Shown here piece by piece: positions 1 to 64,000 of a stretch of DNA of 64,000 bases. This DNA comes from Tomocerus qinae (Eukaryota > Arthropoda > Collembola > Entomobryomorpha > Tomoceridae): contig CM034546.1 in NCBI GenBank assembly GCA_020055645.1, forward strand, positions 54,808,001-54,872,000, given 5' to 3'. The translations under genes were made by a program, and so were the position numbers. The first letter of the stretch is position 1. Every line of letters starts with the position of its first letter. The notes under the pieces are model-generated. The model saw nothing but the letters and a program-made list of their open reading frames with translations, was not told the DNA's origin and did no database searches.

Positions 1-931
1 AGTGAACAAACAACAGCTTTCTAATTGTTAGTAAGAAAAGCTGTCTTGTTCTTCCCAATTGTCCATGTATATTGTTGGTTGGGGCTTATCTTTATTATTA
101 TTCTTATTGGGGATGATTCGGCTGATGTATTGGTATAAAGTGAATCATCATTTTATGCCAGAAAGCGTATGACAAAATAAAACGGTGGTAAATGGGGTTA
201 CCAATATCTTCTTATCCATAGGACATAAACGGACTACGATGACATTGCATAGGGCAGGTGTTGGTAATACAAGGGCTCATGAATTGCCATTTTATGCAGA
301 CCAGATGTGAAATATGGTTGCTTTTGTGGAAATAGCTTTATTACAATTGATTGGAAGCTAAAAAAGAAGTGAAAAGTACAAAACATACGGATTGGTTTAC
401 AAAGTAAAATATTATTTGATGAAAATATTTAAATTAAGGTTAAATATTCAGGGTAATATAAATGTTTCACTTTCACTGTTGCATTAATCATGTTTATTTT
501 TGTGCAAGGCCAATACACGACCATTAACATATACATTGTTGTAAATATTTAATTTATATGCCCCAGGTGTTACAATAAATGATCTTTCAAACTTCAAGAA
601 GTTTTTTTACACTTCATACACTTATATAGGTATTATGTTTTTGAAATCTATATTCATTGCAATTCGTCTCCCCTCTCTGAATCGCCATTATTAGCACCCG
701 TGTCTTTGTAGCCTTTAACCAAGCATTTTTCAGGTCGGTTAAAATCTTTATAAATATTATAATGCCATGATGAAATAGGTTTATCTTATCTTGAAAGCAT
801 TTTATTCGATTTGACTTTCAGAGTTTTGAGAAGTAACAAAATAACTGCCTACCCGTATACAGTAAAATATGATCAGTAACATTAGTTACAAATTAATTTC
901 ATGAAGTAATAATGTTAAACGACGTTACCTT
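1..931. other. Downstream flank of gene 1, no gene seen
   Basis: No convincing ORF or RNA gene is visible. The part from about 780 to 931 is similar to sequence 3' of the gene 3 C2H2 exon (about 23850-23990), so it is probably duplicated 3' UTR. It contains a minus-strand AATAAA at 806-801. Confidence 0.5.
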
Positions 932-1524
932 TTAAGGAAATAGATATGTCTCCTTACTGCTTTCACCATGAACCTTTACTCTGTGTAAAAACATTAAATG
1001 GAAAGTAGGAAATACTTGTTCGCAAACATCACACTTATGTTGCCAGTGGGTCAACATATGATTTTTCCAATTTGCAGATGAAGAAAAACATTTTCCGCAG
1101 TCTACACATTTAAACACTTTGTTCACTGTCGTTTTTACTTTTGGTGCTTCGCTATCAACAGTTGAATGGACAATATCGGCTGTAATCTCTTCGCGAATTT
1201 TGATGGTGTCTTTTCTCCTGTTTGGTATTTTTTGCCCTACCAAAGCAGTAGTATCTTCTAAACGTTTTAGTTGCACAGTTCTTTGATTAAATACTGGTTT
1301 TGCATGACTTTTCTTGTGAGTTTTTAACTGTTTCGAATTAGCAAAATTCTGATCACAAACGTCACATGTGTAGCTAATTTCACAACTTGATTGTATCTGA
1401 TCTGATCCTGATGAGATAACAACTTGTCCATCAACCACTGTGCCCTCAACTATCTCGAGTGGATCATTTTCCGGTGAAAGTCTTGACTCTTCTTCTGTTA
1501 TATACGAATCATGAACAGATGTAC
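932..1524 (-). other. Gene 1 terminal C2H2 zinc-finger exon (intact)
   Basis: The exon opens with an acidic motif (EEESRLSPENDP) shared with the other copies. It then gives a finger YTCDVCDQNF..LKTHKKSH, a basic spacer, a finger FKCVDCGKCF..WKNHMLTH and directly a third, HKCDVCEQVF..LHRVKVH. Fingers 2 and 3 are joined by one residue (W-Q). This is the only intact copy among the three linked to THAP arrays. Confidence 0.78.
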
Positions 1525-4500
1525 CTAATAAAATATTTTATTTTTTAGATTCGGATACACGGCAATTCCATAACACATTGATTTATTTAGCATTAGATGT
1601 GCAATTTCGAAACTTAAGTACCTACATGCTTTATTTATAACAGAATGCTACAAACCTGTTTGCGAAAAAGACAAACTTTGCCCAACGCCTATAATTGGTG
1701 TATTTTCTGCTATAGTGTCGTCTAGTTGATCTAAACATCAAAAAATATTTTATTTGATTTGTACATTTGCATCTATTTTAGAATTTTTAATTTAATAAAT
1801 AAATTGTTAACTAGTTAAGCATTCATAATGTTCAAAACGTTTAGTCACAAATTAAAATAAATGGTAAAAACAAATAAAAATACCAAAAAATCAAGTCTAT
1901 TATATTTTTGAATTTTCTATAAGCGAGGAACAGAATTTTATATGAAAATGGATAAAAATTATTTATCATACCTTCTGTGAGAAAAAGAGTTGGTACCGCT
2001 TTGCTAAAAAGTAATGCCTTTTGGGGTGACAACTCACAAAATGATTCTTTAACGAAATGTCGTATACACACAGATGAGAAAATATCTGGTTTCCAGCCTT
2101 CATCATTTCTTGATATTCTGATATTTTTAATCCATTTCTTTCTTGTTACAGGGTAAAGTTCCTCACACGGAAGTCTACACAATTATATGTTGAATTAGAC
2201 ATTTAAGTTATGAATGCTTAATTTACAAGAAAAAACTAGCATTATTACTTATAGAAATTAGCTTCTTTGCATTTAAGCTGACAATTGCCAATTACACACT
2301 GTGGCTGCTGTTGTAGTATGTTTGGTGTTCTATTCGTGACGGGAATAGGCTGCAACAACCGGATATCTTTCGTTACAGGAATAGGCGGTTCTAAACATTT
2401 CACAGATAAATCCGAATTTATTAACCATAAATAAAACCATTACATCATATTATGTCTTATTAATAATATAAATATTGCCTATATCCAAATGTTAAAGTGT
2501 TGGAATAATGCAGAGTGTCAAACTCATTTTCAAATTTCGGTTTCAAACTTTGGAAGCTTAAAGTACTAATAGTATATTCCAACACTAAAATGGTTACGAA
2601 TCGGATTTCATTGCAACTGTATTATAATTAAACAGATTCTCCTTCAGCACTGACGTTAAATAGTGTTAAAACTGACTGCTGCTGCATAATTAATATTATT
2701 TGACATTGACACATTTGATATTGACATAATAAGCTTCCAGATTTCTCACTGTTAATGATTCTCGATATTTAAATACTTACAAAACAGAAATGCGAATTCA
2801 AAATATTGACAAAATTCAAATCAACAAATTATAAATTATATTATTATTATTATTATAAACTACGATTTCAAATTAAACTTGATCAAATAATATGATTGTA
2901 TGAATACTGACAACACGATATTATATTCCAAAGAGACTAGTACGTATTGCTATTTTAGATAAATAAATTGTCACCTCCATACTTTAAACTCTAATTTATA
3001 ATTTCTACAAATGAGGAATAAAATTTGATAAAAATATTTATTGTACCTTCTGGAAGAAAAAGAGTTGGTACTGCTATGCCAAAGAGTATTGTCTGGTAGC
3101 GCGTCACACAAAATGATTTTTCATCAAAATGTCGCTTACAAACGGAAGAAAAATTATCTGGTGCCCAGGTTTCCTCTCTTCTTGATTTTTTGATTATATC
3201 AATCCATTTGTTTCTTGTTACAGGGTAAAGTTCCTCACACGGAAGTCTACACATTTATTTGTACAATTAATTACAGTTCCAAATTTATTATAAAGTATAG
3301 TATAAAAAACAAAAATTATTACTTAAATAAATCGTCATCCGTTAATCCTGAATGGCAATTGCCAATTACACATTGTGGCTGTTGCACTTCATTTGTTGAC
3401 ACAGAAATTGAAACATGAGTGTATTTGTCTGAATAATCTGAAATAATGAAAAGATCAATTCTTTTGGATTTCTTACAAAACAATCGGTGCTTTTTTACGC
3501 TAGTACGAATCAAACTCAGAGTCAAAACCGATTAAATTAATATCTTAAATAATATTAATTAATCATAAACTTCAAACATGGACACGGATACGATAGTCTT
3601 TCGTTTCTCATCTTAATATTTAGAATAGTCTCCTACTAAGGACGAAATTTGTCGTTGTATGTCTGTTTAGGCAGAATGTGCATGTTTTAGTTTTCGACTG
3701 CAATAATAGTTGTTTCAAATTAGTTCAATCCCTTACTCGGAGCACTCAAACTTATAATAGATTTGATTTCATTTCTTTATATCCAAATCTTAATTTAATT
3801 CGATTTGATCCTGAGTTTGATTGTTAATATGTATTGTGCATCACACAATTCTATCTAAATTGCCATCTGGTTTAAGATAACGTGTTAAGGCCGATTTTTG
3901 GCAGAAGATGTAATAGATAAATGTTTGAATAGCACCATACACAGAAACCTCGGCTTTACTTTCATAGGGTTAAACTGCCCCACCGGATTGAGGGGTCCCA
4001 GCTTTTAGATAGTTACCATAAAAACGATAAGACATTTTGAAAAAGGGTTTCGGGGTATGAACAGCACTTTAGCAATGTATTACCGCTGTTAAGGTTGAGA
4101 GTTGGGATGTCATCACTGATGAGTGCGTTTTGTGGAAAATGTCTTGAACAAACTCTTGATTCTTTGTTCGCTTTCCAATGCTTATCTCTTCTTGATTCTC
4201 TAATTATGCGAATCCAAGCCTTCTTTATCTTCGGGTTGTCATCAGGTATACTAATATAAACATAAAGAATGAGAGACTTAAAAACTTGGATTTAATTAAT
4301 TAATTTGTATAATTGTGAAATGAATTAAAGTAACTTACCTATACATAGAAATTATCTTATTTCCGTTTTCAATGTTGTCGGTATTGCGATTGCATATTGC
4401 ACAGATTTGTCTTGCACACTGGAGCTTGAATTTCACTTCGGGGTCTTAAAATACAACAGAATCATATAAAAATGAAATTTCGTCAATTTATGGCCAGTCA

Positions 4501-7500
4501 TTTAATTCCTGGTTAGCTGTAAAAGACTGCGTTCTTGAATATTCTACCTTCTAGCTGGTATACGACACTTAAATCAAGCGTAATGTATACTCTGCTAAGG
4601 CTGTTAAACACAAAATAATACCTTCAAGAAATTGGGTTGGCACCAAGTAGTTTACATCTTCGGGTTTTTTAATTGAACCATGAGGAAAATGCTTTCCGCA
4701 TACAAATGCACTATCTTCCCGGGCCATCCAGTAACTTTCTTTTCGTGATTTTCTAATTATTTCAACCCATGCTCTTCTTATATCAGGGTAATGTGACCTC
4801 GGAGGAACCCTAGCAACATAATGATAGTGTAAAAATTATTTTATAAGCAAAATATTTCAGTCTGAAATTAATTAATCTTCTTACGGATATAATGGCATAA
4901 GTTCTTCCCCATTCCTCTTAATCTCATATCACAATTGCGAATTACACAAACTATTGGGTTAGAGGATGATTTCTTTTTGGGTGCTGCAAATATATAACAG
5001 AACCATAAAAAATGAAGTACATTTTGTCAATTAATGGCCAGTCATTTAATTCCTAGTTAGCTGTAAAAGACTATGTTCTTGGATATTTTACCGTCCAGCT
5101 GGTATACAACGGTGGTAGGTCGATTTGGCAAAAAACATTTTTGCAAAAGTTTTTTGCCACAAATTTGACCCCTGGATAATTTAGCAAAACGGCTTTTTAC
5201 CAGGTCGCAACATACGACACTTACACTCTGCTCAAGGTTGTTAAGTACAAAATAATATTACCTCCAATAAATAGGGTTGGCACCAAGGAGTTTACATCTT
5301 CGGGTTTTTTAATTGAATCCGGTGGAAAATGCTTTCCGCATACATATGAATGGGAATGGGGCTCCCAGTTACTTTCATTTCTTGATCTTCCAATTATTGC
5401 AATCCATGCTTTTTTTACTTCAGGGTGGGTTGTTTTCGGAGGAATCCTATCAAAATATTGATGATGTAAAAATTGTTTTAAAATCACAATACAAAAATGT
5501 CAATCTGAAATTCACAAACCTTCTTACCGATATAACTGCATAATACGTTTATTACATGTTTCATTTGTTTTCATATCACATTTGCCTATTGCACAAACTA
5601 CTGGATAAGTGACAGGGGACGATGATTTCCTTTTGGGTGCTGGAATTATGTAACAGAAATAAATAAATGTACTACCAATAAGGAAAGTTAAAATCCATAT
5701 AATGATGCTACCATATGTGAGGTACTGTACCTAATCGCTTTGTAGAGGAACCAGAAATCTTCAGACTCTGCAAAGTCTCATTATTTCCAATTTTTGCTGC
5801 GGAGGATAATGGGCTATTTGCTATTTCTAGTTCAGACGACGAATGATTCTCAATTTCAATGGTTGCTGCATTATTTTCGATTATTTCGACACCAGGAGAT
5901 GGCGGATTTTCTGTTTTTAATTCGACTGATGGAGATGACGAATAAGTTTGAAAACATATTGATGCAGGTGACTCGGATGCTGTAATCTCTTCCACAGATA
6001 AAGGATTTTCGAGATTAATTTCAGCAGAAGAAGTAGGATTTTCAATTTTTACTTCAACGGGGAGCGATATTTCGTTCTCAAAATATATTTCCATAGGAGA
6101 CATTGGATTTTCTGTTTTTATTTCAACTGATGATGATAAATCAGTTTCAAAATTAATTTCCCGTTGAGAGCTGAGATTTTCATAATAAACTACTCTTAGG
6201 TTTTCACAATCCTCTTCAAATGGAGAAAAATGATTTTCTACTTCGACTTTTACTTGGCATATTGGAATCTCAATTTCCTCTTCTTCGGACGGCAACGGAT
6301 TTTCAAGTTCCATTTCCACGGTAGCAGCATTTACTACTTGAGTTACAATAACAATTAATATTACATCCTTTAAATATTTAAACTCTTCGTGCAAGCAAAA
6401 CAATATGGTTTAAAACCAAATTACATAATGGTCGCTATTAAATGCACAATCAATTTGATATGGTCAGATTTGGTAAAAAATTGGAAGAACAAAATTTTGG
6501 ATTTGTCTCTAATCATTTTATCAAAGAAAATTTCTGAGAAAGTCTGTAGTATTATATGTAAGCACGAAAATTAAAAATAATTAACTATACCATTTTCAAT
6601 AAGAAGAGTTGGCATGGCTTCATTTTGAAGAACAGATTTTCCATTTGTGTCAATATTGATGAATTTCGGATCAAAATGCCGTGAACACACTTGTGTAAAT
6701 TTATTTGGTAGCCAAGAATCGTCATTTCTAGATTTTCGTATAATTTCTATCCAGGCAAGTTTTAGTTCGAAATTGCTTAAACCGGGTAACCTAAGAGAAA
6801 TAATCTTTACATTATAATTCAAAAATATAATGTCGAAATATTTTGTTTTATATCGATATAATTTTTATCTTCACTGATGAAAAGTAGTTGTATTCTTGCA
6901 ATTTATATCATTCTGTATATCACAGCCACCAATCGCGCAACAGTAATCATTTTCGTAAGGCTTATTTGCATGGTCTCTAGAAACTGCAAAGAAAAAAAAC
7001 ATTATGCACTACTGCACTAGATTAACAAAATATTTAATATAGATTCGATATAGGTAATTTTTGGCAGGTTTCGGAAAATCTTTAGCATGACATTACCGCT
7101 TTCAAGGTTGAGAGTTGGGATGTCATCACTGAGTGCGTTCTGTGGAAAATGTCTTGAGCAAACTTTCGAGTCTTTCTTTGGTTCCCAACTGAGGTCTTTT
7201 CTTGATTCTCTAATTATACGAATCCAAGCCTCCCTCAACTTCGGGTTGTGTGCAGAAGGTATACTAAAAACATAAAAATTCAGTTTAGATTAAAAAATTT
7301 GGATTTCATTAATTAATTTGTATAGTTGAGTAACGAATTAAACTAACCTACCTATACATAGAAATTATCTGATTTCCGTTTTCAATGTTTTCGGTATTAC
7401 AATTGCATATTACACAGCGTTGTTTTGAATACAGGACCTTGTGGAAGAAATTCACTTTGGGGTCTAAAAATACAACATAATCATATAAAAATGAAATTTC

Positions 7501-10500
7501 GTCAATTAATGGCCAGTCATTTAATCCTTGTAAAAGACTACGTTCTTGGATATTTTACCGTCTAGCCGGTATACGACATTTACACCACGTCTAATATATA
7601 TTATTCTTGTTAAGGTTGTTAAGCACAAAATAATATTACCTCCAATAAATAGGGTTGGGACCAAGGAGTTTACATCTTCGGGTTTTTTAATTGAATCCGG
7701 TGGAAAATGTTTTCCGCATACATATGAATAGGAATGGGGCTCCCAGTTACTTTCATTTCTTGATCTTCCAATTATTTCAACCCATGCTTTTCTTATTTCA
7801 GTTTTCGGAGGAATCCTATCAACATTTGATGGTTTAAAAATTATTTTAAAAGCACAATACAAAAATATGTCAGTCTGAAATTTACAAACCTTCTTACCGA
7901 TATAACCGCATACGTTTATTACATGTTTCAATTGTTTTCATATCACAATTGCCTATTGCGCAAACTACTGGATAAGTGACAGGGGACAATGATTTCCTTT
8001 TGGGTGCTGGAAATTTGTAACAGAAATAAATAAATGTACTACCAATAAGGAATGCTAAAACCCATATAATGATGCTACCATATGTGAGGTACTGTACCTA
8101 ATCGCTGTACAAAGGAATCAGAAATCTTCAGGCTCTGAATAGTCTCATTATTTCCAATTTTTGCTGCGGAGGATAATGGGCTATTTGTTATTTCTAGCTC
8201 AGAGGATGACTGATTTTCAATTTCGACGGCTGATGATAATGAATCCTCAAAAATCACTTCTGCAGGAGCTGCATTATTTTCAGGTGTGAGTATTTTGACT
8301 ATTTCTGCTTCAGGGAACGACGGATTTTCAATTTTGACATCGGCAAACAATAAGGGATCAGCAGTACCAATGAACTCTGTGGAAGCAGTAATAAAATGAT
8401 CTTCAACTATTTCCACTTCAGAAGAATCTGAATCTTCGATTTTTACTTCTACTGGAAATGATAAATGAGTATCATTATCTATTTCCACAGGAGACGTAGG
8501 GTTTTCAAATTTTACTTCAATTGGGGACGACTGAGACGTTTCAAAATATATTTCTTCCTCAGTAATGAAATTTTCAATTTTAACTTCCCCCAAATTTAAA
8601 GAATCTCCACATTCTATTTCAAATGAAGATGAAGGATTTTCTATTTCTATTTTCATTGGATACAATAACGGAGTCTCAATTTCTCTTTCTTCCGACGACA
8701 AGGAGTCATTAGATTTTGCATGCATGGAAGATAAAGAATTTTCATGTTCCATTTCCATTGCTGTTGGATTTTCTATACGAGTTATAAAAAACCAAAAATA
8801 AATCCTAAGCCTTTAAAATTTTCAAGCAAGCAAACAACTTAATTAAATCCATTTTAAATAATTATTATTTTTAAATGTACAGTAAAATTAATATAGATTT
8901 GATGGAATATTAGACAATAGCTTATAAATACAATTAACCAAATTGACCAAAACAAAGGGGTTTAATTTTATACGATATAAAAACATATATTTTTGTTGCA
9001 AATGGCAAATACATTATAGATGGAAATATATCAGTGAAAATTGTCATGCAAATCTACCATATTAAAGTGCAAAGGTAAAAATCGTTTTACTCTACCATTC
9101 CCAAGACACAAAATTGGCAAAGCGCCTCTTTGGAGAGTGGCATTTCCACTTTTCCCAAAATTGATGACATTTGGGTCAAAATGTCTTGAACATATTCGGG
9201 TTAATTTATCTGGTTCCCAAGAATCGTCATTTCTAGATTTTCGAATAAATTCTATCCAGTCATTTCTTAAGTCGAGGTTACCAGTGGGAATCCTAAAAAC
9301 ATATTTCAGTGAATATATTGAAACTTCAAATTCTAACTTAAAAATATTAGAATAACTTATATTTTATATTCTTACCTAAGAAAGTAAGGTTTTTTCTTGT
9401 AAATTATGTTACTTTGTATATCACAGCCACTAATCGCACAGCTGTAATTATAGTCTTCATAGGGTTTAAAGTATGTATGGTCATGGTCGTTAGCAACAAT
9501 ATTATTTTGTGGAATCGCGTTCTGATTATTATCGCCGTCCGCTGCAGATTCTAAAATATAAAAGGAGGATGGAAAATTTAAATAAAAAATCATTACAAAA
9601 AAGACTGCTAAAACTAAAAGGCCTTATACCCTAAACACCTAATCTAACCATAGAGGTTATAATAATATAGAGGCATAATCCTTTCAATGGTACAAAAAAT
9701 CAATCCCTATTGTTTTCGAGCGATTATGCAATAATAGGTATCGGTAAATTACAGTCGGACCTTTTAGTCGGACCGTAGAGCATAATATGATTTTAAAACA
9801 TACCTTCGTGAGAAATTGGATCCACATGTCCGTCGTCACCGAAAGATTGACTATTTTCCATTACGCATCCCAAAATAACTTCTCCATCTAAATTTTGAAT
9901 ACAATGTTATCATCATTAGGATTATAGGCAACGCCTTACTAATATCTTGCCGTTTTGCTTCTTACCGGAAAAAATAGTGGGAATGGCATCTTTATCTAAT
10001 ATACCGATATTAGGATATTTTAAAATATATTTTCCCTCAAAATGACTTGAACATACAACCGATAATTCATTTGGTTGCCAATTATTATTTTTTCTAGATT
10101 TTCTGATAAATTCAACCCATTCCTTCCTTCTATCAGTATTGGGAGATTCGCCTGGGATTCTAAACCATAATTATTTTTGTTTTCAACTTTTAAATTAATA
10201 AATTTATTTAAATATTACTTTGATATTTTACCGATAAAAAGTAGCTGATCCGTTTTTGCTAGCAGTATTTTCATTATTACAACCACCTACACTACAGTGG
10301 TGATAACCAGGAAATGGCAAGCAATCGATCAAAGCCTTTGACCCTAAAATAAAATACAATTAAGTAACATAATATTATGGCGTTAAATGTTATAATGTAC
10401 ATACATACTACATTACATGTTATACATATTTATATTGTTTATTTATATTTATATAGCCAAATATAAGATAATTTATTTTGAATCACTTTCACTGCTTTTC

Positions 10501-11418
10501 TTTTATTGACACTCAATTTTTGCCATTGTCATAGAAATTAAGATTTAAAAATTAAATCAAACAGATATCATATAACTGAAACTAAATGAATATAAGTATT
10601 ATTATAAGTGGTTCATCAAAAACATGGAACGTGTTTTAGCACAGTAAGACGGTTTTCTCAAATGTAGCATAATAATATGAATGAACAGCCTTAAAGCAGT
10701 TTATAAGATGTTAATGTCACACGATTTTCATTTTTCTTTGAAAAAGTTTAGGAATTGGAATAAGTCAAACTTAAAAAAATTTAGAAATCTTATAGAAATA
10801 TTGGGTTCTTCTGTCTACAATGTTTAGGCTAATCATGTAGATAATTGTGGAAATACTTTACATAATTTCTTTTTACCAATAAATAGACAACCCTCATTTA
10901 CGAAATTTTATGTATCTGTATTTTCCTTGTCGAATTATGTCAGAAAAAAGCCTCTCAGTACATATTTAAAAACATTCTAAGTTAAGAATTGGTATTTAGT
11001 TGAAGAAGGAAAAAGAAAGTGTGGTTGTTGTAAAATACCTTTGCCAAGGAAAAGGGTTGGAATAGCCCCAGGGGTCAGTATGTTTCTAAATTTTGTCACC
11101 ATGAAACATTTTCGGTCGAAATGTCTTGAGCATATTCTGTAATTTTGTTTTGGTTCCCAGCTGTAGTCATCTTTAGATGCTCTGATAATATCAAGCCAGT
11201 ACTGTCTAACCCCTGGACGAAATCTGGTACCTGATGGAAAGCTAAATACTTCGGTCATTAGATATCATTATTTTCCCCGGCAGTATTAATAAAGTTTATT
11301 AAAAATTAATTTTGTGAGCTTACGTATGCCATGACGAAATGGAACTTTCTCTACGATTTTGAAGTGTGCAACCAGATATCATACATGCACCGTGTATGTA
11401 TTTACACTCTGGCATCAT
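932..11418 (-). CDS. Gene 1: giant protein with eleven THAP domains and C-terminal C2H2 fingers
   Basis: I built this from 27 exons: eleven A+B pairs, two short linkers, two long acidic exons and one C2H2 exon. It is predicted to be a nuclear, multi-site DNA-binding protein; THAP and C2H2 domains are zinc-dependent DNA-binding folds. The start is a double ATG at 11416-11418 and 11413-11415, preceded in frame by a TAA. Downstream intron phases agree throughout (2 inside each THAP, 1 elsewhere) except at exon 4885-4983, which is one base out of register. Summed exons give about 5.4 kb, roughly 1,800 residues, ending at TAA 932-934; an AATAAA lies on the minus strand at 806-801. A consensus-like donor just before the stop (GTAAGG, at 957-952) would allow a further exon left of the window, so the C-terminus is uncertain. 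The family is clear; use as one transcript is inferred from phase, not shown. Alternative splicing or several transcripts are possible. Confidence 0.75.
1656..1730 (-). other. Gene 1 short linker exon before the C2H2 exon
   Basis: A 75-base phase 1-1 exon encodes an acidic then Ser-rich peptide (contains DQLDDTIAENTP). No domain is recognised. Confidence 0.6.
1972..2390 (-). other. Gene 1 THAP module 11
   Basis: Exon A 2249-2390 has a Gln/Pro-rich lead and CVIGNC. Exon B 1972-2174 has CIRHF and AVPTLF. It is the last THAP before the zinc-finger exon. Confidence 0.8.
3047..3437 (-). other. Gene 1 THAP module 10
   Basis: Exon A 3323-3437 (CVIGNC) and exon B 3047-3246 (CKRHF, AVPTLF). The B exon starts with LPCEELYPVTRNKW, almost the same as module 11. 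Confidence 0.8.
4084..4444 (-). other. Gene 1 THAP module 9
   Basis: Exon A 4339-4444 (CAIC) and exon B 4084-4250 (CSRHF, DIPTLN). Same subclass as module 5. Confidence 0.78.
4622..4983 (-). other. Gene 1 THAP module 8, exon A one base out of frame
   Basis: Exon B 4622-4809 is intact (CGKHF, LVPTQF). Exon A 4885-4983 has CVIRNC but is 99 bases long, where 1 mod 3 is needed. The missing register falls near a GGGG run, so a sequencing error, real decay or skipping of both halves are all possible. Skipping the pair restores frame. Confidence 0.6.
5262..5639 (-). other. Gene 1 THAP module 7
   Basis: Exon A 5528-5639 (CAIGKC) and exon B 5262-5446 (CGKHF, LVPTLF). Lengths keep frame. Confidence 0.8.
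5731..6333 (-). other. Gene 1 second long acidic linker exon (201 aa)
   Basis: A 603-base phase 1-1 exon with repeats of the E-N-P-x-S-P-x-E type and no interruptions. The preferred donor is GTACAG after the codons for STKRL; reading through instead reaches a stop at 5708. It is a duplicate of 8098-8772 with several internal repeat units lost. Confidence 0.72.
6591..6983 (-). other. Gene 1 THAP module 6
   Basis: Exon A 6875-6983 (CAIGGCDIQ) and exon B 6591-6790 (CSRHF, AMPTLL). Belongs to the CDIQ subclass with module 3, gene 2 THAP 2 and gene 3 THAP 2. Confidence 0.8.
7097..7463 (-). other. Gene 1 THAP module 5
   Basis: Exon A 7352-7463 has a short first Cys pair (CVIC). Exon B 7097-7263 has CSRHF and DIPTLN. 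Closest relative in the window is module 9. Confidence 0.78.
7640..8006 (-). other. Gene 1 THAP module 4
   Basis: Exon A 7898-8006 (CAIGNC) and exon B 7640-7815 (CGKHF, LVPTLF). Nearly the same as module 7, including flanking intron sequence. Confidence 0.8.
8098..8772 (-). other. Gene 1 long acidic Ser/Pro-rich linker exon (225 aa)
   Basis: This 675-base, phase 1-1 exon is entirely open. It encodes irregular repeats of about 10-12 residues of the type E(I/V)-E-N-P-x-S-S-P. The composition suggests a flexible, phosphorylatable acidic region, possibly a transcriptional activation or cofactor-binding segment; that role is inferred from composition only. The last part closely matches the second acidic exon (5731-6333), so the two are recent duplicates. 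Confidence 0.72.
9096..9550 (-). other. Gene 1 THAP module 3
   Basis: Exon A 9376-9550 has a longer Asn-rich lead before CAISGC. Exon B 9096-9292 has CSRHF and ends ALPILC, so the usual PTLF motif is altered. Confidence 0.78.
9804..9887 (-). other. Gene 1 short linker exon between THAP 2 and 3
   Basis: An 84-base exon with phase 1 at both ends encodes an acidic peptide containing SFGDDGHVDPIS. No domain is recognised. Skipping it would keep frame. Confidence 0.6.
9966..10343 (-). other. Gene 1 THAP module 2
   Basis: Exon A 10232-10343 (CSVGGC) and exon B 9966-10159 (CSSHF, then AIPTIF). Lengths keep frame at phase 1 outside and phase 2 between the halves. Confidence 0.8.
11039..11418 (-). 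other. Gene 1 THAP module 1 (N-terminal, with start codon)
   Basis: Exon A is 11324-11418 and begins with the start codon; it holds CMISGC. Exon B is 11039-11241 with W in QYWLDI, CSRHF and AIPTLF. The A donor is GTAAGC and the B acceptor is phase 2. All four zinc ligands are present. Confidence 0.8.
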
Positions 11419-14200
11419 TAAACTTGATTAAACTAGTGCAATTCCTTTATTATTGTGTCGCTTGAGCCAGTAATGTTGGAAGCCTATAAAAAATAAATGA
11501 TTGTCACTATCACCGCAATCTCTATTATTATTTGTATAACAAAGTACAGTAAGTAGGCTGTACTAATAAAACAAAACAAGATATCGAAATGAAACAGAAA
11601 GTTGCAGTCTACAATCTAGATGAGGGGCTAATTTTAATATTTCAAAAAATTCCATTAAGTAATTCAAATAGGTATTTATGAATAAGGGTATTTCCTTTTT
11701 GGCATCACCTAGCATCGCATCAAGCATCTGGGCTTGAGCGGAATATAAAAGAAAACAATGTACAATATCAAAGATTTTATCAGTTACTGTTTTATTATTT
11801 TAACTATTTTACATAGACGCAGGCGGTCCAGAGAGCTAGGTTAGGCTAGGTTTTTGCCATTAACGAAAACCCCTTTACTAAGTATCATTGATGAATGATA
11901 TTACCATAATTCTCTTTCAAAGATCATTTCATGCACCCACAGCTTAATATTTAAAAATGTCTAAATGTTTTGATTTCTCAATTTTTTGATTGTTTAGTTT
12001 AAGAGATATATATTTCATCATCACAATTCATGTTGCCTTATTTCATGGAAGTAAAAATATTATTCAAATCGAAGCGAATGTAAGATTATAGCTAACAGAG
12101 TTCACAGCTTTTTTGTCAATTAGTAATACCAATTCGTATTTTTAAACGAATGCTTAATAATAGACCTTATTCATATTAGCATCAGCGCCACTGCTGTTAG
12201 GTATAACGAGAACGGCGAAGGTTACTCAAACGGGTAAATGAATGAATAGTAACCGTTCGCACACCGGTGGTATACCGCCACACCACGTGACACACCCAAA
12301 CAAATACATACAATACAGATTCATTCTAAGTGAAGTTGAAATAGAAGAAACCGTATAGCTAAGCCTCCTTTTTGTTGGGTTTTTTATAAAGTATACTTGG
12401 AAATTCTAAGACGTTAATTAAAATGAGTTGCAGAAATAATAAAATAAATAATAAAATTGTAATACGGCTCTGCTTCGTTTTTAATAAAATTTTCAGGTTT
12501 TCAAGGATTTAAAACGAATTGCTAATTTTTGCAAAATTACATTTCAAAATTTAATACATGGATAAGCCTATTAGGCAATTATTATTATTATTAATTACTA
12601 TAAATTATTTCCAAGTATACTTTATAAAAAACCCAACAAAAAGGAGGCTTAGCTATACGGTTTCTTCTATTTCAACTTCACTTAGAATGAATCTGTATTG
12701 TATGTATTTGTTTGGGTGTGTCACGTGGTGTGGCGGTATACCACCGGTGTGCGAACGGTTACTATTCATTCATTTACCCGTTTGAGTAACCTTCGCCGTT
12801 CTCGTTATACCTAACAGCAGTGGCGCTGATCCTAATATGAATAAGGTCTATTAATAACAATTATAATAGGTGAATAACTATTAAGTAAACAATAAAAATA
12901 CTAAGTATAAAATGCGATAGTACTGTGACGGTGCAAAATATAACTTTTAAACGATTTATCTGAATTAATTACCTTCTTAATAGCTTCTTTAGTTCTCCAT
13001 ATTAAATGCCTTAAACTGAAATGTTGAATGTTGTCGAGTCACTCCATCTCCAATCTTGAATCTCTCTAATAAAACAACATAATTAAATTCAGAAAAGGAT
13101 ATACGTTTTCACGTAAGAGTTTACAATTAATTTTAGTTTATCATTAGTGATTAAAATTACGTCGTTGTCGTTACCCAGTTTCTGACTTATAAAAGTGAAA
13201 TGGATGAAGGAATTTAAATCATGACTGATATAACATGAACTGACTTAAAGATGCTAAATTAATCAGTTTTATTCAGTAATGTTGAAGTAAAGTTGGTTGA
13301 AGGTTTCAATTGTCAATTTAATTTGAAACGAATGACGATGGACGAAGGATGAAGGAACTGTGAACTGACTGACACTGAACTGCTGAACTGAAGAAAAACA
13401 CAAGAAATGAAAATATACAGAATAAGATAACAAGCTTTGAATTTCGTGCACAGTGAGACTTCCTCTATTGCGACCATGAAATAGCTTATCAATAGGTAGG
13501 TGCGGTGGTTTTGTATCATTATTTTGTAGGAGAGGAAAACGGTTGAAAGAAAAATTGGATATTATATTGGAATTGGAACATTGGAAGTATGGAAGTTTGG
13601 AATTGGAAGGAAAGGAACCATTATTGTGCATTAAAACCGTAAATTATTGGGCTGTTTTCATTTTCATCAATTTCAACTATTTAAGACCAATAGACCAAAG
13701 TCTATTGGTCTTAGTCAGTCAAAGTCAAAGAAGTTTGTTTGGTTTAAACTTTCATTTCATTTGGTTTTAACGTTTTGGACGTTATTATTTATTCACAATA
13801 ATCATGATTTTTACAAGTAACATTTTACCAGTTTGGTAATACAGTGGATAACCACTGTATCAGATCAGGCTATGTAGCTTGTTACTTTGTCACAGCCATG
13901 ATAAATAAATGGCTTGTTACCTTGTAATATTAAGCAGACGATATAATTCATATAAATAATAAAATGAGTATTTTTAGTTTTGTAAGTCTACAAATACGCG
14001 GGTTCTATTCATTATATTATAATATTTCAAAAGGTAAAATAGTCACATTTGATCCAAGTAATTTATTACATTGATTGACATCTCTGAAAAGGAACAAAAT
14101 ATTTATAAACTGTGTATGCAGTAAAACAATTAGTATTAACTACGAATGGATTTCTTAAAGTAATAATGCTATACTAACTTACATTTAGAGGTAATATATT
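11419..14200. other. Intergenic region between gene 2 (3' end) and gene 1 (5' end)
   Basis: No coding exon is supported. It should hold the promoter and 5' UTR of gene 1 and the 3' UTR of gene 2. A fold-back element occupies 12161-12850, and a short perfect hairpin (ACCAATAGAC / GTCTATTGGT) lies near 13688-13712. Confidence 0.5.
12161..12850. mobile_element. 690-bp fold-back element (TIR family Z)
   Basis: Two long arms, about 12161-12405 and 12606-12850, are inverted copies of each other. The ends read TAGACCTTATTCATATTA and its complement, and a 7-base direct repeat TTAATAA flanks both sides (12154-12160 and 12851-12857). It has no transposase ORF, so it is a non-autonomous DNA element. 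The other copy in this window is 58845-59554 in the duplicated contig. Confidence 0.8.
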
Positions 14201-14749
14201 TATACAGGTATATACTTTGCATTGTATCCAATCATGTGCCTTTACTATGTGTGAGAACATTAAATTGAACGTTGGAAATACTTCTTCGTAAATATCACAT
14301 TTATTATGTTGCCAGTGGGTCAACATTTGGCTTTTCCAATCTGCAGGGGAAGAAACACTTTTTCACAGTCTTTACATTTCAGCACTCGATATTGACTAGA
14401 CGTTTTTCTACTTGTGCTTCGTTATCATTACTCGAATGAACAATATCAGTTATAATCTCTTAGCAAATGATGGTGTCCTTCCTCTTGTTCAGTCTTGTTT
14501 GACGTAAGCTGTTTTATCTCTTACGCGTTTTACTTGGACACTTCTTTGATAAAATACGATTTCTGTATGAATTTCCTTGTGAGACTTGTAACTCTTCTGA
14601 ATCAGCGAAACGTGGATCACAATTTTCACACAGGCAATTAATCGCAGAATTTGATTGCATTGGGTCCACTGATACATTTTATGGTATAACTACTTGTCCA
14701 TCAATTACTGTACCCTCCAATATCTCGAAGGGTTCATCTTCTTGTACAT
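14200..14749 (-). pseudogene. Degenerate C2H2 exon of gene 2
   Basis: It aligns along its length with the gene 1 and gene 3 zinc-finger exons. An in-frame TAA at 14679-14681 comes 23 codons in, and several later frame changes follow. The first finger is also damaged (CENCDPRF). The remains of fingers 2 and 3 lie at about 14260-14380. Confidence 0.75.
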
Positions 14750-17700
14750 CTGCAAAATAATAATTTTCATCAACCATTATCAATCGGGAAGACAAAAAAT
14801 ATATTAGATTAGTACATTCAATTAAAATATTTTAATTTACTGCACCCTGACATTAAGAATTAAATTATTAACAGATATGGATTTTAATATTTATATCTAA
14901 GTGTCCGTCAAACAATCCGACATGACTTTATTTAATTATAAACATTTACAAAAAGAATGACAAAAATCAATCAATCAATACAACAAATAAAAAAATGAAA
15001 TACACACCTAAAATAAATTTCCAGCTTCAAAGTAATAAATATCGAATAAAAAGTAATGAATAACCAACCTCTTCCCAGATGTAGAGTAGGAACTGCAGTT
15101 ATGAACAACTTAGTCTTTTGACAAGAAATAGCAAAATATTTTTTTTCAAAATGCCTTGAGCATAAACGAGAACTTAATTTAGGAACCCAACTACTATCAT
15201 TTCTTGACTTTCTAATGAACTGGATCCACAAATCTCTGACTTGTATATGTTTCTCGCTTGGAATTCTAAATACATAAAATCGTTAGTTGTAGAAGTTAGT
15301 TTTTGATACATTATTTATTAGTTTTCCATTTTAACGATGTTACCTGTGCCAAGAAATTAATTCTTTGTGTTTTAAACGTTTCGTTGTATCACAGTTAAAA
15401 ACAGCACAACAGTGGCATCCACTCTTTTCGATTTGTCTACGAAGCGAGAATACTAAAACAAAAAATAGAGCGTTTTTTGGTTAGTTTTATCGTTTTCAAT
15501 TAAATATATTTAAGTAAATTATTTATAACAAAAAAATAATTTTCGAATAGCATTATCTGCTAACTGTCATTTTTACTGCTATTTTAGTATGACCTTATAG
15601 TTTATTTAGCAGAGTTGCAAGGGAGAAAAGGAATTTTTGACTTAAAACCCAAAATTTTTTCGTAATTATTTGTCGCCCCCCCTGAAATTTTTTATGGCTG
15701 CGGCCCTGTTAATTAGTGTCATTACACTTTTGTCCCAAACTGAGCATAGGAAGTAGAAAAGTGGACTTAGCAGCAGGGCGGAAATTCCTATGCTACATTT
15801 TACATTGCTTAGCAATGGGCATGTTTAATTGTAATTAACTTGTTCCACTTATAAGTGTAAATTCATACCTGAAGTTTGGACATTATCCAATAGAAAGCCT
15901 CCTTGTTCGACAGTTAGACAGTTAGTAGTATAATTCTTTGGAGAGGTCAAATGGTTTACTATTTGCGCAGGGGAGTCAAGATTTTTAATTTCAAGGACAT
16001 CCTGAGATGAGGGGTTTTGTATTTCTTCGTTTGCTTCCGTTTCTGGATTACTTTGAGATTGAGGGTCCTCTACATTAAACACTAAAGAAATTATGTAACT
16101 AAATTTTACCAATTTTCTACGTCAAAATAATAAATATCGAAGAAGACTTTACGAATAACATTAAAATAGACACCTCTCCCAATATTCAAAGTAGGAACTG
16201 AATTTCTGTACAACGTAGTTCGGCTATAATTGACGCTGAAATCTTTCTTTGCAAAATGCCGTGAGCATACAAGAGAATTTGCTTTGGGTAGCCAACTACT
16301 TTCATTTCTTGACTTTCTAATAAATTGGAGCCACACATCTCTGATTTTTAATCGTTGCTTATCTGGAATTCTAAATATATAAAAATTTCAAACGTCATTT
16401 GTTTACCGTTACATTATTTATGTATTTTTAAATTTTAGAAATTTTACCTATGCCAAGAAACTAATCCTTCATGTTCTGAACGTTTCGTTGTGTCACAGTT
16501 GAAAATGACACAACCATGGTTTCCAATATTTTTATTTTGACTACCATAAGACAATACTAGATCAAAAACAGAAAATTTATTTAAAAGGTTTTCATTTTTT
16601 CATTTAAATATTATACTTGTTTGTATTGATTAATTGTAATTTGCTTAAAATAGCATTATTGCTATAGGGTATTATCAGACTCATATTCAGAGGGGGTGCT
16701 TGCGCCCCCCTATATTCCAGTGAAAGAGGATTTAGTTTGTCAAAAAACGGTTTATAAAAACAATTTTCGCCCTTAAAAATGTATTTTCACTTTTCACCAA
16801 TATTTTTTGGTGCTTGTCTGAGTGTACAATCAACATACCTGAGGTTTGGGGATTATTCCATGAAAAGCGTCCTTGTTCCATAGTTTGAAAATTATTTATT
16901 GGAGAGTTCAAATGGTTAACTATTTGCAATGGAGATTCAAGATTTTCAATTTCCACAACTTCCGGAGAAAAAGGGTTTTCTATTTCTTCGTTTGCTTCAG
17001 TTTCCGATTTCTCTTGAGATTGAGGGTCCTCCATACTAAAATCTAAAGAAATTGTTTAACTCGAATTTTAGATCAAAAGAATTATTGATAAAATTCCTGG
17101 GTATATGCCTGGGTATATAGTATTACGCATATTTTCAAAAATTAATGTCCACTTCTTATCTATTTATTTAGAAATCCCATAAAACGGATATACCACCTGC
17201 AGTGTACAAAATTTACCACTTTTTAGGCTTTTTTACCATCACAATGGTAAAAAGCACTTAATGGTATAATGGTAAAATGGTAAATTTTAGCGATTTATTT
17301 TAGGAAGCTTAGTACAGAAACACAAGACTTCCTAAAATATAGGTTTTAAAACTTCGTTTTCTATGAAATAATATTTCCAATTAGCCTCTTAGTTAATCAA
17401 ATTAATCCAATTTATTTGATTGTTTACCGAAAGTTGTAAAAAATGCTACTAGAACCAAGACTAATATATTTAGATTCTTTAATTGCAATTCATTTCTCAA
17501 TTAATGTTTTCGATAATGTACCCCAACGCATACCTCTATGTACTAAATTTAGCACGTAGGTATGCTTTGGGGTACATTATTGAAAACATCAATTGACAAA
17601 TAAGGGCTCTTAGTGCCTCTATATTGGTTGAATCCAACTTTGATTGATGAATTGAATACTTATCAATTTGTGACAACAATCATCAGCTGCTAGGCTATTC

Positions 17701-20700
17701 CATACTTTGGCGCCGAATTTTATTCAAAATTTAAACACAAAATTTAACTAGCCTAACCCCACTAACAAACGTATGGATATTAGGCTTTTTCCGCCACCAA
17801 ATAAAAATAAGATTTTGACTTTTTCGTTCCTTAAAGGACAATATGTATTTTTTTTAAATTCATTAAATGAGTCAAAAATAGGCAAAAAATGACAAACTAA
17901 ACTGTTTTGTAATTTCAAGTAAAATTTTTCTTCTTTTTTTTGTATTTCGAGAGAGTATTTGTTCTGGATGCCCCCCTTAATACATACAGCATTGCCACTC
18001 CTTAATATTACCTCTAGACTTATTTCTCCTAATAGCGACACAAAATTGTCTACTTTTACTGTCAACATAATGTGAATGTTCATTTTCACTTAGTTTTGCG
18101 TAAGCTATACTGTCAATAACAGTCAACAGTGGATTATGGTAAAATTGTAATTAACTTATTTGTCTAAGTGCACAATCAACATACCTGAGGTTTGGAAATT
18201 ATTCCTTGGAGAGTTCAAATGATAAATCATATGAGATGGAGATTCCAGATTTTCAATTTCCACTACGTCCGGAGATGAGGGGTTTTGTATTTCTTCGTTT
18301 GCTTCAATGTCTATTCTTTCTTGAGATTGAGAGTCCATCATACTAAAATCTAAAGAAATTGTGTAACTAGAATTTTAGATCAAAATAATAAAAATCTAAC
18401 AAAACGTTACGAATAACATTTAGATAAGTACCTCCTCCAATATTTTGAGTAGGAACTGAATTTCTGCACAACGTAGTCCGTTGATAAGTAAAACTAAAGT
18501 CTTTCCTTTCAAAATGCCTTGAGCATAAAAGAGAATTTGATTTAGGAAGCCAACTATTATCATTTCTTGACTTTCTAATGAACTGGAGCCACAAATCTCT
18601 GACTTGCATGTTTTTCCCGCTTGGAATTCTAAATATATAAAATCGTTAGTTTTAGGAGTTATCTTTTGATACGTTATTTATTAATTTTCAATTTTAAGAA
18701 TGTTACCTATGCCAAGAAATTAATTCTTTGTGTTCTAAACGTTTTGTTGTATCACAGTTGAGAATGACACAACTGTGGGAACCACTCTTTTCGATTTGAT
18801 TACCATGAGAGAATACTAGATCAAAAACAATGTATTTGTAAGTTATATCCTTTTTCATTTAAAAATATTTTATTAGGGTAATTTTTTTTGCCCAACATAC
18901 AGTGAGCAAAGAAAATAAAAACAGTCGACCAAAATTTGCTTTACTGTCATAGTCATGGCACTACATTTTATTTTACGATTCTTAGCACTAGAGAGGCTTA
19001 ATTGTATTTAACTTGTTTGTCTTATATTGTAAAATCTACATACCTGAAGTTTGAGCATTATGACTTGAAGAGTGTTCTTGTTCAATAGGTTGACAATTAT
19101 TGTCAGACTTCTTTGGAGAGTTCAAATGGTTAACTATTTGCAATGGAGATTCAAGATTGACAATTTCTACTACATCCGGAGATAAGGGGTTTTGTATTTC
19201 TTCGTTTGCTTCAGTTTCTATTCTTTCTTGAGATTGAGTGTCTTCCATACTAAAATCTAAAGAAATTTTGTAACTAGAATTTTGGATCAAAGTAATAAAA
19301 ATCTAAGAAAACGTAATGAATAACTAACCTCTTCCTAGATGTAGAGTAGGAACTGCAGTTTGGAATAACCTAGTCCGTTGACAAGAAATAGAATAATATT
19401 TCTTTTCAAAATGCCTTGAGCATAAACGAGAATTTAATTTAGGAACCCAACTGCTATCATTTCTTGACTTTCTAATGAATTGGATCCACAAATCTCTGAG
19501 TTGCATGTTTTTCTCGCTTGGAATTCTAAATATATAAACTCGTTAGTTTTAGGAGTTAGGTTTTGCTATATTATTTTATAATTTTCAATTTTAAGAATGT
19601 TACCTATGCCAAGATATTAATTCTTTGTGTTCTAAACGTTTCGTTGTATCACAGTTAAAAATAACACAACCATGGGATCCACTCTTTTCGATATTTCTAC
19701 GATGCGAGAATACTAAAACAAAAACAGAGCGTTTATTTGGTAAGTTCATTCTTTTTCATTAAAAAATATTTTTATTTGGGTAAATTATTTTTTTGCCCTA
19801 CAGTGAGCATAGGAAATAAAAACAGTGGACCAAAATTTGCTCTACTGCTATGGCACTACATTCTATTTAATGGCTGGCCCTTCTCTTGTAATGTCCTTTC
19901 GGAAATCACCCGCTGGCCAACAACTCATTTATCCGACTTCAACACAATATGTGGATATATATACACTGTATCCGAATCCACTCCCAACAAATATTAGCTG
20001 ACCAATAATACCCGCTTAAGCAAGTGATAAACATTTAACAAAATCCGAATTTTCGGATTAAATTGTGAAAATTTGAAGATTTTAATAAATGTTTTGTTGG
20101 CCAGCGGGTGATTTCCAAAAAAACATTACAAGAGAAGGGCCAGCTATGTTCTATTTTACATTGCTTTCCACCAGGCAGGTGTAATTAACTTTGTCTTATA
20201 ATTGTAAAATCTACATACCTGAAGTTTGAGCATTATGACTTGAAGAGTGTTCTTGTTCAATAGTTTGGCAATTATTGTTAGACTTCTTTGGAGAGTTCAA
20301 ATGGCTAACTATGTTTACAGGGGAGTCAAGATTGACAATTTCTACTACATCTGGAGATGCGGGGTTTTGTATTTCTTTGCTTGCTTCAATATTCATTTCC
20401 CAGGGATAGAGGATCTTCCATCAATTTTTCTTCCAGAAGAGTAGGGCTCTCAATTTTAATTTCATCTGATGATAAAAGATTTATAATCTCCATTTCCTGT
20501 GCATTTATTTCATTTTCCATTTCCAGCAGAGATAAGATTCCATTCTTGTTTATTTCTTCTAAAGAAAAAGGACTTTTGATATCAAACACTACTGAAGACA
20601 AAGGATCCTCAATTTCCACTTCCTCATAAAACATAGGATCCTCAATTTTTTCTTCCACAGGAGACAAAGGATCCTCAATTTTCTCTTCCTCAGGAGACAA

Positions 20701-22696
20701 AGTATCCCCAATTTGTACTTGCTCAGGAGTTGAAGGCTCTCCAATTTCCATTTCCTCCAATACTGGCATTTTATTACCTATAAAAACATAGTAATAGTTG
20801 ATCTGACTAAATTTATGAAAATGTACTTTATTTATTATGTAAAATATATTTTAGAACATAAATAAAATTAGTTTGAAACAAGAAAATAACGAGAAATCAA
20901 CACATCGTCCTTTAAGGAAGGAAAAGCCCATATCCACTTTTTTGTTTGGTACAGGAAAAAGCCTATATCCATTTTTCGTTGGGTGCAGGAAATAGTCTAA
21001 CTCAACTAACAAGCGTATGGATATCGTCTTTTTCCTGTACCAAACAAAAAATGGATATTGATTGGCTTTTTCCTTTACCAATCAGAAAGTGGATAGAGGC
21101 TTTCTGCGTCCTTAAGGGACGATATTATGCAATTTTGAAGCAATTATGAATAACAAATTAAATCATCGCGGGAATTAGTACGGCACCGCATTCTACAAAA
21201 TATTTTTTTCAAAAACGAATAAAAATTATAGCGTACCAAGTAAAAGTGTTGGCAATGCATCTTTTTGTAAAGTAGCTACTCCATTTGAACATATAGTGAT
21301 AACCTTTGGTTCAAAATGCCTTGAACACACTTGGGAATACTCGTCTGGTTCCCAGTTAGGGTCATTTCTTGTCTTTTGGATAATTTCTATCCATAAACAT
21401 CTCAATTTGAAGTATCTGATTCGAGGAAGCCTAAAATTATATACATTTCAATTTATACTAAACGAGTATTTAATAAACAAAAAAAATTTCATTCTTACCG
21501 ATGGAAAGTAGCTGAATTCATGGCAACAGTGTTTTTGTGTATATCACAACCGCCGATAACACAGCTGTTTTCGTAGTGACAATAGGTATGATCGTTCAAA
21601 ACTATAATGAGAAGATAAAACCAAATTATTATTTGTAAACTTCCTTTTCACAATCAAAATCATTTTTAAAGCTTCGAAAAGCATCTCTACTTTAGTGTTT
21701 AATATAATACACTGTAATTAATGACATTATAATATTTAATGAGTGCGTTATTAATAGCAACTTACCCGATAATGCTTTCAATCTGATTGGAGATTCTTCT
21801 GTTTTTTCCTCAGGTGAATCTATAATATTGGACAATTTACCTAACAATTTATATTTTTGATAAATAGACGGTAGACATGCACATAAATGTAATATGTACT
21901 ATGTACTAGGTTTTTAACTTATTTGGAAGCAAAAAAGTTATCAAAAGAGCACGTTGGAAAATTATATAATTTTATATTTTAACTATTTTTCAAAAAATGA
22001 AAACAGAATGACATTAGAAAAATTTTAGTTTGAAGCACTTGTGAAAGGCAGTTCTTTAAAAGAAAGTGCTTTTGTTTGGATAGTCTGCTTTGGCATTCTT
22101 CAATACTAATTATTGAGTACATAATTATAGTAAATTAACTATTCACCAGTGACCAGCAATGGTTTTTGAATTATAATTAAATCTTACATCTGATACAGAT
22201 GAAGCCTGCACTTTCGCAGTTTATCTTGGACATGAATGCCTTTGTTAAAAGCAGTATCTCTATTTCATTTTATAAATGTTTTAAGAATCTGTATTTAACT
22301 GAGAATAAACATACCTATGTCAAGGAAAAGGGTTGGAATTGACCCACGGTGAAGAAAGGATTTATTTTTCTCCACCATGAAACATTTCCGGCGGAAATGT
22401 TTGGAGCATATTCTGAATTTGGCGTTGGTTCCCAGCTAGAATTATTGTTACATTTCCTGATTATATCAATCCATTGCTGTCTAATTCCTGCTGTATGTCT
22501 TCTGACAGATGCTTTGGGAAATCTAAAACCGCTTATAATTAGTAATCGACTTGTGTTATAATAATGTAAGTATTGAGCAAATATTTTTGTGGTCTTACCG
22601 ATGCCATGACACAACTTCGGTATTATAATCGTTTTCTTCTACTATCGTACATTTTCTTACGACACAGCTATGACAAGCGGAAAAGGCGGAACGCAT
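14679..22696 (-). CDS. Gene 2: six-THAP protein with regularly repeated THAP-acidic units; C2H2 exon broken
   Basis: Exons: A/B pairs at 22599-22696/22315-22522, 21499-21601/21237-21430, 19604-19712/19329-19525, 18707-18815/18432-18628, 16448-16556/16174-16370 and 15344-15452/15069-15265. Linkers are 21766-21819, 20219-20777, 19044-19256, 18185-18349, 16839-17042 and 15869-16081. The start is taken at ATG 22696 because it gives a short N-terminus before CVVRKC, as in gene 1; an upstream in-frame ATG at 22798 is possible. The C2H2 exon begins at 14749 and hits TAA at 14679-14681, where gene 3 has Ser, so fingers are lost. Exon B of THAP 1 and the long acidic exon each carry a one-base shift. 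It is either a decaying gene or a truncated product with local sequence errors. Confidence 0.62.
15069..15452 (-). other. Gene 2 THAP module 6
   Basis: Exon A 15344-15452 (CAVFNC) and exon B 15069-15265 (CSRHF, AVPTLH). It is followed directly by the broken C2H2 exon. Confidence 0.78.
15869..16556 (-). other. Gene 2 repeat unit: THAP module 5 plus linker
   Basis: Exon A 16448-16556 (CVIFNC), exon B 16174-16370 (CSRHF, SVPTLN) and linker 15869-16081. All lengths keep frame. Confidence 0.78.
16839..17042 (-). other. Gene 2 orphan linker exon (its THAP pair is missing)
   Basis: A 204-base phase 1-1 linker of the unit type (SPEVVEIENLESPLQIVNHL). The THAP pair expected upstream between 17.05 and 18.18 kb is absent; that stretch holds mobile-element sequence instead. 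Confidence 0.65.
17497..17596. mobile_element. 100-bp palindromic element (TIR family A)
   Basis: Terminal inverted repeats of about 28 bases (17497-17524 and 17569-17596) contain GTTTTCGATAATGTACCCC. The second family member, with the same ends and a longer interior, is at 39687-39859. Confidence 0.75.
17745..17842. mobile_element. Partial, diverged copy of family D element
   Basis: It matches the right half of the elements at 20904-21123 and 32241-32453: the CCACTAACAA block, GGCTTTTTCC, then a TCCTTAAAGGACAAT-like end. The left half is missing. Confidence 0.5.
18185..18815 (-). other. Gene 2 repeat unit: THAP module 4 plus linker
   Basis: Exon A 18707-18815 (CVILNC), exon B 18432-18628 (CSRHF, SVPTQN) and linker 18185-18349, 165 bases and shorter than its siblings. 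Confidence 0.76.
19044..19712 (-). other. Gene 2 repeat unit: THAP module 3 plus linker
   Basis: Exon A 19604-19712 (CVIFNC), exon B 19329-19525 (CSRHF, AVPTLH) and linker 19044-19256 (SPDVVEIVNLESP). First clear copy of a unit of roughly 1 kb repeated in this gene. Confidence 0.78.
19873..20144. mobile_element. About 272-bp palindromic element (TIR family E)
   Basis: The ends read GCTGGCCCTTCTCTTGTAAT and its inverted copy. A second inverted block (GGAAATCACCCGCTGGCCAA) follows the first. It lies in the intron between a THAP unit and the long acidic exon of gene 2. No ORF. The exact ends and target duplication are uncertain. Confidence 0.7.
20219..20777 (-). other. Gene 2 long acidic linker exon, one frame break
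   Basis: The 5' part encodes repeats like EDPLSPVEEKI. The 3' part matches the short linkers of the following units (EIQNPASPDVVEIVN). The two are joined out of frame at about 20390, and the exon length of 559 is not a multiple of three. It looks like a fusion of a long acidic exon with a unit-type linker. Confidence 0.55.
20904..21123. mobile_element. 220-bp palindromic element (TIR family D), copy 1
   Basis: It begins ATCGTCCTTTAAGGAAGG and ends with the near-complement (CGTCCTTAAGGGACGAT). Internal blocks GGTACAGGAAAAAGCC also occur inverted. It sits in an intron of gene 2. Confidence 0.75.
21237..21601 (-). other. Gene 2 THAP module 2
   Basis: Exon A 21499-21601 (CVIGGCDIH) and exon B 21237-21430 (CSRHF, ALPTLL). 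Lengths keep frame. Confidence 0.78.
21766..21819 (-). other. Gene 2 short linker exon
   Basis: A 54-base phase 1-1 exon encodes SPEEKTEESPIRLKALS. Acidic then basic; no domain. Confidence 0.55.
22315..22696 (-). other. Gene 2 THAP module 1 (start codon; exon B frameshifted)
   Basis: Exon A 22599-22696 contains CHSC followed by CVVRKC. Exon B 22315-22522 is 208 bases, not 2 mod 3. An extra base near 22415 splits the frame, after which CSKHF and SIPTLF are read in the shifted frame. Confidence 0.6.
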
Positions 22697-23060
22697 TTTT
22701 AGGTTTTGATTTATGCAAATACTTTTGACTTGGATTTCTTTCATTAACCGTTGAACCCTTACCCTACATTTGTGCAATAACAATAGTAAAAAATACAATT
22801 GTATCCATTATGACATTAGCACTTTTTATGTCAGATTTAAAAGAGTTAATTATGGATGTGTAATAATAATTAAAGTACGTAATAAAACTCATTTTTCCAT
22901 TACCTGTCACATGTATTGTGTATACCTGTATTCCACAAAAATATATTAGTCATTCATTCTTTTTGTGTCCTTTTCTTTGACTGTTGATTGCTAACTTGCT
23001 AAGTGGTATTATTTTATAGACGTGGATTATTTATATTACAGAAATATGAAATTCGACGCG

Positions 23061-23167
23061 AATAGACCTTTTCGCGGTTAGGCACTTTTGGTGGGCAGAA
23101 CATGGATAGGGTACGTGGACTATCTATGTTGGCCCACCAAAAGTGCCTAACCGCGAAAAGGTCTATT
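23061..23167. mobile_element. 107-bp palindromic element (TIR family G), copy 1
   Basis: Near-perfect inverted arms start AATAGACCTTTTCGCGG and contain GGTTAGGCACTTTTGGTGGG. The relative at 40362-40472 has the same arms with AATTGACGTTTTCACGG. Confidence 0.78.
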
Positions 23168-23175
23168 AATTCGCT

Positions 23176-23284
23176 AATAGAGGTTTCCCACAATTGGTGA
23201 CCAGTCACTAAATTAACATGAATAGGTATTGATATGACTACAGTACCTACCTGTGTTATCCTGGAATTGTGGGAAACGTCTATT
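23176..23284. mobile_element. About 109-bp palindromic element (TIR family B), copy 1
   Basis: The ends are AATAGAGGTTTCCCACAATT and its inverted copy with one mismatch. The interior (CACTAAATTAACATGAATA) is shared with 39577-39689. It lies nine bases from the family G element. Confidence 0.72.
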
Positions 23285-23984
23285 TACGAACGAAGAGAAG
23301 TGACATAATTTGACATAATGAGAACGAGAACTGAGAACAGAATTTATGAAAAGTTTAGAACCAATAAGCTTTGAATTTGGTTCCACCTGGCGCGGCTTTT
23401 AGACTACTGAATAGTGATTTAATATTATGATATTTTTATCATTCACTCCATTCATTCCAGTTTCATTTGCATAATTTCCTAATTTTCCGATTATATAATA
23501 TTCCATCCTTCGAAGTTTTAACTTCGTAGAGAATACTAACTACATGGCTATTAAATCAGAATAAAAATGCAATTTAAAAAAAATATTTATCTTTACTACT
23601 TCTGGATTACTAACTGCGAACCATGATTGTTTTATTTTATAACTTAGTAGTTATCTAAAATTTAATGAAATTTAATGCAGATAATTTGAAATGCAGAAGT
23701 CATTCTAAGCTTCAACGTTGCAAGTATCCAAACCACAAAAGTCAATTTCTATCTAATGTCATATGCTATCCCTCAAGCTAACGCATTTGAAAATATCGTT
23801 TTTCATATACATTTTTAAACCACACAAATAGTAAAACGCGGATTCAATTTAAACAGGAACATTTTATTGAATTTGACTAACAAAGATCTGAGAAGTAACA
23901 AAATATTTGAAAACTGTGTATACAGTAAAACATTAGCAGAAACATTACTTACAAATTAATTTCATGGAGTAATAATGCTAAACT

Positions 23985-24611
23985 ACGTTACCTTTTAAGG
24001 TAATAATATAAATGTCTCCTTACTGCAATACTGCATTCCTCATGTACCTTTATTATTTGTGAGAACATTAAATTGAATGTTGGAAATACTTGTTGGCAAA
24101 CATCACATTTATGTTGCCAGTGGGTCAACATAATATGACTTATTCCATCTGTAGGGAAAGAAAAACATTTTCCACAGTCTACACATTTAAGCACTTTGTA
24201 GACTGAGGTTTTTTTCTACCTGTGGTTCTTTATCAGTAGTCGAATGGTCAATATCATTTATAGTCTCTTAGGGAATTTTGATTGAGTCTTTTCTCGGGTT
24301 CGAGCGAAGTCTTTTTTGTGGTACCGAATCTGTTTTATCTCCTAAACGTTTTATTTGCACAGTTTGATAAAATACGGTTTTCGTATGAATTTCCTCGTGA
24401 AGCTTCAATTGTTCGGCATCAACGAAACGTTGATCACAAACGTCACAGGTATAACTAATGGTAGAATTGAATTGCATTTGGTCCACTGATACATTTGATG
24501 GTATAACTAGTAGTCCGTCAACTACTATAGCATCCATTACCTCTAATGGATGATTATCCGGTGAAAATCTTGACTCTTCTTCTATCACATTCGCGCCGTC
24601 AACAGGTTGGT
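23985..24611 (-). other. Gene 3 terminal C2H2 exon, cut by a stop
   Basis: The acidic lead and finger 1 (YTCDVCDQRF..LKLHEEIH) are open. TAA at 24268-24270 replaces a Glu codon of gene 1. A further frame change precedes the finger 2 and 3 region (CVDCGKCF, CDVCQQVF) at 23988-24194, which is otherwise well kept, so the damage looks recent. Confidence 0.72.
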
Positions 24612-27600
24612 CTGAAAAATTAATTACAAACATGTAAATTCGTAAATAAGAGTATCGGTCAATATTGTTCTTCAGATTATAATTAGTAGTGCAAGATGCC
24701 CTAGTAATTAATTACATTACAATTACTACAGACAGGATGTAACATTCACAATGTAGGATAAGGTAAACTAACAACATTATAAAAACATTGACAATGACAC
24801 ATGCCATAATGTATTAAGCAAAAAAATAATTCTGGACACAATAAAATTTTAAAAATATCTAAAATCAAAGCTTTATAGTCAAGTTACATAAGCCTTTTCT
24901 CCAGTAGCAGACTTACTAGATTTTAGTTAATTTCCCATGTTTTAGTGCAAGCTAGCTACAAGTCTCATACTCGGCAGACTCGGCACCCATCCAAACATTG
25001 TTCAGCGGAGAACGTAGGCTAACCTCAGTTTCCAGTGGAATGCTTTGGACATTGGCTACCATCTCTTGCCCAATACTTGATTCTTTGTAAAGAGTTTAAT
25101 CAAATTCACAAAGCGACATAATATTACCCTTATCATAAAATATCATTTCATCTGAGGTATTATATATAAAAAGATTTTTTTATGACCACTTTAAAAGAAA
25201 TCATTTATATAAGGGAAAATTAATTTAATTAAATTAGGCAGTAATAAAAATTAACGAAAAAATTATTAGAATACTTTACGAGAATAAAAATCTAAATCAA
25301 ATACTTTTGTGAACAAATTAAGCTGCTCGAATCTCAAAACTTTCTTCTAAAAACTTAAAATCGTAAAATTCGTGATATTTAGATTCTAAATTAGATTAAT
25401 TTTATAACCAGCCCTACTTGACTCCTAAAATTCTTTCTTCTCTTTTGAGATTAATTTTGACTTTCTAAATCAACCCCTCCTATGAAATAAGGATTTTAGA
25501 AATTGTTCTGTTCCGTTTACATTGGATGCGGGTAACCAATAAGAAAAAATCACTGAATGACGCCGTGATAAAATTTGCAGCTCTAGAAATATTACTATTC
25601 AATTCCAATAAGTGTTTGTCTAACGAACGGGTGTAGGTTTTATTATTAACTGCTAACGATACGTTGTATATTGGAAAAATGAATGTACATCGTGAATATG
25701 GAATACTTTTAGATTGTGTCAATTAGAAAATATTTTAACGTAGAGAGATTAATAATTATAACCTCCAACCTATTTTTTTAACCAGAATGGCATATTCAAA
25801 ATAAATTTAAATATTTGAATGCCTGACAATTCAAAATTTTAAAGAAAATGTATTGACTTTAGAAATTGTACCTGCTTGTAAGATCTGAGAAAGAGAAAGA
25901 TTGTCGTAATTTATAGTATCATTAATTTCAATTTCTTCTTCCGCTTCTGGACACGTTATGGTACTTTCATTACCTAGAATCATCATCAAATATATCAAAA
26001 CAATATTGCAACATATCAAAGTAAAATTGTCTTAAATGTTTAAAAAATATGCTTTTCGTACCATTAAGAAACAAGGTGGGCACTGATGTACCATAAAGCA
26101 TTTTTCTGAAGGGCGTCACACAATATGCTTCTTTTGCAAAATGCTTTGAACACACCAAGGAAAAAATATCTGGTTGCCAAGCTGGGTCATTTCTTGATTT
26201 CCTTGTTACGTCAACCCATGCATCTCTTGTTTTAGGGTAAACTTTCTCACTAGGAAATCTACAAATTTATTTATAAAATATAGCGACTTATTTTTCGAAA
26301 GAATTTTTTTAAAATTATAATTAATACTCGTGGCAAGAATTGATATCCGTGTCATTTGAAAGGCAACCACCAATTGCACAGGTTTTCCTTAGCTCTGGAT
26401 ATTTTCTCCGGGTGGAAACAGAAACAGTTCGGTCTATGAAAATATTTTACCACAATTAATAGGATTAAGTAGGATATCAAATTAAACTATAAAGTCTATT
26501 TTTTTCAGTTCTAATAAACGATAGAAAATTTTTTTTTCTCGTACTGCTTTCCAGAAAAAGGGTTGGCACTGAATATGGAACGAGTAGTTTCCGGGTGGAA
26601 ACATCGGTGAACATTTCTTCTTCAAAATGTTTTGAACATACATGAGAGGAACTATTTGGCAACCAAAATCTGTCATTTCTTGACTTTCTAATGATTTGTA
26701 TCCACTTATTTCTTGTTTCACGGTGCATAGATAAATCTGGAAGTCTAAATATTCGTAAGATTAGATTTAATGCTGAAATACATTTAAAAGGTAATAAACG
26801 TTAAATTACTTATGGAATTTATTGTTTTCTTTTTCTAGAGCGTTGCAGCTGCCTATGATACAGACTTGTGACTTTGGCAAGTTAGCATCTCTCACGGTAG
26901 AAGAAGCAGGAACAACCTTATCTAAAAAGCAGAATCATAATATCAGTCAATTACTTTGTAATTTCCCACCTTTGTGCATTATCTGTACTTTTACATTTAT
27001 TAATATACCTATAGCGTCATTTGGTCCTAGGCAAAGTGTTGGCACCGTATTGTTAAGACCAGTTTTATGACTAGTACCACATTTTACATCAAAATGTTTT
27101 GAGCACAATACAGAATTCAATTTCGGTAACCAATATTTGCTATTTTTTGCTTTTCTGACAGCCGTGATCCATTCCCATCTTTTGCGGCTATTCCGTTTTG
27201 CATCTGGAAATCTAAACGCACAGTTTGATTTCATAAATAAATTAATAGGGATGGTTTTGTACATACTACGTTCCTTTAAATTACCTAAAAAAGCCTTTGC
27301 CACTGGTGTCAGAATTATCACAGATAGCACAGATATGGCTTTCTGCATCTGTTAAGCACAAACAATAAATATGTAAACTAATATTGAATATATATATTAT
27401 GAATTAAGTTTGATAATCAGAATAATGAATAACATTATTAGCTTACCTTGAGAAGTAACTGGAGTTGAAAGAATCTTTCCCTCTTCTTTGGCGATTTGAA
27501 CATTTTGGCACTCTAATGAAATATCAGTATGAGTAAATAATTTATTCTTCAAATATACCGTTTTTACATGGTGATAATATCTTACCTTGTCCGAGATGGA

Positions 27601-30600
27601 TAGTTGGCACTGAGTAAAATTTTACTGAATGTTTTCTAGTAAAGGAGTCATGTGGAAAATGTCTTGAACAAACATAAGAGTTACTGTCTGGTTCCCAATT
27701 GCTGTCATTTCTTGATTTTCTAATTATGTCAATCCAAGTATCCCTTATATTCGGATATTCTTTAGAAGGTATTCTATTAATAAATTCGAGAGATTTAGAA
27801 ACTTTAATTAATTGTAAATATTAATTTCTTATTGTTATTAGGATCGAAGCTTTGCTTAGTATCCTTATGAATTTGTCGCTGTCACTCTGGCGATCGTCTG
27901 GTCGTCTGGTCGTCTGGTCGTCCACTAATTTTATGGGTGTTTTATTGGCACGTATATCTTTGCAACGACATAACTTATTCCAAATCTGTTTTTTGCATAT
28001 GGTAGCATATATATTCAGGATCAACCAGTTATCATTAAAATTCAAATTCGATGCATCCCCTGGTTTGTGGAAATTAAAACATGCAGCAAGTGAGGCAGAC
28101 AGTAATAGTACGGCAGGTGAGACAGACAGCGTAGTAGCATAGAGGACTGTAGATGAGCTGAGCTATCTAAGAGACTACACACCGCGCTGGTATTAACATG
28201 CTCTGAAACTGCGGGAGACAAATGCAATATAAAATAGCTTCTCTTTAGTGCAAGGATTAGTTGAATACAATTTTCGTTTCATTGCAACAATATTGTCACT
28301 GCATTGTAACCCAAAAGTGAAAATTGGCTAAAGAAGAGGATTTTTGTCCATTGTGATTAGTTAAATACAGTTTGAAACATTTTAACGTGAAAATTGTCAA
28401 AATATAATGGAAATGGTTGTCCAAGTGAAATCTTCACTTCATTATGAATACATGTGTGGGATTCATCAGGTGAGGTGCAGTTAACTACAATTATCTCAAA
28501 TCACTATTTAGGTATTGTTTAAATCACAATACTACATTCAATTTGTATTGCAATCCAAAAAATTATTAATCGGGTATAATCCTAATCGTGACACTCGATT
28601 CTTTTCTAGCTTTACAGTCACCTGGTGCGGAATTGATTGGGTTGTGATTAGTTTTGAAACATTTTATAGTAAAAATTGTCAAAATATAATGGAAATGGTC
28701 GTCCATCGTCACTTCATTATAAATACTCGTGTGGGATTCATCAGTGCTGAGTGCAGTTAACTACAGTTGTCACAAATCATTATTTAGGTATTGTTTAAAT
28801 CACAATACTATATTCAATTTGCATTGAAATCCAAAAAAATATTAATCTGGTATAATCCTAATCGTGATACTCGATTCTTTCCAACTTTACAGTCACTTGG
28901 TGCGGATAATTGAGTTCTGCATGTTGACTCATATGAACTTATATGAATACTCTAATACCAATACCATTAACTCCCGCCCAGACTGTTGGACCAAAGACTC
29001 TCCTACTATAACCCTAGATTTTAGATGGCGTAGTAAGTGAAATCTACAAAATCAACAAGATATTACTATTTAGGTATTGTTTAAGTCACGTTACTATATT
29101 GAATTTGTATTTCCAGCTGACTTGCCGAATGCATCCCTACTCATTATTAAATGACATATTCCATTCTTTCCAGCTTTACAGTCTACTAGGAATTGAGTTC
29201 TGCATGTTGACACATGGTGAAGAATTGAAGTTCACTATTTGGAATAAACATTTTATCGTGGAATCTACAAAATCGACAAGATATCACTATTTAGCTTGGT
29301 GTTAATTGACTCCTGGAGGGTGGATATTCATGACTACCAGCAGTTTGATCTGGAACAGGAATGGGATTCCCGGAATGGGACTAATTCAAAAGAAAGTCCC
29401 ATATAAAATTTCAAACTATTTTATAGGACTTTCTCTACAGAACCCAGCTGATACGGGCAGGGGAAGGAGGGAGGAAGAGGCGGGAATCTGTCTATTTGCC
29501 TTGATTCTAATGATAACTGATTGTGGCTGAATACATGTGCTACCATATGCAAAAAGCAGATTTTAAACAAGTTATGTCGTTCCAAAATATGCGTGCATTT
29601 TATTATCGAAGGACAACCAGACAACCCACTGGGAAACCATGCTAAGAGCAATAGACTTACTGATAAACAATTGTTGGTTGGGCATAAGCTGCGAAGCAGG
29701 CAAATGGTCGTGGCGCGATCTCAAACTTGCAAACGTGAAATTTCATGTGAATGCAATGCAAGCAGGATATAGTTTATTATTGTTATTGTTGTGCACTGCG
29801 CCGTGCACCATCTACCATTTCAACCTAGTCTACAAGCTTTAGCAAGTAATTGGTTTCCCTTAGGTGTAGTTTCGCTACTGCCGTTTCAGAGCTACACGCT
29901 GTCACTTTTTGCCCTATAGCATTATCCTTCCAGATTAACCTATTAGTAGTAGTCTAATTCCGTGCAACCAGACCATCAGAATTTTTTTTTAAATCTCCCG
30001 CTTCGATCCTGCGTATACGCCTGTTGCCAACAGTTTATTAATTAACAACCTATGCAAAGGAATTCCATTATTTCCACTTGCTCTAATATCACAGTTGGAT
30101 ATAACGCAATGTGACAAATTCGGGGAAGCAACCTTGTGTTCGGAATTCATCTCTGGATCTGCAATTTCAGATTAAAGCATAATCATATATTTACTTAATT
30201 GACTTCAATAAACCACAGCTGTTTGTGTTTATGTATTTTTATTGTAGGTATTGGTTTATCGTCTTGATTAATTTAGGCGTGTTTTTGTATTTATATTTAA
30301 CAGTGTAGCATAATACAGAAAATTGTTATGTGTGAAAAATGTGGGTAAAATACTTTACCTATGGCTATCTGTGATTCAGATGTATATTCTTGGACTATTT
30401 CCGCTTCAGGATAAAACGGATGATCAATATTTAAATCGACAGACAATAATGACTCTTCAACAGCAATTTCATTTGGAATATTTGGATTTTCGACTATTTC
30501 CACTTCATGAGAAGGCGGATTCCCAATTTGTAATTCGACAGGCAATAATGACTCATCAAAATCAATTTCTTTTTGGAGAATTTGGATTTTCGACTATTTC

Positions 30601-33600
30601 CACTTCAGGAGAAAACGAATGTTCAATATTAAATTCGACAGGCAATAATGACTCATCAACAGCGACTTCATTTAGAGCATTTAGATTTTCGGCTATTTCC
30701 ACTTCAGGAGAAAACGAATGTTCAATATTAAAATCGACAGGCAATAATGACTCATCAACAGCGACTTCATTTAGAGCATTTGGATTTTCGGCTATTTCCA
30801 CTTCAGGAGAAAACGAATGTTCAATATTAAAATCGACAGGCATTAATGACTCATCAACAGCGACTTCATTTAGAGCATTTGGATTTTCGGCTATTTCCAC
30901 TTCAGGAGAAAACGAATGTTCAATATTAAAATCGACAGGCAATAATGACTCATCAACAGCAACTTCATTTAGAGCATTTGGATTTTCGACTATTTCCACT
31001 TCAGGAGAAAACGAATGTTCAATATTAAAATCGACAGGCAATAATGACTCATCAACAGCGACTTCATTTAGATCATTTGGATTTTCGACTATTTCCGCTT
31101 CAGGAGAAAACGAATGTTCAATATTAAATTCAACAGGCAATAATGATTCATCAACAGCGACTTCATTTAGAGCATTTGGATTTTCGACTTATTTCCACTT
31201 CAGGAGAAAACGAATGTTCAATATTAAATTCAACAGGCAATAATGACTCATCAACAGCAACTTCATTTAGAGCATTTGCATTTTCGACTATTTCCACTTC
31301 ATGAGAAGGCGAAAGCTCAATATTTAATTCGACAGGCAATAATGATTCATCAATAGCGACTTCATTTAGAGCATTTGGATTTTCGACTATTTCCACTTCA
31401 GAAGAAAACGAATGTTCAATATTAAATTCAACAGGCAATAATGACTCATCAACAGCGATTTCTTTTGAAAAATTTGCATTTTCGACTATTTCCACTTCAT
31501 GAGAAGGCGAAAGCTCAATTTTTTAATTCGGCAGGCAATAATGACTCATCCACAGTGACTTCTTTTGAAGTATTTGGATTTTCGATTTTTTCAACCTCAG
31601 GGGTAGGGGAATCTACAGATTTGAATTCCACCGGAGATAATAAATAAGTTAGAAGATCTAAATCGGTAGGTGACGAAGGGCTATCAATTTTTTCTGGAGA
31701 TGATAAATGATTTCGAAAATAAATGTTTGCAGGAGAACTTGGGTTATTAATATTGATTTCAGCTGATGGCGATAAAGTGTTTTCATAAAAACATTTCTTT
31801 CTAATGAAATGCAATTTCCAATTTCTCCCAGATCTAAGGAACTTGCATAATCCATTCCAAAAGGAGATAAATAATCATCTATTCCCAATTTCGGGGGATA
31901 TAATGGAATGTCAACAATTTTTGCTTCTTCTGAAAAGGAATCCTTAAATTCTGTTTCCGTTGGAGGTAACAGATTATTAAATTCCACTTCCATTGGTGTG
32001 GCATTTTCTACGGTAGCTATAAACCAATATTAAACCAAATATAAAATTAGGTTCCATTTTAAATTAAGAAAAATCGGCAATTTAGTTAACAATCATTTTA
32101 GATATAAATATTTCTATTAAATAACAGCAGTTAAATTATGAATAAGTTCTAGAAAGCTTGTTCTCGGTAAAAAAGGACAAGATATATTTTTTTAAATTCT
32201 AAAGCGGGGTAATTTTACGAGAGGGATATCATAATAATATATCGTCCTTTAAGGAAGGAAAAAGCCAATATTAATTTTTTTGGTACAGGAAAAAGTTTAT
32301 ATCCATTTTTCGTTTGGTGCAGTAAATAGCCTAACTCCACTAACAAGCGTATGCTTATAGGCTTTTTCCTCTACCTAACAAAAAATGGAAATTGGGTTTT
32401 CCCTGTACCAATCTAAAATTGGATAGCATCTTTTTCCGTCCTTAAGGGACGATATGCTTGAAATACGCAAATCAATAATTATTTAACTTTACCATTCCCC
32501 AAGCAAACAGTTGGCAAGGCTCCTTTTTGGAGAATAGAATTTCCATCTGAGCAATAACTGATATCTTTCGGGGCAAAATGACTTGAACACACTTGGGTAT
32601 ATATATCTGGTTGCCAAGAATAGTCATTTCTTGACTTTTGAATGATTTCTATCCAGGCAAGTCTTAATTTGAGATTACTTACAGCGGGTAACCTAATAAC
32701 AATATTCTTCAGTGCATACAGCTCAAAAATATTAGATTGAAAAAATATTTTGTATCCTTACCGATGATAAGAAGTATTTTTCCTAAGAATTACATTGCTT
32801 TGTATATCACAACCACCAATCACACAATTATAATAGTTTTCAGTAAAGGGTTTAAAGTATGTATGGTCATGGTAAACTGCAATAAACAATCCATTAATAA
32901 AAACAAGTTTACAATATATCAGACAGACAGACAGACAGATAGAAATGGAATTCAGTATTCCCAATATTCGCATACAGAGAAGATAAACCTCTCTGAATAA
33001 ATAACTTACAATTTTGTGTAATTAAAGCCTGATCCTCAATGTTGAGATCCTCCATCACGTTAGTACTACCTCCGTTTATTATTTCAGCTACAGATTCAAA
33101 AATGGAATTATCATTGTAGATGCTATCATTACCATTATTAATACAAGATAAACTAGAGTGGGGCTTGCCCATGGAATAATCCTGTCCCATAGCTTCAAAC
33201 TGTTTCGAAATTTTTCTGACACAAATGATTGTGATAATATGTTATACATAAAATAGTAAAATAATATCATCAAAAAAGTCCTCAAATCTACTCAGTCCTT
33301 ATTGTTAAAAATATCATTTTATCACCCAATATGCAATATAACATTGTTATGTTGTTTGTCTTATCAGGGAGATAAATTCCGTCTGGCCACTATGGCAACA
33401 AATCTTTTCCCAAAATAAAAGTTTCCCTTTAATCCTCAATTTAAAAAAGAATTGAATCTGCATACCGTTTTATGCATAGGTACTAGGTACATTCCTGTTC
33501 CTAAACCCCCCATGTTCAACTTTCGACATGCCTTCAGCAATTTTTTTTGAAATCTGAAGGGTTCATTGTGAGTTATGGTGAAATATATAAAAGGAGCTAA

Positions 33601-34248
33601 GTTACAAGTGAAGGTGTATAGTTACGGGATGCCAATACAGAATTAGAGGTAGATTGCAGCATAGATGGGCAATACTACTTACAAATACTTCTAAATAATA
33701 AAAATTCATACATGGTACACTTTCTGCCCATAGATCTTGCATAAGTACGTTTTTCTGTTCAGTCAAGTATTTTACACTGGGAATGGCTTCATCTGTACAT
33801 ATTAGTTAGAATATAAGTTAATCAATCGCATTTTATTTCGTAAGACTCGTAGATGATGTTAAGAACAAGATTTAATTCACATTACCATCGGTAGGATAAA
33901 TTTCTGGAATGCATCCAAGTCGAATACAAGTTTTTGTTGGAGTGAAATAGAAGGAACTTTTAGGAAAGTGTCTTGAACAAACAAAAGTGGTTTTACTTGG
34001 CTTCCACGTGTCATCGTTTTTAAGTTTTCTTATCTGATTTACCCAGGCAATCCTCTTCGTCGGATGACTAGGGATTCTATCAAAGTTGATTTTCAAGCTA
34101 ATTTATAGTGGAAGAATTCTTTCTACTACATAATACCAAAATGCTTAATTACTTACCTGTGCCATGTTAAATTCAACTCGCATTTGCGTTTGGCAATGTT
34201 GCATTCGGGTATCGGACATTTGTGGTTCCATGCTGATTCACCATTCAT
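24268..34248 (-). CDS. Gene 3: six-THAP protein with long tandem acidic repeat; truncated C2H2 end
   Basis: The start is ATG 34248 in the first A exon, directly before CPIPEC. A/B pairs: 34157-34248/33886-34076, 32762-32876/32493-32692, 30050-30158/27586-27773, 27285-27348/27009-27211, 26810-26921/26545-26744 and 26328-26433/26062-26258. Linkers: 33683-33792 and 33010-33199 (joined by a phase 0 intron), 30359-32016 (99-bp repeats), 27447-27512 and 25872-25973. The terminal exon starts at 24611 and meets TAA at 24268-24270 after one complete C2H2 finger. The repeat exon carries four apparent one-base shifts, so the upstream and downstream halves are not one open frame as read here. It is expected to be a nuclear DNA-binding protein if functional. 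Confidence 0.6.
25872..25973 (-). other. Gene 3 short acidic linker exon
   Basis: A 102-base phase 1-1 exon encodes PEAEEEIEINDTINYDN and Ser/Leu-rich sequence. It leads into the terminal exon across an intron of about 1.26 kb in which I see nothing else. Confidence 0.6.
26062..26433 (-). other. Gene 3 THAP module 6
   Basis: Exon A 26328-26433 (CAIGGC) and exon B 26062-26258 (CSKHF, SVPTLF). All ligands present. Confidence 0.78.
26545..26921 (-). other. Gene 3 THAP module 5
   Basis: Exon A 26810-26921 (CIIGSC) and exon B 26545-26744 (CSKHF, SVPTLF), with a GTACGA donor. Confidence 0.76.
27009..27348 (-). other. Gene 3 THAP module 4
   Basis: Exon A 27285-27348 is short with CAIC. Exon B 27009-27211 has CSKHF and TVPTLC. 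Lengths keep frame. Confidence 0.75.
27447..27512 (-). other. Gene 3 short linker exon
   Basis: A 66-base phase 1-1 exon encodes a peptide containing QIAKEEGKILSTPVTS. No domain. Confidence 0.55.
27896..27922. repeat. Short 8-bp tandem repeat (GTCTGGTC)n
   Basis: Three full copies and a partial copy lie near the left end of the element. Confidence 0.8.
28440..29110. repeat. Diverged direct repeats inside the element
   Basis: A block containing ATTTAGGTATTGTTTAAATC followed by CACAATACTA-like sequence recurs near 28505, 28783 and 29067, about 280 bases apart. The first two copies are followed by a similar stretch ending in CTTTACAGTCAC. Confidence 0.65.
30359..32016 (-). other. Gene 3 acidic repeat exon with frame breaks
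   Basis: About 1.66 kb encodes acidic Ser/Pro-rich sequence. The 3' two thirds is a tandem array with a 33-residue period (contains FNIEHSFSPEVEIVENPN). One-base differences between copies break the frame near 31800, 31515, 31190 and 30565, and the total length is not a multiple of three. The frame between breaks stays open, which fits recent damage or consensus errors. Confidence 0.65.
30536..31640. repeat. 99-bp tandem repeat, about eleven copies
   Basis: The block GGCAATAATGACTCATCAAC recurs at 30641, 30740, 30839 (variant), 30938, 31037, 31136, 31236 and onward. The spacing is 99 bases, with one 100-base step at the frame break near 31190. Copies are highly similar, which suggests recent expansion. 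Confidence 0.85.
32241..32453. mobile_element. 213-bp palindromic element (TIR family D), copy 2
   Basis: It has the same ends as 20904-21123 (ATCGTCCTTTAAGGAAGG and inverted copy) and lies in the intron of gene 3 just downstream of THAP module 2. Confidence 0.75.
32493..32876 (-). other. Gene 3 THAP module 2
   Basis: Exon A 32762-32876 (CVIGGCDIQ) and exon B 32493-32692 (CSSHF, ALPTVC). Close to gene 1 THAP 3 and 6. Confidence 0.78.
32919..32940. repeat. (CAGA)n microsatellite
   Basis: Five consecutive CAGA units in an intron of gene 3. Confidence 0.85.
33010..33792 (-). other. Gene 3 pair of linker exons joined by a phase 0 intron
   Basis: Exon 33683-33792 enters in phase 1 and leaves in phase 0 at a GTAAGT donor. 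Exon 33010-33199 enters in phase 0 and leaves in phase 1. This restores the register before the next THAP pair. The peptides are acidic and Asn/Ser-rich with no recognised domain. Confidence 0.58.
33886..34248 (-). other. Gene 3 THAP module 1 (start codon)
   Basis: Exon A 34157-34248 starts with the ATG and has CPIPEC. Exon B 33886-34076 has CSRHF but ends CIPEIY, so the PTLF motif is weakened. Confidence 0.75.
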
Positions 34249-34540
34249 TTTAGTTCAATTATTGCAAACCTGTCAGAAATAGAGAGTAATGTTAAGTTAA
34301 GTTTAAGCAGCAAGACTTTTAGAAAATAAGTAACTTAAAAATAAATTAAAATTCAAGGATTATAAAAATCTAATTTCATGTTTTTGTTTTTGGTATAACA
34401 ACAACAACTAACTGCGTGTCTTCATCATTGGCTATGACAAGAATTTGCTAGAAAAATTTGCTCAAAAAGTTTCGAATGTCGAATAAACTTTTGGAGACTT
34501 CTGGTGATGCGGCTTATAGTTACTTTTCTACATTCTCACC

Positions 34541-34659
34541 CAGGGCCGCAGCCAGAAAGACATTTCGGGGGGGGGCCTTCAAATTATAAGCGAAACATTT
34601 TTGGGTTCTAAGGCAAAAATACCTTTATTTGCCGGTCGCCCCCCCTGGCTGCGGCACTG
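34541..34659. mobile_element. Short inverted-repeat element with G/C-rich ends
   Basis: The left end CAGGGCCGCAGCCA pairs with TGGCTGCGGCACTG at the right. A poly-G tract follows the left end and a poly-C tract precedes the right. A half-copy with the same right end occurs at about 15672-15712 in gene 2. Confidence 0.5.
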
Positions 34660-34725
34660 TCTCATCTAGTATAAGCATTCCATAAGTTTTTTCCACTCAT
34701 TCATTAGAAATAAAATGGATAATAT

Positions 34726-34853
34726 GACACAATATGGCACAATAACAAATAATGGATCATATGGCACAACATGGCACAATGAATCATGTAGAACAACATG
34801 GCACAATGGATCATGTAGCACAACATGGCACAATATGGCACAATGGATCATAA
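34726..34853. repeat. Minisatellite of GGCACAA / GGATCAT units
   Basis: Repeated ATGGCACAA and ATGGATCAT words, about 20-27 bases per unit, cover about 130 bases. Intergenic. Confidence 0.75.
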
Positions 34854-36401
34854 GGCTTGTTTCGACGGTCGAACTGGTCGAAGTATAAGCCTATTATATT
34901 GGGCCATATTGTCTTTCTAATGAATGGGTGTGGACTGTGGAAAAGAACTTCAAATACTCCTAGTATTACCACTAGGTGAAATTTTAAAGTTACTGGTTTA
35001 TATTTGGATCTCCACAAACAGGCACGTATTTAGAGGAGGAGACTTAAATTCCAAGAAAAGGATCATTTTATCAAAAAATGTTAAAAACCGAATAATTTCA
35101 CGCTTTGTTGTGTTTATAACAATAAGTTCTAGCCTGTTCCCTCCCCTTTGCCACATTTCTGGATACGTGTCTGCTACAAATGATACAACATTATAACTCA
35201 CAAATAAAAATTTGGAACTTTAACATTTTCAATTTTAGGATAATTTATAGCAACCAAAAACAGACCTGGGATGTTAGTCATGTTGAATGTCGGAATTCCT
35301 TGGTCATCAGTCATTGATCGGTTGGTTATATTTATTCAATATTCTTTCAAAGTTCAATGAGAAGGAGAATGACAATACTGACCATGGCCTAATTAACAAA
35401 TATTATTTTGCAAAAACGAAGTTGAGCATATGAGCACAATGAGTCAGGTGGTTCTACTTTTCGCCTTTTGAACTTGGAAGTAGTAATTTTATCAAGTAAA
35501 TCTCCATTATCTAGTAATATAAACAGTAAACAAAATTAAATAACATCCAGAATCAGCATCCCGATCAAGTGTCAACTGTTGAATATCAAGACGAAGAAAA
35601 AGAACTGTTGACTATCAAGAAGAAGAACTGTTGACTCTGTCAAGACAAGAAACGAAGCGAAGACGAAGAAATTTCTTTGTATTTGAATTTGGCAGAGTTG
35701 GCTCTACTTAGAGTTAGATCGCAATCTTTAGACGACTACTTAGGCCCTCGAAACGGTGAACTTAGTGAGTGTGACGTGACTGAAGTTGTGAATGAATAGT
35801 ATTTACTGAATTAATTGCAATTAGTGTGGTTATAATATGTAATGAGCATAACATTATTATGTCTACAGTCTATAGGTGTTATTTTTGCTCTTTGGGGTAC
35901 TCTGGCCCGTGACGGAATGAAACAAAAGGTGCTGTAAAAATTGAAAATTCTCGCCTAAATTATTTATTAATTGCTATGAAATGCATCTTTAGAAGACTTT
36001 ATGGAATCACGGTTAGTAATTTTCTTGGAATTACCAATGTATGGGAACGCAAGTTAATTTTAAATTGGAATGTTAATGCAATTTTGGCATTGAAATGCAT
36101 GTAGATATAGTAACCTTCTTAATTATAAAAATGTCCAAAATAAGTTTGATTTATTTCATTTGAATGACAGTATAAAGATAGAAACTATTTAAATAGATCA
36201 TGTCTGTCTTGTATGAATGATAAATAATTTTTAAATGTTAGTACTTATTTCATCTTTTAATCTGTAAATATTTATAAATTCTGGATAAATAATATATAAT
36301 CTTCTGGGAGATAGCTTGTCTCGTCATCAAGTTCTGTTGCGTGTTGTACATGTACTTCATCATTGAATGAGTCTTTTTAAAGAAAGCCTCCTCCGTTATT
36401 C

Positions 36402-36724
36402 TCAGCATCCAATTATCACTTCTGCTTCATCTTTCACAGCATCATTTCCTTCTACCAAAACAATTATTCAATCTATTATAACTTCTTATGGAACTTTAAG
36501 AGAAATAATTTTAAACATGTTTTATAAGCATAACACCATAATATTAACAAAAGATATATTATTATTAATACAAGATTATTGCATTGTACTTCAAACGTCA
36601 AATATTATGCATTTTAATTTTTATGTACTGGCTGTACCTGTTTGGGAACTCATAGTCTCATTAATTTGGACTCTACGTTTGACAATATCGTCCAGAGGAG
36701 ACGACGCTTTGTCCTTTAGATTAT
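36402..36724 (-). other. Gene 4 C-terminal linker exon and last exon
   Basis: Exon 36638-36724 (phase 1-1, contains SSPLDDIVKRRVQI) is followed by an acidic last exon 36402-36451 that ends at TGA. Confidence 0.48.
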
Positions 36725-39221
36725 CTGAAAAAATACCGTGAAATCTATTAAAACTTTTATACTAGGCTATTTTTGACTTATTTTCGTCAAAACATCCCAA
36801 ACATTTTGGCGGTTATATTATTAAAATATCTACATGAAATATTATCCCCCCCCCCGAAACTTAGTTCTGTATACGTGCTTGCTTAGTAAGTACTAAAAAC
36901 TGTAAACCTATCCAAGAAAAACTTTGATACCCGCACGTTAAGTTATATCACAGATTACAAAGCCGTATTAAATGTTATTTATCAATATTATTTAATAGTT
37001 TGTTTCTTACCAAGAAAAAGTGTTGGCAAAATTCCCACTTTTAGTCTTTTACTTTTCTTATTCTTAAAAAATGATTTCGGGTCAAAATGTATGGAACACA
37101 CAAAAGCATACCGTCTTGGCTGCCAGTTACGGTCATTTCTTGATTTTCTAATTATACCAATCCAAGCTTGTCTTGCTTTCTGGGAGTATCGTCCGTAAGG
37201 AATTCTAATAAAATGTTTTGTAATCCATGGTTAAACGTATGTACTAATGTCTTTTAATAGATACATTTATTGTCCATTATTACACTTGAATATGACGACT
37301 ATTTCTTGAGGACTTGCAACCCCCTATTGAACACGTATCCGGTTTACAGTTACGAAAGTTGGGATCTAAAATAGTAAATAAAATAATTAATTTCTAAAAA
37401 TTATTTAGATTATGTTTCAAATGTTTCGACAAGTAATAATCATAACTACAATCTTTTGAATTTTCTATTATATTTTGCCGATTTTTTGGCAGAAACGCCC
37501 TTTGGCACTAATGTATATAGTTAATTAAAAAAACAAAATATTATAACCAATTGTATACAACACAAAAAATTTTTTTTCGACGATTTTCTAAGTGTATAAA
37601 ACATCATTTACGTTACCTAGCTTGAGTGACTTTTGTTGGCACTGATCCATCTTGCAAACTACTTTTAAATGCACTAATGACTTTAATGCAACGTTGGAAG
37701 AAATGGCTTGAACAAACTCTGGATTTCTTAGTGGGACACCAACCACGCTCATTTGCCTTTCTAACAATGCCGATCCATGTGTTTTTTATTTTAAAACCTT
37801 GCTTTCTATCAGGAAATCTAAAAATTGTTCAATTAGTTAGTTTATTTGGTAAGATTTGATAGTAAATTAAATAGTACATATCCTCACTCATAAAAATATC
37901 GTTTCCCTTGATACTTAGCATCGGCATATTCACAAATGACACAGAAACGGGTGCCACTATTTTCAAGTTGTTCATCATCCGTTTCAGTTCCACCATCTAC
38001 AAACAAATAAAAACCATTAAAAATTGCAGTTATCTTAGTGCCTCGCGGTTTTTTTCGAATTATTCCATACGAGCTGATGTAATTATAACAGAAACCGACT
38101 ATTAATAATCTTTACGAATCAGTTTGTTTTGACTGTAGGAGTAAGACAGATAACAGACTTGCCTGCAGTGTAGGACGATAAAGGAAGTTCAAAATTTATT
38201 TCTTCTTGGGAAATTGAACTTTCAAGTTTAACTTCCCCTGGAGTATTAGATAATCCACTTCATTTGGAAATAAATCATTTTCGATTTCGATTTTTGTTGG
38301 ACACGACGGAATCTCAACTTTTATTTCTTTCGACGAAAACGAATCTTCAATTTCTGAATCAGTTGTTGAAAATAAGGGAAGCCCAACTTCCATGTAATTC
38401 TCTACACCATTTACAAATATAACAAACCTTTAGATCCACATATAGAAATATAAATTAAATTTTTTACCAAGCCAACAATCTTTTGATTTGTTTAGATCCA
38501 AGTAATTATTTCTATTAAATGTAAATGTTCAGTAACTTCAAAATTACAGGCATTTGTGATGGCAATAAGTCATATACTTATACTCGCTTTATGTAGGGTA
38601 TTATTTACTTTTAACAAAGCTGATTAACTTTAATTATTTTGTTTGGAATCAAATAATTAAATAACCCGATTGCACCTTTGTGGGATATATGTCCTCCCTG
38701 ATCAGAAAGTCGACTGTCTTCCGCTTCATATTTTACGACCGTTTCTGCACTCTCAACTTCTAAATTTGGATTAAAATATTTATAAGTAATCAGCAAATAT
38801 TTTTAAATGATAACAGTAGTATTAATGAAAAACAATTATTTTACCTTTGTCAAGGTGCAAAGTGGGAATCGCATCTTTAACTAATGATCTTCTGAAGCCT
38901 TTGTTTAATTTTAATGAAGTGACCGTAATACATTTTGGATCAAAATGTCTTGAACAAATTTTAGAACGACGGTATCCTCGCTTCCAATTATTATCATTTC
39001 TTGCTTTTTTGATTGCCTTAAGCCACAGTTTTCTAGCTTCAGTATGTGAAGGAAGTCTAAAGGATTCAATATTGTTTACATTTATTTTAAGTTTCAGTTT
39101 AATAGTTTAGAAATGTATCATTCACTTCTTACGAAAAATACGAAATGTTTCCCGTTATGGTTAAAAATGCATAGCGATTGGTGACTGTGCATGCGGGTAT
39201 TACACATGCACGACGTTCCAT
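36402..39221 (-). CDS. Gene 4: three-THAP protein without C2H2 end
   Basis: The start is ATG 39221 in the first A exon, directly before CVIPAC. A/B pairs: 39133-39221/38845-39056, 37888-37996/37617-37817 and 37284-37365/37011-37204. Linkers: 38676-38759, an acidic exon about 38163-38401 (its donor would be GCAAGT, and it holds an apparent one-base shift), and 36638-36724. The last exon 36402-36451 ends at TGA after about 16 codons. Downstream, 36280-36350 encodes a remnant resembling the lead of the C2H2 exons, but no finger follows. It is a nuclear DNA-binding candidate; the gene seems to have lost its zinc-finger end. Confidence 0.58.
37011..37365 (-). other. Gene 4 THAP module 3
   Basis: Exon A 37284-37365 (CSIGGC) and exon B 37011-37204 (CSIHF, ILPTLF). 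Lengths keep frame. Confidence 0.75.
37617..37996 (-). other. Gene 4 THAP module 2
   Basis: Exon A 37888-37996 (CVIC) and exon B 37617-37817 (CSSHF, SVPTKV). The B exon as drawn ends one base out of the expected phase, so its donor or one base is uncertain. Confidence 0.65.
38163..38401 (-). other. Gene 4 acidic linker exon with a frame problem
   Basis: Encodes EIEDSFSSKEIKVEIPSCP-type repeats. The frame shifts near 38255, and the only donor at a matching place is GC-AG type (GCAAGT). Length 239 is not a multiple of three. Confidence 0.45.
38676..38759 (-). other. Gene 4 short linker exon
   Basis: An 84-base phase 1-1 exon encodes an acidic peptide containing VVKYEAEDSRLSDQGG, with a GTGCAA donor. 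Confidence 0.55.
38845..39221 (-). other. Gene 4 THAP module 1 (start codon)
   Basis: Exon A 39133-39221 (CVIPAC) and exon B 38845-39056 (CSRHF, AIPTLH). Lengths keep frame. Confidence 0.76.
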
Positions 39222-39576
39222 GATAATTCAGCCCAAATTGTTTGCTAAAATAAATAAAAGACATTATTATATATTATCTTAACATTCAAATCAATGACCT
39301 ATGGGTATAATTAAAATTTTCAAACAACAAACCACTTAAAAACTATATCTTAATTTTTGATTAAAACTTAAAAATTAAAGCTAAACTACAAGTTTATTAT
39401 GGTATGGTCATGTTATGGGTCAATATTGGTTATAACAATTACATATTTATAAACGAATTCAGTCAATTTCTTTCTAAAAACGGATACAATTATAAACTAT
39501 TTTCCAAATAAGTCATGACGTTGAAAGTAATTTATGAGAAATAGTACAAAATCTAGTCATTCTATAATTGACGATG

Positions 39577-39689
39577 AGGATTCCCACAATTTGGTGACCG
39601 GTCACTAAATTAACATGAATATTTATTGAAATGACTACAGTACACCTGTCTGTGTTTGTGTTATCCTGGAATTGTGGAAAACTTCTATT
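39577..39689. mobile_element. Palindromic element (TIR family B), copy 2
   Basis: The ends (TTCCCACAATTTGGTGACC side and AATTGTGGAAAAC side) and interior match 23176-23284. It abuts the family A copy on its right. Confidence 0.7.
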
Positions 39690-39859
39690 AATGTTTTCGA
39701 TAATGTACCCCTATATTTACCCGAAGTCCACCACACGCAATGTGCCTATGTCGGGTAACTTAGGAAGGCACCCGACATAGGCACATTAGTACTTCAATGT
39801 TATATGTGTTGGACTTCGGGTAAACTGCTTTGGGGTACATTATCGAAAACATTAATTGA
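39687..39859. mobile_element. Palindromic element (TIR family A), copy 2
   Basis: The ends ATTAATGTTTTCGATAATGT and inverted copy match 17497-17596. Inside is a second inverted pair (TTTACCCGAAGTCCA) around a third (TGTGCCTATGTCGGGT), giving nested hairpins. Confidence 0.75.
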
Positions 39860-39935
39860 CAATCTACATTTCTACATTGCCATTGGGTTGGAATTGTTGG
39901 AATGCAGCAAACGGTGCTTGAAAATTAGTCTCAAC

Positions 39936-40237
39936 CCACCTCTATATCTCGCAATGTTTAGACACGACCCCCAATGTTTCATCGGATCTTTTTCGGACAT
40001 TACCTTGAGGTCACGTTTCCACCCTCTCCATTCCCGACGGGGGGATATAGGGCAAAATGAGATTCCATCGGTTTTGGACCTAAAATCTGTTAATATGTTT
40101 ATTTCATTTAGGTTAGGTTAGGTGGGGGTTGGGAGGGTGGAAAAGCGACCTCCAGGTCATGTCTGATAAAGAACCGATGAAACATTGGCGGGGGGGGATC
40201 ATGTCTAACTATGAAATATTCCGAGATATAGAGGTGG
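39936..40237. mobile_element. About 302-bp inverted-repeat element (TIR family H)
   Basis: The left arm from CCACCTCTATATCTCG pairs with the right arm ending CGAGATATAGAGGTGG. The arms are about 100 bases and include ATGTTTCATCGG and its complement. The centre has TTAGG repeats and G-rich tracts. Confidence 0.7.
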
Positions 40238-40361
40238 CAGATATAAGTATAAGTAAATGTAGGAAAATTACAGATGACAGATCCAGACCGAAATTTTTTA
40301 TCTATCGGTGCTTTCTTTCAATAAAAGTGACAGCAATCAAAAACCAAAAAATAAGTAAGCA

Positions 40362-40472
40362 AATTGACGTTTTCACGGTTAGGCAGTTTTAGTGGGCAGA
40401 ATATGAACAATTAAGGTACGTGTACTATCTATGTTGGCCCACCAAAGTGCCTAACCGTGAAAACGTCAATTA
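40362..40472. mobile_element. 111-bp palindromic element (TIR family G), copy 2
   Basis: The arms AATTGACGTTTTCACGGTTA and inverted copy match 23061-23167, with the same GGTGGGC-like interior. Confidence 0.75.
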
Positions 40473-41383
40473 AGGAAATATTCCTATTTTCATTGGATAA
40501 ATTGAATTTGCAAAAAGAATAAATGGACATTAACATACATGGGCACAAGAAAAAGATCTTTTTATTGCTTTTCAATAATTGGATTGGTAATTAATTGGTG
40601 GTAGGTAATTGGCGATAATCTGATAATAATAATATTATTTCACATTTTGAGTTTGGTATATTGTGTGGAGAATTTGGCCGCACTAAAATCGCACTATTTA
40701 AACTCATATGGTGATCTACATAACACTACCGACTTACTACCGATACCGAACCGACGCAGCACAAGCTAAGAAGCGAACGAACTTTTATAATCCAAAATCG
40801 CATGAAAATAAAAACAATAACCTGTGGATTCAATAATAATCTTAAGTTAAGCTTTTAAATTCGCAATCTATTGCGGCATCCTATTTAGATGAAAAAACTG
40901 TTTAGGAGCTGTTCTCTAAAAGTGTAATCAATTTGTACTACATCTGAATCTATCTAGTAGACATTTCAAAGCCATTTATTTTACTCGGTTAAGAAAATAA
41001 GCTTGAGTTAGGCTTTTGTTTTGGCACACGAAATATGTTCAAAATTGTTTTCGTTTTGGGGAGAAATAAATATTCTCAATCCACTTTTTCTCTTTGTCTA
41101 ATTTTACCCCCATGGGAATAAATGAGAATTAAAAGATTAAGGTTAAACCAAACTGTCATTTTATTTTCGAAATGGGGCGAATTTCTATCAACTTGTTTCA
41201 TCTTTCATCCCAAATTCTACTTCACTTTTCATGCCCTTTCTCCCTATTCAAAAACATATAAATATATGATACAGCGGATAACATAAAAACGCAAAATACA
41301 TTATACATTAGACAAGTATTATCGTTTATTGGTTTATTCGGCCTCCTTTAAGATATAGTGACGCACTTCATCAATAGGATCTT

Positions 41384-42911
41384 TCAAGAAAACCCTTCTT
41401 CAATTTTCACTTCGACCGGCATTGTGATCTCTATATCATCTGTAACAAAAAATAAGAAATCACCAATTAACTCCCTGTGAAATTTTACACCCTTTAAATG
41501 AGGAAACAAACTCATCCAGAAAGTTTTTACAAGCCTAAATGGAGCAGCCTAAATTCTCTAGCTTTATGATCAAAAACTAAAGATAAGGTCTTTTTTAACG
41601 GAATTCTGATTATTAATAATATTAATTATGTAGCTGTAATTTCAGTTGACTATATTATTAATATCTATAATCTTGTACGTTTTTAGAAATCTAATGATGA
41701 ATAGTATATCATATAATATAGTATATTTCTACAAAATACTAGCACTGATCAAAAACCTGCTTATAATAGCAACATATTATTATTAGCACTGTCAAGCAAA
41801 ATCATAATAACTGTAATCGCAATACAATAAATGAAATAAAATAATTGTTTTGTTATTACATTCACCGTGAATCTTTTGTTGATGAATCTCCAATAATCTC
41901 CCTGTTGGAAATACTTGGTCGCAAAGTTCACAATCATGTTTCCAATGGGTAATCATATGAATTTTCCAATTATTTGGGGAAGAGAAGCCTTTTCCACAGT
42001 CCATACATTTATGTATTTTGTTCGATTTTGTTGACGTTTCTGCTTCTTGCGCTTTTTTGTCATTATTCGAAACGGATTTACTAGCTTTTTTGTTATTATT
42101 AGAAACGGATTTACTAGCTTTAATTGTTTCGAGAAATTTAATTGCCTTTTTCTTCTGTTGAGCTTGAAGTTTAATTTGTTGCATCATTACATCATTCAAA
42201 TGTCTTTTCTCTTTGCTAGTAAATTGATACAGCATGGTTTGGGCATGAGTTTTCTCGTGAGTTTTCCGTTGCTCCAAATCATCAAAACTTTTATCACAAA
42301 CGTCACACAAATAAATAACGTTATCATTTGATTTCATGGGGATGGTATCTACTGTCTGTAATTTATTAGGTTCTTCATCCGCTAATGTCCCTTCAATGGT
42401 GAATAATGGATATTCTTCAGGGAGGAATCTTGACGCCTCATCAATATCTATTTTTATATTAACTTCATTATCAGGATCTACTGGAAAAAGGTTTCCAATG
42501 TCCAAAGGGTCAGTTTCCGTCACTTCCGACAATATTTCGACTTTCATATCATCTGCATTAAAACCAAATTGAATACATCAATTGATCCTTGCAGAGTTTT
42601 ATACTAATAAATTAGAAGTGCATTAAATTAATTTACCAATCTTACAAACATATAATAGATCGTATCACTACTACATGCAATAATTGATGATTACTAATTA
42701 CATAATTTAATCACAATTCGTACATTAAAATAGCTTTGTTAGAATTTAAAGCGTTAGTTAAACATCAATCATTCAAAAAATCCAATACAATTATAAGCGT
42801 CACAGCTGTTACCTGTTTTGGAATTTGGATAAACGCTGTTATCATTAGAGACAGTAGCACTTTACCTGTTGATTTCATTTTCCAAAAGGCGGCGCATGTA
42901 TCTATTTTCAT
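41384..42911 (-). CDS. Gene 5: acidic-lead C2H2 zinc-finger protein without THAP
   Basis: Three exons with consistent phase 1 junctions: 42866-42911 (from the ATG), 41860-42552 and 41384-41439 (to TGA). The product is about 265 residues. It has an acidic lead with DEASRFLPEEYPL, finger 1 (LCDVCDKSF..RKTHEKTH), a basic Lys/Ser repeat spacer, finger 2 (HKCMDCGKGF..WKIHMITH), finger 3 (HDCELCDQVF..IHQQKIH) and a short acidic tail (MPVEVKIEEGFS). It is homologous to the terminal exon of genes 1-3 but more diverged. It is intact, so it is either a stand-alone gene or the detached 3' end of a THAP gene. Reading past the second donor would end at 41792 instead. Confidence 0.7.
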
Positions 42912-44233
42912 TTGCCTGAAATTATTATAAAAATTAAAAAAAAATATTTTAATTCAATAGTTTTTACTAAAAAATTGATCACATACTACAGAAAAAACAT
43001 TTAGACTACGTTGGATTTTTAGTGCATTTACTTTTACTGAAACATACTAATTTTTTCCAAATGAAAAACTGTTGTAAAATATATTATACATAATTTGATT
43101 GCGTTACGATCAAATAATTATCAGAATTTGGAAGAATGGAGATACTGGAATATATTTAGAATAAACTAGTGAACCCAGCTAAGGGGGGCAAATCTAGCAC
43201 TCAAAAGAGAAATTCAGCAGGCCACCCATCAAGCTAGTAATAAAAACAATTTCGAAAACATCCCATTAGGGTTGTTAACTTTGTAAATACAAAGTACATT
43301 TTAAATTAATACACCTTTATGTTCTACAGTGGTTGGAAAAATTAGCTGCAGCCCCAACTTCCTGATAAAAAGGAATTCCCTACACCAAAATAATAACTGT
43401 AGATAGTAGCATCAAATACAGGGAACAATGAAAGACTATTTCCGAAAAAAACTCCCAAAAAGTTACCAAAACTTTTAAAAATCGAAAAAATAAAAAGATT
43501 CCTCTAGGATTTTGGAAAAACGTTCAAATCCCATGAGTACAACTTACGAATAATTATTTTTAAAGAATAGTTAATTACCCAGTGCCGTTATTTAATTCTA
43601 CAAAAAAGATATCCCAAAGTGGCACAAAGGAATTAAGAGGGTAGTAAAAAGTAAACCTAGCTCTATTAAACAATGTTGAATAAGTTTTTCGATATTATAG
43701 CAGAACCAATTTGGGTTAGAAGTTTTGAAAATGCTATTTAATACGCACATTACGATCATTACGAAATGTTCCCTTTCGCTAATCATTTCCATTCGATCCC
43801 CAGTCACCATTCAACCTTCATATGTAAACTATTATTATTTAGATGTTATAACAATAATATGTAACGACTCATTTTCGTTGGTTTAGAGGAATTGGGCTTG
43901 CGCGATTTTACTTTTTTGCTTTTAAAGGAGCTTCCATGCATATATTCCGTGTGCAGTTGATGTAGGGAAGTGAGGGGATACCTCAAAAGTGCGTTGCAGT
44001 CGAGAAAGCACTCCTGCGTTGCACATGTGGGAGGGGGTTTTGCTTTTACGTAATATAATGCAGGTTTCCCTAAAGGTTCTCCTACCACACGTACATATAT
44101 ATATATATAGACAGGTAAATTTGTATCAAGTCATGCGATTATATATAGAGATTATATAAATACTATAGTTTGTATTGTAAAAACCATGTTAACGTATAGT
44201 TGCATGTTTGTTTGACAATGTAATATTTAGTAC
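42912..44233. other. Gap between gene 6 remnants and gene 5
   Basis: No exon is supported. A short (TA)n run lies at about 44095-44110. Confidence 0.5.
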
Positions 44234-45492
44234 CAAGAAAAAGTGTAGGTAACAGTCCCAGCCTTAAAGTTGTAGTAGGTGGGCCGTTTAAAATGTTTGA
44301 CACATACAAAGGACCCAAAATAATGGGGTCCAGGTGTTGTCATTTCTTGATCTTCTAATTATGTTAACCCAGGCCTGTCTTCTGTCGCTCTGATTTTTAT
44401 TAGGAATTCTGAAGCGAAACAATTCTTAGTAAGTTCAACGTTAAATGCATAATTTTTAACAACAAATTAATTACTTCTTACGGAAAAATATAGTGTGGAT
44501 TGCTATTCATCGATGTATTGCAGCCTCCTATTGAACATGTATCAGTATTAGTAGTTATAGTAAGTGACTTTTGGATCGCGATCTGAAAATATACATGGAA
44601 AAATTAATAGAAAGCAATTCTAAAATATAATACGTCTTGATAATTGATTAGATAATAATGCTTAATTACCATAATAAAGTGTAGGCAAGATTCCTAGGTC
44701 GAGTAGGTTATAGTTACCCCAGTCTCATCAGTATCTGACATTCGTTCGAAATGTTTGGAACACACAAAAGGAACAATTAGGTATTGGACGCCAGCTGCTG
44801 TTTTTTCTTGATTTTTCTAATTATTTCAATCCAGGCATTTCTCCTTTCTAAGTCACACTCTCTCAATAGGAATAAGAATCCTAGATGAAACCAGTATTGG
44901 TCAGTTATTAGAGCGTATTTTAAGAGACAAATTCTTTTAATTTTTACTTACGGGACAATAGAAGGATTATTTTTTCTCGAACTGTTGCAGCCCCCTATTG
45001 AACAGATGGACTCTGAAAAAATGAATAGCTTTTATATTTATGTTACTTACCCATCAATAAAAATATTAATCTTTCTTCAAATTTTCGAAAATGTAGTTAA
45101 AAATGGCTAATTAAATAGGCGTAAAAATTAAAAGGGCTAATTATATCGTCGCATAATTGTACTAAAGAAAAGAATGTGTGGCAAAAAATTACACAATCCA
45201 AATGCAAATACAACGCTCACCTGAATAGATATATTTCAATTGGTACAGATCTTGGCAGAAAGACACGCTTAGCCTTCTCTAAAAAGCAGTCATAGCATAT
45301 TTTAAAATTTTCTAAAGATATCTGACAACACAAATTACGCAATTCTCCAACGTTTTCTAATTGTATATTTATCTATATTTATTTAGTTGTAGTTAAATGA
45401 AATACGAAGTTTGATTACGCTTCAATTTCCTCACCTGATGTACGGTTGGATATCAAATCTATTTCCATTTCTGGAGAAGTAGTATTATCCAT
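44234..45492 (-). pseudogene. Gene 6: decayed two-THAP gene
   Basis: A first exon 45435-45492 opens with ATG and encodes MDNTTSPEMEIDLISNRTS with a GTGAGG donor. THAP 1: exon A 44952-45012 (CSIGGC, good length) and exon B 44670-44881, with several one-base insertions around the kept CSKHF. THAP 2: exon A 44482-44582 and exon B 44234-44408, both off by one base but still showing CSIGGC, CVKHF and LLPTLF. No acidic or C2H2 exon follows in frame before gene 5, about 1.3 kb away. It may once have been the 5' part of gene 5. Confidence 0.6.
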
Positions 45493-47687
45493 TTTTAAGC
45501 GTAGAGGCCTATAATTTACAAATATACAATTTTATCAATTTAATATTTAACACTTTCAAAAACAAGACTTTCCATTTTCGTGCTAGTTTATAGTTTAGCC
45601 CGTGGTATTTAGCTAGTTTATCGTTTTTACGGTATCACTATTGCCCTTGTCATTCTGTGATATCTCTGTGCATCTGCAAATGACTATTTCAAATTCTGGA
45701 TGTATGTCGTAGGCTGTTTGATTTGAAATCAAAATTTAAGGTGTTTATGTTTATAATCCATCTTTTGTGTAAAATTTTAATAATAAGTGTACATCGTTTT
45801 GACATTTAGTTAAACATTAAAAAGTTACGCTAACTTATTGTATACAGCTGACAGCATAATATGACGAATGACGGGACATAAAATATACCTATCAATGATA
45901 GAAATTAATGACTAGGTAAATCATATGGATGGTTGTTCGGTATTAGACGAAAGAGATTAGTGAGTGATAATGATGAATGAACAATATCAATAATGAAAAT
46001 TTCAAAACTTTTAACCTTACCTTCTTAATTTAGCCCGACCTTTTCAGGAATGATTCTATTGTATAAATTTTTGCTGCTGGCCTTTTTAAACTCTTTTTTT
46101 CATTATTTTCATTAGTACTTTTATTTTCGATACAAATCGATCGAATTTATCTATTTTGTCTTTCTGCCTTCTGTTCTGTTTGTAGAAATACAATACAGTT
46201 TGAATTCTAAGCAAAAAGGTAGATCATTTTTTAGCTCCGTCGCAACATTTATACACGATCAGTGCAAAGTGTATGTTGTAGGGTTAAAGTAAGACAGTTT
46301 TTTATGGAGGTGCTAGGTTGTAGGCGGAGGAGGTAGACCGGTTGGTGTTGATGTGGAAGAGGAGAGGAGGGAGGTGGAGGAGGTGAAAATTGAAATAGAC
46401 GATGGAGGTGAATGTAAAAGGGAGGATTTTTCTGACCTGAATCACTCCTCCACTTTTCATTTCCTCTGGTAAGGTGCATTATACAATATATAAGAGTATT
46501 ATTATTATGTATTTTTCAAAATCATAACATCGCTTCCATGACGAGACGACCATTCATTCATTCATCCATGTACTGAATATTGAGCACCCCAGAGGATAGG
46601 ATATACGAACGATCATGCCCTTCAGCATAAAATCTCAGGAAACCATACTTATAACTGTAATTTAGAAACAAAATTTATAACTTTATAAGTTTATCTTTAT
46701 TATCTTTTGTAAATATAATACTTCAAAAACGTATCTCTGTCAAACTGTCCATTAAACATAGCTATCATTAATTTTTTGCCAGATAAACATTTTCCAATTA
46801 CGTCAATACTTAAAATGGTGAGATGTGTTAATTTATTTTAAATCTTTTTTGCAATATCAATTATATGTTTTGCTTATCTAGCCTGTGTTATTTCATTACA
46901 CTGAGTTTAATTTGTCACATATGGATTAATTGGAATATAAAATATATTGTGGTTGAAGTTTTTTATTGCCTTTTTAAGTAACTATATTATGATTTATGTA
47001 GTATGTATACTACTTACTACGTTTACTATATACTCACTACACCCGTATAAAAATCGATATATATAATTCCTCGGGGAGTTATTTGTTTCAAAAGCTATCG
47101 TATTTTTCTTCTAAAAGAGGAAAAAGATGGGTATAATCGCATAGGAAATTATTTCGAAACGGGGAATTATTATTCAAACAGTCAATTTGTAAGTCCTTTT
47201 TGTTATTTTATTGCAATCCACTTTTGAAAAAAGGATTTATTAATGTAAAATTATTATTTAAAATAAACGAGGCAATTATTTGAATGTATATATTTAATTT
47301 ACGTTATCATCCTCGTTGTCTGAACAAATATTTATTGGTTCCTTGAATTCTAAATACATATCTTCGTCTTCTGAAGGCAGTAAAATGTCAAGTTGTTTAA
47401 TTAGGGGATCATCAATTTCTTTGATAAATCTTGTGTTCATAGTTAATATTCGAAGGTGGGGAATTATTTCAAAACTAATAATTTAAATGTTATAGTACTT
47501 TGTTCCTGAAAAGGAACAAATTGATATAATTCCCCGGAAGGGGAATTAATTCTATGAGGTGTATTATTTAGATTATAACAGTAGACCAGAATTCCAAACT
47601 CCAAGATTCAGATCCTCAGTCGTTCGTTGTAAGTAAGGGTGTACCGCGTACATATTTTTGTCCCTCTGCGTTTCAATTTTTTGCAAA
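45493..47687. other. Intergenic region between the THAP cluster and the SDR genes
   Basis: No strong gene is seen. A purine-rich block lies at 46310-46390, a small acidic minus-strand ORF at 47294-47440, and a repeated GGGGAATTAT-type motif spans 47073-47560. Confidence 0.5.
47294..47440 (-). CDS. Small acidic ORF, 48 aa, unrecognised
   Basis: ATG to TAA encodes a Leu-rich acidic peptide containing LLPSEDEDMYLEFKEP and ending DNEDDN. It lies between copies of the GGGGAATTAT-type motif. It may be a fragment of a larger acidic protein, such as the N-terminal part of a transposase, but that is a guess. Confidence 0.22.
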   Translation of the reverse strand: MNTRFIKEIDDPLIKQLDILLPSEDEDMYLEFKEPINICSDNEDDNVN

Positions 47688-49485
47688 ATGTCAATGCAAA
47701 GAGTTGCTGTTGTAACTGGAGGCAATAAAGGAATTGGATTAGCCATTGTTAAGCACCTATCTCAGCAATTTTAATGGAATCGTCTACTTGATCAGCTAGG
47801 GATGAGACCAGAGGGAAGGATGCAGTTGCGGAACTTGAAAAGGTACATTTATTTGTGTTTTTTATAATCGTAAAAGCTAAAACGTAAAGCTTCCTGAAAA
47901 TGTAGGCTACTTTAGTGTGTCACAAGCAGAGGCTGCTGTTGTGCAGCGCTGCTTTTGTGTTTATCTGTCCAGATAAAAATGCAGTTTTAATATTCTATTA
48001 TTGTTCTTTGATAAGATAATTTCTTACAATTTTTATGTGGATATGTTACATACATAGTAATGGCTAATGTGAGTTTGCTTGAACTTAAACTGGCCGGTGG
48101 CTGCAAACGCAATAAAACATTATGTTATTAAACTATCCTCATGTTATTTTAAAGTGATCATCTTATGTATAACAGTTGGGGATTCACCCTAAGTTTCATC
48201 TTTTGGATATTGAATCCAAGGAGAGCATTAATCAACTTCGGGATCACTTAAAAGAAAAATATGGAGGGCTGGATGTTCTTGTCAATAATGCTGCAATCGC
48301 TTACAAAGGTACAGTCAAACAATCTCATCCATTAATAAAATTAAATATTCATGTACAATTAGATAAGATAAATGTACAAAGGCTAGAATGATAAAACATT
48401 TGACCGATTTATCTGGACGCCGTGGTCGCTGATTATTAAAAAGCATTGGACATCCACTAATATTGTATGCCAGAAGTAGTAAACATAAAACTTTTTCAGC
48501 ATGATGCTACCAGAACCTTTCGGTGAACAGGCTGAGAACACAATACGCATAAATTTTCATGCGACTGTGAATGTTTGTGAAAGTTTGTTTCCACTATTAA
48601 GAAAGCATGCTCGAGTTTACAGTCAACCTTTCCAAGTTCGGTGCAGGTATATACCATATAACTTTAAATATTATATGGATATATATTTATTTGTTTTTTT
48701 TCCTAATAACAAACTATACGCTTCGCTTGTGGGGGAATGATAGGACATTTGCAAAAATCAACGGTGCTGAACCAGGTCGGTCGGAGTTGCGAAAAGATTT
48801 TCTTCACCGACAGCAACTAAAGAACAAATCGCGGAGCTTGTAAATGAATTTGTTACGTAAGTGAACTTTTTTACAAGATTTGTCATATAGTGAGAAATTT
48901 TGGATTTGTTTGTACAGGGTAATTTGTACAGGAATTAAACTCTTGATTACCACAACCGACATGGTATCAGAGAACCACTTTCTATCCATTTGGTATTAAA
49001 ATTAGAGTAACTAATCCACTTAACGCTCATTGATTTGACATGATTAGGGTCATTAGATCCACAAAAAGATTCTCTCTCAAATGGATGGGAAGTGTTTTTT
49101 GATACATGGTCGGAGGGCAGGCTGTGAGTAGGTTGAGATAATTATATAAAGTGATGGTCCGTATTTATTTAGTTTGGCCAAAGGAAGGAAAAACATTTTG
49201 AAGCAGGATGGCCCAATTCGACTTACATGGTGTCAAAAGTAGCTGTGTCCGCTTTGACAATAATTCAACAGAGAAAAGTTCGACCAGAATCCTGAGCAAG
49301 ACATTGTTGTCAATTCTGTACATCCTGGTTACGTGGACACTGACATGACCAGCCACAAAGGAGAATTGAGCGTCGACGAAGGTTGCCAGGCTCCTGTTCA
49401 TTTGGCTTTGCTTCCACCCAATGTAAAAGAACCTCGGGGTGGGTATGTCTGGTGCGATAAGAGAATTGTCGACTGGGTGAATTAA
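47688..49485 (+). pseudogene. Carbonyl-reductase-like SDR, copy 1 (interrupted)
   Basis: Five exons are visible: 47688-47842, 48176-48308, 48500-48646, 48744-48856 and 49173-49485. The product would be an NADPH-dependent short-chain dehydrogenase of the CBR1 type, a cytosolic reductase of carbonyl compounds. Cofactor motif TGGNKGIG is near residue 10, then VLVNNAA, and catalytic YMVSK with the C-terminal [13 protein letters not shown] segment. As given the frame is broken: TAA at 47772-47774, an extra base before FGEQ in exon 3, and extra bases around 49180 and 49268. Indels are almost all single-base insertions, so sequence error is as likely as pseudogene status. Confidence 0.7.
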
Positions 49486-50531
49486 TCAAATCTGTTTTTA
49501 AAGTAAATGCTTTCGTCCTAAATGATTAAAAACTCAAATGAAAATCCTAATTTCTTATTAATCTTAATTTGTTTTAGACTCTACCAGAATTTAATAGCAT
49601 AACAAAGGAATATCTATACTTTAACTCGATATTGTTGAGAATTCGCTAACAAAATTTTGTCATTCAGAATTCAATTCAGAGCGTTATCATCCTTGGATTT
49701 TTGCAATTAATAATTCCTGAAGATGTTGTCGTTTCTCCAATTTTTCCCTTAACTAAAATTATTTCTCTAACATCTTTAAAAGTTTAAGCATGTCATCCGT
49801 TATCCTCTAGAACTTCAGGCAACATAAAAAACTGGTGTATCATGATACCCCTTATAAGTATGTTTATGGGAAGAAGATGACAATTGTTTGGCCTTTTTGA
49901 AATAAAACTTTTCCTTTTTCTCCGATTTGGGGGGGGGGCGCCACGGCCCCTGTCCCCTACCTAACTGAATAATACGGGCTTGGGGCCCGATGACCATAAT
50001 TATTAATTCAGTATATTATTACTACATGGGTCCATATGGGCAACTCTAAAGAATAGAAAACATTGCGCATTATGTTAACATTATTGTTTCATGAATATTG
50101 TTGGTTGTTGTTCATTGTTTGTGTAAGGCGAGACCATGAAATGAATGCATGAAGCGTGACCGATCATTTTATACGGTTTTATAATAAGAAATTCTTTTAG
50201 TATGCTTATAATAATGATGCAGGGTAACATCCCGCACCATGTAGATACAGTCGTGGTTTGTAGTTATCCTTGTCCCTGCTAATCCGGAGGCGATATTCCA
50301 TTCATCCTCTCCTTAGAATTTCCACGCTGAAAATCATCTTCAATTTACTCTCTGTGTCTTACATTTTTTTTTTATTCACTTGTTTACCGGGTTACATAAT
50401 ACTCCTATTCTGACACCTGAGTATATTTTTGGCTAGTTTTCAATCAAACATTGTGAATCTTAAAATCAGCTGCTCCTCTGTTCTCTGCCTGCAATTAATT
50501 TGCTTAAATCATAAATCAACAATTCAAAAAA
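49486..50531. other. Spacer between the SDR copies
   Basis: No gene is seen. A G-rich tract with GGGGGGGGGGCGCCACGGCC-like sequence lies at about 49928-49950, similar in style to the G/C-rich element ends at 34560 and 15672. Confidence 0.45.
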
Positions 50532-52028
50532 ATGGCCCAAAGAAGTAGCTGTTGTAACGGGAAGCAATAAAGGGGATTGGCTTTGCAATTGTTAAACACC
50601 TTTGTCCACAATTTGACGGAATCGTTTATTTAGCTGCCAGGGATGAGGCCAGAGGGAAAGATGCAGTTGCTGAACTTGAAAAAGGTTAAATAATAATGAA
50701 TTAATTGGATAGTTCATTTATTTGAGGTTTAAATTATTTCTAATACACAACATGCTTGTTTTAGTGACATAAATATAATTATAGCAACTCAAATTTTTTT
50801 TGAAATTTTGATTTACATCACTTATATAGTTGGGCGTGAATCCGAAGTTTCAACAGCTGGACATTGACTCTAAGGAGAGCATCGATCGCTTTCGAGATTA
50901 TATTGAAAAAAACTCACGGAGGAATAGACATTCTCGTCAATAATGCTGCAATTGCATACAAAGTAATTACCATTCCTTCATATTTTATTTATATCTGCAT
51001 GAAAATCTTATTTATTCGATGAATTACATTGGTTTGAATGTCATGCATAGTAATTAGCGATCAAACTGGGTGTACTGTCCTGTTTAGGTGTTTCGGTATT
51101 TTTTGTTTATGAAACAAAAAACTACATTTTAAATGTTTCTTGATTATTAATTCTTTCTTTCCTTTAAATGTAATGTAACTTGTAGAAAATATTTCCATAG
51201 TTGATAGTAAAAAGTATAAATACTTTAATTTTTTCTAGAATGCTGCCACAGAGCCCTTTGGAGAGCAAGCTGAGAGACACTGTACGGGTCAATTTTATCG
51301 GAACTATGAATGTGTGCGATAGCCTATTTCCACTTTTGAGAAAACATGCACGAGTGGTTAATGTGTCTAGTTCTGCAGGTACACTAACAATTACCAATTA
51401 GTTTTGAATTTTTAACATTTAAAGTGTAATATTTTTGTAATCATGCTTTAAAATGTCATTTTAATTAAATTGCATTCGAAATATTGTATTATTTTATAAC
51501 TTATACATTTCAGGACACTTGCAAAAAATTTGCGGTGCTGAGCCAGGTCGATCGGAATTGCAGAAACGATTTTTCTCGCAGAAGATGCCACTCAAGAACA
51601 AATAGTAGACCTTGCGAATGAATTTGTTACGTATGTTTTCATTTTAGAAGTACCTATGTAAGTTAAAATAATTGGTTGAATTTATGATGACTTTGGATTT
51701 GTAAATAGTTTGGCGAAGGAAGGAAAGCACTTTGAAGCTGGATGGCCTAATTCGACTTATGTCGTTTCAAAAGTGGCTTTGTCTGCACTCACGAGAATTC
51801 AGCAGAGAAAGTTCGACGCAGAATCCTGAAGCAAGACATTGTTGTCAATTCGGTGCATCCAGGTTATGTGGACACTGATATGACCAGCCATATAGGGCCC
51901 GTTGACTATTGACTGAAGGATGCCAAGCTCCGGTCTATTTGGCTCTCCTTCCACCCCTCGTGTGAAGAGGAAAACCTCGGGGCGGGTATGTCTGGTACGA
52001 TAAAAAAACTGTTGATTGGTTCAACTAA
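50532..52028 (+). pseudogene. Carbonyl-reductase-like SDR, copy 2 (interrupted)
   Basis: Same five-exon layout: 50532-50684, 50830-50962, 51239-51378, 51514-51630 and 51709-52028. Motifs: TGSNKGIG (split by one extra base just after the ATG region), ILVNNAA, NVSSSAG with the catalytic Ser region, YVVSK, and [13 protein letters not shown]. Frame breaks lie near 50540-50575, 51275, 51565, 51810-51830 and 51900. It is a tandem duplicate of copy 1 about 3 kb upstream, with no other gene between. Whether it is active cannot be judged from this consensus. Confidence 0.68.
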
Positions 52029-52145
52029 GTCATTCACGAATCGAAATCCTGATATAAAATAGACTTTAACTGCAAGTTTATGCTTATGTGATTATCATCA
52101 TTCTATAACTTTAATTTGCATTTGGATAATGTATTTTCAGTATAA

Positions 52146-52450
52146 TTACTAGCACTTAGATACTTATTGTTAGAAGAAATTATCAAATTGTTTAAGAAAA
52201 GTATTACAGAAATATTGAAATCACTATTGCATGAATTTTTTAATATAGCTACTAACACTTAAATACTTATTTGTACCTTGGAAATAGCAATCAAATGTTT
52301 CAAAAACGTATTACAGAAATATTAGACATTGTTGTCACATTTATTGTGGGCCTTTTCCATATAGTTACTATATACTAACACTTAAATACTTATTGTACCT
52401 TGGAAATAGCAATCAATTGTTTCAAAAAATTATTGCAAAAATATTAGGCA
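52146..52450. repeat. Three diverged tandem repeats of about 110-125 bp
   Basis: Blocks containing CACTTAAATACTTATT followed by TTGTTTCAAAAA and TATTACAGAAATATT-like sequence recur three times downstream of SDR copy 2. Confidence 0.65.
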
Positions 52451-53628
52451 ATGAAGATAAGTTAGATGAGAATACATTAATTATGATTACTGTAATAATT
52501 TTTCTGCTTCAGAAATAACAACCAAGCTTGTTTGGATGTATATTTTAGAAGCATTGAAATAAAATTTATTAATTGTGGGATTGAAACAATGTTCCTAGTC
52601 TTTCATACATGTTTATTACAGGCCATAATAATATGATTTTTGAGCTGAACACTTTAATAGTCACATCCTGTATCTCACTTTCATATGAATTTCCTATCAC
52701 TAAACCTATCTAATTAGCAAAATCAATTTTTGTTTGTATTTGTACAACACAACCTCTTTAGAAGACATGTTAAGATGCCGCTTTTTATTTCTTCATTTGT
52801 TGCACTAACAGCCATTATTGAAATGGTGTAATTTCTTTTCAGTTATTAAATGTTTAATATGACAAGTTTTTTTTAAATTTGCAATGGTACTACCTAAAAT
52901 GGCCTCAATGATAGAAAAGCAAACTTGGAAAATCCGAAACTGCCACTGGCCATTGGGTTACCGACCAGAAAAATTCATATTTTTCACATTTTACATTGAA
53001 AGTAAACTTGGTAGAATGAATATAGTCGAAGTAAGGCGATTTTCTGTTAGTTGTAAGTATGTAAGTTTTACACCCTTTTCTCTAATAGGGAATGAATGTA
53101 GCCTATTTAGTAGTTTCCATGGCTGTCAGAAGTCCAGATGTCAATCTATAGTTATTAAGTACGACTTTGTACGATGAATAGAACCGAAGTTATATTGATG
53201 TATAATAATTAAATTATTATAAAAATTTAAACCCCTCCCCCAGTAAGGGAGTGATACCAATTTTGCCCCTTTAAAGAATGTAGCATTTATATTTACCTGT
53301 AGATAGTACCCTGAAAAGTAGTCTAGCTCAAATCGTTCGAAATTTATCGTACAGGGATTACCGGGCTAATAGATAGAAAAATATTATTCTAAGAAAATAA
53401 ACTGCTCCTAAATAAAGCCCGTATAAATTTTCCTTTCATATGCATATATGTAAATAAATCCTTTGTAAGTTTATTAAAGCAATTATTATTTAAAGTAGCA
53501 CAGTTTAGACAGAAATGGACGATCATTATCAATTAATTTATATAATCTAAAATCTAACCTAATTCACTACTATTAACCTTTAGATTGCTTAATAAGCACA
53601 TTATCACTACTTTTACTAACTTTAGACT
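52451..53628. other. Non-coding flank up to the assembly gap
   Basis: No supported gene. The longest plus-strand ORF (52884-53177) has no recognisable domain and no homolog in the window. Confidence 0.4.
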
Positions 53629-53728
53629 NNNNNNNNNNNNNNNNNNNNNNNNNNNNNNNNNNNNNNNNNNNNNNNNNNNNNNNNNNNNNNNNNNNNNNNN
53701 NNNNNNNNNNNNNNNNNNNNNNNNNNNN
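53629..53728. other. Assembly gap of exactly 100 N
   Basis: A run of 100 undetermined bases, the usual placeholder for a gap of unknown size. Sequence right of it does not continue the left side. Confidence 0.99.
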
Positions 53729-56700
53729 CTGCATTATTTTCAGGTGTGAGTATTTTGACTATTTCTGCTTCAGGGAACGACGGATTTTCAATTTTGACAC
53801 TCGGCAAACAATAAGGGATCAGCAGTACCAATGAACTCTGTGGGAGCAGTAATAAAATGATCTTCAACTATTTCCACTTCAGAAGAATCTGAATCTTCGA
53901 TTTTTACTTCTCTACTGGAAATGATAAATGAGTATCATTATCTATTTCCCACAGGAGACGTGTAGGGTTTTCAAATTTTACTTCAATTGGGGACGACTGA
54001 GACGTTTTCAAAATATATTTCTTCCTCAGTAATGAAATTTTCAATTTTAATCTTCCCCCAAATTTAAAGAATCTCCACATCTCCTATTTCAAATGAAGAT
54101 GAAGGATTTTCTATTTCTATTTTCATTGATGATACAATAACGGAGTCTCAATTTCTCTTCTTCTCTCCGACGACAAGGAGTCATTAGATTTTGCATGCAT
54201 GGAAGATAAAGAATTTTCATGTTCCATTTTACCATTGGCTGTTGGATTTTCTATACGAGTTATAAAAAACCAAAAATAAATCCTAAGCCTTTAAAATTTT
54301 CAAGCAAGCAAACAACTTAATTAAATCCATTTTAAATAATTATTATTTTTAAAATGTACAGTAAAATTTAATATAGATTTGATGGAATAGATTAGACAAT
54401 AGCTTATAAAATGACAATTAACCAAATTGACCAAAACAAAAGGGTTTAATTTTATACGATACAAAAACAGATTTTTTTGTTGCAAATGGCAAAAATACAT
54501 TATAGATGGAAAATATATCAGTGAAAATTGTCATGCAAATCTACCATATTAAAGTGCAAAGGTAAAAATCGTTTTACTCTACCATTCCCAAGACAACAAA
54601 ATTGGCAAAGCGCCTCTTTGGAGAGTGGTTTACGCTTTTCCCAAAATTGATGACATTTGGGTCAAAATGTCTTGAACATATTCGGTTTAATTTAATCTGG
54701 TTCCCAAGAATCGTCATTTCTAGATTTTCGAATAAATTCCTATCCAGTCATTTCTTAAGTCGAGGTTACCAGTGGGAATCCTAAAAAACATATTTCTAGT
54801 GAATGTATTGAAACTTCAAATTCTAACTTAAAAATATTAGAATAACTTATATTTTTATATTCTTACCTAAGAAAGTAAGGTTTTTTCTTGTAAATTATGT
54901 TACTTTGTATATCACAGCCACTAATCGTTCCATTAAGCTGTAATTATAGTCTTCATAGGGTTTAAAGTATGTATGGTCATGGTCGTTAGCAACAATATTA
55001 TTTTGTGGAATCGCGTTCTGATTATTATCGCCGTCCGCTGCAGATTCTAAAATATAAAAGGAGGATGTGAAAAATGTAAGTAAAAAATCATTACAAAAAA
55101 GACTGCTGTAAAAACTAAAAAGTGGGGCCTTACCCTAAGCACCTAATCTAACCTACTGCAAGAGTGCCGATGCCGAGTTAATAATTACTATAAAATTGGA
55201 CTTTTTTGTCGGACCGTAGATCATAATATGATTTAGAACATACCCTTTTTGGGAGAAATTGGATCCAAATGTCCGTCGTCACCGAAAGATTGACTATTTT
55301 CCATTACGCATCCCAAAAATAACTTCACCATCTAAATTTTGAATACAATGTTATCATCATTAGGATTAATAGGCTACACCCTTACTAATATCTTGCCGTT
55401 TTGCTTCTTACCGGAAAAAATAGTGGGAATGGCATCTTTATCTAATATACCGATATTAGGATATTTTGAAAAATATATTTTTCCTCAAAATGACTTGAAC
55501 ATACAACCGATAAATCATTTGGTTGCCAGTTATTATTTTTTCTAGATTTTCTGATAAATTCCACCCATCTCCTTTTCTCTCTATCAGTATTGGGACACTT
55601 GCTCTCGGGATTCTAAACCATAAATATTTTTGTTTTCAACTTTTTAATTAATAAATTTATTTAAATATTACTTTGATATTTTACCGATAAAAAGTAGCTG
55701 ATCCGTTATTGCTAGCAGTATTTTCATTATTACAGCCACCTAACACTACAAGTTGTTGTGATAACCAGGAAAATGGCAAGCAATCGATCATAGCCTTTGA
55801 CCCTAAAATAAAATGGGCTAATTAAGTAAACATTATATTATGGTGTTAAATGTTATACTGTACATACATACTACATTACATGTTATACATATGTTAACGG
55901 CAATAAGTAAATTCAGGCATTGCTTTCTAATGCCTAGGCAATAAGCTTAATGCCTCAATGCCTGGCATTAAGCTTAATGCCTAGTCTTTAAGCTTAAAAA
56001 GCCTAGGCATTAAGCCTCAATGCCTGAATTTTACTCGGCATTAAGCTTAATGCCTGGTCTTATTGCCTGATTTTGGTGGAAATCAATCGTAAACAGCAAA
56101 AACTTAAGTCTAATATACACCGTCGATGGTGTATTTATGTAAAAAATGCAAATGTACACGGTTAGGTTAGTCATTTAAAAACAATATGGGATTTTTACAC
56201 GTATTTTTAATTTCATAAATTTTACTAATGCTGCATGTTACACACCTCCTCCATTCGGATTTCTCACAGTAAGTTCGAGTGTTAAAGAGTTCCATTGGAG
56301 TAATCCTGCAACCTCAGCGACAATTCCAACCTTTCAGTTCAGCAATGTCTTGAGGGGTGGTTTCTGTAAATGCATGACTTAAAGTGTCCTCATATAGGAA
56401 AAATTTCAATTTGTCAAAATTTGTCATCTTTATCCATACTCAGGCCTGCCCAATGACTCTGTTATGAGCGGTGCCATCATCATGAGCCCATCACCAACCC
56501 ACGTAATCACCTCTACCATGTCACTAATATTATAATTTACCTCTAGTAAGTTAGGGAGTTAATCGATCTATCGATTCTATATTTCATTTGCAATAAACTA
56601 TAAAACTTATAGATTTGCTTGTGTCCTAATTCTATCGTTATCTCGTGGAATCATTTCTTCACATTTAGATAAGAAATTCTGGCATCCCCAATGCAACTCT

Positions 56701-58084
56701 TCTATATATAATTGGGGAAATCCGGAATGTGGAGGAGGTGGTAACATTAACATACAGCATTACGTAAAATTTATGAAATTAAAAATACGTGTAAAAATCC
56801 CATATTGTTTTAAATGACTAACCCTAACCGTGTACATTTGCATTTTAAGTATAAAATACACATCGACGGTGTATATTATTAGACTTAAGTTTTTGCTGTT
56901 TACATTGATTTCCACCCAAATCAGTGCAATAAGACCAGGCATTAAGCTTAATGCCGAGTAAAATTCAGGTAATAGGCTTAATGCCTAGGCTTTAAGCTTT
57001 CAATGCCGGGCATTTTTAGGCATTAAGCTTATTGCCTAGGCATTAAGCTTAATGCCTGAATTTACTTATTGCCGTTAACACATATATTATATTGTTTATT
57101 TATATTTATATAGCCAAATATAAGATAAATTATTTTGAATCACTTCCACTGCTTTTCTTTATTGATACTCAATTTTTGTCATTGTCATAGAAATTAAGAT
57201 TTAAAAATTAAATCAAAACAGATATCATATAACTTGAAACTAAATGAATATAAGTATTATTATTAGTGGTTCATCAAAAACTTGGAACGTGTTTTAGCAC
57301 AGTAAGACGGTTTTCTTCAAATGTAGCATAATAATATGAATGAACAGCCTTAAAGCAGTTTATATAAGATGTTAATGTCACACGATTTTCATTTTTCTTT
57401 GAAAAAGTTTAGGAATTGGAATAAGTCAAACTTAAAAAAATTTAGAAATCTTATAGAAATATTGGGTTCTTCTTGTCTACAATGTTTAGGCTAATCATGT
57501 AGATAATTGTGGAAATACTTTACGTAATTAATAGACAACCCTCATTTACAAAAATTTTATGTATCTGTATTTTCCTTGTCGAATTATGTCAGAAAAAAAA
57601 GCCTCTCAGTACATATTTAAAAAACATTCTAAGCGTTAAGAATTGGTATTTAGTTGAAGAAGGAAAAAAAGTGTGGTTGTTGTAAAATACCTTTGCCAAG
57701 GAAAAGGGTTGGAATAGCCCCAGGGGTCAGTATGTTTCTAAATTTTGTCACCATGAAACATTTTCGGTCGGAAATGTTCCTTGAGCATATTCTTGTAATT
57801 TTGTTTTGGTTCCCAGCTGTAGTCATCTTTAGATGCTCTGATAATATATCAAGCCAGTACTCAGGTCTAACCCCTGGACGAAATCTGGTACCTGATGGAA
57901 AGCTAAATACTTCGGTCATTAGATATCATTATTATCCCGGCAGTATTAGCAATAAAGTTTATTAAAAAATTAATCTCTTGTGAGCTTACGGCATATGCCA
58001 TGACGAAATGGAACTTTCTCTACGATTTTGAAGTGTGCAACCAGATATCATACATGCACCGTGTATGTATTTACACTCTGGCAT
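53729..58084 (-). pseudogene. Copy of the 5' part of gene 1 (THAP 1-3 and acidic exon)
   Basis: It contains THAP 1 (exon B about 57670-57903, exon A up to the ATG at 58082-58084), THAP 2 (about 55413-55800), the linker (about 55245-55332), THAP 3 (about 54585-55045) and part of the acidic exon, cut by the N gap. Frames are broken by many small insertions, for example in exon B of THAP 1. The first of the two ATGs in gene 1 is altered here, leaving the second. Confidence 0.75.
55893..57079. mobile_element. 1187-bp fold-back element present in only one copy of the duplicated region
   Basis: The ends are GTTAACGGCAATAAGTAAAT and its inverted copy. Arms of about 360 bases (55893-56264 and 56720-57079) pair. 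ACATAT is duplicated at both sides (55887-55892 and 57080-57085) and is present once at the empty site near 10427-10432. The arms contain many copies of the palindromic word AGGCATTAAGCTTAATGCCT. No transposase ORF. Confidence 0.88.
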
Positions 58085-58844
58085 CAATTAAACTTGATTA
58101 AACTAGTGCAATTCCTTTATTATTGTGTCGCTTGAGCCAGTAATGTTGAAGCCTATAAAAAATAAATGATTGTCAACTATCACCGCAACTCTCTATTATT
58201 ATTTGTATAACAAAGTACAGTAAGTAGGCTGTACTAATAAAACAAAACAAGATATCGAAATGAAACAGAAAGTTGCAGTCTACAATCTAGATGAGGGGCT
58301 AATTTTAGTAATATTTCAAAAATTCCATTAAGTAATTCAAATAGGTATTTATGAATAAGGGTATTTCCTTTTTTGGCATCACCTAGCATCGCATCAAGCA
58401 TCTGGGCTTGAGCGGAATATAAAAGAAAACAATGTACAATATCAAAGATTTTTATCAGTTACCGTTTTATTATTTTAACTATTTTTTACATAGACGCAGG
58501 CGGTCCAGAGAGCTAGTTTTTGCCATTAACGAAAACTCCCTTTTACTAAGTATCATTAGATGAATGATATTACCATAATTCTCTTTTCAAAGATCATTTC
58601 ATGCAACTCCACAGCTTAATATTTAAAAAAATGTCTAAATGTTTTGATTTCTCAATTTTTTGATTGTTTAGTTTAAGTAGATATATATTTCCATCATCAC
58701 AATTCATGTTGCCTTATTTACATGCGAAGGCAAAAAATATTATTCACAAATCGAAGTTAATGTAAGATTATAGCTAAATAGAGTTCACAGCTTTTTTGTC
58801 AATTAGTAATAACCAATTCGTATTTTTAAACGAATGCTTAATAA

Positions 58845-59554
58845 TAGACCTTATTCATATTAGCATCAGCGCCACTGCTGTTAGGTATAAATTTGAGAAC
58901 GGCGAAGGTTACTCAAACGGGTAAATGAATGAATAGTAACTCGTTCGCACACCGATGGTATACCGCCACACCACGTGACACACCCAAACAAATACATACA
59001 ATACAGATTCATTCTAAGTGAAGTTGAAATAGAAGAAACCGTATAGCTAAGCCTCCTTTTTGTTGGGTTTTTTATAAAGTATACTTGGAAATCTCTGAAG
59101 ACGTTAATTAAAATGAGTTGCAGAAATAATAAAATAAATAATAAAATTTTGTAATACGGCTTTGCTTTCCGTTTTTTAATAAAATTTTCAGGTTTTCTCA
59201 AGGATTTAAAAACGAATTGCTAATTTTTGCAAAATTACATTTCAAAAATTTAATACATGGATAAGCCTATTAGGCAATTATTATTATTATTAATTACTAT
59301 AAATTATGTTTCCAAGTATACTTTATAAAAACCCAACAAAAAGGAGGCTTAGCTATACGGTTTCTTCTATTTCAACTTCACTTAGAATGAATCTGTATTT
59401 GTATGTATTTTTGTTTGGGTGTGTCACGTGGTGTGGCGGTATACCACCGGTGTGCGAACGGTTACTATTCATTCATTTACCCGTTTGAGTAACCTTCGCC
59501 GTTCTTGGTTATACCTAACAGCAGTGGCGCTGATCCTAATATGAATAAGGTCTA
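58845..59554. mobile_element. Family Z fold-back element, copy in the duplicated contig
   Basis: Allelic counterpart of 12161-12850, at the same position and with the same ends, with small insertions. Confidence 0.8.
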
Positions 59555-60979
59555 TTAATAACAATTATAATAGGTGAATAACTATTAAGTAAATGAACAA
59601 TAAAAATACTAAGTATAAAATGCGATAAAGTACTGTGACGGTGCAAATATATAACTTTTAAACGATTTATCTGAATTAATTACCTTCTTAATAGCTTCTT
59701 TAGTTCTCCATATTAAAATGCCCTTTAAACTGAAATGTTGAATGTTGTCGAGTCACTCCATCTCCAATCTTGAACTCTCTAATAAAACAACATAATTAAA
59801 TTCAGAAAAGGATATACGTTTTCATACGTAAGAGTTTACAATTAATTTTAGTTTATCATTAGTGATTAAAATTACGTCGTTGTCGTTACCCAGTTTCTGA
59901 CTTATAAAAGTGAAATGGATGAAGGAATTTAAATCATGACCTTGATATAACATGAACTGATCTTAAAGATGCTAAATTAATCCAGTTTTATTCAGTAATG
60001 TTGAAGCTAAAGTTGGTTGAAGGTTTCAATTGTCAATTTTAATTTGAAACGAAATGACGATGGACGAAGGATGAAGGAACTGTGAACTGACTGACACTGA
60101 ACTGCTGAACTGAAGAAAAACACAAGAAATGAAAATATACAGAATAAGCATAACAAGCTTTGAATTTCGTGCACAGTGAGACTTCCTCTATTGCGACCAT
60201 GAAATAGCTTATCAATAGGTAGGTGCGGTGGTTTTGGTAATCGTCATTATTTTGTAGGAGAGGAAAACGGTTGAAAGAAAATTGGATATTATATTGGAAT
60301 TGGAACATTGGAAGTGATGGAAGTTTGGAATTGGAAGGAAAGGAAATCCATTATTGTGCATTAAAACCGTAAATTATTGGGCTGTTTTCATTTTCATCAA
60401 CACTTTCAACTATTTAAAGACCAATAGACCAAAGTCTATTGGTCTTAGTCAGTCAAAGTCAAAGAAGTTTGTTTGGTTTAAACTTTCATTTCATTTGGTT
60501 TTAACGTTTTTGGACGTTATTATTTATTCACAATAATCATGATTTTTACAAGTAACATTTTACCAGTTTGGTAATACAGTGGATAACCACTGTATCAGAT
60601 CAGGCTATGTAGCTTGTTACTTTGTCACAGCCATGATAAATAAAATGGCTTGTTACCTTGTAATATTGCTTGCTAGATGATATAATTCATATAAATAATA
60701 AAAATGAGGTATTTTTAGTTTTGTAAGTCTTACAAATACGCGGGTTCTATTCATTATATTATAATATTTCAAAAGGTAAAATAGTCACATTTGATCCAAA
60801 GTAATTTATTATTACACATTGATTGACATCTCTTGAAAAGGAACAAAATATTTATAAACTGTGTATGCAGTAAAACAATTAGTATTAACTAACGAATGGA
60901 TTTCTTAAAGTAATAATGCTATAACTAACTTACATTTATAGAGGTAATATATTTATACAGGGTATATATACTTTTGCAT

Positions 60980-63905
60980 TGTATCCAATCATGTGCCTTT
61001 ACTATGTGTGAGAACATTAAAATTCGAACGTTGGAAATACTTCTTCGTAACATATCACATTTATTATGTTGCCAGTGGGTCAACATTTGGCTTTTCCAAT
61101 CTGCAGGGGAAGAAACACTTCTTTCAAGCAGTCTTTACATTTCAGCACTCGATATTGACTAGACGTTTTTCTACTTGTGCTTCGTTATCATTACTCGAAT
61201 GAAACAATATCAGTTATAATCTCTTAGCAAATGATGGTGTCCTTCCTCTTGTTCACAGTCTTTGTTTGACGTAAGCTGTTTTATCTCTTACGCGTTTTAC
61301 TTGGACACTTCTTTGATAAAATATTCGATTTCTTGTATGAATTTCCTTGTGAGACTTGTAACCTCTTCTTGAATCAGCGAAACGTCGATCACAATTTTCA
61401 CACAGTAAGCAATTAATCGTAGAATTTGATTGCATTGGGTCCACTGATACATTTTATGGTATAACTACTTTTGTCCATCAATTACTGTACCCTCCAATAT
61501 CCTCTTCGAAGGGTTCATCTTCTTGTACATCTGCAAAACAATAATTTTCATCAACCATTATCAATCGGGAAGACAAAAAATATATTAGATTAGTACATTC
61601 AATTAATTAAAATATTTTAATTTACTGCACCCTGACATTAAGAATTAAATTATTAACAGATATGGATTTTAATATTTATATCTAAGTGTCCGTCAAACAA
61701 TCCGACACATGACTTTTATTTAATTATAAACATTTACAAAAAGAATGACACAAAAAATCAATCAATCAATACAACAAATAAAAATGAAATACACAATTCC
61801 TAAAATTAAATTTCCAGCTTCAAAGTAATAAATATCGAATAAAAAGTAATGAATAACCAACCTCTTCCCAGATGTAGAGGTAGGAACTGCAGTTATGAAC
61901 AACTTAGTCTTTTGACAAGAAATAGCAAAATATTTTTTTTTTCAAAATGCCTTGAGCATAAAACGAGAATCCTTAATTTAGGAACCCAACTACTATCATT
62001 TCTTGACTTTCTAATGAACTGTGATCCACAAATCTCTGGACTTGTATATAAGTTTCTCGCTTGGAATTCTAAATACATAAAATCGTTAGTTGTAGAAGTT
62101 AGTTTTTGATACATTATTTATTAGTTTTCCATTTTAACGATGTTACCTGTGCCAAGAAAATTCAATTTCTTTGTGTTTTAAACGTTTCGTTGTATCACAG
62201 TTAAAAACAGGCACAACAGTGGCATCCACTCTTTTCGATTTTGTCTACGAAGCGAGAATACTAAAACAAAAATAGAGCGTTTTTTTGGTTAGTTTTATCG
62301 TTTTCAATTAAATATATTTAAGTAAATTATTTATAACAAAAAATAATTTTCGAATAGCATTATCTGCTAACTGTCATTTTTACTGCTATTTAAGTATGAC
62401 CTTATAGTTTATTTAGCAGAGTTGTAAGGGAGAAAAGGAATTTTTGACTTAAAAACCCAAAATTTTTCGTAATTATTTGTCGCCCCCCCCTGAAATTTTT
62501 TATGGCTGCGGCCCCGTTAATTAGTGTCATTACACTTTTGTCCCAAATCTGAGCATAGGAAGTAGAAAAGTGGACTTAGCAGCAGGGCGGAAATTCCTAT
62601 GCTACATTTTACATTATGCTTAGCAATGCGGCATGTTTAATTGTAATTAACTTGTTCCACTTATAAAGTGTAAATTCATACCTGAAGTTTGGACATTATC
62701 CAATAGAAAGCCTCCTTGTTCGACAGTTTAGACAGTTAGTAGTATAATTCTTTTGGAGAGGTCAAATGGTTTACTATTTGCAGCAGGGGAGTTAAGATTT
62801 TTAATTTCAACGACATCCGGAGATGAGGGGTTTTGTATTTCTTTCGTTTGCTTCCGTTTCTGGATTACTTTGGAGATTGAGGGTCCTCTACATTAAAACA
62901 CTTACAAGAAATTATGTAACTAAATTTTACCAATTTTCTACATCAAAATAATAAATATTATCGAAGAAGACTTTACGAATAACATTAAAATAGACACCTC
63001 TCCCAATATTCAAAGTAGGAACTGAATTTCTGTACAACGTAGTTCGGCTATAATTGACGCTGAAATCTTTCTTTTGCAAAATGCCGTGAGCATACAAGAG
63101 AATTTGCTTTGGGTAGCCAACTACTTTCATTTCTTGACTTTTCTAATAAATTGGAGCCACACATCTCGGATTTTTAATCGTTGCTTATCTGGAATTCTAA
63201 ATATATAAAAAATTTCAAACGCCATTTGTTTACCGTTACATTATTTAGTGTATTTTTAAATTTTAGAAATTTTACCTATGCCAAGAAACCAATCCTTCAT
63301 GTTCTTGAACGTTTCGTTGTGTCACAGTTGAAAGGATGACACAAACTATGGTTTCCAATCGTTTCATATTTTTTGACTATCATAAGACAATACTTGATCA
63401 AAAACAGAAAATTTATTTAAAAGTTTTTCATTTTTTCATTTAAATATTATACTTGTGTGTATATTGGATTAATTGTAATTCAAGCTTAAAATAGCACTAT
63501 TGCTATAGGGTATTATCAGGCTCTTATATTGACTAGAGGGGGTGCGCTCCCCCCTAATATCCCAGTGAAAGAGGATTTAGTTTGTCAAAAAACGGTTAAA
63601 TTCGAAATAATTTTCGCGTCTCCTTAAAAATGTACTTTCTCACCAATATGTTTTGGCGTTTGTCTCAGTGTACAATCAACATACCTGATGGTTTGGGGGG
63701 ATTATTCCATGAAAAGCGTCCTTGTTCCATAGTTTTGAAAATTATTTATTGGAGAGTTCAAATGGTTAACTAGTTTGCAATGGAGATTCAAGATTTTCAA
63801 TTTCCACAACGTCTCGGAGAAAAAGGGCTTTTCTATTTCTTCGTTTCTGCTTCAGTTTCCGATTCCTCTTGAGATTGAGGGTCCTCCATACTAAAAATCT
63901 AAAGA
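60980..63905 (-). pseudogene. Copy of the 3' part of gene 2 (THAP 5-6, linkers, broken C2H2)
   Basis: It contains linker about 63688-63900, THAP 5 (about 63000-63400), linker about 62682-62905, THAP 6 (about 61860-62270) and the degenerate C2H2 exon (about 60980-61535). The TAA that truncates the gene 2 finger exon is also present here (near 61455), so that nonsense change is supported by both copies. Other frame breaks are specific to this copy. Confidence 0.75.
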
Positions 63906-64000
63906 AATTGTTTAACTTGAATTTTAGCTCAAAAAAAGAATTATTGGATAAAATTCCTGGGTATATGCCTGGGTATATAGTATTACGCATATTTTCAAAA

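Follow-up and report, generated by a model that had tools for sequence, protein, structure and literature searches.

Gene A and its paralogous neighbours

On the minus strand of the window (the whole 64,000-nucleotide stretch analysed here), a chain of 27 exons runs from an ATG at 11418 to a stop codon at 932-934; we refer to it as gene A. When the chain was rebuilt exon by exon, 26 of the 27 exons joined in frame, reproducing the count given in the first-pass annotation, and the sole failure was N8 (4885-4983). Read through with one X at this slip, the chain encodes 1,798 residues. Its parts, all on the minus strand, are as follows (N and C mark the exons for the first and second halves of each THAP domain).

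THAP1, 11039-11418, minus: N1 11324-11418 with the ATG, C1 11039-11241
THAP2, 9966-10343, minus: N2 10232-10343, C2 9966-10159
Small exon X1, 9804-9887, minus: phase 1-1
THAP3, 9096-9550, minus: N3 9376-9550 with a DHTY motif, C3 9096-9292
Acidic linker L1, 8098-8772, minus: 225 aa, 49 D/E vs 11 K/R, 5 psiKxE
THAP4, 7640-8006, minus: N4 7898-8006, C4 7640-7815
THAP5, 7097-7463, minus: N5 7352-7463, C5 7097-7263
THAP6, 6591-6983, minus: N6 6875-6983, C6 6591-6790
Acidic linker L2, 5731-6333, minus: 201 aa, 39 D/E vs 10 K/R, 4 psiKxE
THAP7, 5262-5639, minus: N7 5528-5639, C7 5262-5446
THAP8, 4622-4983, minus: N8 4885-4983, C8 4622-4809, exons out of frame as assembled
THAP9, 4084-4444, minus: N9 4339-4444, C9 4084-4250, second Cys of C-x4-C replaced by Arg
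THAP10, 3047-3437, minus: N10 3323-3437, C10 3047-3246
THAP11, 1972-2390, minus: N11 2249-2390, C11 1972-2174
Small exon X2, 1656-1730, minus: phase 1-1
Terminal exon, 932-1524, minus: three C2H2 fingers and the stop codon

The domain content reported earlier held up. On the spliced product, Pfam PF05485 matched six stretches within residues 1-1070 and five within residues 1071-1798, for eleven THAP domains, and the two pieces scored 238 and 145.8 bits against a cut-off of 23.9. Since the THAP profile also matches the solved THAP1, THAP2 and THAP11 sequences (E 3.7e-13 for 2ko0), the fold is that of a THAP domain. The zinc ligands are conserved: all eleven domains keep the first Cys, the Cys and His of C-x2-H and the Phe that follows them, together with a Pro, two Trp, the Pro of an AVPTIF-like box, one Ile and one Ser. 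Ten of the eleven also retain the second Cys of C-x4-C; THAP9 has Arg at this position and a Cys three residues past the first one. The other gene A THAPs are only 24-38% identical to THAP1. A pattern search placed three C2H2 fingers at residues 1655, 1741 and 1766, and the C-terminal exon reached 50.1 bits against the zf-C2H2 cut-off of 25.2, with two stretches passing alone. Both linkers are acidic, as had been described, with the residue counts listed above.

No family other than THAP and C2H2 reached its Pfam cut-off in the spliced gene A protein, where the one further match (Lipase_GDSL_3) fell below its own cut-off, and nine other open frames, taken from a longer list for the window, reached no Pfam cut-off at all and gave two weaker matches. 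One THAP second half used as a query had no confirmed relative in viral and prokaryote contigs, and the C2H2 exon had no match in phage records; neither collection represents animal genomes, so both results are silent on animals. Past the terminal exon, an AATAAA lies on the minus strand at 806; such hexamers are also frequent inside the AT-rich gene A.

Gene A sits in a same-strand array of paralogous THAP-linker-C2H2 genes that are partly decayed. These neighbours (14-45 kb) and a noisy copy at 53729-64000 had been overlooked in the first-pass annotation. The neighbouring arrays are as follows.

Array B, 14083-22667, minus: six THAPs (the first frame-shifted), linkers, and a broken C2H2 exon at 14083-14741
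Array C, 23860-39056, minus: nine THAP second halves and a repetitive acidic linker
Array C C2H2 exon, 23860-24711, minus: one stop and one frame shift
Array D (partial), 41795-45010, minus: open C2H2 exon at 41795-42577, upstream THAP pieces interrupted by frame shifts

The order of THAP types is itself duplicated. A THAP3-type domain, a linker and a further THAP follow one another in A3-L1-A4, A6-L2-A7, B2-linker-B3 and C5-linker-C6, and in A and C alike the THAP series closes with a THAP10/11-type domain ahead of the C2H2 exon. Array B, whose last THAPs (B3-B6) belong to another group, agrees with the order of A only in part. Because A, C and partly B have this order in common, the THAP chain may represent an ancestral unit.

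Exon phases and the THAP8 frame slip

The exon phases of gene A are regular: N1 runs from phase 0 to 2, the other first halves from 1 to 2, the second halves from 2 to 1, and the linkers and small exons from 1 to 1. Each whole THAP is a phase-1 cassette built from two exons. Across the array, the phase-2 acceptor falls at one common site in 23 of 25 open THAP second halves, and 22 of the 25 have a phase-1 donor at most 4 bases from the domain end. Phase consistency does not amount to 26 independent events, since it is partly inherited through cassette duplication, which transmits phases; we rejected a treatment of the 26 junctions as independent coincidences for this reason. The median donor of gene A ranks among the best 6% of 3,196 GTs on the minus strand and the median acceptor among the best 10% of 3,241 AGs, with weak donors at N6, N10 and N11 and weak acceptors at C1, C2, C10, L2 and N11. 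The 26 introns measure 72-695 bases.

The exception to this regularity is N8, which ends in phase 1 instead of the required phase 2. As a consequence of the slip, the chain with all 27 exons as assembled is truncated after 1,212 residues, with seven THAPs and no C2H2 finger. The eleven-THAP and C2H2 chain behind the one-gene reading is present, but the first-pass annotation had not placed the break in THAP8 or mentioned that it would truncate the full chain. Omitting N8 alone leads to a stop at 1,179, while omitting N8 and C8 together restores the frame and gives 1,702 residues with ten THAPs and the C2H2 fingers kept. Four consecutive G occur in the short segment where the slip falls, and an assembly error or a polymorphism is a plausible cause.

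Among the eleven first-half exons, only N1 has its own starting ATG. Eight of the ten internal ones have no in-frame ATG upstream, and N3 and N6 have one in intron sequence only. Each block has one C2H2 exon. Given these features and the recurring order of THAP types, the eleven-THAP and C2H2 chain is best read as one gene, from which we infer a single mRNA.

Coding constraint and alternative readings

We compared pN/pS between duplicated parts with neutral simulations, scoring the share of neutral runs whose pN/pS did not exceed that observed, at 50% and 65% transitions. This share was 0.003 and 0.007 for L1/L2, 0.003 and 0.003 for A6/B2, and 0.037 and 0.123 for A3/A6, whose significance was lost at 65% transitions. 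The A5/A9 pair was near neutral (0.99), and A4/A7 and A10/A11 were not significant. Five comparisons within gene A contained no stops, as against at least one stop in 44, 82, 97, 95 and 99% of the respective neutral runs (50% transitions). Coding constraint acts on part of the chain.

Partial constraint bears on whether gene A is recently decaying, that is, whether it once encoded a complete multi-THAP protein, has since been cut short at THAP8 and is heading, like its neighbours, towards a pseudogene. Such a course would fit the frame slip itself, the lesions of the B and C C2H2 exons (a stop and frame shifts, with one B stop present in both copies in the window) and the weak or absent constraint on some THAP pairs. 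With C2H2 exons broken in both B and C, decay is frequent in this region. However, the remaining 26 exons of gene A are open and join, the majority having good splice sites, and its terminal C2H2 exon carries no lesion. Constraint is seen for L1/L2 and A6/B2 and, with less certainty, for A3/A6, and the slip lies near the four-G run, where an assembly error or polymorphism is plausible, in a cassette that can be skipped in frame. We regard decay of gene A as distinctly unlikely. That the array is wholly or partly an assembly product of collapsed or mis-joined haplotypes appears extremely improbable. A 100-N assembly gap at 53629-53728 is followed by a second copy of 8269-17140 (53729-64000) that carries 166 insertion events vs 14 deletions, with indels about equally frequent in coding and non-coding sequence. 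This is an unpolished second copy, but the gap lies 42 kb from gene A, whose exons join at all positions but one, and the low identity of the gene A THAPs to THAP1 means that they are not copies made by mis-assembly.

The chain might also comprise two to four shorter, separately transcribed genes, such as THAP1-2 or 1-3, L1-THAP4-6 and L2-THAP7-11-C2H2, an arrangement that we consider unlikely. Met codons lie early in each linker and within X1 and would permit separate starts, making shorter products possible, and AATAAA/ATTAAA hexamers are present in introns. An exon-chaining script also split the chain, depending on its settings: with a gene penalty of 0 it did so at THAP8, and once at L2 as well (exon cost 12); with a penalty of 5 the split fell near THAP10 or, at exon cost 6, at THAP8. 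Only a penalty of 10 produced a single chain, to which spurious exons had been added at either end; negative penalties, which yielded at least 73 tiny genes among the rows listed, were disregarded. Against separate genes, L1 and L2 each have a usable acceptor of the right phase (scores 5.6 and 2.4), an acceptor and a strong donor are also present for the four short linkers of gene B, the introns do not exceed 695 bases, and both the single C2H2 exon per block and the lack of in-frame upstream ATGs for eight of the ten internal first halves argue for continuity. At the other extreme, since every whole THAP and every linker is a phase 1-1 unit, the entire 44-kb same-strand array could be one cassette locus whose transcripts include, skip or join cassettes of neighbouring copies. 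We hold this to be very unlikely; if true, joins could even cross the dead C2H2 exon of B, varied finger chains would arise from one locus, and the THAP8 lesion would be tolerated through skipping.

Known THAP proteins and a proposed role

A Drosophila protein with many THAP copies, CG14860, may already have been listed; if so, high copy number alone is not new. A literature search combining THAP with CG14860 gave no match. Similarly, no eleven-THAP protein was found among the matches listed for the multi-THAP, tandem-THAP and THAP-expansion literature (titles and abstract beginnings), which is no proof of absence. Multiple THAP repeats in one gene have been reported for Drosophila and C. elegans (PMC13228809, citing Clouaire 2005), and sea star and sea urchin also have such genes (PMC13228809). 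C. elegans HIM-17 has six THAP domains and is strongly associated with m1m2 motif pairs in MITE-derived promoters (PMC9757741). Multi-THAP proteins are thus already known, and gene A exceeds HIM-17, the best-described example, in THAP number; judged by its gene structure, gene A would likewise place several THAPs in one protein, eleven vs the six of HIM-17, but gene A also has C2H2 fingers and psiKxE linkers, which the excerpted text on HIM-17 does not mention (PMC9757741).

Intron 1 of human THAP1 follows coding base 71, with c.71+9C>A near its donor (PMC4049367), that is, after base 2 of codon 24; by alignment, the intra-THAP intron of gene A has the same codon and phase. The domain is the same by profile, although human THAP1 has one THAP and no C2H2. 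Like gene A, the Drosophila ZAD-ZNF proteins CG6689 and CG10431 combine THAP with C2H2 fingers, and the THAP of CG6689 is encoded by its first two exons (PMC9810180). In contrast to gene A, CG6689 has one N-terminal THAP, and both proteins belong to the ZAD family (PMC9810180). The P-element/THAP9 transposases have the THAP domain in common with gene A. Neither a ZAD nor a transposase domain was found by Pfam in the spliced gene A protein at E 0.001, the latter placing it outside the P-element superfamily.

All nine psiKxE motifs in the 1,798 residues of gene A lie in the linkers, compared with a mean of 0.92 and a maximum of 6 in 20,000 linker shuffles, a test that treats a repeated linker motif as independent. 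Three of the nine have Pro on both sides; the synergy-control motif is a SUMO consensus with flanking proline or glycine (PMC3554661). The phosphorylation-dependent SUMO motif psiKxExxSP had no exact match in the gene A protein. Because the linkers of B and C hold 0-1 psiKxE, the putative SUMO role is specific to copy A. DHTY occurs once in gene A, before THAP3, vs 0.18 expected from shuffles; it is kept in A3, B2 and C5, and its tyrosine is lost in A6. The HCF-1-binding motif is defined as [DE]HxY. Some human THAPs bind HCF-1 (PMC6402169), and the HCF-1-type motif and the nine SUMO-consensus motifs hint at cofactor links.

Taken together, we think it probable that 932-11418 is one minus-strand gene for a nuclear protein of about 1,700-1,800 residues, with ten or eleven THAPs, two acidic linkers and three C-terminal C2H2 fingers, which grew by cassette duplication and would then work as a multi-site DNA binder. 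Chain growth would have come from duplicating symmetrical phase-1 cassettes that each hold one whole two-exon THAP, and tandem duplication of the whole gene would have produced copies B, C and D. Several THAPs and the C2H2 set could contact clustered short DNA sites simultaneously and so favour repeated sites, in the way that HIM-17 associates with paired motifs. HCF-1 could be recruited through the [DE]HxY motif ahead of THAP3, and the linker psiKxE motifs might act as SUMO acceptors, restraining activation at places with many occupied sites. Sequence anatomy, exon phases, zinc-ligand conservation, the duplicated order of THAP types and constraint on part of the chain are shown directly; from sequence, we infer a single mRNA, nuclear location, DNA binding, the HCF-1 and SUMO links and the biological role; by analogy, a multi-site DNA-binding regulator acting in a HIM-17-like mode is the most likely product.

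Multi-THAP proteins connect transposon-type DNA-binding domains with host gene control, as HIM-17 does at mobile-element-derived promoters. With about twice the THAP number of HIM-17, skippable phase-1 cassettes and tandem copies, gene A would be suited to studying the growth of DNA-binding domain arrays, the number of fingers engaged at any one time, and whether these arrays track the spread of repeated target sites.

Exon anatomy and the frame of gene A

The model of gene A, the minus-strand chain of THAP and C2H2 exons, was started from translated open frames, extended with an exon-chaining script and completed by splice-site inspection. The result is a set of 27 exons spanning 11418 to 932, with 26 introns of 72-695 bases each. 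Every THAP is made of two exons. The first halves (N1-N11) contain the C-x4-C pair and run from phase 1 to phase 2, except N1, which includes the ATG of the gene and runs from phase 0 to 2. The second halves (C1-C11), running from phase 2 to 1, carry Trp, C-x2-H-F and a terminal AVPTIF-like box. Both small exons (X1 and X2) are phase 1 to 1. The eleven THAPs and three C2H2 fingers of the first-pass annotation were both recovered, the former as six plus five Pfam stretches when the protein was submitted as two pieces, the latter by pattern search in the final exon.

Selected exons of gene A
8098-8772, minus strand: acidic linker L1, phase 1 to 1
5731-6333, minus strand: acidic linker L2, phase 1 to 1
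4885-4983, minus strand: N8, first half of THAP8, shifted by one base compared with sister exons N4 and N7
932-1524, minus strand: last exon, with the three C2H2 fingers and the stop codon

Using generic splice matrices written in by hand, with no training on gene A, the median donor ranked within the best 6% of 3,196 minus-strand GT sites and the median acceptor within the best 10% of 3,241 AG sites; three donors and five acceptors were weak. The exon chain is not a product of chance. Each THAP carries its internal intron between the second and third bases of the codon that a profile alignment pairs with Lys24 of human THAP1. In the human gene, intron 1 comes after coding base 71 (codon 24, base 2), with c.71+9C>A near the donor (PMC4049367). 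This identity of position and phase fits descent from an ordinary host THAP gene.

Since N8 is one base off its sister exons, its donor falls in phase 1, whereas C8 requires phase 2. With all 27 exons as assembled, translation stops after 1,212 residues, encompassing seven THAPs and no C2H2 finger. Omitting N8 alone moves the stop to 1,179, while omitting N8 and C8 together yields 1,702 residues that retain ten THAPs as well as the C2H2 fingers. The short stretch holding the slip includes a run of four G, and the slip may represent an error, a polymorphism or a fixed lesion.

One gene or several

We infer that gene A is a single gene, based on its first-half ATGs, introns, single C2H2 exon and paralog order. 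Among the 11 first halves, N1 alone has its own ATG at the start (MMPEC...). For eight of the remaining ten, no in-frame ATG occurs between the exon and the nearest upstream stop; N3 and N6 have one upstream, but in the intron only. Each block has one C2H2 exon. In a tree of 25 second halves, in which some supports were low, A1 and C1, each the first THAP of its block, grouped weakly; B1, too frame-shifted for the tree, matched A1 DNA at 76% over 184 bases. The A3/A6/B2/C5 type directly precedes an acidic linker in all four cases, and the A10/A11/C9 type closes the THAP series ahead of the C2H2 exon in both A and C. The order of array B differs from that of A, its last four THAPs forming a separate group.

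It is possible that the locus instead encodes shorter products, as methionines occur near the start of both L1 and L2 and inside X1, and AATAAA-type hexamers are scattered across the gene. The chaining results are not independent evidence, since the exons used to train the codon score come from this window. Among the outcomes listed for penalties 0 to 10 (cost-8 rows not among these), a gene penalty of 0 with exon cost 10 kept 11415-4951 as one gene (19 exons, seven C-x2-H-F) and split at THAP8, cost 12 adding a split at L2. At penalty 5, cost 6 divided the chain at THAP8 and at a second point below it; costs 10 and 12 divided it near THAP10. At penalty 10 the region came out as a single chain that kept all 11 C-x2-H-F with costs 10 and 12, and 10 of them with cost 6; its spurious additional exons at both ends distinguish it from the curated model.

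Paralogous arrays and the second copy

Same-strand paralogs of gene A
15.07-22.67 kb, minus strand: array B, six THAPs; C2H2 exon 14.08-14.74 kb
26.06-39.06 kb, minus strand: array C, nine THAP second halves; C2H2 exon 23.86-24.71 kb
44.3-45.0 kb, minus strand: array D, broken THAP pieces; open C2H2 exon 41.80-42.58 kb

Among the 25 open second halves at coordinates below the assembly gap (frame-shifted B1 and the D pieces excluded), an in-phase acceptor (phase 2) lay near the start of all 25 and an in-phase donor (phase 1) near the end of 24, within a search range that allowed chance finds. By a stricter count, the acceptor occupied the identical site in 23 of 25 and the donor fell no more than 4 bases from the end of the domain in 22 of 25. 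Stops and frame shifts disrupt the array B C2H2 exon, and one of these stops recurs in its second copy (60.8-61.6 kb); the array C exon has one stop and one frame shift.

Beyond a 100-N gap (53629-53728), most of 8269-17140 recurs at 53729-64000, the recurring copy carrying 2-5% substitutions and 166 insertions versus 14 deletions. Gap columns are about equally frequent in coding (3.7%) and intron (4.2%) sequence. This segment is probably an unpolished second haplotype. Its frames are unreliable, and its THAPs were not added to the count. Within it, nested inverted repeats built of TAGGCATTAAGCTTAATGCC units fill ~1.2 kb (55880-57092) and are absent at the corresponding site (~10424-10429, in the THAP1/THAP2 intron of gene A); the two haplotypes probably differ by an insertion here. 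A foldback element present in both copies lies at 12149-12862, between the dead array B C2H2 exon and the gene A start (256-base inverted arms, 98% complementary, 202-base spacer). Inside the acidic linker of array C, 30393-31601 is a coding minisatellite in which a 99-base unit (33 residues) recurs ~12 times. Related imperfect palindromes of ~220 bases (20897-21125 and 32239-32461) adjoin THAP3-type exons of B and C, and 28371-28906 is a tandem duplication (276-base unit, 1.9 copies).

Coding constraint and proposed function

We compared pN/pS between modules (A1, A2 and A8 left out) with neutral simulations run at 50% and 65% transitions (the introns here show 46% transitions among 181 changes), and scored the fraction of runs at or below the observed value.

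Module pairs within gene A (pN/pS; fraction of neutral runs at 50%; at 65%; runs with at least one stop at 50%)
A4/A7: 0.63; 0.30; 0.34; 44%
A5/A9: 0.99; 0.68; 0.79; 82%
A10/A11: 0.76; 0.32; 0.49; 97%
A3/A6: 0.56; 0.037; 0.12; 95%
L1/L2: 0.54; 0.003; 0.007; 99%

Between genes, the fraction was 0.003 at both settings for A6/B2, and 0.08 (50%) and 0.26 (65%) for A3/C5. Within array B, B4/B5 gave 0.027 and 0.057, respectively, and the other three pairs were not significant in these simulations. Coding constraint is therefore clear for the L1/L2 linkers and A6/B2 and marginal for A3/A6 and B4/B5; none was detected by this comparison in the remaining pairs. Stops were observed in 0/5 gene A pairs, a test biased in favor of constraint because modules were picked as open frames.

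The sequence DHTY precedes THAP3 and is retained in B2 and C5, not A6; it is a [DE]HxY motif, a kind we take to be HCF-1-binding. All nine psiKxE motifs of the gene A protein lie in the linkers, three being flanked by prolines on both sides. The latter resemble the synergy-control motif, which restrains activation where a promoter has several sites (PMC3554661). Scanned linkers of B and C held 0 or 1 psiKxE, so that such a feature would belong to copy A. Both the HCF-1 and synergy-control clues are motif matches only.

Multi-THAP proteins as such are already known (HIM-17, other animals): PMC13228809 describes multi-THAP genes in Drosophila, C. elegans, a sea star and a sea urchin, and PMC13270666 describes THAP family expansions in insects, citing hundreds of copies in pea aphid. 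Among the literature matches listed, with subscription papers mostly outside coverage, we found no described protein combining eleven THAPs with C2H2 fingers. HIM-17, with six THAPs, is associated with m1m2 motif pairs (PMC9757741). By analogy, ten or eleven THAPs together with C2H2 fingers would support cooperative binding of clustered sites.
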